Source of the DNA: Mycobacterium sp. | GTDB taxonomy: Bacteria; Actinomycetota; Actinomycetes; Mycobacteriales; Mycobacteriaceae | Length of the DNA stretch: 37,329 nucleotides | NCBI GenBank assembly: GCA_003987775.1 | Contig: RXJD01000029.1 | Span: 1-37,329, forward strand | Reading direction: 5' to 3' | Shown: piece after piece, positions 1 to 37,329 of the stretch | Layout: each line of letters opens with the position of its first letter | Numbering within the stretch: position 1 is the first letter of the stretch | Position numbers and translations under genes: made by a program | The notes under the pieces: model-generated | What the model saw: only the letters and a program-made list of their open reading frames with translations | What the model was told of the DNA's origin: nothing | The model's database searches: none

Positions 1-329
1 GCGGGTCGGAGCAGTCCCTATGGCTGCATGCCGCATTGATCCCGCGCCTGCTCAAAGACCCCGACGCGGTGGTTGGGAAAGCTCGTGCGAATCTGGCGCG
101 GGGACGGGCGTCTGGAGCTATCGACGTTCACAGCGAGCCGCATGCCCGTCAATGGGAGGCGATCCTGGATGGGGGCGTGGGATGCACCATCGCTGCGCTG
201 TTAGACCCCTGCGAGGATGCCGCGACGCTGCGGTCTAGCTCTCCATTCGCTGGGATTTTGCCTCAGGATGAGGTTCGCGCGATTAAGGAGGCACAGCGGC
301 AACGCCGTCTGGCGGATTTGGCGCGGTGA
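1..329 (+). CDS. Excisionase-like HTH protein, C-terminal part (begins at 37197)
   Basis: The frame beginning at base 3 is open without a start and continues the helix-turn-helix protein that begins at 37197. The segment reads RGSEQSLWLHAALIPRLLKDP, then a region with ARANLARGRASG and LRSSSPFAGIL, ending in a basic helix. This helical tail with its SPFAG-like motif is typical of mycobacterial excisionase-family antitoxins that usually precede a PIN-domain toxin gene. No PIN-domain frame follows here: the next 160 bases are noncoding and the next gene is on the opposite strand. The protein therefore appears to be an orphan regulator or antitoxin. A TTG at 36 could look like a start if the ends were not joined, but it has no ribosome binding site. 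Confidence 0.75.
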   Translation, partial: GSEQSLWLHAALIPRLLKDPDAVVGKARANLARGRASGAIDVHSEPHARQWEAILDGGVGCTIAALLDPCEDAATLRSSSPFAGILPQDEVRAIKEAQRQRRLADLAR

Positions 330-399
330 GAGGCGCCAGCAGCTTGCCCTGGTGACACGATTCTTACTGGCAAGACTCCCGTGGGTTCAGCCGGATTGA

Positions 400-453
400 C
401 GCTATTTCAGCGGGGAACTCGCGGTGTTTCCGCGTCGCTGACGCGAAATAGCG
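400..453. repeat. 9-bp inverted repeat between convergent genes
   Basis: CGCTATTTC at 400-408 is matched by its reverse complement GAAATAGCG at 445-453, with a 36-base spacer that also holds partly symmetric CAGCG/CGCTG. It lies between the convergent ends of the excisionase-like gene (329) and the recombinase module (490). It could be a bidirectional terminator or a recombination site edge of the module. Confidence 0.4.
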
Positions 454-489
454 GTGGGTTCGACCGAGCCTAGCGGTTCGGAGCCCGCA

Positions 490-1761
490 TTACTTCTCCA
501 GCCGCTGCTCGAGTTCGTCGCTGAGCAGGTGCTCAGCGACGGTGGCGTAGCGCATGGCGGCGTTGTGGGAGATCCCGAAGACGAGCGATAGGTGCAGCGG
601 GTCCGGTCCGGCGGTGAGGGCTTCGTGGAGAATCCGGTCTCGGCGGATGCGGTCCACGCTGCACCCGGTGAGCTGCATGCGCAGGTTCACGAACCTCTGG
701 CTGACCGGAGCGGCGCTGTGCACGGTCTTCGGGCTGACCAGAACATGCGGGTTCGCGGTGAGGGGCCAGGTGGCGCGGCGGTGGTCGAGCCATAGCCACA
801 GTGCCCGGTGGCCGAGGTCGCCGAGTCGCTCGCGGCGGCCGGCAAGGGTGACGCGCCGGTTGCCCAGGTCGAGGTCGTCGATCGCCAGGTGGCGGATAGC
901 CCCGGTTCGAGCGGCGTTCTCGGCTGCCAGGGCGACGATGACCCGTCCGGCCGGGTCAGCCGCGACTTGTTCGGCGGCGTGGATCTCGTCTCCGGTCATC
1001 GGAACCAGGGTGGGGTCGGGCTGGCGGGCCTTGAGCCCGGTCGTCGGGTTGGTGAAGGTCAGGCCGTGTTTTCGGGCGAACTGGAACAATGACCGCAGGG
1101 CTTTGGTGGCGTTCTCGCGTTGTGAGCCGAGCAGCGGCTCCAGTGCGGCGACGACATCGGAGCGGGTAACTTCTCTCAGGTGGCTGTAGCGGGTGGCCCA
1201 CTCTTCGATGAACGGGCGTACGCCGCCGAAGTAGACGTAGATCGTCGAGGTGGACCGGGGTCGGGTGCGGGCGTCACCGTCGAGCAGCACCATCAGCCAC
1301 TCCCGCACCGGATCAGCGAACCCAGATGCGAGATCGCCTGTCACACAGTCGATCCATGACCTAACTGCCGATCCTGAGTCGTCATCGAGCAGCTGAAGAT
1401 CGGCCAGGACTTCGGCCAGGCGGGGACGCGAAACCTGACGGTGCGGACGGGCGCGGACCTCACTGAGCGACACTCGCTCACCGGCGGGCCGACCGTCGAG
1501 CACGGTGGCCAACCCGTCGAGCACGCACCGGGTCGTGGACTCGCTCCAGCCGCCGGCCTCGCCGAGCTGCTGGGCACGCCGCGCAGCCGCCAGCAGCACG
1601 GAGTCGTCGGATATCAGCGCCGGGTGTTGCCAGCGCGGGGGAACTGGCTCACCGCGCTGGCGCCGCCAGTAGGACGCCAGGGCCGAACATCTTCTGCTGC
1701 ACCAAATCTTGTCCCGCCGCCGGCTCGCCGGCAACGGGTTGCCACAGTGTCCGCAGTTCAT
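490..1761 (-). CDS. Zinc-finger protein with degenerate tyrosine recombinase fold
   Basis: This 423-residue protein starts at ATG 1761, which overlaps the stop of the Xre gene as ATGA. Residues 4-26 hold a treble-clef-like zinc site (CGHC, then CSRRC). A helical SAM-like core-binding region follows (around YFGGVRPFIEEWATRY), then a C-terminal domain with tyrosine recombinase architecture. The first catalytic Arg appears kept (ARTGAIRHL) and a candidate nucleophile Tyr is present (NAAMRYATV). The usual HxxR is replaced by RRDR, and the LGH box reads FGI. The active site therefore looks degenerate, suggesting an accessory DNA-binding partner of the integrase at 2078-3172 rather than an independent recombinase. 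The three genes form one minus-strand operon with two four-base overlaps. Frame and start are well supported; the role is inferred. Confidence 0.75.
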   Translation of the reverse strand: MNCGHCGNPLPASRRRDKIWCSRRCSALASYWRRQRGEPVPPRWQHPALISDDSVLLAAARRAQQLGEAGGWSESTTRCVLDGLATVLDGRPAGERVSLSEVRARPHRQVSRPRLAEVLADLQLLDDDSGSAVRSWIDCVTGDLASGFADPVREWLMVLLDGDARTRPRSTSTIYVYFGGVRPFIEEWATRYSHLREVTRSDVVAALEPLLGSQRENATKALRSLFQFARKHGLTFTNPTTGLKARQPDPTLVPMTGDEIHAAEQVAADPAGRVIVALAAENAARTGAIRHLAIDDLDLGNRRVTLAGRRERLGDLGHRALWLWLDHRRATWPLTANPHVLVSPKTVHSAAPVSQRFVNLRMQLTGCSVDRIRRDRILHEALTAGPDPLHLSLVFGISHNAAMRYATVAEHLLSDELEQRLEK

Positions 1762-2081
1762 CGCGGCGGAAGCGACCGGCCCGACCGGGCTTTCGGCGCG
1801 ACCGGGCAGGCTTCGCCGACCGCTGTCGCCTGCTCGTCGGCGGCCGGTGTCGGCGCGGCGACGGTGTCGGGTTCGGGGATTAGCAGCTCCTCGATGCCGC
1901 AGCCCAACACGGCGCACAGCACGTCGAGATCATGCAGCTTGAGCGCGTTGGGGTTTCCCGACCATAGCCCGGACATCTTCCCGGCGCTGATCACCAGGTT
2001 GCGTTCGGCCAACATCCGTTGCAGTTCACTGGCTTTCCAAATTCCGCGGTTGGCCGCGGCCAGGCGCAGGTTCCACTTCAT
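1758..2081 (-). CDS. Xre/Cro-type HTH regulator of the recombinase module
   Basis: This 107-residue protein starts at ATG 2081, overlapping the integrase stop as ATGA, so translation is probably coupled. Residues 1-70 form a Cro/CI-type helix-turn-helix (LQRMLAERNLVISAGKMSGL, then LHDLDVLCAVLGCGIEELL), close to the short YozG-like Xre group. The remaining third is an Ala/Pro-rich tail with no recognisable domain. Its position between an integrase and a degenerate recombinase-like protein suggests it regulates the module. A likely target is the perfect inverted repeat at 3168-3182 that covers the integrase start codon. That link is inference. Confidence 0.8.
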   Translation of the reverse strand: MKWNLRLAAANRGIWKASELQRMLAERNLVISAGKMSGLWSGNPNALKLHDLDVLCAVLGCGIEELLIPEPDTVAAPTPAADEQATAVGEACPVAPKARSGRSLPPR

Positions 2082-3172
2082 TGCAATCCCTTCCATCGGT
2101 CGGCGACCCGGCGTTGCCCGGTGACCCAGGCATCCTCGACGTGTGTGGTCTGGACATGGATGTACCTGGCGGTTGTCCCTGTCCAGGCGTGTCCGAGGAG
2201 TTCCTGGATCGCGTACAGGTTCATCCCGCCCAGGTAGAGCTGGGACGCGCAAAAGTGCCGCAGGACATGGGGTGTCACCTTGCCCGCCCACTCGGGCAGG
2301 TGCTGTCCGGCGGCGTCGGCCAGCGACCGGCGGAACACGTCGGCGGTGGCGCGCATGCAGGTGCGGTCGGCGTTGCGACGCTCGGACGGGAACAGCGGCA
2401 CCTGGTGGCCGGCCGGGTCGATGTCGAACAGGCCGAGCACGTCCTCGATGTACCAGCGCAGACTGCGGTCCGCGCCGTTGATCAGCGGCGCCAGCCGCGC
2501 CTTCGGCCCCTTACGGCGAGACCCCTTGCCGTGGCGGACATTAAGCTTGCCAAACCGACCTAGCTCCCACCGCACGTCGTCCAAGTTCAGCATCCGCGCC
2601 TCGTTGATCCGCAGGCCCACGTCGGCCGCCAGGCGGGCGACGGCGTAGTTTCGGGCCGCCGGCGCGAACTTGCGGCAGGTGGCCAGCTCGCCGCGCCATC
2701 CTGTGAATAGCCGCTCGATCTCCTCGACCGTCGGCGGGATCCGCAGCTGAGCGTCGACCGAGGCCCGCGGCCGGTTGATCTCGTCGAGCGGGCACTCCAC
2801 AACCCGGCCGGTGAGATTGTGCAGCTCGACCTTGTGCCGCAACTCCAAGTACCGGAAGTACACCGTCAGCGCGGCGGCCCGACCAGTTCGTGTCGACGGC
2901 TTCGCGTCGCGCAGCACCTTGCCGAAGTAGGTGTCGGCGTCGGCGGGTCGCATCTCCCACAACGGCCGGCCCAACCAGTCCCGGATCAGTTCGAGGTGGT
3001 TGGTGTCGTTGCGGATCGTGCTGTCGACCAATCCGGCCGACGCCCGCGCCAACACGAACCCGGCCAGCACGTCGGTCTCGAAGTCGGCAAGCTCCTCCTC
3101 GCAGGCCGGGACTCGATGTTCTCGTAGATCGCGGACCACAGCCAGAGCCAACCCACGCCTCCTCAACTTCAC
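2078..3172 (-). CDS. Tyrosine recombinase (phage-type integrase)
   Basis: This 364-residue site-specific recombinase has every catalytic residue of the family visible: Arg188 in GLRINEAR, Lys216 in HGKGSRRKG, His302 and Arg305 in HVLRH, His328 in LLGH and the nucleophile Tyr337 in ARYIHV. The N-terminal part (residues 25-125) is the SAM-like core-binding domain. It would join or cut DNA at a short att site through a 3'-phosphotyrosine intermediate. The GTG start at 3172 lies inside a perfect inverted repeat, so repression at this site would block transcription and probably initiation too. It is the first gene of a three-gene coupled operon. No att core could be identified, so whether the module moves is unknown. 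Confidence 0.9.
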   Translation of the reverse strand: MKLRRRGLALAVVRDLREHRVPACEEELADFETDVLAGFVLARASAGLVDSTIRNDTNHLELIRDWLGRPLWEMRPADADTYFGKVLRDAKPSTRTGRAAALTVYFRYLELRHKVELHNLTGRVVECPLDEINRPRASVDAQLRIPPTVEEIERLFTGWRGELATCRKFAPAARNYAVARLAADVGLRINEARMLNLDDVRWELGRFGKLNVRHGKGSRRKGPKARLAPLINGADRSLRWYIEDVLGLFDIDPAGHQVPLFPSERRNADRTCMRATADVFRRSLADAAGQHLPEWAGKVTPHVLRHFCASQLYLGGMNLYAIQELLGHAWTGTTARYIHVQTTHVEDAWVTGQRRVADRWKGLQ

Positions 3173-3182
3173 TCAAAGTGAA
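3168..3182. promoter_or_regulatory. Operator-like inverted repeat over the integrase start
   Basis: TTCACT (3168-3173) and AGTGAA (3177-3182) form a perfect 6-bp inverted repeat with a 3-base spacer. It spans the GTG start of the integrase at 3172. The neighbouring Xre protein (1758-2081) is the obvious candidate to bind it. Symmetry is directly visible; function is inferred. Confidence 0.55.
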
Positions 3183-3371
3183 TAACCATCATCCGATCAT
3201 CAATTCAGTCGACAAGAATGATGTCAGTTCATCAGAGGGTTGTGATGGAGAGACACGCCTACAACGGCTGGTCCAGGCGTTGAAGGGGGCGGACGGACGA
3301 TGCCTGTGGGCTCAGGAACCCGTCGACTGTTGAGTACCCCGTGACGGACGCGCCAGCTACGTGAGGCGGCT

Positions 3372-6203
3372 CTACAGTCCGATGTCGTGGCCGGTGTCGC
3401 GGCTGGCTTGGCGGGTGTGGGCCTGGGCGCGGGCGAGGTAGTGGTGTAGCCAGCGGTTGTGCTGGGCCTGTTCGCTGGCTTGGTGGTCGGCCCAGATGCG
3501 GTAGTCGCCGCGGCGGCGGGTGAGGTCGTGGTCGCGTTTGGCCACGAACCGCGCGACCCGGTCGGGCAGTTGGTCGCGGTCGGTGTGGGCGGCGGTTTGG
3601 TGCACGGTCTGGGGGCGCTCATCGCGGCCGGTGATGGCGCGGACGAGGGCGGCGGCCTGGTGGGGGTCGCCGCGGCGGGCCTGGTGGACACCGGTGACGG
3701 GATCGGCGTGTTCGTGGTCGCCTTCCCCGGCGATGGTGTCGTAGATGAAGGCGCGGTTGACCTCGCGGCCGCGGGTCATGCCGGTGTAGAGGGTGTTGCG
3801 GTCGGTGCGTTCGCTGACGATGGGATAGGCGGTGTCGGCGGTGACACCTTGGGCCGATTGCAGGGTCACGGCGTAGCCGTGGTGGACGTGCTGGCGTAGG
3901 TAGTCGGCGGCCAGGACGGCGACCGCGTTGTCGGTGGTGCGCCGGGCCATGATCCGCGGCCGTTCGTCGCCGGTGTCGACGCGCTCGACGACCCAGCGTT
4001 GCCCGTTGCGGACTTGGGAGGCGCGGGTGGTCGTGTCGGTGTCGGTCCAGACGTCGATGTCGGTGGTGTTGTCGCGGGTGACCACGAGGTCTCCGACACC
4101 GATCCGGTGTCCGCGCGCCCCGGTGACGGTGGGTGCGTCGGGTGCGACGCGGTCATTGTGGATTTGTTTGTTCAGGGCGTCGCATAGCTCCCACCGATCG
4201 GCGATCAGCAGCGCATCTTTGCCGGCGGCGGTGTCGGCGCGGTAGTCGGCCAGGGCGTCGGCGGCCATGGTGACTTCATCGCCGCAGCGCAGCCGGTCGT
4301 GCTCGCGATACCACTGCACAGCGCGGCGCAGCGGTTTGGGGCCGCCGTTGCGCAGCGCCAGCGAGGCGGTGCGTTCTTCGGGGTCACGCATGCGCCAGAC
4401 TTCGGACAACCGTTGCGACCACGGCAGATCGTCGCAGAGTTGGTCGAACATGCCGCCGCGTTTGCGCACCGGGGACAGCTGATGGGCGTCCCCGACGAGC
4501 AGCGTTTTCACCCCAGCGGTGGTGGTGTGGGTGAGCAGTTCGCGCAGCTGGTTGTTGCCGATCAACCCGGCCTCGTCGACGACTACGACGGTGCGGTGAT
4601 CCAGCGTCATCCGCCCGTTGCGTAGCTCGAGCAACGCCATGTCGACGGTGTAGGCCGCGTCGCCGGCGCACTCGTTTTTCGCCACGTCGACAGCGCGGCC
4701 TTGAGGGGCGAGAACCACGACGGTGCGCCCGCCACGGTGGGCCGCAGCCCGCAACGCTTTGAGTGAATGGGTCTTGCCCGCCCCGGCGGGTGCGGCCAAC
4801 GGCTGCACCAGCCACGGCGATTGCCCGAGCGCGGTGACCGCGCGTGCTTGATCGGCGGACAGGCCCTCGGTGTCGGCTTCGGTGACCCGCACGACAGCGC
4901 GGTCCTCGCGCGCGTCGACCTTATTGAGGATGTCCCACTCCTCGGCCAGCACCAGATCGATGGTGTAGCGGACGTGGCCTTCGCGGTGATGGGCTTGGCG
5001 CGTTTCGCTGACCCGAATCGCGATCTCATCGACCGCGGCTTCGATCTGTTCGCGCGGGCTGCGGTCGTCGTCATCGACCTCGATCGGCAGTTGCGCACCG
5101 ATGATTTCGACCAGATCGGCGCGGGTGAACGCCGCCTTATCGATGCTCGCGGCGATCTCAGCGATGCGGTGGCGATCGAAGACGGTTTTGGTGCCGCGCC
5201 GCTTCTTACGGGCGGCCCGATTAGCGTCGTAGTCGACGCGGAACCCGCGCGGATCCTCGCGCCACTGCTGACGTAACTGCGCCCACGACAAGCCTTCGGG
5301 CTTGCGCGGCCGGGTCGCTTTTTGCGCGGCGGCCAACTGCGCCTGGGTGGGTGCACCGTCGACCAGGGTGAGGTTGTCATCAGCCCATTCCCGCAACTGG
5401 GTGCTGCGCCGGGAGTGCGCCTTGATCACCTCAGGATCGATACCGATCAGCTCGGCCATCCCGGTGCGCGGATCAACCGGACCCCACTCCGCGCCGGCGG
5501 ATTGAGTCAAAGCGCGCCGCGAAGTGACCTGATAAATCACCCCGCCGGCCTTGGATTCGTGCCACAGCGAATCGCTGTCGATCGCGGCGAGCTTGCCGTC
5601 CGCGCGGGCCTGTTTGTTCGGCATAGTCACGTGGGTGTGCAGATGCGGATCTCCCGCACGTGACGTCTCGTGCTGATACGCGGCGGCCACCAAACCCGGC
5701 AGCCTTTGGAGGTCTTTCATGCCGGTGACCTTGTTGTGCACGCGGGTGTAGCCGGCATGCTGATGGATGTATTCGAGGGCCGCTTTCACTCCCGCGTTGT
5801 GTGCGTCCAGGACCGCCTTTTGCACGACGTCATCGCCGAAAGCACGTAACAAACTCACACTCTTCGGCGCGCAAAACGTCAAGTCGAATCCGTGGTTGTC
5901 GTTTGGCCCGAACGCCCGCCCCCGCGCACCGTTCGGGGCGATTCCCTCATCCATCCACCGCGCCACGGTGTCCAAATCGGCCAGCCCACCGGCGCGCTGC
6001 TCATCGGTCAACCCCACCAGTTCGGCTGCGGTGTGGGCGTCCCCGACGACCGTCCACACCGGGGCGCGGGTGTCGTGTTCGGAGTAGTACTCGGCCAGCC
6101 CGCCGTTGGCCGCCGCCGCGTCCTTGGCCGCCTGGCCGGCCTCCTGGGCGGTGCGGTTGTAGTAGTTGATCGACCACAGCTTCAGCGGTGAGCACGTCAG
6201 CAT
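3372..6203 (-). CDS. traA: MobF relaxase-helicase (TraA/TrwC-like)
   Basis: This conjugative relaxase nicks one strand at oriT, stays attached through a tyrosine and unwinds DNA with its helicase domain. From ATG 6203 it is 943 residues. Tyr pairs lie near residues 14-15 and 39-40 (INYYN, EYYSEH). The three-histidine metal site HLHTH is at 187-191, inside a TrwC-type domain. The C-terminal half is a RecD-like helicase with Walker A APAGAGKT near 471-478 and Walker B VVVVDEAG near 539-546. The frame extends upstream to GTG 6272, but ATG 6203 is preceded by GGTGGGG and gives the usual MLTCSPLKLW start; the GTG lies inside a hairpin. No coupling protein or type IV secretion genes were seen, so transfer would need another plasmid's machinery. 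The symbol follows actinobacterial usage. Confidence 0.93.
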   Translation of the reverse strand: MLTCSPLKLWSINYYNRTAQEAGQAAKDAAAANGGLAEYYSEHDTRAPVWTVVGDAHTAAELVGLTDEQRAGGLADLDTVARWMDEGIAPNGARGRAFGPNDNHGFDLTFCAPKSVSLLRAFGDDVVQKAVLDAHNAGVKAALEYIHQHAGYTRVHNKVTGMKDLQRLPGLVAAAYQHETSRAGDPHLHTHVTMPNKQARADGKLAAIDSDSLWHESKAGGVIYQVTSRRALTQSAGAEWGPVDPRTGMAELIGIDPEVIKAHSRRSTQLREWADDNLTLVDGAPTQAQLAAAQKATRPRKPEGLSWAQLRQQWREDPRGFRVDYDANRAARKKRRGTKTVFDRHRIAEIAASIDKAAFTRADLVEIIGAQLPIEVDDDDRSPREQIEAAVDEIAIRVSETRQAHHREGHVRYTIDLVLAEEWDILNKVDAREDRAVVRVTEADTEGLSADQARAVTALGQSPWLVQPLAAPAGAGKTHSLKALRAAAHRGGRTVVVLAPQGRAVDVAKNECAGDAAYTVDMALLELRNGRMTLDHRTVVVVDEAGLIGNNQLRELLTHTTTAGVKTLLVGDAHQLSPVRKRGGMFDQLCDDLPWSQRLSEVWRMRDPEERTASLALRNGGPKPLRRAVQWYREHDRLRCGDEVTMAADALADYRADTAAGKDALLIADRWELCDALNKQIHNDRVAPDAPTVTGARGHRIGVGDLVVTRDNTTDIDVWTDTDTTTRASQVRNGQRWVVERVDTGDERPRIMARRTTDNAVAVLAADYLRQHVHHGYAVTLQSAQGVTADTAYPIVSERTDRNTLYTGMTRGREVNRAFIYDTIAGEGDHEHADPVTGVHQARRGDPHQAAALVRAITGRDERPQTVHQTAAHTDRDQLPDRVARFVAKRDHDLTRRRGDYRIWADHQASEQAQHNRWLHHYLARAQAHTRQASRDTGHDIGL

Positions 6204-6589
6204 TGGCGACCACCCCACCCGTACCATCTCGGGGCCGACCGGCCCAGCGTTGTGGCGCACGAAGTGCGCCACAACCAGGCTTGCACAAATTGTGCAAATG
6301 GGCCAGTTTCTTTTGAGGTGGATAGAGAAGGTAGCTGAAGGGCCGGTAACACGAGCTGGGAGGAAAGCAGCCGAAGGCTGCTAAAGACAGCAGCGAAGCT
6401 GCTGTAGAGAAGGGAAACAGGGAAGGGACTGGGAGGCAGAAAAGGGAAATGGAGTTGGGAGAGAGTCGACTACGGAATGTGCGAAGCGGCAAGCCGCGCC
6501 TGGGGCATAACCGGTGGCGGCACGCGCACGGATAGCCGGGCTAATTAATGTTGCGTTGGTCGGTCGGGGACCGAACGTGTCTAGGTGCG
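6204..6589. other. Candidate oriT: gene-free region with a series of stem-loops
   Basis: This roughly 385-base gap between the relaxase and the Rep-like gene holds at least five perfect hairpins. Arms are GTTGTGGCGCAC at 6249-6260 with 6264-6275 (12 bp), TTGCACA at 6281-6287 with 6291-6297 (7 bp), AGCAGCC at 6366-6372 with 6376-6382 (7 bp), ACAGCAGC at 6387-6394 with 6398-6405 (8 bp) and GCGGC at 6486-6490 with 6493-6497 (5 bp). All but the last, which has AA, have three-base loops: GAA, AAT, GAA, GAA. MobF relaxases recognise a hairpin beside nic, and oriT usually adjoins the relaxase gene. The two hairpins at 6249-6297 are the best candidates. The nick site was not identified. Confidence 0.6.
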
Positions 6590-7837
6590 CTAACTACCGC
6601 TGTTGGGCCTCGCGGTGGAGCGGTCAGTGGCGGCGGCGTGGTGTGTCGGGGTGAGGTGTGGTTGTCGCGTCTTGGTGGAGGCGGTGACGTAGTGGTGAGA
6701 GTGCGTGGTGGCGCTGTGTTGGGCGCGCTCGCGCAGCACTCGGCGGATTTCCTGTTGGGCGGCGGCGATCCGTGCGCGCGACTCGTCGGTGAGCGGCACG
6801 GGTGGCGGCGTGTGGTCGATGTTGGCGGCGGCGCAGCCGCCGTCCTTTGGTGTTGAGCGCTCGGGAGGTGACCAGTTCAGCCGTCGTAATCGGCTGGACA
6901 GGAACGCTCCGGGGTTGGCGATGTGGTCGGGCCAGGTCCATCCGCGAGCGCGCATGTCGGCGTTGAGGGCGTCAGTGATGGCGCGTGCGGTCCACACGGT
7001 GGGGTTGATGCCCGCGGCGGTGAGCGCATCGCAGATGGTGCCGATGTGGGCGCGGTTCAGGCCGTGGGTAGCGGCGACGAGAGCGGCAGCCAGACGTTGG
7101 GTGGCCAGTGGCCGTGGCGTGGACCGCCGGGGCGGACGTACTGCACGGGTTTTGAATCCCTTTCCTGGATCCCGCTGCGTGGGCGCGCTTGCGCGCCCGC
7201 TTGGTGAGTGACTCCCTACGGGAGATAAAGAACTAACTCCGCCTGACGGCGGTAGGTGGAAATCGTGCACAGGTTCATGCACAGCAGGCCGCTGTGCTGG
7301 GCGGGCGTCGCGGCGGGGCACCAGGTGGTACACCGAGGGTCGCCGGCCGACGCTGGGAGTGCCTGGGGAGCCGTGCCCGCGTTGGGCCTCGACGGCCCAC
7401 TGGGACACCCGGAGGACTCGCCAGGCGGCGGTCACGGTGCGTACGTCGCAACCCACTCGGGAGGCGATCGTGGCGCGGGTGACGGCGACGTGGCGGCCGG
7501 TGGCGTGGTCGGCGTGCTCGGCCATCACGGTGGCGATCGACAACAGCGTGGCCGCGGTGATCGACACCCGCTCGGCCGCGCACAACTGGCCCAGTGCCGG
7601 CGACCGTGCCCAGTGCTGGAGTCCGTCGAGCCACCCTTGGCGGCTGGTCCACATCGGCGCGCGTGGAGCGCACGCGCCGGCACGTTCCACCCAGCTGCGG
7701 CGGCGTTCGTTCGCGAACGCACGCAAGACGTGCGGTGTGGGGGCGATCGCCGCGCCGAGCGGCGTCAGGTGCCCACTGCTGACCCGATGTGATCGGGCGT
7801 TGGAGAAGTCACGATTTGCGCATTGATTGCGCGCCAT
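6590..7837 (-). CDS. Probable plasmid replication initiator (winged-helix Rep)
   Basis: From ATG 7837 this is a 415-residue basic protein. Residues about 95-160 form a winged-helix region (ITAATLLSIATVMAEHAD, then VTRATIASRVGCDVRTVTAA). A second conserved block near 255-330 (LNRAHIGTICDALTAAGI, ARGWTWPDHIANPGAF) is followed by a disordered, His- and Thr-rich tail. The overall pattern matches Rep-like proteins that lie next to MobF relaxases on mycobacterial plasmids. The frame could begin at TTG 7885, but ATG 7837 is the better codon. It lies downstream of a hairpin-rich leader (7921-7979) that may hold copy-control elements. No other gene here is a better replication initiator candidate. Family membership is from memory of similar proteins, so the function is likely but not proven. 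Confidence 0.6.
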   Translation of the reverse strand: MARNQCANRDFSNARSHRVSSGHLTPLGAAIAPTPHVLRAFANERRRSWVERAGACAPRAPMWTSRQGWLDGLQHWARSPALGQLCAAERVSITAATLLSIATVMAEHADHATGRHVAVTRATIASRVGCDVRTVTAAWRVLRVSQWAVEAQRGHGSPGTPSVGRRPSVYHLVPRRDARPAQRPAVHEPVHDFHLPPSGGVSSLSPVGSHSPSGRASAPTQRDPGKGFKTRAVRPPRRSTPRPLATQRLAAALVAATHGLNRAHIGTICDALTAAGINPTVWTARAITDALNADMRARGWTWPDHIANPGAFLSSRLRRLNWSPPERSTPKDGGCAAANIDHTPPPVPLTDESRARIAAAQQEIRRVLRERAQHSATTHSHHYVTASTKTRQPHLTPTHHAAATDRSTARPNSGS

Positions 7838-7920
7838 GTGTGGAACCGCGGCAAAGCGTGCGCTACCGTGAGAGCTGTCCTGCAAGAGACAGTCCCTTCG
7901 GGGAAATGGGTGCGGACCCA

Positions 7921-7979
7921 GAACCGAGTTGGTACCTCGGTTCGAAACCTCGACAAGGGCCTCGCTACGGCGGGGCCTT
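7921..7979. promoter_or_regulatory. Two tandem hairpins upstream of the Rep-like gene
   Basis: GAACCGAG at 7921-7928 pairs perfectly with CTCGGTTC at 7936-7943 across a 7-base loop. Immediately after, 7956-7965 pairs with 7970-7979 (10 bp with two G-T wobbles, loop TACG). The second is a strong GC-rich hairpin of the kind seen in terminators. They sit between the small gene at 8082 and the Rep-like start at 7837, so either could terminate transcription or act in replication control. Confidence 0.45.
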
Positions 7980-8081
7980 CGTCATGTCGGCGGGGTATCC
8001 GCACACCAGCTATTCAGATGTCACATCTGCCAAGGGATCGTCCGGCCAGACAATGCGAAGGTTGAGCCCTTGGCGGTGTCG

Positions 8082-8279
8082 TCACATCGCCAGCGGCAGA
8101 ACCCCCTTATCGAGTTCGCGGACTAGCTCTGGATGGCCCGCCTGGATGGCCAACAGGTCAGCCACGTACTGCGAGACAGACATGCCTCGCTCGGCGGCCT
8201 GCTGCTTGATCGTGTCGGAAACGATGCGCTCCGGGCGGGTTAGCAGTTCTACCCGGTCGCCTTTACGGGGTCGAGGCAT
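8082..8279 (-). CDS. Small ribbon-helix-helix-like DNA-binding protein
   Basis: This 65-residue protein from ATG 8279 has a basic N-terminus (PRPRKGDRVELLTRPERI) followed by helices (IKQQAAERGMSVSQYVADLLAIQ). The spacing resembles a ribbon-helix-helix or plasmid CopG-like regulator with the strand near residues 8-13. I recognise the sequence type as a recurring small plasmid protein in mycobacteria but know no experimental function. It is read toward the Rep-like gene on the same strand, 244 bases upstream, so it may control copy number or mobilization. The longer frame from 8324 adds residues without a sensible start context. Confidence 0.6.
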   Translation of the reverse strand: MPRPRKGDRVELLTRPERIVSDTIKQQAAERGMSVSQYVADLLAIQAGHPELVRELDKGVLPLAM

Positions 8280-8648
8280 GCTCCGAACACTGCCAGCATG
8301 CCCGCGGTATCTGATACAAGACACGCCGTGTTCTGTGATGTTTTTGGGACGGATGAGGTGCTGCGGTTGGCATGGGTGAGTCCCGAGGCGCTGGTTTGCG
8401 GCGGTCGTTCTCCGCGTGATCTATAGGGTTTGGTCCAGAGCTGGAGTGCCGCTTACGAGTTCACGAAGGAAGCCGCCTAATTCCGCGCTTGCCTGCTCGT
8501 CCTGGAAGTCGAGTTGATCGGCGCGATAGGCCATCGTCCCGAAATCGATCGATTTTGGGACGCCCGGTGTCGACCTCGCCGACCTGGGTGTTTGTTGTCC
8601 CGTTAACGCGTCCCGAAACTGTCGGTGCCATACGGCACGCTGGCGTCC
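8280..8648. promoter_or_regulatory. Res-like control region upstream of the serine resolvase
   Basis: About 370 bases without a gene. A 26-bp near-perfect palindrome occupies 8536-8561 (12 of 13 pairs match) with GTCCC at its ends. A related direct pair, GTCCCG at 8597-8602 and 8609-8614, lies 35-50 bases before the resolvase start. Shared GTCCCG/TGGGAC half-sites suggest binding subsites for the resolvase, as expected for a res site that also serves as its operator. The part from 8280 to 8530 shows nothing else I can name. Confidence 0.5.
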
Positions 8649-9206
8649 ATGGGCGAGCTGCTGGGATATGCGCGAGTGTCGACGACCGACCAGAACGCTG
8701 ACGGACAGGTCGACGCCCTGACCGCGGCCGGCGCGAGTCGAGTGTGGACCGATGTGGCCTCCGGGGCGCGATCGGACCGACCGGCACTAACCGAACTGCT
8801 CGCGACCGCTACGGGCGGTGACACGGTGGTGGTCACGCGCCTCGATCGACTAGGGCGCTCCCTGCCGGATCTGTTGACCCTCGTCGAGCAGCTCACCGGC
8901 CGCGGCGTGGGGCTGCGGTCACTCGGTGAGCAGATCGATACGACCAGCGCTGCGGGCCGCCTGGTGCTGCACGTCTTCGGTGCGCTGGCCGAATTCGAAC
9001 GTGCGCTGATGCACGAGCGCACGGTGGCCGGCTTGGCGGCTGCCCGCGCCCGTGGCCGCGTCGGGGGCCGACCCCACGCATTGTCGGGACCCCGGCTCAC
9101 CCACGCGCGAACGATGCGAACCCAAGGGATGCCGGTCCGCGAAATCGCCCAGATTCTCGGCGTGGGCCGTTCAACGCTGTATCGGCACCTCCAGGAGCGG
9201 TTATAG
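8649..9206 (+). CDS. Serine resolvase/invertase
   Basis: This 185-residue small serine recombinase would resolve plasmid multimers or cointegrates through a 5'-phosphoserine intermediate. The nucleophile is Ser11 in YARVSTTDQ. The conserved RLDRLGRSLPDLL and EFERALMHERT motifs of the catalytic domain and dimer helix follow. A C-terminal helix-turn-helix (VREIAQILGVGRSTLYRHL, residues about 162-182) binds DNA. ATG 8649 gives the standard start just before the GYARVST strand; the in-frame start at 8625 would add eight residues. Upstream repeats (8536-8614) look like its res site. No transposase accompanies it, so plasmid multimer resolution is the simplest role. Confidence 0.92.
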   Translation: MGELLGYARVSTTDQNADGQVDALTAAGASRVWTDVASGARSDRPALTELLATATGGDTVVVTRLDRLGRSLPDLLTLVEQLTGRGVGLRSLGEQIDTTSAAGRLVLHVFGALAEFERALMHERTVAGLAAARARGRVGGRPHALSGPRLTHARTMRTQGMPVREIAQILGVGRSTLYRHLQERL

Positions 9207-9447
9207 CCGCGGGAGCCGAGGACCCCACGTGTCCGGGTGGAGAAAGTGCTCGGAGGTGTCTGTACGCGGCTGTATTCTGTTTTCTCAGCGTCGCGTGCGC
9301 GCGGCGGACTCCCAATAAGACCTTTGGTCGCCCACACCGGCCTGCTCTGGGACCACATCCTCCGGATGACGCGCAATGAATGACCCGTCGAAACGTTGAC
9401 TGGCGCAAGTGTGGGGTGCGACAACACTTTTCGATTGGAGTCATCCC

Positions 9448-9954
9448 ATGTCCTCTGACACGCCACGTGCGCGCAAGAACGCAGCCCGCCGCTATCAAGC
9501 CGCTCATCCGGGCACCCCGTATCCCGTGGCCCTGCGCGCGGTGACACCGCAAGGCCCGGCCATCATCGACCGCGAGTACGCCGACTACCGCAACATCGCC
9601 CCCATCTACGGGTTGAATCTGGACACCGACCATCCGACCGGAGGCTTTCGGTTCGAAAGTGATTGGTACTTCGACCTGGCCGGCCGCGGCCTCGACCCCA
9701 CGTTCGGCATGGGTCGCTGGTTGGTCACCTACGCCTCCCCCAAGCAGGCCCGACTCAACGGCGACCCCGACGAGGTCGCCACGGGCTGGCTGATCGCCTA
9801 CGCGATCGATCGCCACGACGCGAAGACGGGACGGTGCGTGGTGATCGCCGGACCATGGAACAGCGCCACCGACGACCGCTTACAGCGTCAAAGCCCCCGC
9901 CAAGACGACACCACACTCGATGGGCTGATCGACTGGCTGCGCACCCAGCTATAG
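9448..9954 (+). CDS. Hypothetical protein with N-terminal ARRYQAAHPG motif
   Basis: This 168-residue protein starts at ATG 9448 after GGAG eight bases upstream. The N-terminus (RKNAARRYQAAHPGTPYPVALRAVT) resembles a short basic-then-hydrophobic segment that I have seen at the start of several unrelated actinobacterial plasmid proteins. The remainder is acidic and Trp-rich (ESDWYFDLAG, MGRWLVTYASP, TGWLIAYAI, VVIAGPWNS), with no transmembrane segment and no recognised catalytic motif. It is transcribed alone, 241 bases after the resolvase. No function can be assigned. Confidence 0.65.
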   Translation: MSSDTPRARKNAARRYQAAHPGTPYPVALRAVTPQGPAIIDREYADYRNIAPIYGLNLDTDHPTGGFRFESDWYFDLAGRGLDPTFGMGRWLVTYASPKQARLNGDPDEVATGWLIAYAIDRHDAKTGRCVVIAGPWNSATDDRLQRQSPRQDDTTLDGLIDWLRTQL

Positions 9955-10594
9955 CGCCGGGAGCAGGTCGCCGCTGCCGATCCCCCGGTTTCAGGGGTGC
10001 CGTAGCTCTTGGTAGCGGGCCGGTGTCAGGTCCTCGCTGTGGCTGACGTGGAGCTGGCCGGGGCGGGTGCGTTGACCGGTTATCTGGAATAGGGTTTGGG
10101 TTGATCGCGATAGATGCTGGTTGTGACGACTGGTACATGTAGAGGGCGTCCAGGCGACGGGCCCAGCGTTGTACACATGTGGTCAACGTTCACCGCGGGC
10201 GCAGACCGGCAGCGGCGCTCGGGCCGGTTGTGACCGTGGCGTGGGTCGTCAGTAAGGTGCACACGGCCTTTCCGCTGCCGATCCGAGCGACACGCCGATT
10301 ACCTCCTGAGTCACATTCGCCCCATCGGTCACACTCGACACGTGTTTGCGCGGTGCGCTCCGGCCGGCCAGCCCATGCGCCATCGGGCTGAGGCTCCGCG
10401 CGCCGCCTGGGGTGCGGCCACGTGCGGGTTTGGAGCTCGAATTGGTGACGCGAATCGCGCGAAAGTGCCGTGTTTGCAGTGCATTTGACGTCTTACACAT
10501 GTAGAATTCGATTATGACGAGGCACCAAGAATGACACCCCGACACGCGGCGCGCCTACCCGGTGATGTAGGTAAAACCATGCAGAATTTCTGCC
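9955..10594. other. 640-base region without a convincing gene
   Basis: Short frames on both strands show no recognised motif and no good ribosome binding site. TACACATGT occurs twice, at 10172-10180 and 10494-10502; the first lies within a CGTTG...CAACG inverted repeat (10168-10189). Toward the right end lie GATGTA at 10564-10569, matching the six-base core described for Tn554 ends, and the perfect palindrome GCAGAATTTCTGC at 10581-10593 just before the next start codon. It probably holds the left end and promoter of the following cassette. Confidence 0.45.
10581..10593. promoter_or_regulatory. 13-bp perfect palindrome beside the first cassette start
   Basis: GCAGAA, T and TTCTGC form a perfect palindrome ending two bases before ATG 10595. 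It sits where the ribosome binding site should be, so it may be an operator. The Xre-type N-terminus of the ImmA/IrrE protein at 11382-12632 is a plausible binder. Function is inferred. Confidence 0.4.
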
Positions 10595-11332
10595 ATGGCG
10601 GTTCCGTTGGAGTTGCTGAGGCGGCTGGTGGTCCAGCATCGTGTGGCGTTGGCCATGCTGCTGGGCGAGATCGGGCTGGCGTTCGACAAGACCTTGGCCT
10701 CGTGGGCAGAAGAGTTTCCCGATCCGATGAGGTTGCACGGCGGAACGCTGTGTTCGGATGTGCGGACCAGGGTGTTGGCGATGAACGCGATCGATGCGCG
10801 CTCTCGGTTCGACAACCCGCCGCGCACACCGTCGCGGAGCGCATCGTGCGGGCCGGATTCGACACTGCAGATGTCGTCGGGTCCGGGGGTTTCGGTGCGA
10901 TTCGGCGATTCAGATATGGCGTTCGCGCGGGTGCGCCATATGTCGCCGAAGGAGGCCGAGGCGCTCGGGGCGGTGGTGCAGCAGTTGGCGATGCCGGCGC
11001 CGAAGCCGGGGCGGCAGATGGTGCTCGACGACGACGAGCCGGAGTCGCAGCGGGTGATGGGCCCGCCGGGGATCGGGCAGAACTGGGATTTGGTCCTGTA
11101 CTGGTGGGAGACCCCAGGCCGGTTGTCGGTGGCCGGAGGCATCCTGGCGATGGTCGAGGAGATCGACACGTCCGACGAGCGGATTGTGGCGTTCGTCGAT
11201 CTGCCGGCGGCGATCCGACCGAAGACAGCGGCCGAGATTGCTCAGCAGGACGTCGAGGACGACGAGGACGACCGCGACTTCGACGAGCAGTGGCCCGAAA
11301 ACCCTTCTGCGGGCGAGGATTCGGGGGCTTAG
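10595..11332 (+). CDS. Hypothetical protein, first gene of the Tn554-like cassette
   Basis: This 245-residue soluble protein starts at ATG 10595. The N-terminal 45 residues are helical (LELLRRLVVQHRVALAMLLG), the centre is mixed, and the last 40 residues are strongly acidic (QDVEDDEDDRDFDEQWPE). There is no signal peptide, membrane segment or catalytic motif that I recognise. It is followed after 49 bases by the ImmA/IrrE-type gene and then by three transposition genes, all on the same strand, suggesting one transcript. Acidic tails of this sort occur in DNA-mimic inhibitors and chaperone-like proteins, but nothing here proves either. Function unknown. Confidence 0.7.
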   Translation: MAVPLELLRRLVVQHRVALAMLLGEIGLAFDKTLASWAEEFPDPMRLHGGTLCSDVRTRVLAMNAIDARSRFDNPPRTPSRSASCGPDSTLQMSSGPGVSVRFGDSDMAFARVRHMSPKEAEALGAVVQQLAMPAPKPGRQMVLDDDEPESQRVMGPPGIGQNWDLVLYWWETPGRLSVAGGILAMVEEIDTSDERIVAFVDLPAAIRPKTAAEIAQQDVEDDEDDRDFDEQWPENPSAGEDSGA

Positions 11333-11381
11333 GCGATGGCGTGCTACCGGCCGGAGGCTACCGGGGACGAGGTGGTCGGCG

Positions 11382-12632
11382 ATGACAACCGTCGAGGTGT
11401 TCGGCGTCCGGGTCCGCCAGGCCCGGGTGTTGCGGCGACTGTCGGGCACGGCGGTGATGGATCACATGGGGTGGCGCTCGCCTCGGCAGACCCGGTTGGA
11501 GCAGGCCGAAACCGCGCTGCTGGATGCTACCGAGTTCAACCGGCTGGCGACGTTGTTGCGGTTCCCGGCGGCGTTTTTCACCACTGCCCCGGTATCGCGA
11601 GTGTTCGCTCACGACTTGCTGTTTCGCGCACCGAAATCCACCAGGGTCACCGAGAAGGAGTACCTGGCGGTGTTCGCCAATGTGGTGGGTGATCTGCTCG
11701 ATCAGCTCAACGGGCAGGCCAAGTTGCCCGCGGTGCGTCTGGAGCCGCTGCCGGCGGGTACCGATGTGGTGACCGCGGCGGCCCAGGCCCGCCAGTGGTT
11801 GGGCGTGGAGCCGGGGGTGCCGATCAAGTCGTTGACCTACGAGCTGGAGGCTGCCGGCGTTCCAGTGGTGTTGCGGATGAAGCATTCTCGTATCTCGGGC
11901 AGTGTCGACTGGGACAGTGAGGATGAGGATCCGGCCGGAGCGTTGACTGAGAAGCATTTGGGGTGCTCGGCGCGTACCGGTGCCTACCGGGAGCGACCGG
12001 TGGTGTTGTTGCGGGCACTGGATTCCTGGGAGCGCACGCGCTGGACGATCGCCCATGAGATCGGGCATTTGGTGTTGCACCGGTATGGCGATGTGAGCGA
12101 TGCGGAGGAGCGTGAGGCCTCCCGGTTCGCCTCGGAGTTGTTGGCGCCGGCCGAGGCGATCGCACCGGAGATTCCGGTGGCCCCGACTTTGAACGATTTG
12201 GTCGATGTGAAGTTGAAGTGGCGGATCTCGTTGGGGGCGTTGATTTTGCACTTGCGCGAGTCGAAGCTGATCGACAATGCGCGGGCGGAGACATTGCAGA
12301 AGCAGCTGTATACCAGGATCAACACCGATACCGGGCACACGTGGGGTAAGACCGAGCCGGGTTGGGATGCGCGTAAGCCGGAGCGGCCGCGGTTGCTGCG
12401 CAAATGGATCGAGGCCTGCTATGGCACCGCGTCGGCCGAGGCGTTGATGGCGCACAACCTGATTTTCCCGGCGGATCTGATGGCCGATGTGTTGGCCGGT
12501 CAGCGTGACGCCCCGGGGCGGGCTCGGCTTCGGGTGGCCCGGGTCAAGAGTGCCGGTGATGGCGACGGCGAGGGGCCCGGTGATGGTGGGCAGATCGTGG
12601 TGCCGTTTGAACGGGCCCGCCGGCAGGCCTAG
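11382..12632 (+). CDS. Xre-ImmA/IrrE metallopeptidase fusion
   Basis: This 416-residue protein starts at ATG 11382. Residues 1-65 form an Xre-like helix-turn-helix (VRQARVLRRLSGTAVMDHMG, RQTRLEQAE). Near residues 222-232 lies the zinc protease motif of the family, TIAHEIGHLVLH, in which HEIGH supplies two zinc ligands and the catalytic Glu; ASRFASELLAP after it supplies the third acidic ligand region. Such proteins cleave phage- or element-borne repressors, as ImmA does for ImmR, or control stress responses, as IrrE does. Its position 26 bases before the tyrosine recombinase genes suggests that it controls expression or mobility of this cassette. Family assignment is secure from the motif; the target is unknown. 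Confidence 0.88.
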   Translation: MTTVEVFGVRVRQARVLRRLSGTAVMDHMGWRSPRQTRLEQAETALLDATEFNRLATLLRFPAAFFTTAPVSRVFAHDLLFRAPKSTRVTEKEYLAVFANVVGDLLDQLNGQAKLPAVRLEPLPAGTDVVTAAAQARQWLGVEPGVPIKSLTYELEAAGVPVVLRMKHSRISGSVDWDSEDEDPAGALTEKHLGCSARTGAYRERPVVLLRALDSWERTRWTIAHEIGHLVLHRYGDVSDAEEREASRFASELLAPAEAIAPEIPVAPTLNDLVDVKLKWRISLGALILHLRESKLIDNARAETLQKQLYTRINTDTGHTWGKTEPGWDARKPERPRLLRKWIEACYGTASAEALMAHNLIFPADLMADVLAGQRDAPGRARLRVARVKSAGDGDGEGPGDGGQIVVPFERARRQA

Positions 12633-12658
12633 AGAAGCGGTCGGGGGCGGTCGGGGGG

Positions 12659-13864
12659 ATGTCACGCACACAGCGGGTTGCTCTGACCGATCGGCCCGAC
12701 ACCTACACGGTGCTGGGCGCCGATGGCCTGCCGGTCAGGGCGGCTGAGGAGTTCTTGCAGTTTCTGCGCGATGATGAGGCCTCGCCGAACACCGTCAAGG
12801 CGTATGCGGCCGGGTTGGCGGCGTGGTGGACGGTGTTGGAACACACCGGCACGGATTGGCGTGAGATCTCCACGGGATTGTTCGGCCAGTTTCTGGCTTA
12901 TCTGCGCACCGGCGATCTGCCGGGCACCGCGCGCATCGGAGCACCGCAAGGCTGGCTGAGTCCGGCGAGCACGCAGTTGCGGGCGGCGGCGGTGCTGGCG
13001 TGCTATCGCTTCCATGCCGATGCGCACGGCCTGGCTGGGCCGTATCAGCGGCTGTTCATCAGTCGCGGCAAGCGCTCCCGGTCACGGTATGTGCCGATGC
13101 TGGCCGGGGTGGGGTCGCCGCGGGTCAAGGACCGACCGGTCTACACGGTGCGCCGCGGCAACCGGGCGGCGACACCGGTGTTGTTGCCCGCCCAGGTCAG
13201 CGCGATCCTCGACGGCTGCGCCACCCAGAGTGGGCAGCAGTGGTCGGGGCCGGACTCGGGGTTGCGGGACCGGTTGCTGTTCGCGGTGCTGGCCGAGACC
13301 GGGATGCGCCTGGGTGAGGCGTTGTCGTTGCGGCACCAGGATTTTCATATCGGCGCCGGGGGCACACCGTTTATCGATGTGGCCGCGCGCCAGGACCATC
13401 CGCGCGGGGTGCGCGGTAAGACGCTGCGGGCCCGCCGGATCTATATCGGGGATGACCTGGAGGCACTGTATTCGGCATATGTGTGGCATCTGGTGGACCG
13501 CGGGGCCGATCTGGTGGTGCCGGATCTGGACACCCATTTTGTGTTCGTCAACCTGGTCCGTGGCCAGCGGTTCGCCCCGACGCGACCCGAAACCGTCTAC
13601 GCCAAAGTCGATTCCCTGACCTATCGGTGCCCTGCGCTGCCGCGGCAGTGGACGCCGCACTGGCTGCGCCACACCCATGCCACCGCGCTGCTGCTCTCGG
13701 GCGCCCCGCCGCATGTGGTGATGCGCCGGCTGGGTCATGCCGACATTCAGACCACGCTGTCGACCTACGGGTGGGTCACCGAGGACGCCGAGATGCGCAC
13801 CCTGGCTCAGTGGCGCAACTACGTGGCCGGATGGAAAGGCGTGCACCATGATTCCTCCGACTGA
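12659..13864 (+). CDS. tnpA: Tn554 TnpA-like tyrosine recombinase
   Basis: This 401-residue recombinase keeps the full catalytic set: Arg217 in TGMRLGEAL, Lys254 in RGKTLRARR, His334 and Arg337 in TPHWLRHTH, His360 in RLGHADI and Tyr370 in STYGWV. The N-terminal half is the SAM-like core-binding domain. It is the first of three overlapping genes whose order and sizes (401, 752 and about 145 residues) match TnpA, TnpB and TnpC of the Tn554 family, which inserts at specific sites with no terminal inverted repeats. It begins at ATG 12659 behind a G-rich sequence, and its last 17 bases overlap tnpB. The symbol reflects family position, not a named allele. Confidence 0.88.
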   Translation: MSRTQRVALTDRPDTYTVLGADGLPVRAAEEFLQFLRDDEASPNTVKAYAAGLAAWWTVLEHTGTDWREISTGLFGQFLAYLRTGDLPGTARIGAPQGWLSPASTQLRAAAVLACYRFHADAHGLAGPYQRLFISRGKRSRSRYVPMLAGVGSPRVKDRPVYTVRRGNRAATPVLLPAQVSAILDGCATQSGQQWSGPDSGLRDRLLFAVLAETGMRLGEALSLRHQDFHIGAGGTPFIDVAARQDHPRGVRGKTLRARRIYIGDDLEALYSAYVWHLVDRGADLVVPDLDTHFVFVNLVRGQRFAPTRPETVYAKVDSLTYRCPALPRQWTPHWLRHTHATALLLSGAPPHVVMRRLGHADIQTTLSTYGWVTEDAEMRTLAQWRNYVAGWKGVHHDSSD

Positions 13865-16106
13865 TCCGCCGGCGGCGGTGACCGGGGCGGGACCGCTGGG
13901 GGCCGCGCACCCGTGGGAAGCGCAGTGGGCTCGGGTTCCCACACCGTGGCGGCGCTCGGTCTACCGGATCGCCACCGCCCCGTTTGACGAGGTGTTCGTC
14001 TTCGCAAGCCAGTACCGCCGCCCCGAATACGCCGAGACCGAACGCGACTACACACCGATGGGTGCGCCGGTGCGTTTCGGCCAGGAGATCGCCTGGTGGG
14101 TGTGGCTGTGCTGGGATCAACAGCTGCGCAAGATCGAGCCGTCGCTGCTGGGCTGGCTGGCCCGCGCGCTGCCGGGCGCAATCGCCGAGCACACCAGTCG
14201 CACCGGGTCTTCGCCGGTCAGCGTCGCTGAGCTGGACCCGACCGAGATGATGCGGCAGGCCACGCTGGTGTTTGAACGGCGCAACCACCGGTTGCCCTCG
14301 GCCGGTTCGCGGCGCAACATCGGCCACCTGATCGAGCATCTGCACCTGAGCGTGGCGGTGCGCTGCACCGAGGCCCCGTGGTGGTCGCATGACATCTGGG
14401 ATCTGCGTGCTGATCCGCGGATTCCGCAACGCGATCATGAACCCAGCCACGACAAGACGGTCCGGCTGCGCGGCATCGAACCGGCCTGGCTGCGTGAAGG
14501 ATTGCGGTTCTGGCTGCGCAGCGCCTTGACCTACGATCTGCTGACCTGGTCCTCGGTCACCGACCGGTGCCGCAATCTGGGATCGCAGCTGGGCCGGTTC
14601 ACCCGCAGCCACGGCCACCTCGACGACCCCCTGTTCAGTACCGATCCCGATCGGTTGCGGCAGGTGTTCGTCGATTACCTGGAGTATCTGCGCTCCCCGC
14701 AGGCCGCCACCCACTCGCACCGTTTGACCGCGGGCACCGTGGCCAGCCTGCAAGCCCAAACCCAGGCGTTCTACACGTTCATGCACGATCACGCCGCCGA
14801 AGCGGCCACCGCCACCGGCAACCCCCGGTGGCGCCAAGCCACGCTGACCCACACCGCGTTGTGGTCGCCGCTGAACGCTCCGCGCCGGCGCCGCGGTGAA
14901 CGCGACCTGACTTGGTATTCGACCGGGGATCTGCAGCGCATGCTGACCTACCTGGACGTGCTGGCCGCCGATGCCAAGGCCAAGGTGGTGCTGACCCGGG
15001 CGGATGGGAATCTGACCGTCCTGCCGGGCCTGGGCGATCCGCAGGCCGCGCGGGTGTGGCTGCTGCAAGCGCTGACCGGGCGGCGCGCCTCCGAAATCCT
15101 CATGCTCGACCACGACCCGCTTGAGGCGATTCCCGGACACGACCGTCCCGTGGGCAGCCAACCCGACAGTGCGGCGTTCGTGGCCCGGCTGCGCTTTCAG
15201 CAGACCAAAGTCGACGGGGTCATCCCGACCATCCTGGTGGAGCAGGCCGTCGTCGACATCATCACCGAACAGCAAGACTGGCTCAAAGCCACCTACCCGC
15301 AACTGAATCCGCGGTATCTGTTTCTGGGGCTGAAAAACCAATACCGCGGCCAGCGGCCGCGGCCCTACACCACCTACCGCACGATGCTGGAAAAGCTCGA
15401 CGCAATGCACTCGATGACCGATCACGCGGGCCGGCCGCTGCGGTTCACCCAAACCCATCGGCTGCGCCATACCCGGGCCACCGAGCTACTCAACGACGGC
15501 GTCCCGTTTCACGTCGTTCAGCGCTACCTCGGGCATAAGAGCCCGGAGATGACCGCCCGGTATGCGGCCACCCTGGCAGCCACCGCCGAAGCAGAATTCC
15601 TCAAGCACAAAAAGATCGGTGCACATGGCGCCGAGGTGGATATCGCCCCGCACGACATCTACGAGATGACTCAGCTGGCCGCGCGCACCGACCGGGTGCT
15701 ACCCAACGGGGTGTGTCTGCTGCCGCCGCTGAAGACCTGCGACAAGGGCAACGCCTGTCTATCGTGCGGGCATTTCGCCACCGACGCCACGCATCTGGGC
15801 GAGTTGCGTGCGCAATTGGCCGCCACCGAAGCACTGATCGCCACCCGCCGTGAGCAGTACCGGGCACGCGCCGGACGCGAGCTGACCGACGACAACATCT
15901 GGATCATCGAGCGGCGCCGCGAAATCGCCTCGCTGCAGGCCATCATCGATCGCCTCAACACACCCGGGCAGACACCAGGGCAGGGATCGGTGGCCGGCGC
16001 GGGGACCGCGCCTCGGTTGCCGCTGCTGCAGATCCAGACCCGCGGGGCACACCAGTCGGCTCTCGACAAGGCCGGCCAACCGCGCCCACGCCCCGGCGGG
16101 CGGTGA
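13848..16106 (+). CDS. tnpB: Tn554 TnpB-like large tyrosine recombinase
   Basis: This 752-residue protein starts at ATG 13848, overlapping tnpA by 17 bases. A long N-terminal region (to about residue 370) precedes the catalytic domain. Visible catalytic residues are Arg413 in LTGRRASEIL, Lys454 in QTKVDG, His537 and Arg540 in THRLRHTR, His563 in YLGHKS and Tyr572 in TARYAATL. After the nucleophile comes a cysteine cluster (GVCLLPPLKTCDKGNACLSC, Cys 623, 631, 637, 640) typical of TnpB proteins and probably zinc-binding. The last 110 residues are helical and basic. It would act with TnpA and TnpC in site-specific transposition. Its stop overlaps the next start as GTGA. Confidence 0.88.
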   Translation: MIPPTDPPAAVTGAGPLGAAHPWEAQWARVPTPWRRSVYRIATAPFDEVFVFASQYRRPEYAETERDYTPMGAPVRFGQEIAWWVWLCWDQQLRKIEPSLLGWLARALPGAIAEHTSRTGSSPVSVAELDPTEMMRQATLVFERRNHRLPSAGSRRNIGHLIEHLHLSVAVRCTEAPWWSHDIWDLRADPRIPQRDHEPSHDKTVRLRGIEPAWLREGLRFWLRSALTYDLLTWSSVTDRCRNLGSQLGRFTRSHGHLDDPLFSTDPDRLRQVFVDYLEYLRSPQAATHSHRLTAGTVASLQAQTQAFYTFMHDHAAEAATATGNPRWRQATLTHTALWSPLNAPRRRRGERDLTWYSTGDLQRMLTYLDVLAADAKAKVVLTRADGNLTVLPGLGDPQAARVWLLQALTGRRASEILMLDHDPLEAIPGHDRPVGSQPDSAAFVARLRFQQTKVDGVIPTILVEQAVVDIITEQQDWLKATYPQLNPRYLFLGLKNQYRGQRPRPYTTYRTMLEKLDAMHSMTDHAGRPLRFTQTHRLRHTRATELLNDGVPFHVVQRYLGHKSPEMTARYAATLAATAEAEFLKHKKIGAHGAEVDIAPHDIYEMTQLAARTDRVLPNGVCLLPPLKTCDKGNACLSCGHFATDATHLGELRAQLAATEALIATRREQYRARAGRELTDDNIWIIERRREIASLQAIIDRLNTPGQTPGQGSVAGAGTAPRLPLLQIQTRGAHQSALDKAGQPRPRPGGR

Positions 16107-16540
16107 GTATGCCCCGTTCCCTCGACGGGCTGCGCCGTGCTTCGACCAAGAGCCGCAACCAAGCCCGCGCCAAGATCAAAAAGGCGCTGCGCGAAATGCA
16201 ACGCAAAGGCCTGACCATCAACCCCAACGCCCTGGCCCGCTACGCCGATGTCTCCCGCAAGACCATCTACAACCACGCCGACCTGCTGGCCGAGGTCAAA
16301 GCCGCCGCCAACACTCCTGCGCCACGGCTGAGCACCGCGGCCCCCGACAACGCCGCGACGCCCTCGAGTGTCACCGCAGCGCTGCGTGAACAGCTGCGCA
16401 CCCAAAAACGCGGCTACGAAACCACCATCAGCGCACTCAAAGCCGAAATCAAACAGCTCAAACACGACCTGGCCGCCGCCCACGGTGAAATCCACCGCCT
16501 GGGCGCCACCGGTGAGCACGGCACCGCCCGGCAAGGATGA
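16103..16540 (+). CDS. tnpC: Tn554 TnpC-like accessory protein
   Basis: This 145-residue protein starts at GTG 16103, overlapping tnpB as GTGA; an in-frame ATG at 16109 is equally possible. The N-terminal 50 residues are highly basic and contain a helix-turn-helix (NALARYADVSRKTIYNHADL). After a Pro/Ala-rich linker, residues about 92-135 form a coiled coil (LREQLRTQKRGYETTISALK). This order, DNA-binding then coiled coil, and its position as third gene are those of TnpC, which influences frequency and orientation of Tn554 insertion. It ends the cassette; the right boundary of the element was not identified. Confidence 0.82.
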   Translation: MSMPRSLDGLRRASTKSRNQARAKIKKALREMQRKGLTINPNALARYADVSRKTIYNHADLLAEVKAAANTPAPRLSTAAPDNAATPSSVTAALREQLRTQKRGYETTISALKAEIKQLKHDLAAAHGEIHRLGATGEHGTARQG

Positions 16541-17238
16541 CACCGGCAGCCCAACCCCGGCGAAATGGTCGAGCTGCGCCCGGCAAAACAGGAGCGGGGT
16601 TACCTGTTGGCCGTATTGCGGTGTCCTTGACTGTCGCTGACGGGGTAAGGGATTGGTTCTGATCGTGAGCGACAGTGTTATCTGTAGGGATGTCCTTGAT
16701 GGTCGGTTGCCGGTGTTTTCGAACTCTCGGTCGGCGGTCGGGCGCGAGTCAACGTTCTCGCTGGTGACCGCCGTGGGTGGCGGGGATGTGTAGTGGCGTC
16801 ACCGTTGCCGTGCGGGTCTGGTCGGCAACCGGAGCGGCGGGTTGGCTGTCCGATGGGGTGTGGATGCTGAGGAGCGCCCGGCGCTCGTGGATGAGGGTGT
16901 TGATCCGGATGACGAGCAGGTGGTGATGGCGGTTGCTGTTGTGCGGTGGGAGTTGTCGCTGCTGCTCGGCCAGGGCGGCTGGTGGGTGAGTTCGGCGATT
17001 GCCGAGCAACCCGCTGACGAGGTGGCAGCGGCCGGTGCGAGCGAAATTGGCTGCCACACCGGATGGTTCACCCACGTCGCCGGATGCCGCGGATTGACGT
17101 TCGACGTTGCCTGGTGTCGTCGAGCCATTTCTGGAAGAGCTCAGTTCGACGATCCCGTCTGCGGAACCGCAATCGTCGTCGGTCGACTGTCGTCTGAGGT
17201 GAGGCAGTGGCCGAGTCGACGAATCGACGAACGGGTGG
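16541..17238. other. 698-base region with repeat remnant
   Basis: No intact gene. An 8-bp inverted repeat CTGTCGCT/AGCGACAG lies at 16631-16638 and 16668-16675. From 16671 to 16973 is a disrupted copy of the small gene found intact, in inverted orientation, at 26346-26549. The stretch 16974-17238 shows nothing I can name. The open frame running through it to 17270 keeps no similarity beyond the repeat. Confidence 0.5.
16671..16973 (+). pseudogene. Disrupted left copy of the island-flanking small gene
   Basis: The first 17 bases, GACAGTGTTATCTGTAG, are identical to the reverse complement of 26537-26553. An interruption of about 100 bases follows (16688-16790, flanked by TGTAG on both sides) that is absent from the right copy. 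Similarity then resumes at TGGCGTCACCG. The encoded segment DAEERPALVDEGVDPDD, ending VRWELSLLLGQ, clearly matches the right copy. The left copy has an in-frame stop inside the extra segment and a two-base length difference before DAEER, so the full-length frame is broken. A short frame from GTG 16860 remains open. The two copies face each other across the metal island. Confidence 0.6.
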
Positions 17239-17604
17239 CTATGAGTGCAGCCACTCCCATGCCTGGTTGAGTTGACTGCGGGGGAAAGTCCGCAGTTCGC
17301 CGCGCAGCAGCAACGTAGCGGGTGCTTTTACGCACCATTCCTCCCATGTCGGGGCACCCACCATGGCGATCTTGTCGAAGTCCCGTCGGTGCTTGACGTC
17401 GAAAACCGTGTTGGCCCACGCCGCGGGAACACTCCAGCCCCTAAACGATTCGTCGATGAGGATCAACACCCGCAGTGACGCGAAGCGCTCCAACAACGAC
17501 TCGATGCGCGGCGCGAGCACGTCGCGGTAGCTCCCTCGGTACAGCTTGCCGCGAAAACTGATCCCGACGACATTGCCGGTCGTGTCCGGCAGGAACTCGA
17601 TCAC
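17239..17604 (-). CDS. SpoIIAA-like (STAS-fold) protein
   Basis: This 121-residue protein matches the SpoIIAA-like family. It begins IEFLPDTTGNVVGISFRGKL, continues RGSYRDVLAPRIESLLERF and LRVLILIDESFRGWSVPAAW, and ends FDKIAMVGAPTWEEWCVKAP. The fold is a small alpha/beta STAS-type domain that usually binds partner proteins. The GTG start at 17604 is preceded by GGTGAGG and gives the family's usual first residue before IEFLP. It lies 26 bases after the YnfA-like gene and is last in the MerR-controlled operon. In M. tuberculosis a STAS protein (Rv2638) also neighbours the YnfA-like Rv2639c and the ars genes, as I recall. Its job in metal resistance is unknown. Confidence 0.82.
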   Translation of the reverse strand: MIEFLPDTTGNVVGISFRGKLYRGSYRDVLAPRIESLLERFASLRVLILIDESFRGWSVPAAWANTVFDVKHRRDFDKIAMVGAPTWEEWCVKAPATLLLRGELRTFPRSQLNQAWEWLHS

Positions 17605-17630
17605 AGCCTCACCGCCTCGTGAAGAGGGTG

Positions 17631-17963
17631 TCAGTGTGCGCGGGGTGCGTACATGATCACCGCCACCCCGGCCATGCAGACCAGGGCCCCGATCACATCC
17701 CAGCGATCGGGCCGAAACCCATCCAGCGCCATGCCCCAGACCAGCGATCCCGCGACGAACACCCCACCGTAGGCCGCCAGAATCCGGCCGAAGTGAGCGT
17801 CGGGCTGCAGGGTAGCGACAAACCCGTAGACGCCGAGCGCGATCACTCCCAGCCCGGCCCACAGCCAGCCGCGTTGTTCGCGGACGCCTTGCCATACCAG
17901 CCACGCACCGCCGATCTCGGCTACCGCGGCCAGCACGAATAACAGGATTGAACGCACCACCAT
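17631..17963 (-). CDS. YnfA/UPF0060 family small membrane protein
   Basis: This 110-residue inner-membrane protein has four transmembrane helices: [57 protein letters not shown] and [18 protein letters not shown]. The [11 protein letters not shown] and YGGVF/GS patterns are characteristic of YnfA, a distant relative of the small multidrug resistance exporters. ATG 17963 is used because it begins the first helix with the typical MVVRSILLF; the longer frame from 18011 overlaps the MerR gene. It is transcribed with MerR and the Cys-containing protein upstream. Family identity is strong; the exported substrate is unknown, and its setting suggests a metal or metalloid compound. Confidence 0.9.
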
Positions 17964-17974
17964 GATCGGTGACC

Positions 17975-18454
17975 CTAGGCGATCGGGCCCGACGTTGAGG
18001 GGCTGCAGCACCCCTGGGTGCCACCTCCCATCGCGCTATCGTTCCCGGTAGTGAATGGCAGTGGGCAGCAAGGACTCTCGACGCATGCCAGGAGATCGTC
18101 ACAGCCGGCGGCCAGCGCGGCGCGCAGCGTGTCGCGCACCGCGGTCAGCTCGACCAATTTCTCGTCGACCTCGGCCAGCTTGGCCGCGGCCCGTGCCTGC
18201 AGCCCCACATCAGAACGGCCACCGAGGCGGGTGGCGGCCAACAATTCGGCGACTTCGTCGAGGGTGAAGCCCAAACGCTGGGCGGCTTTGATCACCCGCA
18301 TCATGGTGACCGTTTCCGGCGGATACAGCCGATGCCCACCCAGCGACCGTTGCGGCTCACGCAGCAGACCGCGGCGCTCGTAATAGCGCAGCGTGTCAAT
18401 GTTCACCCCCGCCGCGGCCGCGACCTGCCCGCTGCGCAATCCCGTCCCGTTCAC
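17975..18454 (-). CDS. MerR-family heavy-metal regulator
   Basis: This 159-residue regulator has the MerR helix-turn-helix with [13 protein letters not shown] near residues 19-31, followed by the wing [10 protein letters not shown] and a dimerization helix ending near 117. The metal-binding part carries Cys118, 124, 129 and 130 ([18 protein letters not shown]), plus a C-terminal Cys149-Cys150 pair. The cysteine equivalent to Cys79 of classical MerR is absent, so the metal chosen is uncertain. Start GTG 18454 overlaps the preceding gene as GTGA. It probably binds the palindrome at 18810-18821 in an over-long promoter spacer and activates its own operon by DNA distortion. Confidence 0.9.
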
Positions 18455-18792
18455 CGTGGGCCCCGCACAGCTGCTGCGACCCGCTCGGTCACGGCATCAA
18501 GCACCTCGGCCCGCGACGGCGGCACCTCGATGCGCATGACCACATTCGACCCGTCCGAGTCGAACTCGAAGCCGAAGAACGAGCAGCAGCCGACTTCACG
18601 CGCGGCCAGGTCACGGGCGTCGTCCTCGGCATCGGCGGCCAGGGCCAGGTCCAACCGGGTGGCACTGGGTCGGTCCCAACCCAGCACTGCTTGACCGAAC
18701 AACCGGTCGAACTCGGCCACCCGCAGCGGTTGCTCGGCCGTCGGTAACGAACACGACTCGGGCACCCAGCCGGGGGGTTCATCGAACGCCAT
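18451..18792 (-). CDS. Conserved Cys-containing protein linked to MerR
   Basis: This 113-residue soluble protein is the first gene of the MerR operon. Conserved features are WVPESCSLPTAEQPLRVAEF at residues 9-28 and EVGCCSFFGFEF near 66-77. I recognise this family as a recurrent neighbour of MerR regulators in actinobacteria, but it has no proven function known to me. The single Cys near the start and the vicinal Cys pair could bind a soft metal; that is inference. ATG 18792 lies about eight bases after the predicted -10 element, so the transcript would be nearly leaderless. Confidence 0.8.
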   Translation of the reverse strand: MAFDEPPGWVPESCSLPTAEQPLRVAEFDRLFGQAVLGWDRPSATRLDLALAADAEDDARDLAAREVGCCSFFGFEFDSDGSNVVMRIEVPPSRAEVLDAVTERVAAAVRGPR

Positions 18793-18799
18793 AGCTCGA

Positions 18800-18830
18800 C
18801 GATAAACCTGTACCTAGGTACGGAATGCAA
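18800..18830 (-). promoter_or_regulatory. MerR-type promoter with 19-bp spacer
   Basis: On the minus strand, TTGCAT (18825-18830) and TTATCG (18800-18805) are separated by 19 bases, the lengthened spacing typical of MerR-activated promoters. The spacer contains the perfect 12-bp palindrome GTACCTAGGTAC at 18810-18821, where a MerR dimer would sit. The operon start codon at 18792 follows directly. Confidence 0.7.
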
Positions 18831-18927
18831 CCCTGCATGGCCAGGCACGCTGGCACGCCGTGCTCGACCGGGGCAGCACCCCACCACAGCACCTGACCAC
18901 CATCTTTTCGGTGTTCGGGCGCGACGG

Positions 18928-20883
18928 TCAACGGATCGTTGCGGTTGGCGCTGGTGCGGTGGCCGGCTGGGCGGCAGCGATCTCCTCGTCGAGGGGTTTG
19001 GTGCGCCCAGCGCGGACGCCGTTGGCGATGACGACGATCTCGGCGAGTTCGTGCACCGCGACGACGGCGGCCAACCCCAATATTCCGGTGAGGGCCAGCG
19101 GGATGAGTACGGTGATCAAGCCCAAGGAGAGTCCGACGTTTTGCAGCATGATGCGCCGGGCCCGGCGGGCGTGATCGAGGGCTTGGGTGAGGTGGCGCAG
19201 GTCTTCGCCCATGAGGGCGACGTCGGCGGTTTCGATGGCCACGTCGGTGCCCATCGCCCCCATGGCGATGCCCAGGTCGGCAGTCGCCAGGGCGGGAGCG
19301 TCGTTGACGCCGTCACCGACCATGGCGGTCGATTGTTGTTGGCGCAGTTGAGCGATCAGGGCGGCTTTGTCTTCGGGTCGCAGGTCGGCATGCACGGTGT
19401 CGATCCCGACCTGTTCAGCGAGGGCGGTCGCGGTCGCTGGGTTGTCGCCGGTCAACATCGCCACCCGATAGCCGCCGCGGCGCAGCGCCGCGACGACGTG
19501 GGCGGCTTCGGGGCGCAGTTCGTCACGCACCGCGATCGCGCCGATCAGGTGGTCGTGGTCTTCGACGAGGACCGCGGTGGCGCCGCCGGCCTGCATCGCG
19601 GCGACCTGGTCGGCCAGCGGGCCGGCATCGAGCCAGCCGGGTCTCCCGAGCCGCAGCCGGCGGCCGTCACGGTGGCCGGTGAGCCCGGCGCCGGTGACCG
19701 CTTCGACATCCTCGGCCGGGCGGACCGGGCCATCGGTGGCGGCGAGGATCGCTGCGGCCAGGGGATGTTCGCTGCGCGCCTCCAACCCGGCCGCCACGTC
19801 GAGCACCTGTTCGCGGGTGGCCCCGTTGGTGGTGGCCACGTCGATGACGGTGGGTTTGTTGGCGGTCAGGGTGCCGGTCTTATCCAGGGCGATGGTGCGC
19901 ACCGCGCCGAGGGCTTCCAGCGCGGCGCCGCCTTTGACCAGGACACCGAGCTTGCTGGCCGCGCCGATCGCCGCGACCACGGTGACCGGCACCGAAATCG
20001 CCAGCGCGCACGGCGACGCGGCGACCAGTACCACCAGGGCGCGTTCGATCCACACCACCGGATCACCCAGGATTGACCCGATGGCAGCGATCGCGGCGGC
20101 GGCGATCATGATGGCCGGGACGAGGGGTTTGGCGATGCGGTCGGCCAGGCGCTGGGCTTCACCTTTACGGGATTGTTCGGCTTCCACGATGGCCACGATG
20201 CGGGCCAGGGAGTTATCCGCGGCGGTGCTGGTGACCTCGACCTCCAGCACGCCGGTGCCGTTGATCGACCCGGCGAACACCTCACCGCCGGGCCCGGCTT
20301 CCACCGGTACGGATTCGCCGGTGATCGCCGAAACATCCAGTGCGGTGCGCCCCGACACGATGGTGCCGTCGGTGGCGACCCGTTCGCCGGGTTTGACCAG
20401 CATCCGATCGCCGACCCGCAACTCGTTGGGCGCAACGACCGTTTCGGTGCCGTCGCGCAGGACGGTGGCCTGATCGGGCACCAGTGACAGCAATGCGCGC
20501 AGGCCGCGGCGGGTGCGGGCCAGTGAGTATTCTTCCAGCCCCTCGCTGATCGAGAACAGGAACGCCAGCATGGCGGCCTCGCCGACCTCGCCGAGGATCA
20601 CCGCGCCGACCGCGGCGATCGTCATCAGCGTGCCGACCCCGATCTGGCCTTTGGCCAGCCGCCGCACGGTCGAGGGCACGAACGTCGCAGCCCCGATCGC
20701 CAACGCCAGCGCGTACAGGCCGATTTCGATCGGCCGCGGCCCGTCGGTCCAGCCCACGACGTAGCCGGCCAGCAGCAGCACCCCGGCCGCGGCGGCGGCG
20801 CGTAGTTCGCTGACCTCCCAGAGCCGTTCGGGTTCGCGTTCGTCCTCGTCGCGGTCGTTGCCGCAGCCGCACGCTTCGCTCAT
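18928..20883 (-). CDS. P1B-type heavy-metal exporting ATPase
   Basis: This 651-residue membrane pump exports metal ions with ATP. Signature residues are TGES (188-191), the transmembrane metal site SPC (290-292), the phosphorylated Asp in DKTGT (334-338), SEHP (371-374) and GDGVNDAP (523-530). SPC instead of CPC, together with HELAE in the last membrane region (611-615), points to the P1B-4-like group that handles cobalt, iron or cadmium. There is no N-terminal heavy-metal domain, only a short CGCG sequence at residues 5-8 and a His/Asp-rich loop near 442. ATG 20883 overlaps the stop of the upstream regulator as ATGA. The pairing with a CmtR-like sensor mirrors ctpG-cmtR of M. tuberculosis. 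The exact metal cannot be read from sequence. Confidence 0.93.
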   Translation of the reverse strand: MSEACGCGNDRDEDEREPERLWEVSELRAAAAAGVLLLAGYVVGWTDGPRPIEIGLYALALAIGAATFVPSTVRRLAKGQIGVGTLMTIAAVGAVILGEVGEAAMLAFLFSISEGLEEYSLARTRRGLRALLSLVPDQATVLRDGTETVVAPNELRVGDRMLVKPGERVATDGTIVSGRTALDVSAITGESVPVEAGPGGEVFAGSINGTGVLEVEVTSTAADNSLARIVAIVEAEQSRKGEAQRLADRIAKPLVPAIMIAAAAIAAIGSILGDPVVWIERALVVLVAASPCALAISVPVTVVAAIGAASKLGVLVKGGAALEALGAVRTIALDKTGTLTANKPTVIDVATTNGATREQVLDVAAGLEARSEHPLAAAILAATDGPVRPAEDVEAVTGAGLTGHRDGRRLRLGRPGWLDAGPLADQVAAMQAGGATAVLVEDHDHLIGAIAVRDELRPEAAHVVAALRRGGYRVAMLTGDNPATATALAEQVGIDTVHADLRPEDKAALIAQLRQQQSTAMVGDGVNDAPALATADLGIAMGAMGTDVAIETADVALMGEDLRHLTQALDHARRARRIMLQNVGLSLGLITVLIPLALTGILGLAAVVAVHELAEIVVIANGVRAGRTKPLDEEIAAAQPATAPAPTATIR

Positions 20884-21257
20884 CGTGTTGCCTTCTTCCG
20901 CGTGGTGGGGTGGCCGTAGTTGGGGCACAACGCGACCGCGTTGCCGGTGGCCTCCAGCACCGCTTCGGCGGCGCGAAACATCTCCAACAGCTCCGGGCGG
21001 GCCAGCCGGTACACCGAGGCCCGGCCCTGCGGCCGGTAATCGACCAGGCCGCAGTCGCGCAGGCAGGCCAGATGCGCCGACACCGTCGACTGCGCCAACC
21101 CCAGCTCGCCGGTCAGATCCACCACCCGGGCCTCACCCACGGCCAGCCGCCGCAGGATCGCCAACCGGGTGCCATCGGACAGGCTGTGAAACAACGCCGT
21201 CGCCGCATCCAAGCTCCCGCACACCGGGGCCTCGACCACACCACTTTTCATCGCCAC
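20880..21257 (-). CDS. ArsR/SmtB repressor, CmtR-like
   Basis: This 125-residue winged-helix repressor precedes the P1B ATPase and overlaps it by four bases. The DNA-recognition region is LAQSTVSAHLACLRDCGLVD. Its two cysteines, in LACLRDCGL, sit where CmtR has Cys57 and Cys61, the cadmium/lead ligands, and a third Cys near the end (AVALCPNYG) matches the distal Cys102. This makes a Cd/Pb-type sensor the most likely identity. It would repress until metal binding. The GTG at 21257 fits a leaderless transcript from the promoter at 21264-21294; an in-frame ATG at 21251 is the alternative. Confidence 0.88.
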   Translation of the reverse strand: MAMKSGVVEAPVCGSLDAATALFHSLSDGTRLAILRRLAVGEARVVDLTGELGLAQSTVSAHLACLRDCGLVDYRPQGRASVYRLARPELLEMFRAAEAVLEATGNAVALCPNYGHPTTRKKATR

Positions 21258-21263
21258 ACGACG

Positions 21264-21294
21264 ATGATAGCGTCACACATCATTGATCGGTCAA
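21264..21294 (-). promoter_or_regulatory. Promoter of the CmtR-like/ATPase operon
   Basis: On the minus strand, TTGACC (21289-21294) and TATCAT (21264-21269) lie 19 bases apart. The expected start of transcription coincides with GTG 21257. A CATCG/CGATG inverted pair just downstream may be the repressor operator. GGTCAAGCCGG is directly repeated on the plus strand, at 21289-21299 and about 21336-21346, between the divergent genes. Confidence 0.55.
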
Positions 21295-21365
21295 GCCGGG
21301 CAACATCGCCAAGCAACGATGCCGGGGTGGGTTTGGTCAAGCCGGCCGGGAAGGGGGCGTGCGCG

Positions 21366-21995
21366 ATGGCCTATGCGGCGCTGGGCTTGTTTGTGGTGTT
21401 GATGCTGGTGATCGGGGCGTGGCGGCGCCGGATTCAGCTGGCCCGCACCGGTGACAGCGGCAACCGGCGCGGTTGGCGCCCCGAGCCGACGCTGGAGTGG
21501 TGGGCGCTGGCGGTCGCCGATGTGGGGTATCTGCTGGTGGGGGTCGGGGCACCGGCCGCCGCCCTGGCCGGCCTGTCTGCCCTGGGCGTTTTCGACCGCG
21601 GATGGGTGCAGGGGTTCGGGGTCGTGGTGGTGGCCGGCGGGATCGTGCTGACCTTGGTCGCGCAGTTGGGGTTGGGGGCGTCGTGGCGGATCGGGGTCGA
21701 CGACACCGAAACCACCGAGCTGGTCACCACCGGCCCGTTCGCGCTGGTGCGCAACCCGATCTTCACCGCGCTGCTGGTCACCTTGATCGGCCTGGCGCTG
21801 ATGGTGGGCAACCTGGTGGCGATCGCCGGGCTGGTGATCGCGGTCGTAGGGATCGAGGTGCAGGTGCGTGGGGTGGAGGAACCCTATCTGCGCCGGGTCC
21901 ATGGCCGCGCCTACACCGATTACGCCGCTACGGTGGGCCGCTTCCTGCCGTGGATCGGCCGCATCCGCGATCGTCAGATGATGCGGGGCCAATGA
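21366..21995 (+). CDS. ICMT-family membrane methyltransferase-like protein
   Basis: This 209-residue integral membrane protein has about five hydrophobic helices, the first at residues 2-18 (AYAALGLFVVLMLVIGAW). The C-terminal half contains the conserved isoprenylcysteine methyltransferase-like motifs: TGPFALVRNPIFTALL, then EEPYLRRVHGRAYTDYAATVGRFLP. The family's substrate is rarely isoprenylcysteine in bacteria. ATG 21366 follows a GGGAAGGGGG sequence. The gene is divergent from the CmtR-like operon, with 108 bases between, and overlaps the next gene as ATGA. The location implies a role in metal response, perhaps methylation at the membrane, but the substrate is unknown. Confidence 0.85.
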   Translation: MAYAALGLFVVLMLVIGAWRRRIQLARTGDSGNRRGWRPEPTLEWWALAVADVGYLLVGVGAPAAALAGLSALGVFDRGWVQGFGVVVVAGGIVLTLVAQLGLGASWRIGVDDTETTELVTTGPFALVRNPIFTALLVTLIGLALMVGNLVAIAGLVIAVVGIEVQVRGVEEPYLRRVHGRAYTDYAATVGRFLPWIGRIRDRQMMRGQ

Positions 21996-22645
21996 TGTTG
22001 CCCGACACCACCATTGACTTCACCACGGTGGAGGTGACGGTGGCCTTCGTCGACTTGGCCGGCTACAGCGTGCTCACCGAGGCCTGCGGCGATCGGGAGG
22101 CCGCCCAGTTGGCGGCGCGGCTGGCCGACCTCGCCCACGCCGCCCTCGGGCCCGGGGTGCAGGTGGTGAAGACGATTGGGGATGCGGTCATGCTGGCCGC
22201 CGCCACCCCCAGCCAGATGATGGCCACGATCACCGTCCTGGCCGACCGGGTGGCCGCTGCCGACGGATTTCTGCCGATACGGGCCGGCATCCACCACGGG
22301 CCCGCCATCGGCCGCGGCGGCGATTTCTTTGGGCATGCGGTCAATATCGCCGCCCGCATCACCGCCCTGGCCGGCTCCGGCGACGCGGTGCTGACCGACG
22401 CGATCGTGCCGGCGGCCACCGGGATCGGGTTGCCCACCACACCGATCGGTGCGCCGGTGCTGCGCAATATCACCACCGCGGTCCCGCTGCACCGGATCGC
22501 GCTGGCCGCGGCCCGTTATCCGCGTGACCCGGTCTGCGGCATGCGTATCGACCCGGCGACCGCACCCGCTCACCGCCACCACGGCGGCCGGGATTGGTGG
22601 TTCTGCTCGGCCGACTGCGCCGACCCTTCGCCGCGCCACTCGTGA
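21992..22645 (+). CDS. Class III nucleotidyl cyclase fused to a YHS domain
   Basis: This 217-residue soluble protein starts at ATG 21992, overlapping the methyltransferase stop. Residues 12-150 form a class III cyclase domain with the key positions kept: metal Asp21 in FVDLAGYS, Lys60 and Asp64 in KTIGDAVM, and Asn118 and Arg122 in VNIAARI. It should convert a nucleoside triphosphate to the cyclic monophosphate. Residues about 178-210 form a YHS domain (RDPVCGMRIDP, then WWFCSADC), a small Cys-rich metal-associated module common in metal ATPases and copper proteins. The combination suggests metal-sensitive signalling. Both domains are clear; the coupling between them and the nucleotide used are inference. 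Confidence 0.88.
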   Translation: MMLPDTTIDFTTVEVTVAFVDLAGYSVLTEACGDREAAQLAARLADLAHAALGPGVQVVKTIGDAVMLAAATPSQMMATITVLADRVAAADGFLPIRAGIHHGPAIGRGGDFFGHAVNIAARITALAGSGDAVLTDAIVPAATGIGLPTTPIGAPVLRNITTAVPLHRIALAAARYPRDPVCGMRIDPATAPAHRHHGGRDWWFCSADCADPSPRHS

Positions 22646-22715
22646 CGGCCCGCCGCGGGGCTATTCACCACGGTGACCGCACCCCTCGAAAGCAACCCCG
22701 ACAGCGCCCCTTGGG

Positions 22716-23075
22716 CTACGTGCAGCAGTTCGGGTCGAGCACCACGCACAGGGCTTGCAGGGCTTCGGGTTTCACCCGGTGAAAAACGTTCATGCCGCGC
22801 CGATCGGAGATCACCAGCCCGGCCTTACGCAGCTGCCCGAAGTGATGACTCACGGTGGATTCGGCCAGATCGAGCACCGCGGCCAGATGCGCGCTGGTCT
22901 CCCCCCCGGGGCGCGAACTGAACATCAGCGACATGATCTTCACCCGTACCGGGTCGGCCAGCGCCTTCAGCCGCATCGCCACCTCCAGGGCATCGGCGTC
23001 GCTGAGCGGCCCGGCGGCCACCGGGGCGCAGCACACCGGGGCGGACATGTCGATCACGGGCAACGCTTTGGGCAT
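22716..23075 (-). CDS. arsR: ArsR-type arsenic repressor (divergent)
   Basis: This 119-residue winged-helix repressor has the recognition region LDLAESTVSHHFGQLRKAGL. A vicinal Cys15-Cys16 pair in APVCCAP and a C-terminal LCVVLDPNCC cluster offer thiol ligands for arsenite. This differs from the classical CVCD site but resembles the actinobacterial ArsR layout with an N-terminal pair. ATG 23075 is chosen because GGCAGGA stands nine bases upstream; ATG 23084 would leave the Shine-Dalgarno touching the start. It is divergent from arsI, and two perfect 13-bp inverted operator arms lie between them. The position matches Rv2640c in the M. tuberculosis locus as I remember it. Confidence 0.88.
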   Translation of the reverse strand: MPKALPVIDMSAPVCCAPVAAGPLSDADALEVAMRLKALADPVRVKIMSLMFSSRPGGETSAHLAAVLDLAESTVSHHFGQLRKAGLVISDRRGMNVFHRVKPEALQALCVVLDPNCCT

Positions 23076-23097
23076 GACAACCATCCTGCCACAATTC

Positions 23098-23154
23098 TTG
23101 ACATATATCGAAAAGGTGGCATTCTGAGCGGGACGCGTCAGTTCGATATATGTC
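23098..23154 (+). promoter_or_regulatory. arsI promoter with paired ArsR operator arms
   Basis: TTGACA (23098-23103) and CATTCT (23120-23125) are 16 bases apart. The operator arms GACATATATCGAA (23100-23112) and TTCGATATATGTC (23142-23154) are exact reverse complements, one overlapping the -35 element and the other downstream of the -10. ArsR binding to both would shut the promoter. Symmetry is exact; the binding protein is inferred. Confidence 0.7.
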
Positions 23155-23176
23155 TCATCCTCAGTGGAGGTGGATC

Positions 23177-23668
23177 ATGTCCCGTGTTCAGTTAGCGCTC
23201 AACGTCGACGATCTCGACGAGGCGATCACGTTCTACACCAAACTGTTTGGCATTTCCCCGGCCAAGGTGAAGCCCGGCTACGCCAACTTCGCGGTGACCG
23301 AGCCGGCACTGAAGCTGGTGCTGCTGGAAAACCCCGGCAAGGGCGGCACCATCAACCACCTCGGTGTCGAGGTCGAGTCCAGCGAGAAGGTGCACGCCGA
23401 GATCGCCCGACTGACCGGCGAAGGCCTGTTCACCGACGAGGAGATCGGCACCACCTGTTGTTTTGCCACCCAGGACAAGGTCTGGGTCACCGGCCCGGCC
23501 GGCGAGAAATGGGAGGTCTACACCGTGCTGGCCGACTCCGAGACGTTCGGCACCAGTCCCCAGCTGCTCGCCGGCGGCGAGGCTGACCAGGGTGGTGGCG
23601 TCTGCTGTGGCGGCACCGCTGCCGCAGAGGCCGAGCCTGAAACGGCCAAGACCACGTCCTGCTGCTGA
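23177..23668 (+). CDS. arsI: ArsI/CadI glyoxalase-fold C-As lyase
   Basis: This 163-residue vicinal oxygen chelate protein begins MSRVQLALNVDDLDEAITFY and includes GYANFAVTEPALKLVLLENP, NHLGVEVESS and the signature GTTCCFATQDKVWVTGP, then WEVYTVL. ArsI cleaves methyl groups from trivalent organoarsenicals using Fe(II); the mycobacterial homologue CadI (Rv2641) was named for cadmium induction. Probable metal ligands are Gln5, the His of NHLGV and the Glu of WEVYT; the Cys pair in TTCCF would bind the arsenical. A 45-residue Cys-containing tail (VCCGG, SCC) extends past the domain. ATG 23177 has GGAGGTGG upstream. The ATG at 23150 would add nine residues. Confidence 0.93.
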   Translation: MSRVQLALNVDDLDEAITFYTKLFGISPAKVKPGYANFAVTEPALKLVLLENPGKGGTINHLGVEVESSEKVHAEIARLTGEGLFTDEEIGTTCCFATQDKVWVTGPAGEKWEVYTVLADSETFGTSPQLLAGGEADQGGGVCCGGTAAAEAEPETAKTTSCC

Positions 23669-23735
23669 CCCAACTCGCGGCACCAAGGGCCCACCATCGC
23701 CATGATGGTGGGCCCTCCGCGATCGACCACCCGAC

Positions 23736-23768
23736 TTGACGATGGATTCGATGAGTATCAATATTGAT
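23736..23768 (+). promoter_or_regulatory. Second ars promoter/operator
   Basis: TTGACG at 23736-23741 is followed by the perfect 12-bp palindrome ATCAATATTGAT at 23757-23768, three bases before the ATG at 23771. The palindrome overlaps the -10 area, so an ArsR dimer bound here would block transcription. The exact -10 hexamer is unclear. The start codon is close enough for a leaderless transcript. Confidence 0.55.
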
Positions 23769-23770
23769 GT

Positions 23771-24136
23771 ATGTCGAAATCACCGGTCCAGGTCGACGAC
23801 GAGACGTGCTGCCCACCCGGGGCCCTGCTGCGCGAACCCCTCACAGCAGCTGAGGCCATCGATATGGTGGTCAAGCTCAAAGCCCTGGCCGATCCGGTGC
23901 GGCTGCAGCTGTTTTCGGCGATCGCCAGCCACGCCGGCGGCGAGGCCTGCGTCTGTGACATCTCGGTCGGGGTGGAGGTCTCCCAGCCCACGGTGAGCCA
24001 TCACCTCAAAGTCCTGCGCGACGCCGGCCTGCTGACATCGGAGCGTCGAGCGTCGTGGGTGTACTACGCGGTCGTGCCCGACGCGCTGGCCAGCCTGACC
24101 GTCCTGCTCGGCACCTCGGCTGGGGTGCCGGCATGA
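23771..24136 (+). CDS. arsR: Second ArsR-type arsenic repressor
   Basis: This 121-residue repressor has the classical arsenite site CVCD in GGEACVCDISVGV, plus Cys13-Cys14 near the N-terminus (DETCCPPG). The recognition helix region is VEVSQPTVSHHLKVLRDAGL. This Cys arrangement matches the actinobacterial ArsR type with three-thiolate As(III) coordination. It is the first gene of the efflux operon and overlaps acr3 as ATGA, so the repressor and pump are co-translated. It corresponds in position to Rv2642. A palindrome at 23757-23768 is the likely operator. Confidence 0.92.
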   Translation: MSKSPVQVDDETCCPPGALLREPLTAAEAIDMVVKLKALADPVRLQLFSAIASHAGGEACVCDISVGVEVSQPTVSHHLKVLRDAGLLTSERRASWVYYAVVPDALASLTVLLGTSAGVPA

Positions 24137-25236
24137 CCGACACCGCCACGACGTCGACACCGGTCGGCAAGCTCTCCACCCTGGATCGGTTCCTGCCGGT
24201 CTGGATCGGCGCGGCGATGGTCGCCGGGCTGCTGCTGGGGCGCTGGATCCCCGGCCTGAACAGCGCGCTGGACAAGGTTCAGATCGACGGCATTTCACTG
24301 CCGATCGCGCTCGGGTTGTTGATCATGATGTATCCGGTGCTGGCTAAAGTCCGCTACGACCGCCTCGACACCGTCACCGGCGACCGCAAACTGCTGCTCT
24401 CCTCACTGGTGTTGAACTGGGTGCTCGGCCCGGCGCTGATGTTCGCCCTGGCCTGGCTGCTGCTACCGGATCTGCCCGAATACCGCACCGGCCTGATCAT
24501 CGTCGGCCTGGCCCGCTGCATCGCCATGGTCATCATCTGGAACGACCTGGCCTGCGGCGACCGTGAAGCCGCCGCCGTCCTGGTCGCCTTGAACTCGATC
24601 TTCCAGGTCATCATGTTCGCCGTGCTGGGCTGGTTCTACCTCACGGTGCTGCCCGGCTGGCTCGGCCTGCAACAAACCACCATCGACACCTCACCCTGGC
24701 AGATCGCCAAATCCGTGCTCATCTTCCTCGGCATCCCACTGGCCGCCGGCTACCTCTCGCGGCGCCTCGGAGAAAAGACGAAGGGCCGCCAGTGGTATGA
24801 GTCGAAGTTCCTGCCGCGGATCGGGCCGTGGGCGCTCTACGGGCTGCTGTTCACCATCGTGATTCTCTTTGCCCTGCAAGGCGATCAGATCACCCACCAA
24901 CCGTGGGACGTAGCCCGCATCGCCCTCCCATTGTTGGCCTACTTCGCGATCATGTGGGGCGGGGGCTACCTGCTCGGCACGCTGCTGGATCTCGGCTACG
25001 AGCGCACAACAACGCTGGCATTCACCGCCGCCGGCAACAACTTCGAACTCGCCATCGCGGTGGCGATAGCCACCTACGGGGCCACCTCCGGCCAAGCCCT
25101 GGCCGGGGTGGTCGGCCCACTCATCGAGGTTCCGGTACTGGTCGCCCTGGTCTATGTCTCGCTAGCCCTGCGGAAACGGTTCCACCATCACACCTCCCAA
25201 CACGTGCCCACCACCGGCTCGACGAGAACGGAATGA
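24133..25236 (+). CDS. acr3: Acr3 arsenite efflux permease
   Basis: This 367-residue inner-membrane protein with about ten helices exports arsenite using the proton gradient. Cys129, in GLARCIAMVIIWNDLACGD, is the essential Cys of the family, and the Glu in GPLIEVPVLV is the conserved acidic residue of the ninth or tenth helix. It begins at ATG 24133 inside the stop of the upstream arsR and ends six bases before arsC. In M. tuberculosis the equivalent locus carries Acr3 fused to an arsenate reductase (Rv2643); here the two are separate genes. Length and motifs are normal, with no sign of damage. Confidence 0.95.
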   Translation: MTDTATTSTPVGKLSTLDRFLPVWIGAAMVAGLLLGRWIPGLNSALDKVQIDGISLPIALGLLIMMYPVLAKVRYDRLDTVTGDRKLLLSSLVLNWVLGPALMFALAWLLLPDLPEYRTGLIIVGLARCIAMVIIWNDLACGDREAAAVLVALNSIFQVIMFAVLGWFYLTVLPGWLGLQQTTIDTSPWQIAKSVLIFLGIPLAAGYLSRRLGEKTKGRQWYESKFLPRIGPWALYGLLFTIVILFALQGDQITHQPWDVARIALPLLAYFAIMWGGGYLLGTLLDLGYERTTTLAFTAAGNNFELAIAVAIATYGATSGQALAGVVGPLIEVPVLVALVYVSLALRKRFHHHTSQHVPTTGSTRTE

Positions 25237-25242
25237 TCGACC

Positions 25243-25911
25243 ATGACCGACAGCCCCGTGACCCATCAGCTACGCGGTGACCTTTCCATCGACCAACAAC
25301 TCGCGCTGAAAACTGCCGCCACCCGGCTGGAATCTGAGTTCGCCGACACGTTCGGCACCGAAACCATCGAACGGTATCTCGGCTCCTCGTATGACCAATT
25401 CGCCAGCCGCGCCACCATTGCCAACTTCCTGCCCCTGCTGGCCGAACGATTCGCCCGCCAACGCCTGCACGCCCTCGCACGGGTCGAAGGCAAGATCAGC
25501 GACGGCAAACCCACCGTGCTGTTCCTCTGCACCCACAACGCCGGCCGCTCCCAAATGGCACTCGGGTTCTTCACCCACTACGCCGGCGACAACGCGCTCG
25601 CCTGGTCGGGCGGATCCGAACCCGGCAACGAGATCAACCCCGCCGCCATCGAAGCCATGCGTGAAGTCGGCATCGACATCACCGGCGAATACCCCAAACC
25701 CTGGACCGACGAAATCGTGCAAGCCGCCGACGTCGTCATCACCATGGGCTGCGGCGACGCCTGCCCGATCTTCCCCGGAAAACGCTACGAAAACTGGGAA
25801 CTGCCCGACCCGGCCCGCCAAGGCCTCGACGCTGTCCGCCCGATCCGCGACCAGATCGACCAACGCATCCACCAGCTGCTGGCCCAACTCAACGTGCCCG
25901 TCACCAACTAG
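25243..25911 (+). CDS. arsC: Arsenate reductase, LMW-phosphatase type with N-terminal helical domain
   Basis: This 222-residue enzyme reduces arsenate to arsenite for export by Acr3. The N-terminal 85 residues form a three-helix bundle (IERYLGSSYDQFASRATIAN, LPLLAERFARQRL) found in mycothiol-dependent actinobacterial arsenate reductases. The C-terminal domain has the P-loop CTHNAGRSQ with nucleophile Cys96 and the later conserved segment TMGCGDACPIFPGKRYENWE, followed by DPARQGLDAVRPIRDQI. ATG 25243 lies six bases after acr3, with the ribosome binding site inside the acr3 end. Coupling to mycothiol and mycoredoxin is inferred from family knowledge. Confidence 0.93.
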   Translation: MTDSPVTHQLRGDLSIDQQLALKTAATRLESEFADTFGTETIERYLGSSYDQFASRATIANFLPLLAERFARQRLHALARVEGKISDGKPTVLFLCTHNAGRSQMALGFFTHYAGDNALAWSGGSEPGNEINPAAIEAMREVGIDITGEYPKPWTDEIVQAADVVITMGCGDACPIFPGKRYENWELPDPARQGLDAVRPIRDQIDQRIHQLLAQLNVPVTN

Positions 25912-25941
25912 CCGACGAAAACCCCAAGGGACACAACCATT

Positions 25942-26358
25942 ATGGCTGACATATCTGTGTTGTTCGTCTGCGTAAGTAACGCCGGAAAATCCGTCATGGC
26001 CGCCGGACTCATGCGCCACCTCTCCGCACCCAACATCCACATCGCCTCGGCCGGCACGCACGCCAAGACCGCGGTCAACGCTCTCTCAGCGCAGGTGCTG
26101 GCCGAAGTTGGCGTCGACATCACCTACCATCAGCCCACCCAACTGACCGACCAGATGATCGACGATGCCGACCTGGTTATCATCGTCGGCAGCCAAGCCC
26201 ACCTCGCCGACCACCCCGGCACCCGCATTCAACGCTGGGATACCGACGAACCCTCCCTACGCGGTATCGACGGCATCCAGCGCATGCGAATCATCCGCGA
26301 CGACATCAACACCCGCGTCCAGGCCCTCGCCGACGAGCTCAGCAGTCAATCGTCCTGA
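25942..26358 (+). CDS. Second LMW-phosphatase family arsenate reductase-like protein
   Basis: This 138-residue protein has the P-loop CVSNAGKSVMAAGLMRHL with nucleophile Cys10, where Lys replaces the usual Arg (NAGKS instead of NAGRS). It has a later acidic segment in place of the DPARQG loop. The short size, lacking the helical domain of arsC, and the NAGKS loop resemble the single-domain ArsC paralogues of corynebacteria. It follows arsC by 30 bases and ends the ars operon. It could be a second arsenate reductase or a phosphotyrosine phosphatase that has diverged. Its last codons overlap the convergent small gene at 26346. Confidence 0.85.
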   Translation: MADISVLFVCVSNAGKSVMAAGLMRHLSAPNIHIASAGTHAKTAVNALSAQVLAEVGVDITYHQPTQLTDQMIDDADLVIIVGSQAHLADHPGTRIQRWDTDEPSLRGIDGIQRMRIIRDDINTRVQALADELSSQSS

Positions 26359-26549
26359 CCGAGAAGCAACGACAACTCCCACCGCACCAAATCAGTCGCG
26401 GCAACAACGCTCGTGTCGTCCGGATCCAACCCATCATTCACAAAGGCTTCGCGCTCCTCAGCATCCATACCCCGTTTAGACGCCCAGCCGGCCGATCCGG
26501 TTCCCGCCACGAACCCACAACACGTCGGTGACACCACTACAGATAACAC
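26346..26549 (-). CDS. Small unknown protein flanking the island (right copy)
   Basis: The frame is intact from GTG 26549 (67 residues), from TTG 26561, or from ATG 26468 (40 residues). The shortest form starts MDAEEREAFVNDGLDPDDTS and ends VRWELSLLLGQDD; it is the part shared with the left copy at 16860-16973, which favours it as the real coding unit. The protein is acidic and helical, with no family I recognise. It faces the end of the ars operon, with a 13-base overlap at the 3' ends. Similarity to the left copy also covers upstream bases to 26553, so this is a repeated DNA segment as well as a gene. Confidence 0.5.
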   Translation of the reverse strand: MLSVVVSPTCCGFVAGTGSAGWASKRGMDAEEREAFVNDGLDPDDTSVVAATDLVRWELSLLLGQDD

Positions 26550-26597
26550 TGTCCCCAACAAAGGAAACCGACCCCCAAACGCACGCGGGTAACAGTC

Positions 26598-27104
26598 CTA
26601 CACACCCCCAAAGCGATTACAGATAAGCTCGTAGGCGGTGATCACCAGGCCCACTCCCCCGGCAGCGGGCACCAGGATGCCTTGCACGTGCAGGAACCAC
26701 GCAGCATGGCCCACGGCTTGGCAGGCTGACCAGTCCTCGCCATAGATGTCGTCGTCCTCGAGGCCCACCGCGTCACGGGCTTCGGGGGTGGTGAGATCCA
26801 GGACCGCCAGATCGGTGGCCTCGATGGTGTGCAGTCGGTAGGCGGCTTTGAGCATCTTGTCCGGGGTCGTCGACGCCGCGTCCGCAGCGCGTTCCACTTC
26901 GACCATGCACGCTTGCGCGGAATTGGCCAGGTAGATCGCCGAGAAAAGTCCGGGCGGATTCCACCTGCCGCCGAATCTGCGTGCCCCTTCCCCTGACAAG
27001 GGGTCACGGTGGGCACCGGTGTAGCGAGCGCACGTGCCCGACCACTGGCTGGTGCCGCGCGCGTCGATGCGCTGCACCAGCTCCTCGTCGAGCCCATCGC
27101 TCAC
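26598..27104 (-). CDS. RES-domain toxin (MbcT-like)
   Basis: This 168-residue protein carries the RES fold: RYTGAHRDPLSGEGARRFGG with RWNPPG after it, then YLANSAQACMVEVERAAD, and later IYGEDWSACQAVGHAAWFLH. The conserved Arg and Glu of the active site are in RFGGRWNPPG and MVEVER. MbcT of M. tuberculosis and relatives break down NAD+ by phosphorolysis, stopping growth unless neutralised. The GTG start at 27104 overlaps the antitoxin stop as GTGA, the usual antitoxin-first coupling. On a plasmid it would act as a stability module. Family identity is secure; activity is inferred. Confidence 0.9.
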   Translation of the reverse strand: MSDGLDEELVQRIDARGTSQWSGTCARYTGAHRDPLSGEGARRFGGRWNPPGLFSAIYLANSAQACMVEVERAADAASTTPDKMLKAAYRLHTIEATDLAVLDLTTPEARDAVGLEDDDIYGEDWSACQAVGHAAWFLHVQGILVPAAGGVGLVITAYELICNRFGGV

Positions 27105-27442
27105 ACGAAGATCCCTTCGGCCATGGCGTCGATGAGAGCCAAGACGCGCTGATATTCGCCGTCACGTACTAGGTCGGCGGGCTTGGCGTGTGCCAGTAGC
27201 CGATTCGGGGAGAACATCCAGATGTTGGCCTGGTCTCGGGGAAGGACTTCGGCCAGGGCGTCGGCGACGTAGGCCAGTTCGATGAGTCGTTGTTTGTTGA
27301 GTCGTTGTGGGACGACCTGTCCCGAGGTCCAGCGCGCCACCGAGCGCGCCGAGGCGTCGACGATGTCGCCGACTTCCTCGTAGGTCAGTCCCAGGCGCTC
27401 GATCGCACTCGACACGGTCGAGGCGAGCGCATTAGCTCCCAT
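27101..27442 (-). CDS. Xre/MbcA-type antitoxin
   Basis: This 113-residue protein pairs an N-terminal helix-turn-helix (LTYEEVGDIVDASARSVARW) with a C-terminal MbcA/ParS/Xre toxin-binding region. The latter includes NIWMFSPNRLLAHAKPADLV and DGEYQRVLALIDAMAEGIFV, where the C-terminus normally plugs the toxin active site. Start ATG 27442. It lies upstream of the RES toxin and is divergent from the orphan gene at 27530, with 87 bases between. The spaced direct repeat GTCATG at about 27478-27483 and 27489-27494 there may be its operator. Confidence 0.88.
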   Translation of the reverse strand: MGANALASTVSSAIERLGLTYEEVGDIVDASARSVARWTSGQVVPQRLNKQRLIELAYVADALAEVLPRDQANIWMFSPNRLLAHAKPADLVRDGEYQRVLALIDAMAEGIFV

Positions 27443-27529
27443 GTTGTCAGCCTGTCTTCCTTTTGTCTGTATCTATGTCATGTATTCTGTCATGAAACAA
27501 CGCCTGTGGGCGAGAGGACGTTTCACACG

Positions 27530-28693
27530 ATGGGCATTCAGTTTCGGCTCGGACCCAACGACCACAAGCAGGTCGAAGACTTCCTGTCGCGTGAGCACGC
27601 CGGTACCGACTCCATCACCCTGGACATCAAAGCTGCACGTCACCAGACTGCTGCGGCGGCAGCTGCCGTGGAGTCGGGCGTGCGGGTGTACTGGGAGCCT
27701 GCCGCTGAGCGGCTCGCCGAAGCGGCCTTCGGCATCGACAAGCTCCCCCTGTGGACCGGCCAGCCCTACAACATCGATGCTCTCGCCGAGGATCAAGCGG
27801 CACGCGCCGCGCTGGTAGACCTCACGGTGGACAAGCACCCGGCGCTGGTCACCCACGTCACGGCCCCGCACTTCTACGTCACCAACGAACGCACCGCAGG
27901 ACTGAACGTCGACCTCGCCGAACGCACCCGCCTGGCCATCGGCAAGGACAAGCCCACCCGGGCCGTGATCACCGTCTCGACTACCGCTTTAGGTCGTCTG
28001 GGAACCAATTTTGCCGCCGATCTCGCCGCCGAGTACGCCGGCGCAGGGATCAGCGACATTGAGATCCGCTTCTCCCCTCTGGGGGGCGACGACGAAGGTA
28101 TCCGCAAGATCCGAAATGTCTTTCGGGTTCTCGACCAGTTCCGGGAACACGACCTGACCGTCACGCTGGGGCTGTCGGGCAACATCGGTCGTGCCGCGGT
28201 GGCCATGGGTCACGCCGACTCCTACTCAGTCGGGCTTGGGATGCTCGAAAAGGTCAACCACGCCCAAACGATCGCCCGCCTCCGCAAGGAGCCCGACCCG
28301 GACAAGAAGCAAAGCGGCGGCGCGGCCGGCGGCATCTACCTGTCCCGGCTCGCGGCCACCGTATCGGCCAAAGCTGCACAACAACTGTTGAACCACACCG
28401 ACATCCGCACCCGCGTCGGGTGCCGTATCGGATCGTGTCGCAACAGCGTGACCGGACCCCTCGACAACCGGTGGGCGCACTATCTGCACTCCCGGTCCAA
28501 CGAAATGGCCGAGACGCTTCGCCGGCCGCCACAATGGCGCGGGGCGATGGAAATCGACCGCCTCACCGAGGCGATCGGACTTCGTGACCGCGTCAACCAG
28601 CACTACCTCAGCGACGATGTCCACAAGCTTGGCACGCGCACCCTGCGCAGCCTGGTCGACGAGATCGAACACGAACAGCAACAAGCTTCCTGA
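27530..28693 (+). CDS. Orphan 387-residue protein, possible alpha/beta barrel
   Basis: ATG 27530 follows GAGAGGACG at a suitable distance. The protein is soluble, with alternating strand- and helix-like segments such as AVITVSTTALGRLG, AGISDIEIRFSPLGG, LTVTLGLSGNIGRAAVAMG and ADSYSVGLGMLEKVNHAQT. That rhythm suggests a TIM-barrel-like fold. A conserved-looking Cys pair lies in GCRIGSCRNS near residue 300. The arrangement faintly recalls tRNA-guanine transglycosylase-type barrels, but I cannot support that assignment. It is divergent from the RES/Xre pair and shares its promoter region. No family is recognised with confidence. Confidence 0.75.
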   Translation: MGIQFRLGPNDHKQVEDFLSREHAGTDSITLDIKAARHQTAAAAAAVESGVRVYWEPAAERLAEAAFGIDKLPLWTGQPYNIDALAEDQAARAALVDLTVDKHPALVTHVTAPHFYVTNERTAGLNVDLAERTRLAIGKDKPTRAVITVSTTALGRLGTNFAADLAAEYAGAGISDIEIRFSPLGGDDEGIRKIRNVFRVLDQFREHDLTVTLGLSGNIGRAAVAMGHADSYSVGLGMLEKVNHAQTIARLRKEPDPDKKQSGGAAGGIYLSRLAATVSAKAAQQLLNHTDIRTRVGCRIGSCRNSVTGPLDNRWAHYLHSRSNEMAETLRRPPQWRGAMEIDRLTEAIGLRDRVNQHYLSDDVHKLGTRTLRSLVDEIEHEQQQAS

Positions 28694-28759
28694 CCGAAAA
28701 CCGCTCCTGCGGAACTGAATTGGCCAACAAATCAACCCACATCGACAGGAAGGGACGCC

Positions 28760-28993
28760 GTGGCTGACTACGACGTGCAGTACGACAGAGATTCAGGTGA
28801 CTGGAGCGCCAAACGTGCGGGAGCCGACAGAGCTGCTGGACGCTACGGGACCCAGGCTGAGGCGCACGACGCCGCGCGGGGTTTTGCCGAACGCAGCGGC
28901 GGCGGCGAGGTTCGAGACCACCGCAAGGACAACAACCAGATCCGCAACACCGACACGGTCGGCAAGAAGGACCCGTTCCCGCCGAAGGGCTGA
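28760..28993 (+). CDS. DUF2188-type small protein
   Basis: This 77-residue basic protein begins at GTG 28760 after AGGAAGGGACG. It reads YDVQYDRDSGDWSAKRAGAD, then RYGTQAEAHDAARGFAERSG and EVRDHRKDNNQIRNTDTVGK, ending PFPPKG. The W-x-V/A-K plus T-Q-x-E-A pattern and the RDHRKDN-I-R-x-x-D/N-T ending are those of DUF2188, a family of small strand-helix proteins with no firm function. It is 66 bases downstream of the orphan gene and probably co-transcribed. The 17-bp hairpin at 29046-29089 follows. Confidence 0.82.
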   Translation: MADYDVQYDRDSGDWSAKRAGADRAAGRYGTQAEAHDAARGFAERSGGGEVRDHRKDNNQIRNTDTVGKKDPFPPKG

Positions 28994-29045
28994 AGCGGCC
29001 ACAGGCACGGGGGGCCGGGGCCCCTGATTCCGCTACCTACCGCGT

Positions 29046-29089
29046 TACACCGACTCAAGCATGTAGATAAAGATGCTTGAGTCGGTGTA
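29046..29089. terminator. 17-bp perfect hairpin between convergent genes
   Basis: TACACCGACTCAAGCAT at 29046-29062 pairs exactly with 29073-29089 across a 10-base loop. It lies between the 3' ends of the DUF2188 gene (28993) and the DUF3800 gene (29133), so a bidirectional terminator is the simplest reading. There is no T-run on either side, which is not unusual in actinobacteria. Such a long perfect arm could also be a recombination or replication site. Confidence 0.55.
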
Positions 29090-29102
29090 TTGTGGTCCGT
29101 GC

Positions 29103-29134
29103 AGACCCCCCCGCACCTGTGGATAAGGGGGTCT
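29103..29134. other. Inverted repeat with a DnaA-box consensus in its loop
   Basis: AGACCCCC at 29103-29110 pairs with GGGGGTCT at 29127-29134. The loop carries TTATCCACA on the minus strand (29118-29126), the exact DnaA-box consensus. The right arm covers the stop codon of the DUF3800 gene. A single box is not proof of an origin, but together with the adjacent hairpin and the partition genes it marks this area for an origin search. Confidence 0.4.
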
Positions 29135-29852
29135 AGCTGTTTCTAGGGGCAAGTTCAATCGGCTGCCTCTTCGGATCCCGCTCGGCCAGGTATTTCTCAT
29201 ACCACTCCCACGCAAACTCATTCCGCGGGTGACGGTCGACCGTCGCGTACGCGCTCCACGCCACCAGATCGGCCATCTGCACAAGTTGCGACGACTTCGA
29301 GTCGAGATGAATCGCATCTTCGATGATGCGGCGTTCATCCAACTTCAGCTGACGATGCGTGCTCCGGTAACTGCTGTCGCTGCCATCCCCGTCCATGACA
29401 ACTACACCGAGTGAGTCGGTGGTGGCCAGTTCGCCCTCAAACCGCATGATCAAATCGCGGTAGAGCTCCCTTTTCGTTTCGGCAAGGCGAGCAGGGTCAT
29501 CTCTGCGGTAGACAGCACCGACCACGAGGCCCTCAGAACACCGCAGCGTGTCCAGGCAGTGCACGGCCACCTCCCGGCCGAAGTCTTTCCAGAACTCGGT
29601 CCCGTTGTGTACGTGCCGGTCGGGGATATTCTTTGAGATCCGGCCGCGCCCGTTCACGTACTCGGTCGTATGCAGCTCCTGTTGGATGGCCACTCGGTAC
29701 TCACGCCACAGCATTTTTCGCGAATCCAGCCAGCACCGAAGCACCGACCCCCAATGATCCGGGCTGAACTCGACCCAGCCGTACACGACCATCCCGGACT
29801 GGGGATGCCCGGAGTCATCGATGTAGATCATGCGATTGAGGTGCCGTGACAT
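29133..29852 (-). CDS. DUF3800 protein
   Basis: This 239-residue soluble protein has the DUF3800 pattern. An early acidic motif MIYIDDSGHP is followed by a central strand ending in VVVMDGDGSD and a final LVQMADLVAWSAYA. The spaced Asp residues suggest an RNase H-like nuclease or integrase fold, though the family has no settled activity that I know of. I use ATG 29852, which gives MSRHLNRMIYIDDSG; ATG 29831 (MIYIDDSG) is a close alternative, and ATG 29912 would add 20 unlikely residues. It is convergent with the DUF2188 gene and divergent from parA. Confidence 0.75.
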   Translation of the reverse strand: MSRHLNRMIYIDDSGHPQSGMVVYGWVEFSPDHWGSVLRCWLDSRKMLWREYRVAIQQELHTTEYVNGRGRISKNIPDRHVHNGTEFWKDFGREVAVHCLDTLRCSEGLVVGAVYRRDDPARLAETKRELYRDLIMRFEGELATTDSLGVVVMDGDGSDSSYRSTHRQLKLDERRIIEDAIHLDSKSSQLVQMADLVAWSAYATVDRHPRNEFAWEWYEKYLAERDPKRQPIELAPRNS

Positions 29853-29916
29853 AGCGTCAGATAGTTCCTGATCACCGCACACCACGTGCTCGACACGCAG
29901 GTGGCATAGCATATTG

Positions 29917-29993
29917 CTAGCACTGCTAGCGTAGCTACGGTCGCTAGGCTAGCATGCCTAGCGACCGTAGCTATTGGAGCTATTGGAGCTATC
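29917..29993. promoter_or_regulatory. CTAGC-rich array with an 18-bp hairpin before parA (parS-like)
   Basis: Just upstream of parA, TAGCTACGGTCGCTAGGC (29932-29949) pairs perfectly with 29956-29973, with a six-base loop. GCTAGC or CTAGC recurs at about 29917, 29925, 29944 and on the opposite arm. It is followed by ATTGGAGCT repeats up to 29993. This is the expected position for a partition operator/centromere bound by the small ParB-like protein. Confidence 0.65.
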
Positions 29994-30017
29994 TCAAACT
30001 GCGGAGGAATGCACATC

Positions 30018-30800
30018 ATGCAGCCCAAACGGCATGCCCTGGCCAATCAGAAAGGCGGCGTCGGAAAGACCGCCACCACTCTCGGCCTGGCTAGCGCCAT
30101 CAGTCACCGCGGCGGCCGCGCTCTGATCGTCGACATGGACCCCCAGGCCAATGCCACCGAAGGCCTCGGCATTTACACCGATGACGGACAGCTCACCACC
30201 GCTGACCTCATGGACCGCACCGAAGCCGGATCGGCCATCGATGCGGTCGTGGCCACCGATTGGAACGGCATTGACCTCATCCCGTCCCACCTTGACCTGT
30301 CCAACGCCGAATCCAGCGGTGCGTCCGATCTCGTGTTCCGCCTTGACGTTGCTTTCGAAGGCCTGGACCTCTCGCCCTATGACGCGGTGCTGTTCGACTG
30401 TCCGCCTAGCCTGGGCAAACTGCTATTCGCGGTCTTGCTCACCGTCGACAGTGTGTACGCGATCACCGAGCCGACGAAAGATTCCGTCAAAGGCGTCACG
30501 CGGCTGGAAACCACCGTCCAGAAGGTCAAACTCCGGCCCAACCCGCGCCTGGAACTGGCCAAGATCATCATCTCCCGCCGACAGAACAAGGGCGAGCACA
30601 TCGACCGCGAGCGCGAGCTGCGCGAAGCCTACGGCGACCTGGTGGCCCGCACCGTCATACCCGACCTCGGCGCCCGCCAAGACGCCCACAGCGCCGAAGT
30701 ACCTATGCACAAATTCAAAGGCGGCCGCGCACTGAGCCTGCAAGTCGCCTACGACGACCTGCTCGACGAACTCGGCATCACGATCGGAGCCAATGCATGA
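30018..30800 (+). CDS. parA: ParA-type partition ATPase
   Basis: This 260-residue ATPase of the ParA/MinD family drives plasmid segregation by ATP-dependent DNA binding. Deviant Walker A KGGVGKT is at residues 12-18, the A' motif VDMDPQAN at 38-45, and Walker B AVLFDCPPS about 115-123. There is no long N-terminal DNA-binding domain, so this is a short ParA of type Ib, which typically pairs with a small ribbon-helix-helix partner. ATG 30018 is preferred because GGAGGA is nine bases upstream; ATG 30009 would overlap that ribosome binding site. The next gene overlaps by four bases. The CTAGC arrays on both sides are candidate binding sites. Confidence 0.93.
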   Translation: MQPKRHALANQKGGVGKTATTLGLASAISHRGGRALIVDMDPQANATEGLGIYTDDGQLTTADLMDRTEAGSAIDAVVATDWNGIDLIPSHLDLSNAESSGASDLVFRLDVAFEGLDLSPYDAVLFDCPPSLGKLLFAVLLTVDSVYAITEPTKDSVKGVTRLETTVQKVKLRPNPRLELAKIIISRRQNKGEHIDRERELREAYGDLVARTVIPDLGARQDAHSAEVPMHKFKGGRALSLQVAYDDLLDELGITIGANA

Positions 30801-31120
30801 GCACCGCCCGAAAGCCGGCCATCACTCGCACCATCAGCCATCCCGCCGACGCCATCCCGGACCGGCCTACGGTTCTCACCCCCCCGGCTGCGCCACCCGG
30901 ACCTGCGCCGAGCGCCCCATTGCAACCGTCAGCCGCACAGGCCGGGGGAGGGGCCGAGCGACTAACCGAGCAGCACAACGTCAGAATCCGGCCTTCCACC
31001 AAAGCCCGTCTGGGAAAAGCCGTCGACAAACTCCGTTACGAAACCGGCGATCGCACCATCAGCATCGCCTCCATCACCGACCAAGCGCTCGATGCCTACC
31101 TCACCCAGCACGGCTGCTAG
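30797..31120 (+). CDS. Small ParB-like centromere-binding protein
   Basis: This 107-residue protein overlaps parA as ATGA. The first half is Pro/Ala-rich and likely disordered, as in ParG/ParB partners that stimulate the ParA ATPase. The second half is ribbon-helix-helix-like: a strand in HNVRIRPSTKARLGK, a helix in AVDKLRYETGD, then SIASITDQALDAYLTQHG. Small RHH proteins encoded directly after a short ParA are the usual centromere-binding factors. Clusters of CTAGC before parA and after this gene are suitable targets. The role comes from position and fold pattern, not from recognised sequence identity. Confidence 0.78.
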   Translation: MSTARKPAITRTISHPADAIPDRPTVLTPPAAPPGPAPSAPLQPSAAQAGGGAERLTEQHNVRIRPSTKARLGKAVDKLRYETGDRTISIASITDQALDAYLTQHGC

Positions 31121-31145
31121 CTAGCCGTGCTAGCGCAGCTAGCAA
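31109..31145. promoter_or_regulatory. CTAGC cluster after the parB-like gene
   Basis: CACGGCT (31109-31115) pairs with AGCCGTG (31123-31129) around GCTAGCT. Further GCTAGC copies follow at 31129-31134 and 31138-31143. The same motif is concentrated before parA, so the partition genes are bracketed by this site type. Confidence 0.55.
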
Positions 31146-31224
31146 AATGCTCCCAACTGCGAACACCTCGACCAACTGGACACGTCGGACTGCGATGAGC
31201 AGCCGTGAACGGGTGCGTTGCCCG

Positions 31225-31617
31225 TCACTGAAGCCGAACGTCGCTCAGCGTGCGACGACGGCGGGAATGCTCGAACACAGCTTCGGCGATAAGACCTGCG
31301 CTCTTGTCGGCGATAGCCTCAGTCAGGTCATAGAGCACGGTCGTGCGCACTTCGGCGAGCAGAGCATGTTGCTCGGCGGTGACCGCCGCGGCGATGGCAT
31401 CGGAAGTGGTTGCCGGATCGGCGTGGCCGACGATGCGGTCAACGATGTCGTCTAGCTCGGTCATCACCGCGCAAGCCGCTTGCCCGGCCATCTCATCGAT
31501 GAACGTGTGACGATCTTTGGCCGGCCACCACGGCGGGATCGGCAACTGCGTGTCGTACACGGCCGCGATGGTCGTTTCCAACTCGTCGTGGCTGATCACC
31601 GGAACACCCCTAATCAC
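31225..31617 (-). CDS. Hypothetical helical protein
   Basis: This 130-residue protein starts at GTG 31617, overlapping the stop of the upstream HTH gene as GTGA. It is mostly helical: HDELETTIAAVYDTQLPIPP, then FIDEMAGQAACAVMTELDDI and SDAIAAAVTAEQHALLAEVR, ending in a basic SRRRRTLSDV. There is no catalytic motif, signal or membrane segment. Coupling to a DNA-binding protein suggests a two-gene unit such as a regulator with its partner, but no known toxin family is recognised. Function unknown. Confidence 0.68.
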   Translation of the reverse strand: MIRGVPVISHDELETTIAAVYDTQLPIPPWWPAKDRHTFIDEMAGQAACAVMTELDDIVDRIVGHADPATTSDAIAAAVTAEQHALLAEVRTTVLYDLTEAIADKSAGLIAEAVFEHSRRRRTLSDVRLQ

Positions 31618-31847
31618 TTCTCCGCGTGGGCATTTCGCTGCTTGTATTTCACAAACCCATCAACGGCTTGTTTGGTCACGCCGAGCTGAGCGGCAATCCA
31701 CGTTGTACCGCGGCCGGCGTCGATCAGGCGCTGGGCCGCCGTGCGGCGCCGCTCCCGTGCATCGGCGAGTTCGTCGGTGAGACGTTCCAGGTCGCTATGG
31801 GCGCGCACCAGCTCCTCAAGTGCGTCGCTTTCTTCCATGCCGCCCAT
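31614..31847 (-). CDS. Small HTH protein with coiled-coil N-terminus
   Basis: From ATG 31847 this is 77 residues; ATG 31838 would give 74. The first 40 residues form a heptad-like helix (LEELVRAHSDLERLTDELAD). A helix-turn-helix follows: AAQRLIDAGRGTTWIAAQLG, then VTKQAVDGFVKYKQR. This is a compact homeodomain-like or sigma-region-4-like DNA-binding protein that dimerises through the coiled coil. Two related inverted repeats in the divergent promoter region (31902-31918 and 31941-31957) are likely operators. It is coupled to the helical protein downstream. Confidence 0.72.
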   Translation of the reverse strand: MGGMEESDALEELVRAHSDLERLTDELADARERRRTAAQRLIDAGRGTTWIAAQLGVTKQAVDGFVKYKQRNAHAEK

Positions 31848-31901
31848 CTCACCATGAACTCCGGACTCGTCCGAGCGTCTAGCACCGCAACCACCACGAC
31901 G

Positions 31902-31957
31902 GTCAAGACTATCTTGACATTCTGAGGGGTGACACATAACGTCAAGACTGTCTTTAC
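31902..31957. promoter_or_regulatory. Paired operators and promoter in a divergent control region
   Basis: GTCAAGACTATCTTGAC (31902-31918) is a perfect 7-bp inverted repeat with a 3-base spacer. A second copy, GTCAAGACTGTCTTTAC (31941-31957), has one mismatch; the copies are 39 bases apart. Between them, TTGACA (31914-31919) and TAACGT (31937-31942) with a 17-base spacer form a good promoter toward the gene at 31981. Binding by the HTH protein at 31614 would cover both -35 and -10. Confidence 0.65.
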
Positions 31958-31980
31958 TTCGTTTAGTCGAGAGGTCCGCC

Positions 31981-32610
31981 ATGAGCCTTGTCGCCGCGTT
32001 CGAGGACGCCGCCCGGGCACACTTCGCCAGCCCACCTGCTACCTGGCGCATCCAGCCTGGTCCCGGCGGATGGCACGTCGTTGATGTCCACGGCGCGGTC
32101 CTGGATACGTGCGTCACGCTGGCCCACGCTGAGGAATGCCGCCATAGCGGCCCCGCGGCTCAGCGCTGGCATCGCCGCACCGACTGGTACCTGGGTTATG
32201 ACGACGCCGGTGGCGGCCGGGCTCTCACCCAGCTAGAACGACTCATCGTGGCCGACATCGTCGACGTCGTCACCGACGCTGACTTCGAGATCCGACACGC
32301 CACTAGCACTCGGCCAGCCCGCTTCGTCGACCAAGAGCCCGAGGACGACCGCCTCTGGCTGGCCGCTCTACTTCCCAACGGCCGCTATCGAATCCGCGGA
32401 GCGTCATTGGGCACCTATCGCGCCGATCAACTCGACTTCCAGGACGAGCAGGCCGCTGCGGAATTCCGCGCGTTTCTCTACGAACTCATCACCGGAAAAG
32501 AGCTGGCGACCGCCACTAGTAACCCGCACCCCCCGACCGCAAGGCTGCACGCCTCCACGAACAAAGCGCAGACGGCATGCTTGAGCGAGAATCAGTTTTT
32601 GTGTCCCTGA
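31981..32610 (+). CDS. Hypothetical protein under the paired-operator promoter
   Basis: This 209-residue soluble protein starts at ATG 31981 after GAGAGG. It contains many Trp and acidic residues (TWRIQPGPGGWHVVDVHG, RWHRRTDWYLGYDDAGGG) and a central helix (RALTQLERLIVADIVDVVTD). The C-terminal 35 residues look disordered and Thr/Ala-rich. No signal peptide, transmembrane helix or known motif is visible. It is the only gene on its strand before the type VII-like operon, 150 bases away. Its strong promoter with twin operators implies tight regulation, but function is unknown. Confidence 0.65.
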   Translation: MSLVAAFEDAARAHFASPPATWRIQPGPGGWHVVDVHGAVLDTCVTLAHAEECRHSGPAAQRWHRRTDWYLGYDDAGGGRALTQLERLIVADIVDVVTDADFEIRHATSTRPARFVDQEPEDDRLWLAALLPNGRYRIRGASLGTYRADQLDFQDEQAAAEFRAFLYELITGKELATATSNPHPPTARLHASTNKAQTACLSENQFLCP

Positions 32611-32667
32611 GCAGCGGTAGGATGACTCCAAATGTGTTCTGCCGCGAGCATTTCGGTGCATCAACAC

Positions 32668-32704
32668 GTGAACAAATAAAGCAATTTGAAGCAATCAGTG
32701 AACA
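32668..32704 (+). promoter_or_regulatory. AT-rich upstream region with direct repeats
   Basis: GTGAACA occurs at 32668-32674 and 32698-32704, 30 bases apart. GCAAT occurs at 32681-32685 and 32691-32695, ten bases apart. The surrounding 100 bases are much more AT-rich than the rest of the window. This lies before the type VII-like operon at 32761, whose start has GGAGG upstream, and may bind an activator. Confidence 0.4.
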
Positions 32705-32760
32705 GTTGATTAGGCACTACGTTCCGGCTTCCCTGCATAGCCCAGGACAAGGAGGATGTG

Positions 32761-33051
32761 ATGAGCGAGGCGGTGTATCTGGCGGTCGATGAGCTGGGAG
32801 CAGCGATGGCCGCGTGGCGCGCGAGCGTGCCTGGCGCGGTCGCGCATCCAGAGCTACCCGCCGGTCTCAATGATGCCGCCTCGGCGGCGGTTCTCACGGC
32901 CATGGCGCCCTGGCCCGCCGAGCACGCGGTGATGGCCACCGATCGCGAAGGAGCGGCCACCAGGCTTGAGGGAGCGACGACCGCGACCACGACCATCGTC
33001 AGCACGGCTGACGATGATGCTGCCGTTCACATCGCTGCGGTGGAGATCTGA
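32761..33051 (+). CDS. Small helical protein of a type VII secretion-like operon
   Basis: This 96-residue protein starts at ATG 32761 with GGAGG upstream; the GTG at 32758 is the alternative. It is Ala-rich and mostly helical: MSEAVYLAVDELGAAMAAWR at the start and NDAASAAVLTAMAPWPAEHA in the middle. Size and composition resemble the small helical ESX-associated proteins that pair with a larger substrate, but no WxG hairpin or YxxxD/E tail is evident. It ends one base before the next gene. Similarity to the EspC/EsxB-like group is suggestive only. Confidence 0.62.
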   Translation: MSEAVYLAVDELGAAMAAWRASVPGAVAHPELPAGLNDAASAAVLTAMAPWPAEHAVMATDREGAATRLEGATTATTTIVSTADDDAAVHIAAVEI

Positions 33052-33052
33052 C

Positions 33053-33604
33053 ATGAGTTCTTGGGCAGCGCCACCGGCCGCGGCGTACCCCCCGCCGTAC
33101 CCGCCCCATCCACCAGCCGGCGACCGCCAGAAGGGGGGCAGCGCACGGCGAGTCTTCACGATCCTGGGCGTCATCGTCTGCGTCTTCGCCGCCGCTCTGG
33201 GCGGCGTTTTCGTCGGAACGCAGATCGCCTCCCGCCCCAGTCCAACGACGGCGGCGACATCAACACCGCCACCGCCACCAGCGGACACGGCGCGGGCCCA
33301 GACGATCGATCTGTGCACGCGATTTGCTACCGCTTATGCCGCTATTCCGTCTCCGCAGAACGTCTCTGCAGATCTAGTGCCCGCAGCGAACTACCTCGCA
33401 GATGCGTTGCGCGACAATACCGCTGCCGATTCGGACGTCCGTGCGGCGGTCACCAAATCACTGCAGCTGATGCGGGATCACGGTGCGGCGTTGAGCCGGG
33501 AACCGGCTCGGGGTGCGGTGCAGCCTCCCACCAACTGGACCGCGGCCGCCGCGAACGCCGCGGACGATCAGGTATGGGCTGCCTGCCACGGTTATCAGGG
33601 GTGA
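33053..33604 (+). CDS. Proline-rich single-pass membrane protein
   Basis: This 183-residue protein begins at ATG 33053, one base after the upstream stop. Residues 6-22 are Pro/Tyr/Ala-rich (APPAAAYPPPYPPHPPAG). A transmembrane helix follows, from about 33 to 56 (VFTILGVIVCVFAAALGGVF). The outside domain (about 75-183) has two Cys (IDLCTRF, VWAACHGYQG) able to form a disulfide. This layout, Pro-rich cytoplasmic start, one helix, small extracytoplasmic domain, is common in mycobacterial secretion-linked proteins. It lies in a tight operon with the large effector-like protein, suggesting a role in its export or at the cell surface. Function unproven. Confidence 0.75.
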   Translation: MSSWAAPPAAAYPPPYPPHPPAGDRQKGGSARRVFTILGVIVCVFAAALGGVFVGTQIASRPSPTTAATSTPPPPPADTARAQTIDLCTRFATAYAAIPSPQNVSADLVPAANYLADALRDNTAADSDVRAAVTKSLQLMRDHGAALSREPARGAVQPPTNWTAAAANAADDQVWAACHGYQG

Positions 33605-33610
33605 ATCGTC

Positions 33611-36037
33611 ATGCCAACAGCTGATTCCGGGGGCGAGAGCGCATTCGCCACAACGATCAAAGAGGGGCGGTGGCCCAGCCCTGAGGTTTTCGACCCGGTC
33701 GCGACCGCCTATGAGCAGCAGGCCGCCACACTGCGCACCGCCGCGAACACCTCGTGGGCGGTGCACCGGCCGCGCCTGGCGCAAGCCCTGCAAGGACAGG
33801 CCGGCGACGCCCAGATCCGCGCACACGACGCGAACATCAATCTGTGGGATACCCACGCTTACCTCTATGAGCGATCGGCCAACGCGGTTCGCAATGCCGC
33901 CGCCGAACTCCGCAGCCTGCAAAATGATCTCCGACTCCTCATCGAAGATAAAGAACCGCAATATAGTTCGGCGATACGGCGCAACGAACCCATTGCCGCA
34001 CAAGGTATCCTGACCGCTACCCTGGCCGAGGCCGACGGGATGACAGCAACCCGCGGCGACGCTGCAGCCAAGTACATCCACGGCGTGAACTTCACCGCGC
34101 CCCCACCACAGGCACCCGCCAACCCCGACGGCCAAGGCAATCAGGACCACAAAGACGACACCCCCCATCACGACAAGCAGACCGACCCAGACGCCGACGG
34201 GAAAAAGGACGGCAAAAAGTTGGCCGCGGGTGCCACTGGTAGCGACCAGACCCCACGACGGGACGTCCAAAGTGATTTGCCTCCGGACTTACCTTCGGAG
34301 GCAACCGCCGCTAGCGGTCCGCCCCGTGATGTGCAGACAGATTTGCCGCCGGATGCGCTTGCTAACGGGTCGCAACCGCTGCCTGTCTCTGGGACCGGGC
34401 GGATGCCTGCCCTATCGCCCACCCAGATGGGCGCAGGCGGTGGCGGTGGCGGCGCTTCGGGGATATCGGGGCTGGGGTCTGGGTTGAAACCGCCGTCGGG
34501 GTTGGCATCGTCGATGCCGACGTCGCCGGCCTCCTCGTTGCCGTCTGCACCGGCCGCCTCAGCGGGATCTGCGCCAGCGGCGATGTCGAATGCGGGGTCA
34601 AGTTTTCAGTCGGGGTTGGCGTCGGGCATGAGTGCTACCGGTGGTGGGAATGCCCTGTCGAATTTGGGTTCTCCGGTGTCTCAGCAGTCGGTGACGCAGC
34701 AGGGGCTGCCCGCTCAGCAGGTCGGGGGTGCTCCCGCGTTCGGGAGTGGCTCGGCGGGCGTCCCGTTGGCGGGGCCAGGGGGCGATGCGGGTGTCGGGGG
34801 TGCGCCGGGCGGCTCATCCAGTGGAGGGGCTCCATCGGGTGGTGGTGCGCCGTTGATGCCACCGGCGGCGATGGGTGGGGCTGCGCCGCTGGCTCCCTAC
34901 AGTGCGCCGGGGGCGGGCGCTGGCGGTGCTCCTGCTGGTGGCGGCGCGGGGACGGCTCCAACAGCGTCGGGGCAGCCATCAAGTTCTGGGAGTCCTGGCG
35001 GTCCTACTCCGGGGCCGTTGGTGGCTGGTGGTGCTGGGTCGAGTGTGTCCGCTCCTGGTGTGGCGGCGCTCGGGGAGGAAGTTAATCCGGACTTGTTATT
35101 GGCGCAGCGGGTGTTGGGTGGGCTGGTGCGGGGATGTGAGCGTTGGCCGGCGCCGATTGCGTGGGCGGTGAGTGTGGTCAAGACTCCGGTGGGTTCGCAG
35201 GTGTTGGTGGCCAGCAGCCTCGGGGGTGGCAGTTATCTACCGGCGACGGTGTTCCTGCCGGCCACGGCGCGGTTGGCGGTGGTTGATCCGGCGTTGCCGT
35301 TCGGATGGGCGCACGGGTGGATGGGCTGTCAGAAGCCATCGAAGATTCTGGCGGACCACTTCGAGCACTTCCGGAAAAAAGTTGCCGGAGCGTCGATTTC
35401 GGCGATGGTGACCACGGAGTTGCGGCCGGATAGGCCTGCCGGGGTGGGGGACTTCGCCGGATTCCAGCATATTGATGCTCTGTATTTGGTGCCCGCGGCG
35501 CCATCTTTGGATGGCGCGCATCAGCACAGGCTTACGGCTCTTGATCCCGTTCTCGCGCAACGTGTTTCAGCTATTGATGCTAAGAACGGCCATGTTTCTG
35601 CTTATGCGGCTGCCCAGTTGACGGCCGCGGTCCTGCAGGCAGCGGGTCAACCGGATGACACGGGGAAGCCTTTGGCGACTGTCCGTGAAGGCAATATTTT
35701 GGCCTCGGTGCAGCGCGGAACCGCCAACGACATGTCGTGGAAGTTGTACGACGACTTGCTTTGTCGCGAGTATGGCGATGATCATCAGTCACCGGATTCG
35801 CGCGCGCCACGGGATTGCGATGGTTCGGATCTGTATCACCAGAGCGTGGTGTGGTATCGCCACTTCTACCATGTGGGTCGGGTTGTCGAACTTGTCCGCT
35901 TGTGGAGGGGCGGTTGCGTTCCGCCGCTGGCAGAAATCGCCTACTGCGGAGTGCAAGCTGGTTTCGGGTCGGTGGTGGCGGCGATGGTCAGCGCAATTGA
36001 GCAACAGATCCAGCAGTTTCGCGGGCGGACAGCGTGA
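33611..36037 (+). CDS. Large type VII secretion-like substrate with Gly/Ala-rich linker
   Basis: This 808-residue protein starts at ATG 33611, six bases after the membrane protein. The first 155 residues are helical like ESX substrates (FDPVATAYEQQAATLRTAAN, LYERSANAVRNAAAELRSLQ). Residues about 160-485 form a low-complexity Pro/Gly/Ala/Ser linker with a repeated DVQ(S/T)DLPPD motif. The last 320 residues form a folded domain beginning PDLLLAQRVLGGLVRGCERW and including PFGWAHGWMGCQKPSKILAD and FRKKVAGASISAMV. I associate this C-terminal type with the mycobacterial DUF5631/DUF5632 families, not certainly. The architecture is that of a secreted effector. No ESX machinery genes are present, so export would rely on a host system. 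Confidence 0.75.
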   Translation: MPTADSGGESAFATTIKEGRWPSPEVFDPVATAYEQQAATLRTAANTSWAVHRPRLAQALQGQAGDAQIRAHDANINLWDTHAYLYERSANAVRNAAAELRSLQNDLRLLIEDKEPQYSSAIRRNEPIAAQGILTATLAEADGMTATRGDAAAKYIHGVNFTAPPPQAPANPDGQGNQDHKDDTPHHDKQTDPDADGKKDGKKLAAGATGSDQTPRRDVQSDLPPDLPSEATAASGPPRDVQTDLPPDALANGSQPLPVSGTGRMPALSPTQMGAGGGGGGASGISGLGSGLKPPSGLASSMPTSPASSLPSAPAASAGSAPAAMSNAGSSFQSGLASGMSATGGGNALSNLGSPVSQQSVTQQGLPAQQVGGAPAFGSGSAGVPLAGPGGDAGVGGAPGGSSSGGAPSGGGAPLMPPAAMGGAAPLAPYSAPGAGAGGAPAGGGAGTAPTASGQPSSSGSPGGPTPGPLVAGGAGSSVSAPGVAALGEEVNPDLLLAQRVLGGLVRGCERWPAPIAWAVSVVKTPVGSQVLVASSLGGGSYLPATVFLPATARLAVVDPALPFGWAHGWMGCQKPSKILADHFEHFRKKVAGASISAMVTTELRPDRPAGVGDFAGFQHIDALYLVPAAPSLDGAHQHRLTALDPVLAQRVSAIDAKNGHVSAYAAAQLTAAVLQAAGQPDDTGKPLATVREGNILASVQRGTANDMSWKLYDDLLCREYGDDHQSPDSRAPRDCDGSDLYHQSVVWYRHFYHVGRVVELVRLWRGGCVPPLAEIAYCGVQAGFGSVVAAMVSAIEQQIQQFRGRTA

Positions 36038-36939
36038 GTGAGAACCAGGCGGGCGAATTGTTTGGCTCTGGGCTGGCCGCATTGTCATCACTGGGCGCCG
36101 TTCTGGAGTCGGCCACCGCATCACGGCCTGCTGCACCACCACTACCGTTGCCGGATCTGCCCTGGTACACCCGGCCGATGGACCGTGCTGTTGTGTCCGG
36201 TCCTGACGGTTTGAGGTATCTACGTGAACGCAGCGCGGGTAGGGGTGAACGATACGACGAGCGAATGCGGCTGATGGAGCTGGAATTTGCGTTAGACGCG
36301 GCTCGGGAAGGCCGGTTAGATCCGGATTGGCGGGAACAGGGATTGGCGTCGGCTTTGGCGGCGGTCGCTGCAGGCCGCCCAGGGCACGCTGTGTGGGTGT
36401 GGCAGAAAATCGCTGATCAAGGTCCAGATGTGTGGGAGCCGAGGGGTTTCGCGGCATATGTGGACGCGTATGCGGCATTGCCGAATCTGGCGTTCCCGCT
36501 TTGGCGTGTCCCGCTGACCCGATGGTATTCCATCGTGTTGGAGGTGAAATCGTCTCAGGAACAGATTGACCCGGTTTCGGCGTCGCGGTGGGCCGGCTTC
36601 GACTTGGTGCGTGCGTGGCGGGTGGGGGACCAGGCAGCCTGGGATGCGGTTCTGGATCGCCATGAAGGCAGTTGGCCTGCCACCGCCTATGACGGACCGT
36701 GGAGTCAGAGCCTGTGCGCCCACCAGCTCCTCTGCGAGCTCGACCGTATCGAGTTGTCGTATGAGATCGGTGTAGCGTCTGGGGGCGTGTCAATCGACTG
36801 GCGGGACAACCACATTCGGCGGGTACAGCGGTGGAGGATGGCCGGTGCACGAGAGGCCGCTCTCGCCCATCTAGAGCTGCTGTCTCCGGATACGTGCCTG
36901 TTCCGGTTGCCGGGGTATTGGCGCGACCCCCGCGCGTAA
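36034..36939 (+). CDS. Hypothetical protein, last gene of the type VII-like operon
   Basis: This 301-residue protein starts at GTG 36034, overlapping the effector-like gene as GTGA, so the two are translationally coupled. It is soluble, rich in Trp and Ala, and mostly helical. Recognisable segments are PLPDLPWYTRPMDRA, ERYDERMRLMELEFALDAAR and LAAVAAGRPGHAVWVWQKIA. There is no signal peptide or catalytic motif. Tight coupling behind a large secreted-type protein suggests a chaperone, an immunity protein or another substrate; the sequence does not choose among them. Function unknown. Confidence 0.7.
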   Translation: MSENQAGELFGSGLAALSSLGAVLESATASRPAAPPLPLPDLPWYTRPMDRAVVSGPDGLRYLRERSAGRGERYDERMRLMELEFALDAAREGRLDPDWREQGLASALAAVAAGRPGHAVWVWQKIADQGPDVWEPRGFAAYVDAYAALPNLAFPLWRVPLTRWYSIVLEVKSSQEQIDPVSASRWAGFDLVRAWRVGDQAAWDAVLDRHEGSWPATAYDGPWSQSLCAHQLLCELDRIELSYEIGVASGGVSIDWRDNHIRRVQRWRMAGAREAALAHLELLSPDTCLFRLPGYWRDPRA

Positions 36940-36958
36940 AGCCTTGGGGTGTGGGCTT

Positions 36959-37107
36959 CAGGTCTGGCCCTTCCTCGTACTGGCCGGGTTTGTGCGTGGT
37001 GGTGGTAGCTGTCAAGGCTCGACCTTGGTCGACCGCGTAGCGGCGTGGCCTTGACAGCCGCCACCACCACGTTCACCACAATTGAGGCCGAGGAAGGGCA
37101 CAGCCTG
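36959..37107. repeat. Nested inverted repeat with branched hairpin potential
   Basis: Three levels of symmetry share one centre. The inner arms, 36996-37017 and 37049-37070, are 22 bases with 20 matching. The outer core arms, 36967-36977 and 37089-37099, are exact over 11 bases and extend with partial matches to 36959 and 37107. Inside the inner loop lie two small hairpins, TCGACC-TT-GGTCGA and CCGC-GTA-GCGG. The result could fold as a branched cruciform. It occupies the gap between the type VII-like operon and the excisionase-like gene. Confidence 0.6.
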
Positions 37108-37162
37108 TCGGTGACGGGGTGCCGGTAAGGCCAGGGCGCCTGGGATGACCCCCCAAATCGTG

Positions 37163-37196
37163 TTGTGTTTTTGGTGTTACTGCTTACTTTGATCGT
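37163..37196 (+). promoter_or_regulatory. Putative leaderless promoter of the excisionase-like gene
   Basis: TTGTGT at 37163-37168 and TACTTT at 37185-37190 are separated by 16 bases. The expected transcription start falls at or beside the ATG at 37197, which has no Shine-Dalgarno sequence in front of it. Both facts fit a leaderless transcript, common in mycobacteria. This is read by eye from hexamer similarity only. Confidence 0.45.
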
Positions 37197-37329
37197 ATGA
37201 GTGCCGAGATTCTCCTTTGTACTACTGGCGAGGTCGCCAGGCGACTTGGCGTGTCTCGGCAACACATCGTCGACCTGTGCGATCAAGGGGCGCTGCCCTG
37301 TGTCATGGTGGGCAGCCACCGCAGAATTC
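37197..37329 (+). CDS. Excisionase-like HTH protein, N-terminal part (continues at base 1)
   Basis: This open frame starts at ATG 37197 and is still open at the last base of the window, leaving one unpaired nucleotide. It encodes a MerR/excisionase-type helix-turn-helix: TGEVARRLGVSRQHIVDLCDQG, followed by the wing-like GSHRRI. Proteins of this kind bind short DNA sites and act either as recombination directionality factors or as antitoxins of PIN-domain toxins. Joining the final C to the first two bases of the window makes an Arg codon, and the frame then continues to the stop at 327-329. The joined product is about 153 residues, the usual size for this mycobacterial group. If the window is linear rather than circular, this is a gene truncated at the edge. 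Confidence 0.8.
   Translation, partial: MSAEILLCTTGEVARRLGVSRQHIVDLCDQGALPCVMVGSHRRI

What the first reader, a model, noticed from the sequence alone, without database searches (positions are those of the whole stretch)
6249..6405. Candidate oriT: tandem three-base-loop hairpins beside the relaxase
Four perfect hairpins with three-base loops follow one another in the noncoding gap next to a MobF relaxase. The first has 12-bp arms and lies in the upstream part of the relaxase frame, before the more likely start at 6203. Three share the loop GAA. MobF relaxases recognise a hairpin close to nic, so the first two (6249-6297) are strong candidates. The repeated loop could reflect several binding sites or single-strand origin function.
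Basis: partly seen in the sequence, partly recalled or inferred. Interest (0 to 1): 0.72.

Follow-up and report, generated by a model that had tools for sequence, protein, structure and literature searches.

The report
Unmapped transfer origin of mycobacterial plasmids
The hairpins mark a probable DNA transfer start site, of a kind shared by many mycobacterial plasmids, followed by a stretch unusually poor in the base C.

Summary
The four hairpins are real and clustered beyond chance (0 of 200 shuffles), upstream of a MobF relaxase starting at 6203. They are not four equal sites.

The likely relaxase target is hairpin 2 plus a 14-nt block, TGTGC-MAATGTGCC (6291-6304), mostly followed by a purine. 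It occurs, with at most 2 mismatches, beside 42 of 44 testable small-type mycobacterial MobF genes, the window's included (hand tally), and has the arm + 9 nt + nick spacing of R388 and F. Predicted nick: + strand, 6304|6305, unmapped. The window is one of two among 109 sites that depart from the block, each at one base.

Hairpin 1 keeps structure, not sequence (34 of 71 clusters; controls 1 and 4). Hairpins 3-4 are an accessory pair in 7 of 109 sites.

New to me: a C-depleted, G-rich, weakly folding tract of about 150-180 nt follows the block (skew positive in 71 of 71 clusters). Large-type MobF loci, with an F-like core (GGTGT|G), have the same tract, as has pRAW.

The oriT reading is strongly supported by comparison; nicking and transfer were not tested.

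The parts
3372..6203 (-). MobF relaxase-helicase (943 aa), start at 6203
   Evidence: Pfam TrwC 198.8 bits (frame from 6272); NCBIfam MobF NF041492 233.9 bits against cut-off 100; two YY pairs and HETSRAGDPHLHTH kept in relatives; PDB hits pKM101 TraI, TrwC, F TraI
6249..6275 (+). Hairpin 1, 12 bp, loop GAA; accessory inverted repeat 7 nt before the conserved element
   Evidence: fold z -4.5; 34 of 71 clusters fold better than shuffles here; 21 of 71 have perfect arms of 9 bp or more, 19 different hairpin sequences among them
6281..6297 (+). Hairpin 2: distal arm GCACA (6283-6287), proximal arm TGTGC (6291-6295); predicted relaxase-binding hairpin
   Evidence: proximal arm the same in 71 of 71 clusters, distal arm exact in 54 of 71, 1-5 nt between the arms
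6291..6304 (+). Conserved 14-nt block TGTGC-MAATGTGCC (5-nt arm + 9 nt); the window reads TGTGCAAATGGGCC
   Evidence: 75 of 76 places in 61 of 396 genomes have T where the window has G
6304..6305 (+). Predicted nick between these bases (inference by spacing with R388 and F; not mapped)
   Evidence: end of the conserved block, purine next in 62 of 71 clusters, start of the C-poor tract; R388 and F spacing
6305..6454 (+). Post-nick C-depleted, G-rich tract (A50 C20 G60 T20)
   Evidence: fold energy mean -12.3 over 69 tracts against -30.6 over 262 control stretches; the window's own tract -18.3 because of hairpins 3-4
6366..6382 (+). Hairpin 3, 7 bp, loop GAA, inside the C-poor tract
6387..6405 (+). 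Hairpin 4, 8 bp, loop GAA, inside the C-poor tract
6590..7885 (-). Upstream ORF (431 aa); similar genes at this place in relatives are annotated 'rep protein' or hypothetical
   Evidence: no Pfam or NCBIfam family

Best explanation
The gap 6204-6589 holds the origin of transfer of this plasmid-like contig, built on the MobF plan. Proposed working: the MobF relaxase reads the proximal arm TGTGC of hairpin 2 and the next nine bases on the + strand and nicks after them (6304|6305), becoming joined to the 5' end at 6305. The + strand then leaves 5' first, towards the upstream ORF, so that mobF enters last. Hairpin 1 next door is an accessory inverted repeat selected for pairing and not for sequence (for example cruciform extrusion, or folding of the single strand when transfer ends). 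The C-poor tract of about 150-180 nt, the first DNA to become single-stranded, folds little because G finds little C to pair with; it could serve as a landing place for the helicase-mode relaxase molecule. Shown: sequence conservation, coupling to the relaxase class, structure conservation of hairpin 1, position and weak folding of the tract. Inferred: nick place and strand, direction of transfer, roles of hairpin 1 and of the tract. Whether the window's own copy is active is open, because it departs from the block at one base.
For: Coupling: 42 of 44 testable small-type MobF loci, the window counted, have the 15-nt core string with at most 2 mismatches (hand tally; misses L156, a 457-aa fragment frame, and L185; L111 and L148 end at contig edges and were not testable). 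Specificity: 76 places in 61 of 396 genus genomes, reversed control pattern 0; exact pattern absent from 141 genomes of 30 other genera of the family. Asymmetric conservation: 14 columns right of the loop, then a purine (62 of 71), then free sequence; distal arm looser. This is the tolerance pattern measured for R388 TrwC (proximal arm and 9 nt strict; loop, parts of the distal arm and the bases from the second after the nick free; purine just after the nick; PMC4176350, passages and one section). Spacing: R388 GGTGC+GTATTGTCT|A, F TTTGC+GTGGGGTGT|G, large-type mycobacterial GTGC+AAGAGGTGT|G, here TGTGC+MAATGTGCC|R. pRAW, a mycobacterial plasmid whose oriT region was used to move a vector (PMC7105574, passage), has the large-type core once, 113 nt before its MobF gene, and the C-poor tract. 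Three sites have no MobF relaxase in the DNA checked beside them (L042, 39 kb of chromosome; L186, 9.3-kb contig; L187, 3-kb contig), though their genomes hold MobF genes elsewhere.
Against: No nicking or transfer data. The block differs from R388 and F in most of the nine post-arm bases, so the register rests on spacing. The window departs from the block at a column that is otherwise constant in 108 of 109 sites. Hairpin 1 is missing in about half of the relatives. No coupling-protein or T4SS gene was recognised among the 20 ORFs scanned (159 ORFs of 90 aa or more are listed), so transfer would need a helper or genes that I did not scan. Sites were gathered by similarity (at most 2 mismatches in 15 nt, AAT required), so three columns are constant by construction and the rest are inflated. 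The - strand of the tract folds even less than the + strand (-7.8 against -12.3), so weak folding alone does not single out the transferred strand.
Confidence: 0.85

Rival explanations
1. The block is an operator or promoter of mobF: the relaxase or another regulator binds the GCACA/TGTGC dyad to control mobF, and the hairpins are leader-RNA structures.
For: The core lies 60-123 nt before a MobF start in 60 of 71 clusters, with a 5-bp dyad. oriT and relaxase promoter can overlap (recalled), so both may hold.
Against: Conservation runs to one side of the dyad. Three sites lack a relaxase in the DNA checked beside them, one of them chromosomal. On the mobF strand a TANNNT hexamer is found at most 3 of 71 times at any one offset (mean 0.2). 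On the + strand it is found 9 of 71 times right after the block and 6 of 71 times 6 nt further (mean 0.3): a minority signal, and for a promoter pointing away from mobF. No sigma-70-like promoter was found (that scan covers only this type).
Confidence: 0.08
2. Hairpin 1 (6249-6275) is the relaxase's recognition hairpin and the nick lies close to it.
For: Longest perfect 3-nt-loop hairpin in the window; structure clustered on the relaxase tree (9 label changes against 19.5 in shuffles).
Against: Its sequence turns over between relatives while the relaxase domain stays 59-88% identical to the window's in the 12 compared; about half of the relatives lack it; no constant bases follow it at nick distance except those of hairpin 2.
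Confidence: 0.05
3. Hairpins 3-4 are tandem transcription terminators on the - strand (RNA loops C(UUCG)G-like), and the C-rich - strand RNA of the tract is a Rho loading site, together shielding mobF from upstream transcription.
For: On the - strand the hairpins read ...GCTGCTGTCTTT and ...GGCTGCTTTCC. The - strand of the tract is C-rich and G-poor, the composition favoured by Rho (recalled), and folds even less than the + strand.
Against: The terminator scan did not list them (its T-run rule is strict). Hairpins 3-4 are in 7 of 109 sites only and, in 148 genomes, only beside this block (3 of 3). In L012 and L014 the next upstream gene is divergent. The tract starts at the core in both MobF classes and follows the block at the sites without a relaxase beside them.
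Confidence: 0.2
4. The hairpins are a single-strand origin or primase site used after transfer or in replication.
For: Hairpins 3-4 are the only strong structure in the window's otherwise open 150-nt strand and would be among the first DNA to enter a recipient. C(GAA)G loops are very stable in DNA (recalled).
Against: Present in 7 of 109 sites; no test of priming; no known ssi family was compared.
Confidence: 0.12

Closest known systems
oriT core of plasmid R388 (TrwC, MOBF)
   Same: Hairpin 5' of the nick; 5-nt proximal arm, 9 nt to the nick, purine after it; distal arm and loop tolerant; coupling-protein gene on the hairpin side
   Different: Four of five arm bases agree (GGTGC/TGTGC), but most of the nine post-arm bases differ; no C-poor tract in R388 (C36 G35 in 150 nt)
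oriT core of plasmid F (TraI, MOBF)
   Same: Same spacing; the large-type mycobacterial core shares GGTGT|G with F
   Different: Small-type core ATGTGCC|R differs; F has only a mild skew (C24 G39 in 150 nt)
oriT region of pRAW (Mycobacterium marinum)
   Same: Mycobacterial MobF plasmid with a core 113 nt before mobF and a C-poor tract; its oriT region was used to mobilise a vector (PMC7105574, passage)
   Different: Large-type relaxase (1956 aa) with a different core; I did not see which fragment was cloned

Membership tests
MOBF relaxase | TrwC-type HUH domain over curated cut-off, two tyrosine pairs, HUH histidines, helicase domain | tested here: met
MOBF oriT (R388/F type) | Inverted repeat just 5' of a single-stranded recognition stretch beside the relaxase gene | tested here: met
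   hairpin 2 and block
MOBF oriT (R388/F type) | Strict proximal arm + 9 nt, tolerant loop, purine after the nick | tested here: met
   as a conservation pattern in 71 clusters; the window itself departs at one column of the strict part
MOBF oriT (R388/F type) | Same nick-site bases as R388 or F | tested here: not met
   small-type block differs in most of the 9 nt; the large-type core shares GGTGT|G with F
MOBF oriT (R388/F type) | Nick mapped and region sufficient for mobilisation | not testable with these tools
   needs bench work
Intrinsic terminator (hairpins 3-4) | GC-rich stem followed by a T-run | tested here: not met
   not listed; short CTTT/TTTCC tails only
Single-strand origin / primase site | Known ssi structure or priming activity | not tested
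   no search made

The most novel reading that the evidence does not exclude
Mycobacterial MobF oriTs carry a strand-specific, C-depleted tract of rather fixed length (about 150-180 nt) that starts at the nick. It is a functional part (single-strand loading platform for the helicase-mode relaxase, or an R-loop-prone stretch that opens the duplex), the GC-rich host's substitute for the AT-rich melting region of known oriTs. It would let oriTs, including relaxase-free ones that ride on other plasmids, be found without any known sequence.
Probability: 0.35. Interest if true: 0.75.

Novelty: new variant of a known kind. Interest (0 to 1): 0.62.

Why it matters
A published survey of 156 predicted Mycolicibacterium plasmids found no known oriT by sequence comparison although 63 of its 67 relaxases were MOBF (PMC8190616, passages). 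The two cores described here give a simple sequence rule for oriTs in this genus, allow nick mapping with short oligonucleotides, and point to sites without a relaxase of their own that may move with help. The sharply bounded C-poor tract, shared by two MobF classes with different cores, has no counterpart in R388 and only a faint one in F, and makes a clear, testable claim about how DNA is opened for transfer in a GC-rich host.

Tried and rejected
Rejected: four equal relaxase sites (hairpins 3-4 share no block with hairpin 2). Rejected: GAA loop as a shared recognition site (loop varies in relatives). Rejected: G-quadruplex as the reason for the G-rich tract (motif in 15 of 69 tracts, shuffled mean 12.8). 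No single sequence motif unites the tracts (the best enriched 6-mer is in 17 of 69). No Rfam family in the window at gathering thresholds. The window's variant of the pattern in the 84,980-species collection: 6 stretches, none from Actinobacteria by their titles; my own estimate from base counts is about 9 by chance, so no relative with the variant was seen (the window's own genome may be left out there). The four core strings searched in the paper library gave 13 papers whose titles do not concern plasmids or mycobacteria; none was opened. Searches made for a prior description. In the listings that I saw (several were capped: 25 of 140, 15 of 79, 12 of 34, 8 of 156, 12 of 51) no title or abstract start announced a mycobacterial MobF oriT with a nick site; most subscription papers, and the pRAW paper itself, are not held.

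Dropped rows and limits: the site set (109 sites, 71 clusters) required at most 2 mismatches to the 15-nt core, AAT inside, and enough flank. Two of the 109 sites depart from the 14-nt block apart from its A/C column: the window, and L146 at another column. In the class tally I sorted relaxases by match length by hand; four fragments (two at G069:C448, one each at G095:C1 and G095:C4) were not fetched, and six large-type matches (L130, L152, L157, L158, L180, L184) were not put into the large-type counts. In the large-type set 23 of 27 loci have the core (22 distinct; L165 repeats L164; L153 has a variant; L162 and L176 lack it; L168 was cut too short by my region), and 19 of 27 have a 150-nt stretch under the C and G limits. 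56 of 71 small-type tracts meet those limits (two or so were too short); the background of 78 of 6247 includes the tracts themselves. The window's own tract is shorter by that call's rule (86 nt) because hairpins 3-4 bring C, and the shortest of the 71 scored 0.

Full report
Observation. The four hairpins stand at the given coordinates. They are 4 of the 16 perfect 3-nt-loop hairpins with arms of 7 bp or more in the window; shuffled windows hold 4.9 on average and none of 200 put four within 160 nt. The relaxase start at 6203 is supported by the shared N-terminus of relatives, so all four lie in the noncoding gap between mobF and the upstream ORF at 6590-7885.

The relaxase. The 943-aa protein is a MobF relaxase-helicase by curated models and by similarity to pKM101 TraI, TrwC and F TraI chains, with both tyrosine pairs and the HUH histidines present. 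I recognised no coupling-protein or T4SS gene among the 20 ORFs scanned, so on present evidence the contig looks mobilizable at most. The window is a whole contig, G000:C29, without end overlap, so I call it plasmid-like, not a proven plasmid.

The conserved element. Reading 19 related mycobacterial plasmid regions showed one near-constant string upstream of mobF. As a pattern with one open base it occurs at 76 places in 61 of 396 genomes of the genus, and never as the reversed control; in 141 genomes of 30 other genera of the family it is absent in exact form. Starting instead from the relaxase family (46 of 98 genomes), 42 of 44 testable small-type relaxases (about 1000 aa, or fragments; the window counted) have the core nearby with at most two mismatches (hand tally). 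For 60 of the 71 site clusters a relaxase N-terminus was found 60-123 nt from the core. The other 11 include starts that my search missed, an insertion between core and relaxase (L031), a degraded start (L049), and three sites without a MobF relaxase in the DNA checked beside them (L042, L186, L187); the genomes of those three hold MobF genes elsewhere.

Anatomy. Across 71 clusters (109 distinct sites) the right-hand side is TGTGC then M, A, A, T, G, T, G, C, C. It is constant but for A/C at one place, the window's single departure, and one further site (L146, folded into another cluster) that departs at another column. Then comes a purine in 62 of 71, then free sequence. The gathering rule required AAT and at most two mismatches, so part of this constancy is by construction. 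The left arm GCACA is exact in 54 of 71 and 1-5 nt separate the arms. For R388 the proximal arm and the nine bases up to the nick are strict, the loop and parts of the distal arm are tolerant, and the base after the nick must be a purine (PMC4176350, passages and section 15); 14 bases before the nick suffice for cutting (PMC4814116, table in passage). F has the same spacing (PMC5422253, passage). By spacing I place the nick at 6304|6305 on the + strand; 6301|6302 (F-like bases in the relatives, TGT|G, but wrong spacing) is the alternative. In R388 the coupling-protein gene lies on the hairpin side of the nick, as mobF does here.

The window's departure. At one column of the strict block the window has G where 108 of 109 sites have T; in the tree set its nearest relative by relaxase, L012, 89% identical, has T. 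It may be a tolerated change, a weakened site or an assembly error; nothing here decides.

Hairpin 1. In the 50 nt before the element, 34 of 71 clusters fold better than their shuffles (z below -2), against 1 of 71 for the next 50 nt upstream and 4 of 71 for 50 nt downstream; 21 have perfect arms of 9 bp or more, with 19 different hairpin sequences (arms and loop), and these end 6-10 nt from the element. On a relaxase tree of 58 rows the trait needs 9 changes (19.5 when shuffled) and is present in 1 row of one 19-row clade. So pairing is kept and sequence is not, which speaks for a structural, accessory role.

The C-poor tract. From 10 nt after the block, C stands at 9-16% and G at 43-53% up to +150 (in the first 10 nt, C 16% and G 23%), and both are back at about 34% by +180. 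The G-over-C skew is positive in 71 of 71 clusters in the first two 50-nt bins and in 69 of 69 in the third; in the 50 nt that end with the block it is positive in 1 of 71. 56 of 71 tracts meet a limit that 78 of 6247 background stretches meet. Predicted folding is weak: mean -12.3 against -30.6 for 262 control stretches, none of which is weaker than the median tract; the - strand folds even less (-7.8), and the window's own tract more (-18.3) because of hairpins 3-4. Composition, not motif, is kept. Large-type MobF genes (mostly about 2000 aa) carry their own core, TGC-AAGAGGTGT|G, in 23 of 27 loci, and the same kind of tract follows it, ending near +160. pRAW has this core once, 113 nt before mobF, with C21 G72 in the next 150 nt. 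R388 lacks such a tract and F shows a mild skew. Simple openness of the strand would allow either direction of skew; the constant direction asks for a strand-specific reason (helicase landing on the transferred strand, R-loop from a rightward transcript, or Rho loading on the - strand RNA), which I cannot separate here. A -10-like TANNNT pointing rightwards stands right after the block in 9 of 71 clusters and 6 nt further in 6 of 71 (mean 0.3 per offset), a minority signal that would suit the R-loop reading.

Hairpins 3-4. They are the only strong structures in the window's tract. Seven of 109 sites carry the pair, and a scan of 148 genomes found it three times, each beside the block. They are an accessory element of some oriTs; terminators and single-strand origin remain possible.

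Verdict. The oriT reading is right in place and partly right in detail. The kind is known; the mycobacterial cores and the bounded C-poor tract are, as far as the searches named in Tried and rejected reach, undescribed.

Noticed in passing
G000:C73:6012-6034 (L097), G000:C18 and G000:C24: The same genome holds three more MobF relaxase matches on other contigs: one small-type with the canonical block and two large-type, so helper or competing relaxases may be present.
   Followed up: partly
L070 (G292:C2:146412-146458): Two copies of the element stand in direct tandem, 24 bp from start to start, upstream of one mobF, as if the nick region had been duplicated.
   Followed up: no
L186 (G105:C274) and L187 (G209:C108): The element lies before the start of a small cysteine-rich ORF (MSRCPRCDREL...) instead of mobF, with a C-poor tract; no MobF relaxase on these short contigs. 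Possible relaxase-free oriTs.
   Followed up: partly
L042 / L190 (G191 chromosome): A chromosomal copy of the element with a G-rich flank (C29 G70 in 150 nt) and no MobF relaxase in 39 kb.
   Followed up: partly
window 18928-25911: Metal and arsenic genes: heavy-metal P-type ATPase, SBF-family transporter, low-molecular-weight phosphatase family protein; arsenic roles for the last two are inferred.
   Followed up: no
window 2078-3172, 12659-13864, 13737-16106: Three tyrosine recombinase/integrase ORFs on one 37-kb contig, two of them adjacent and overlapping.
   Followed up: no
window 33611-36037 and 36034-36939: Long ORFs (808 and 301 aa) without any Pfam or NCBIfam family.
   Followed up: no
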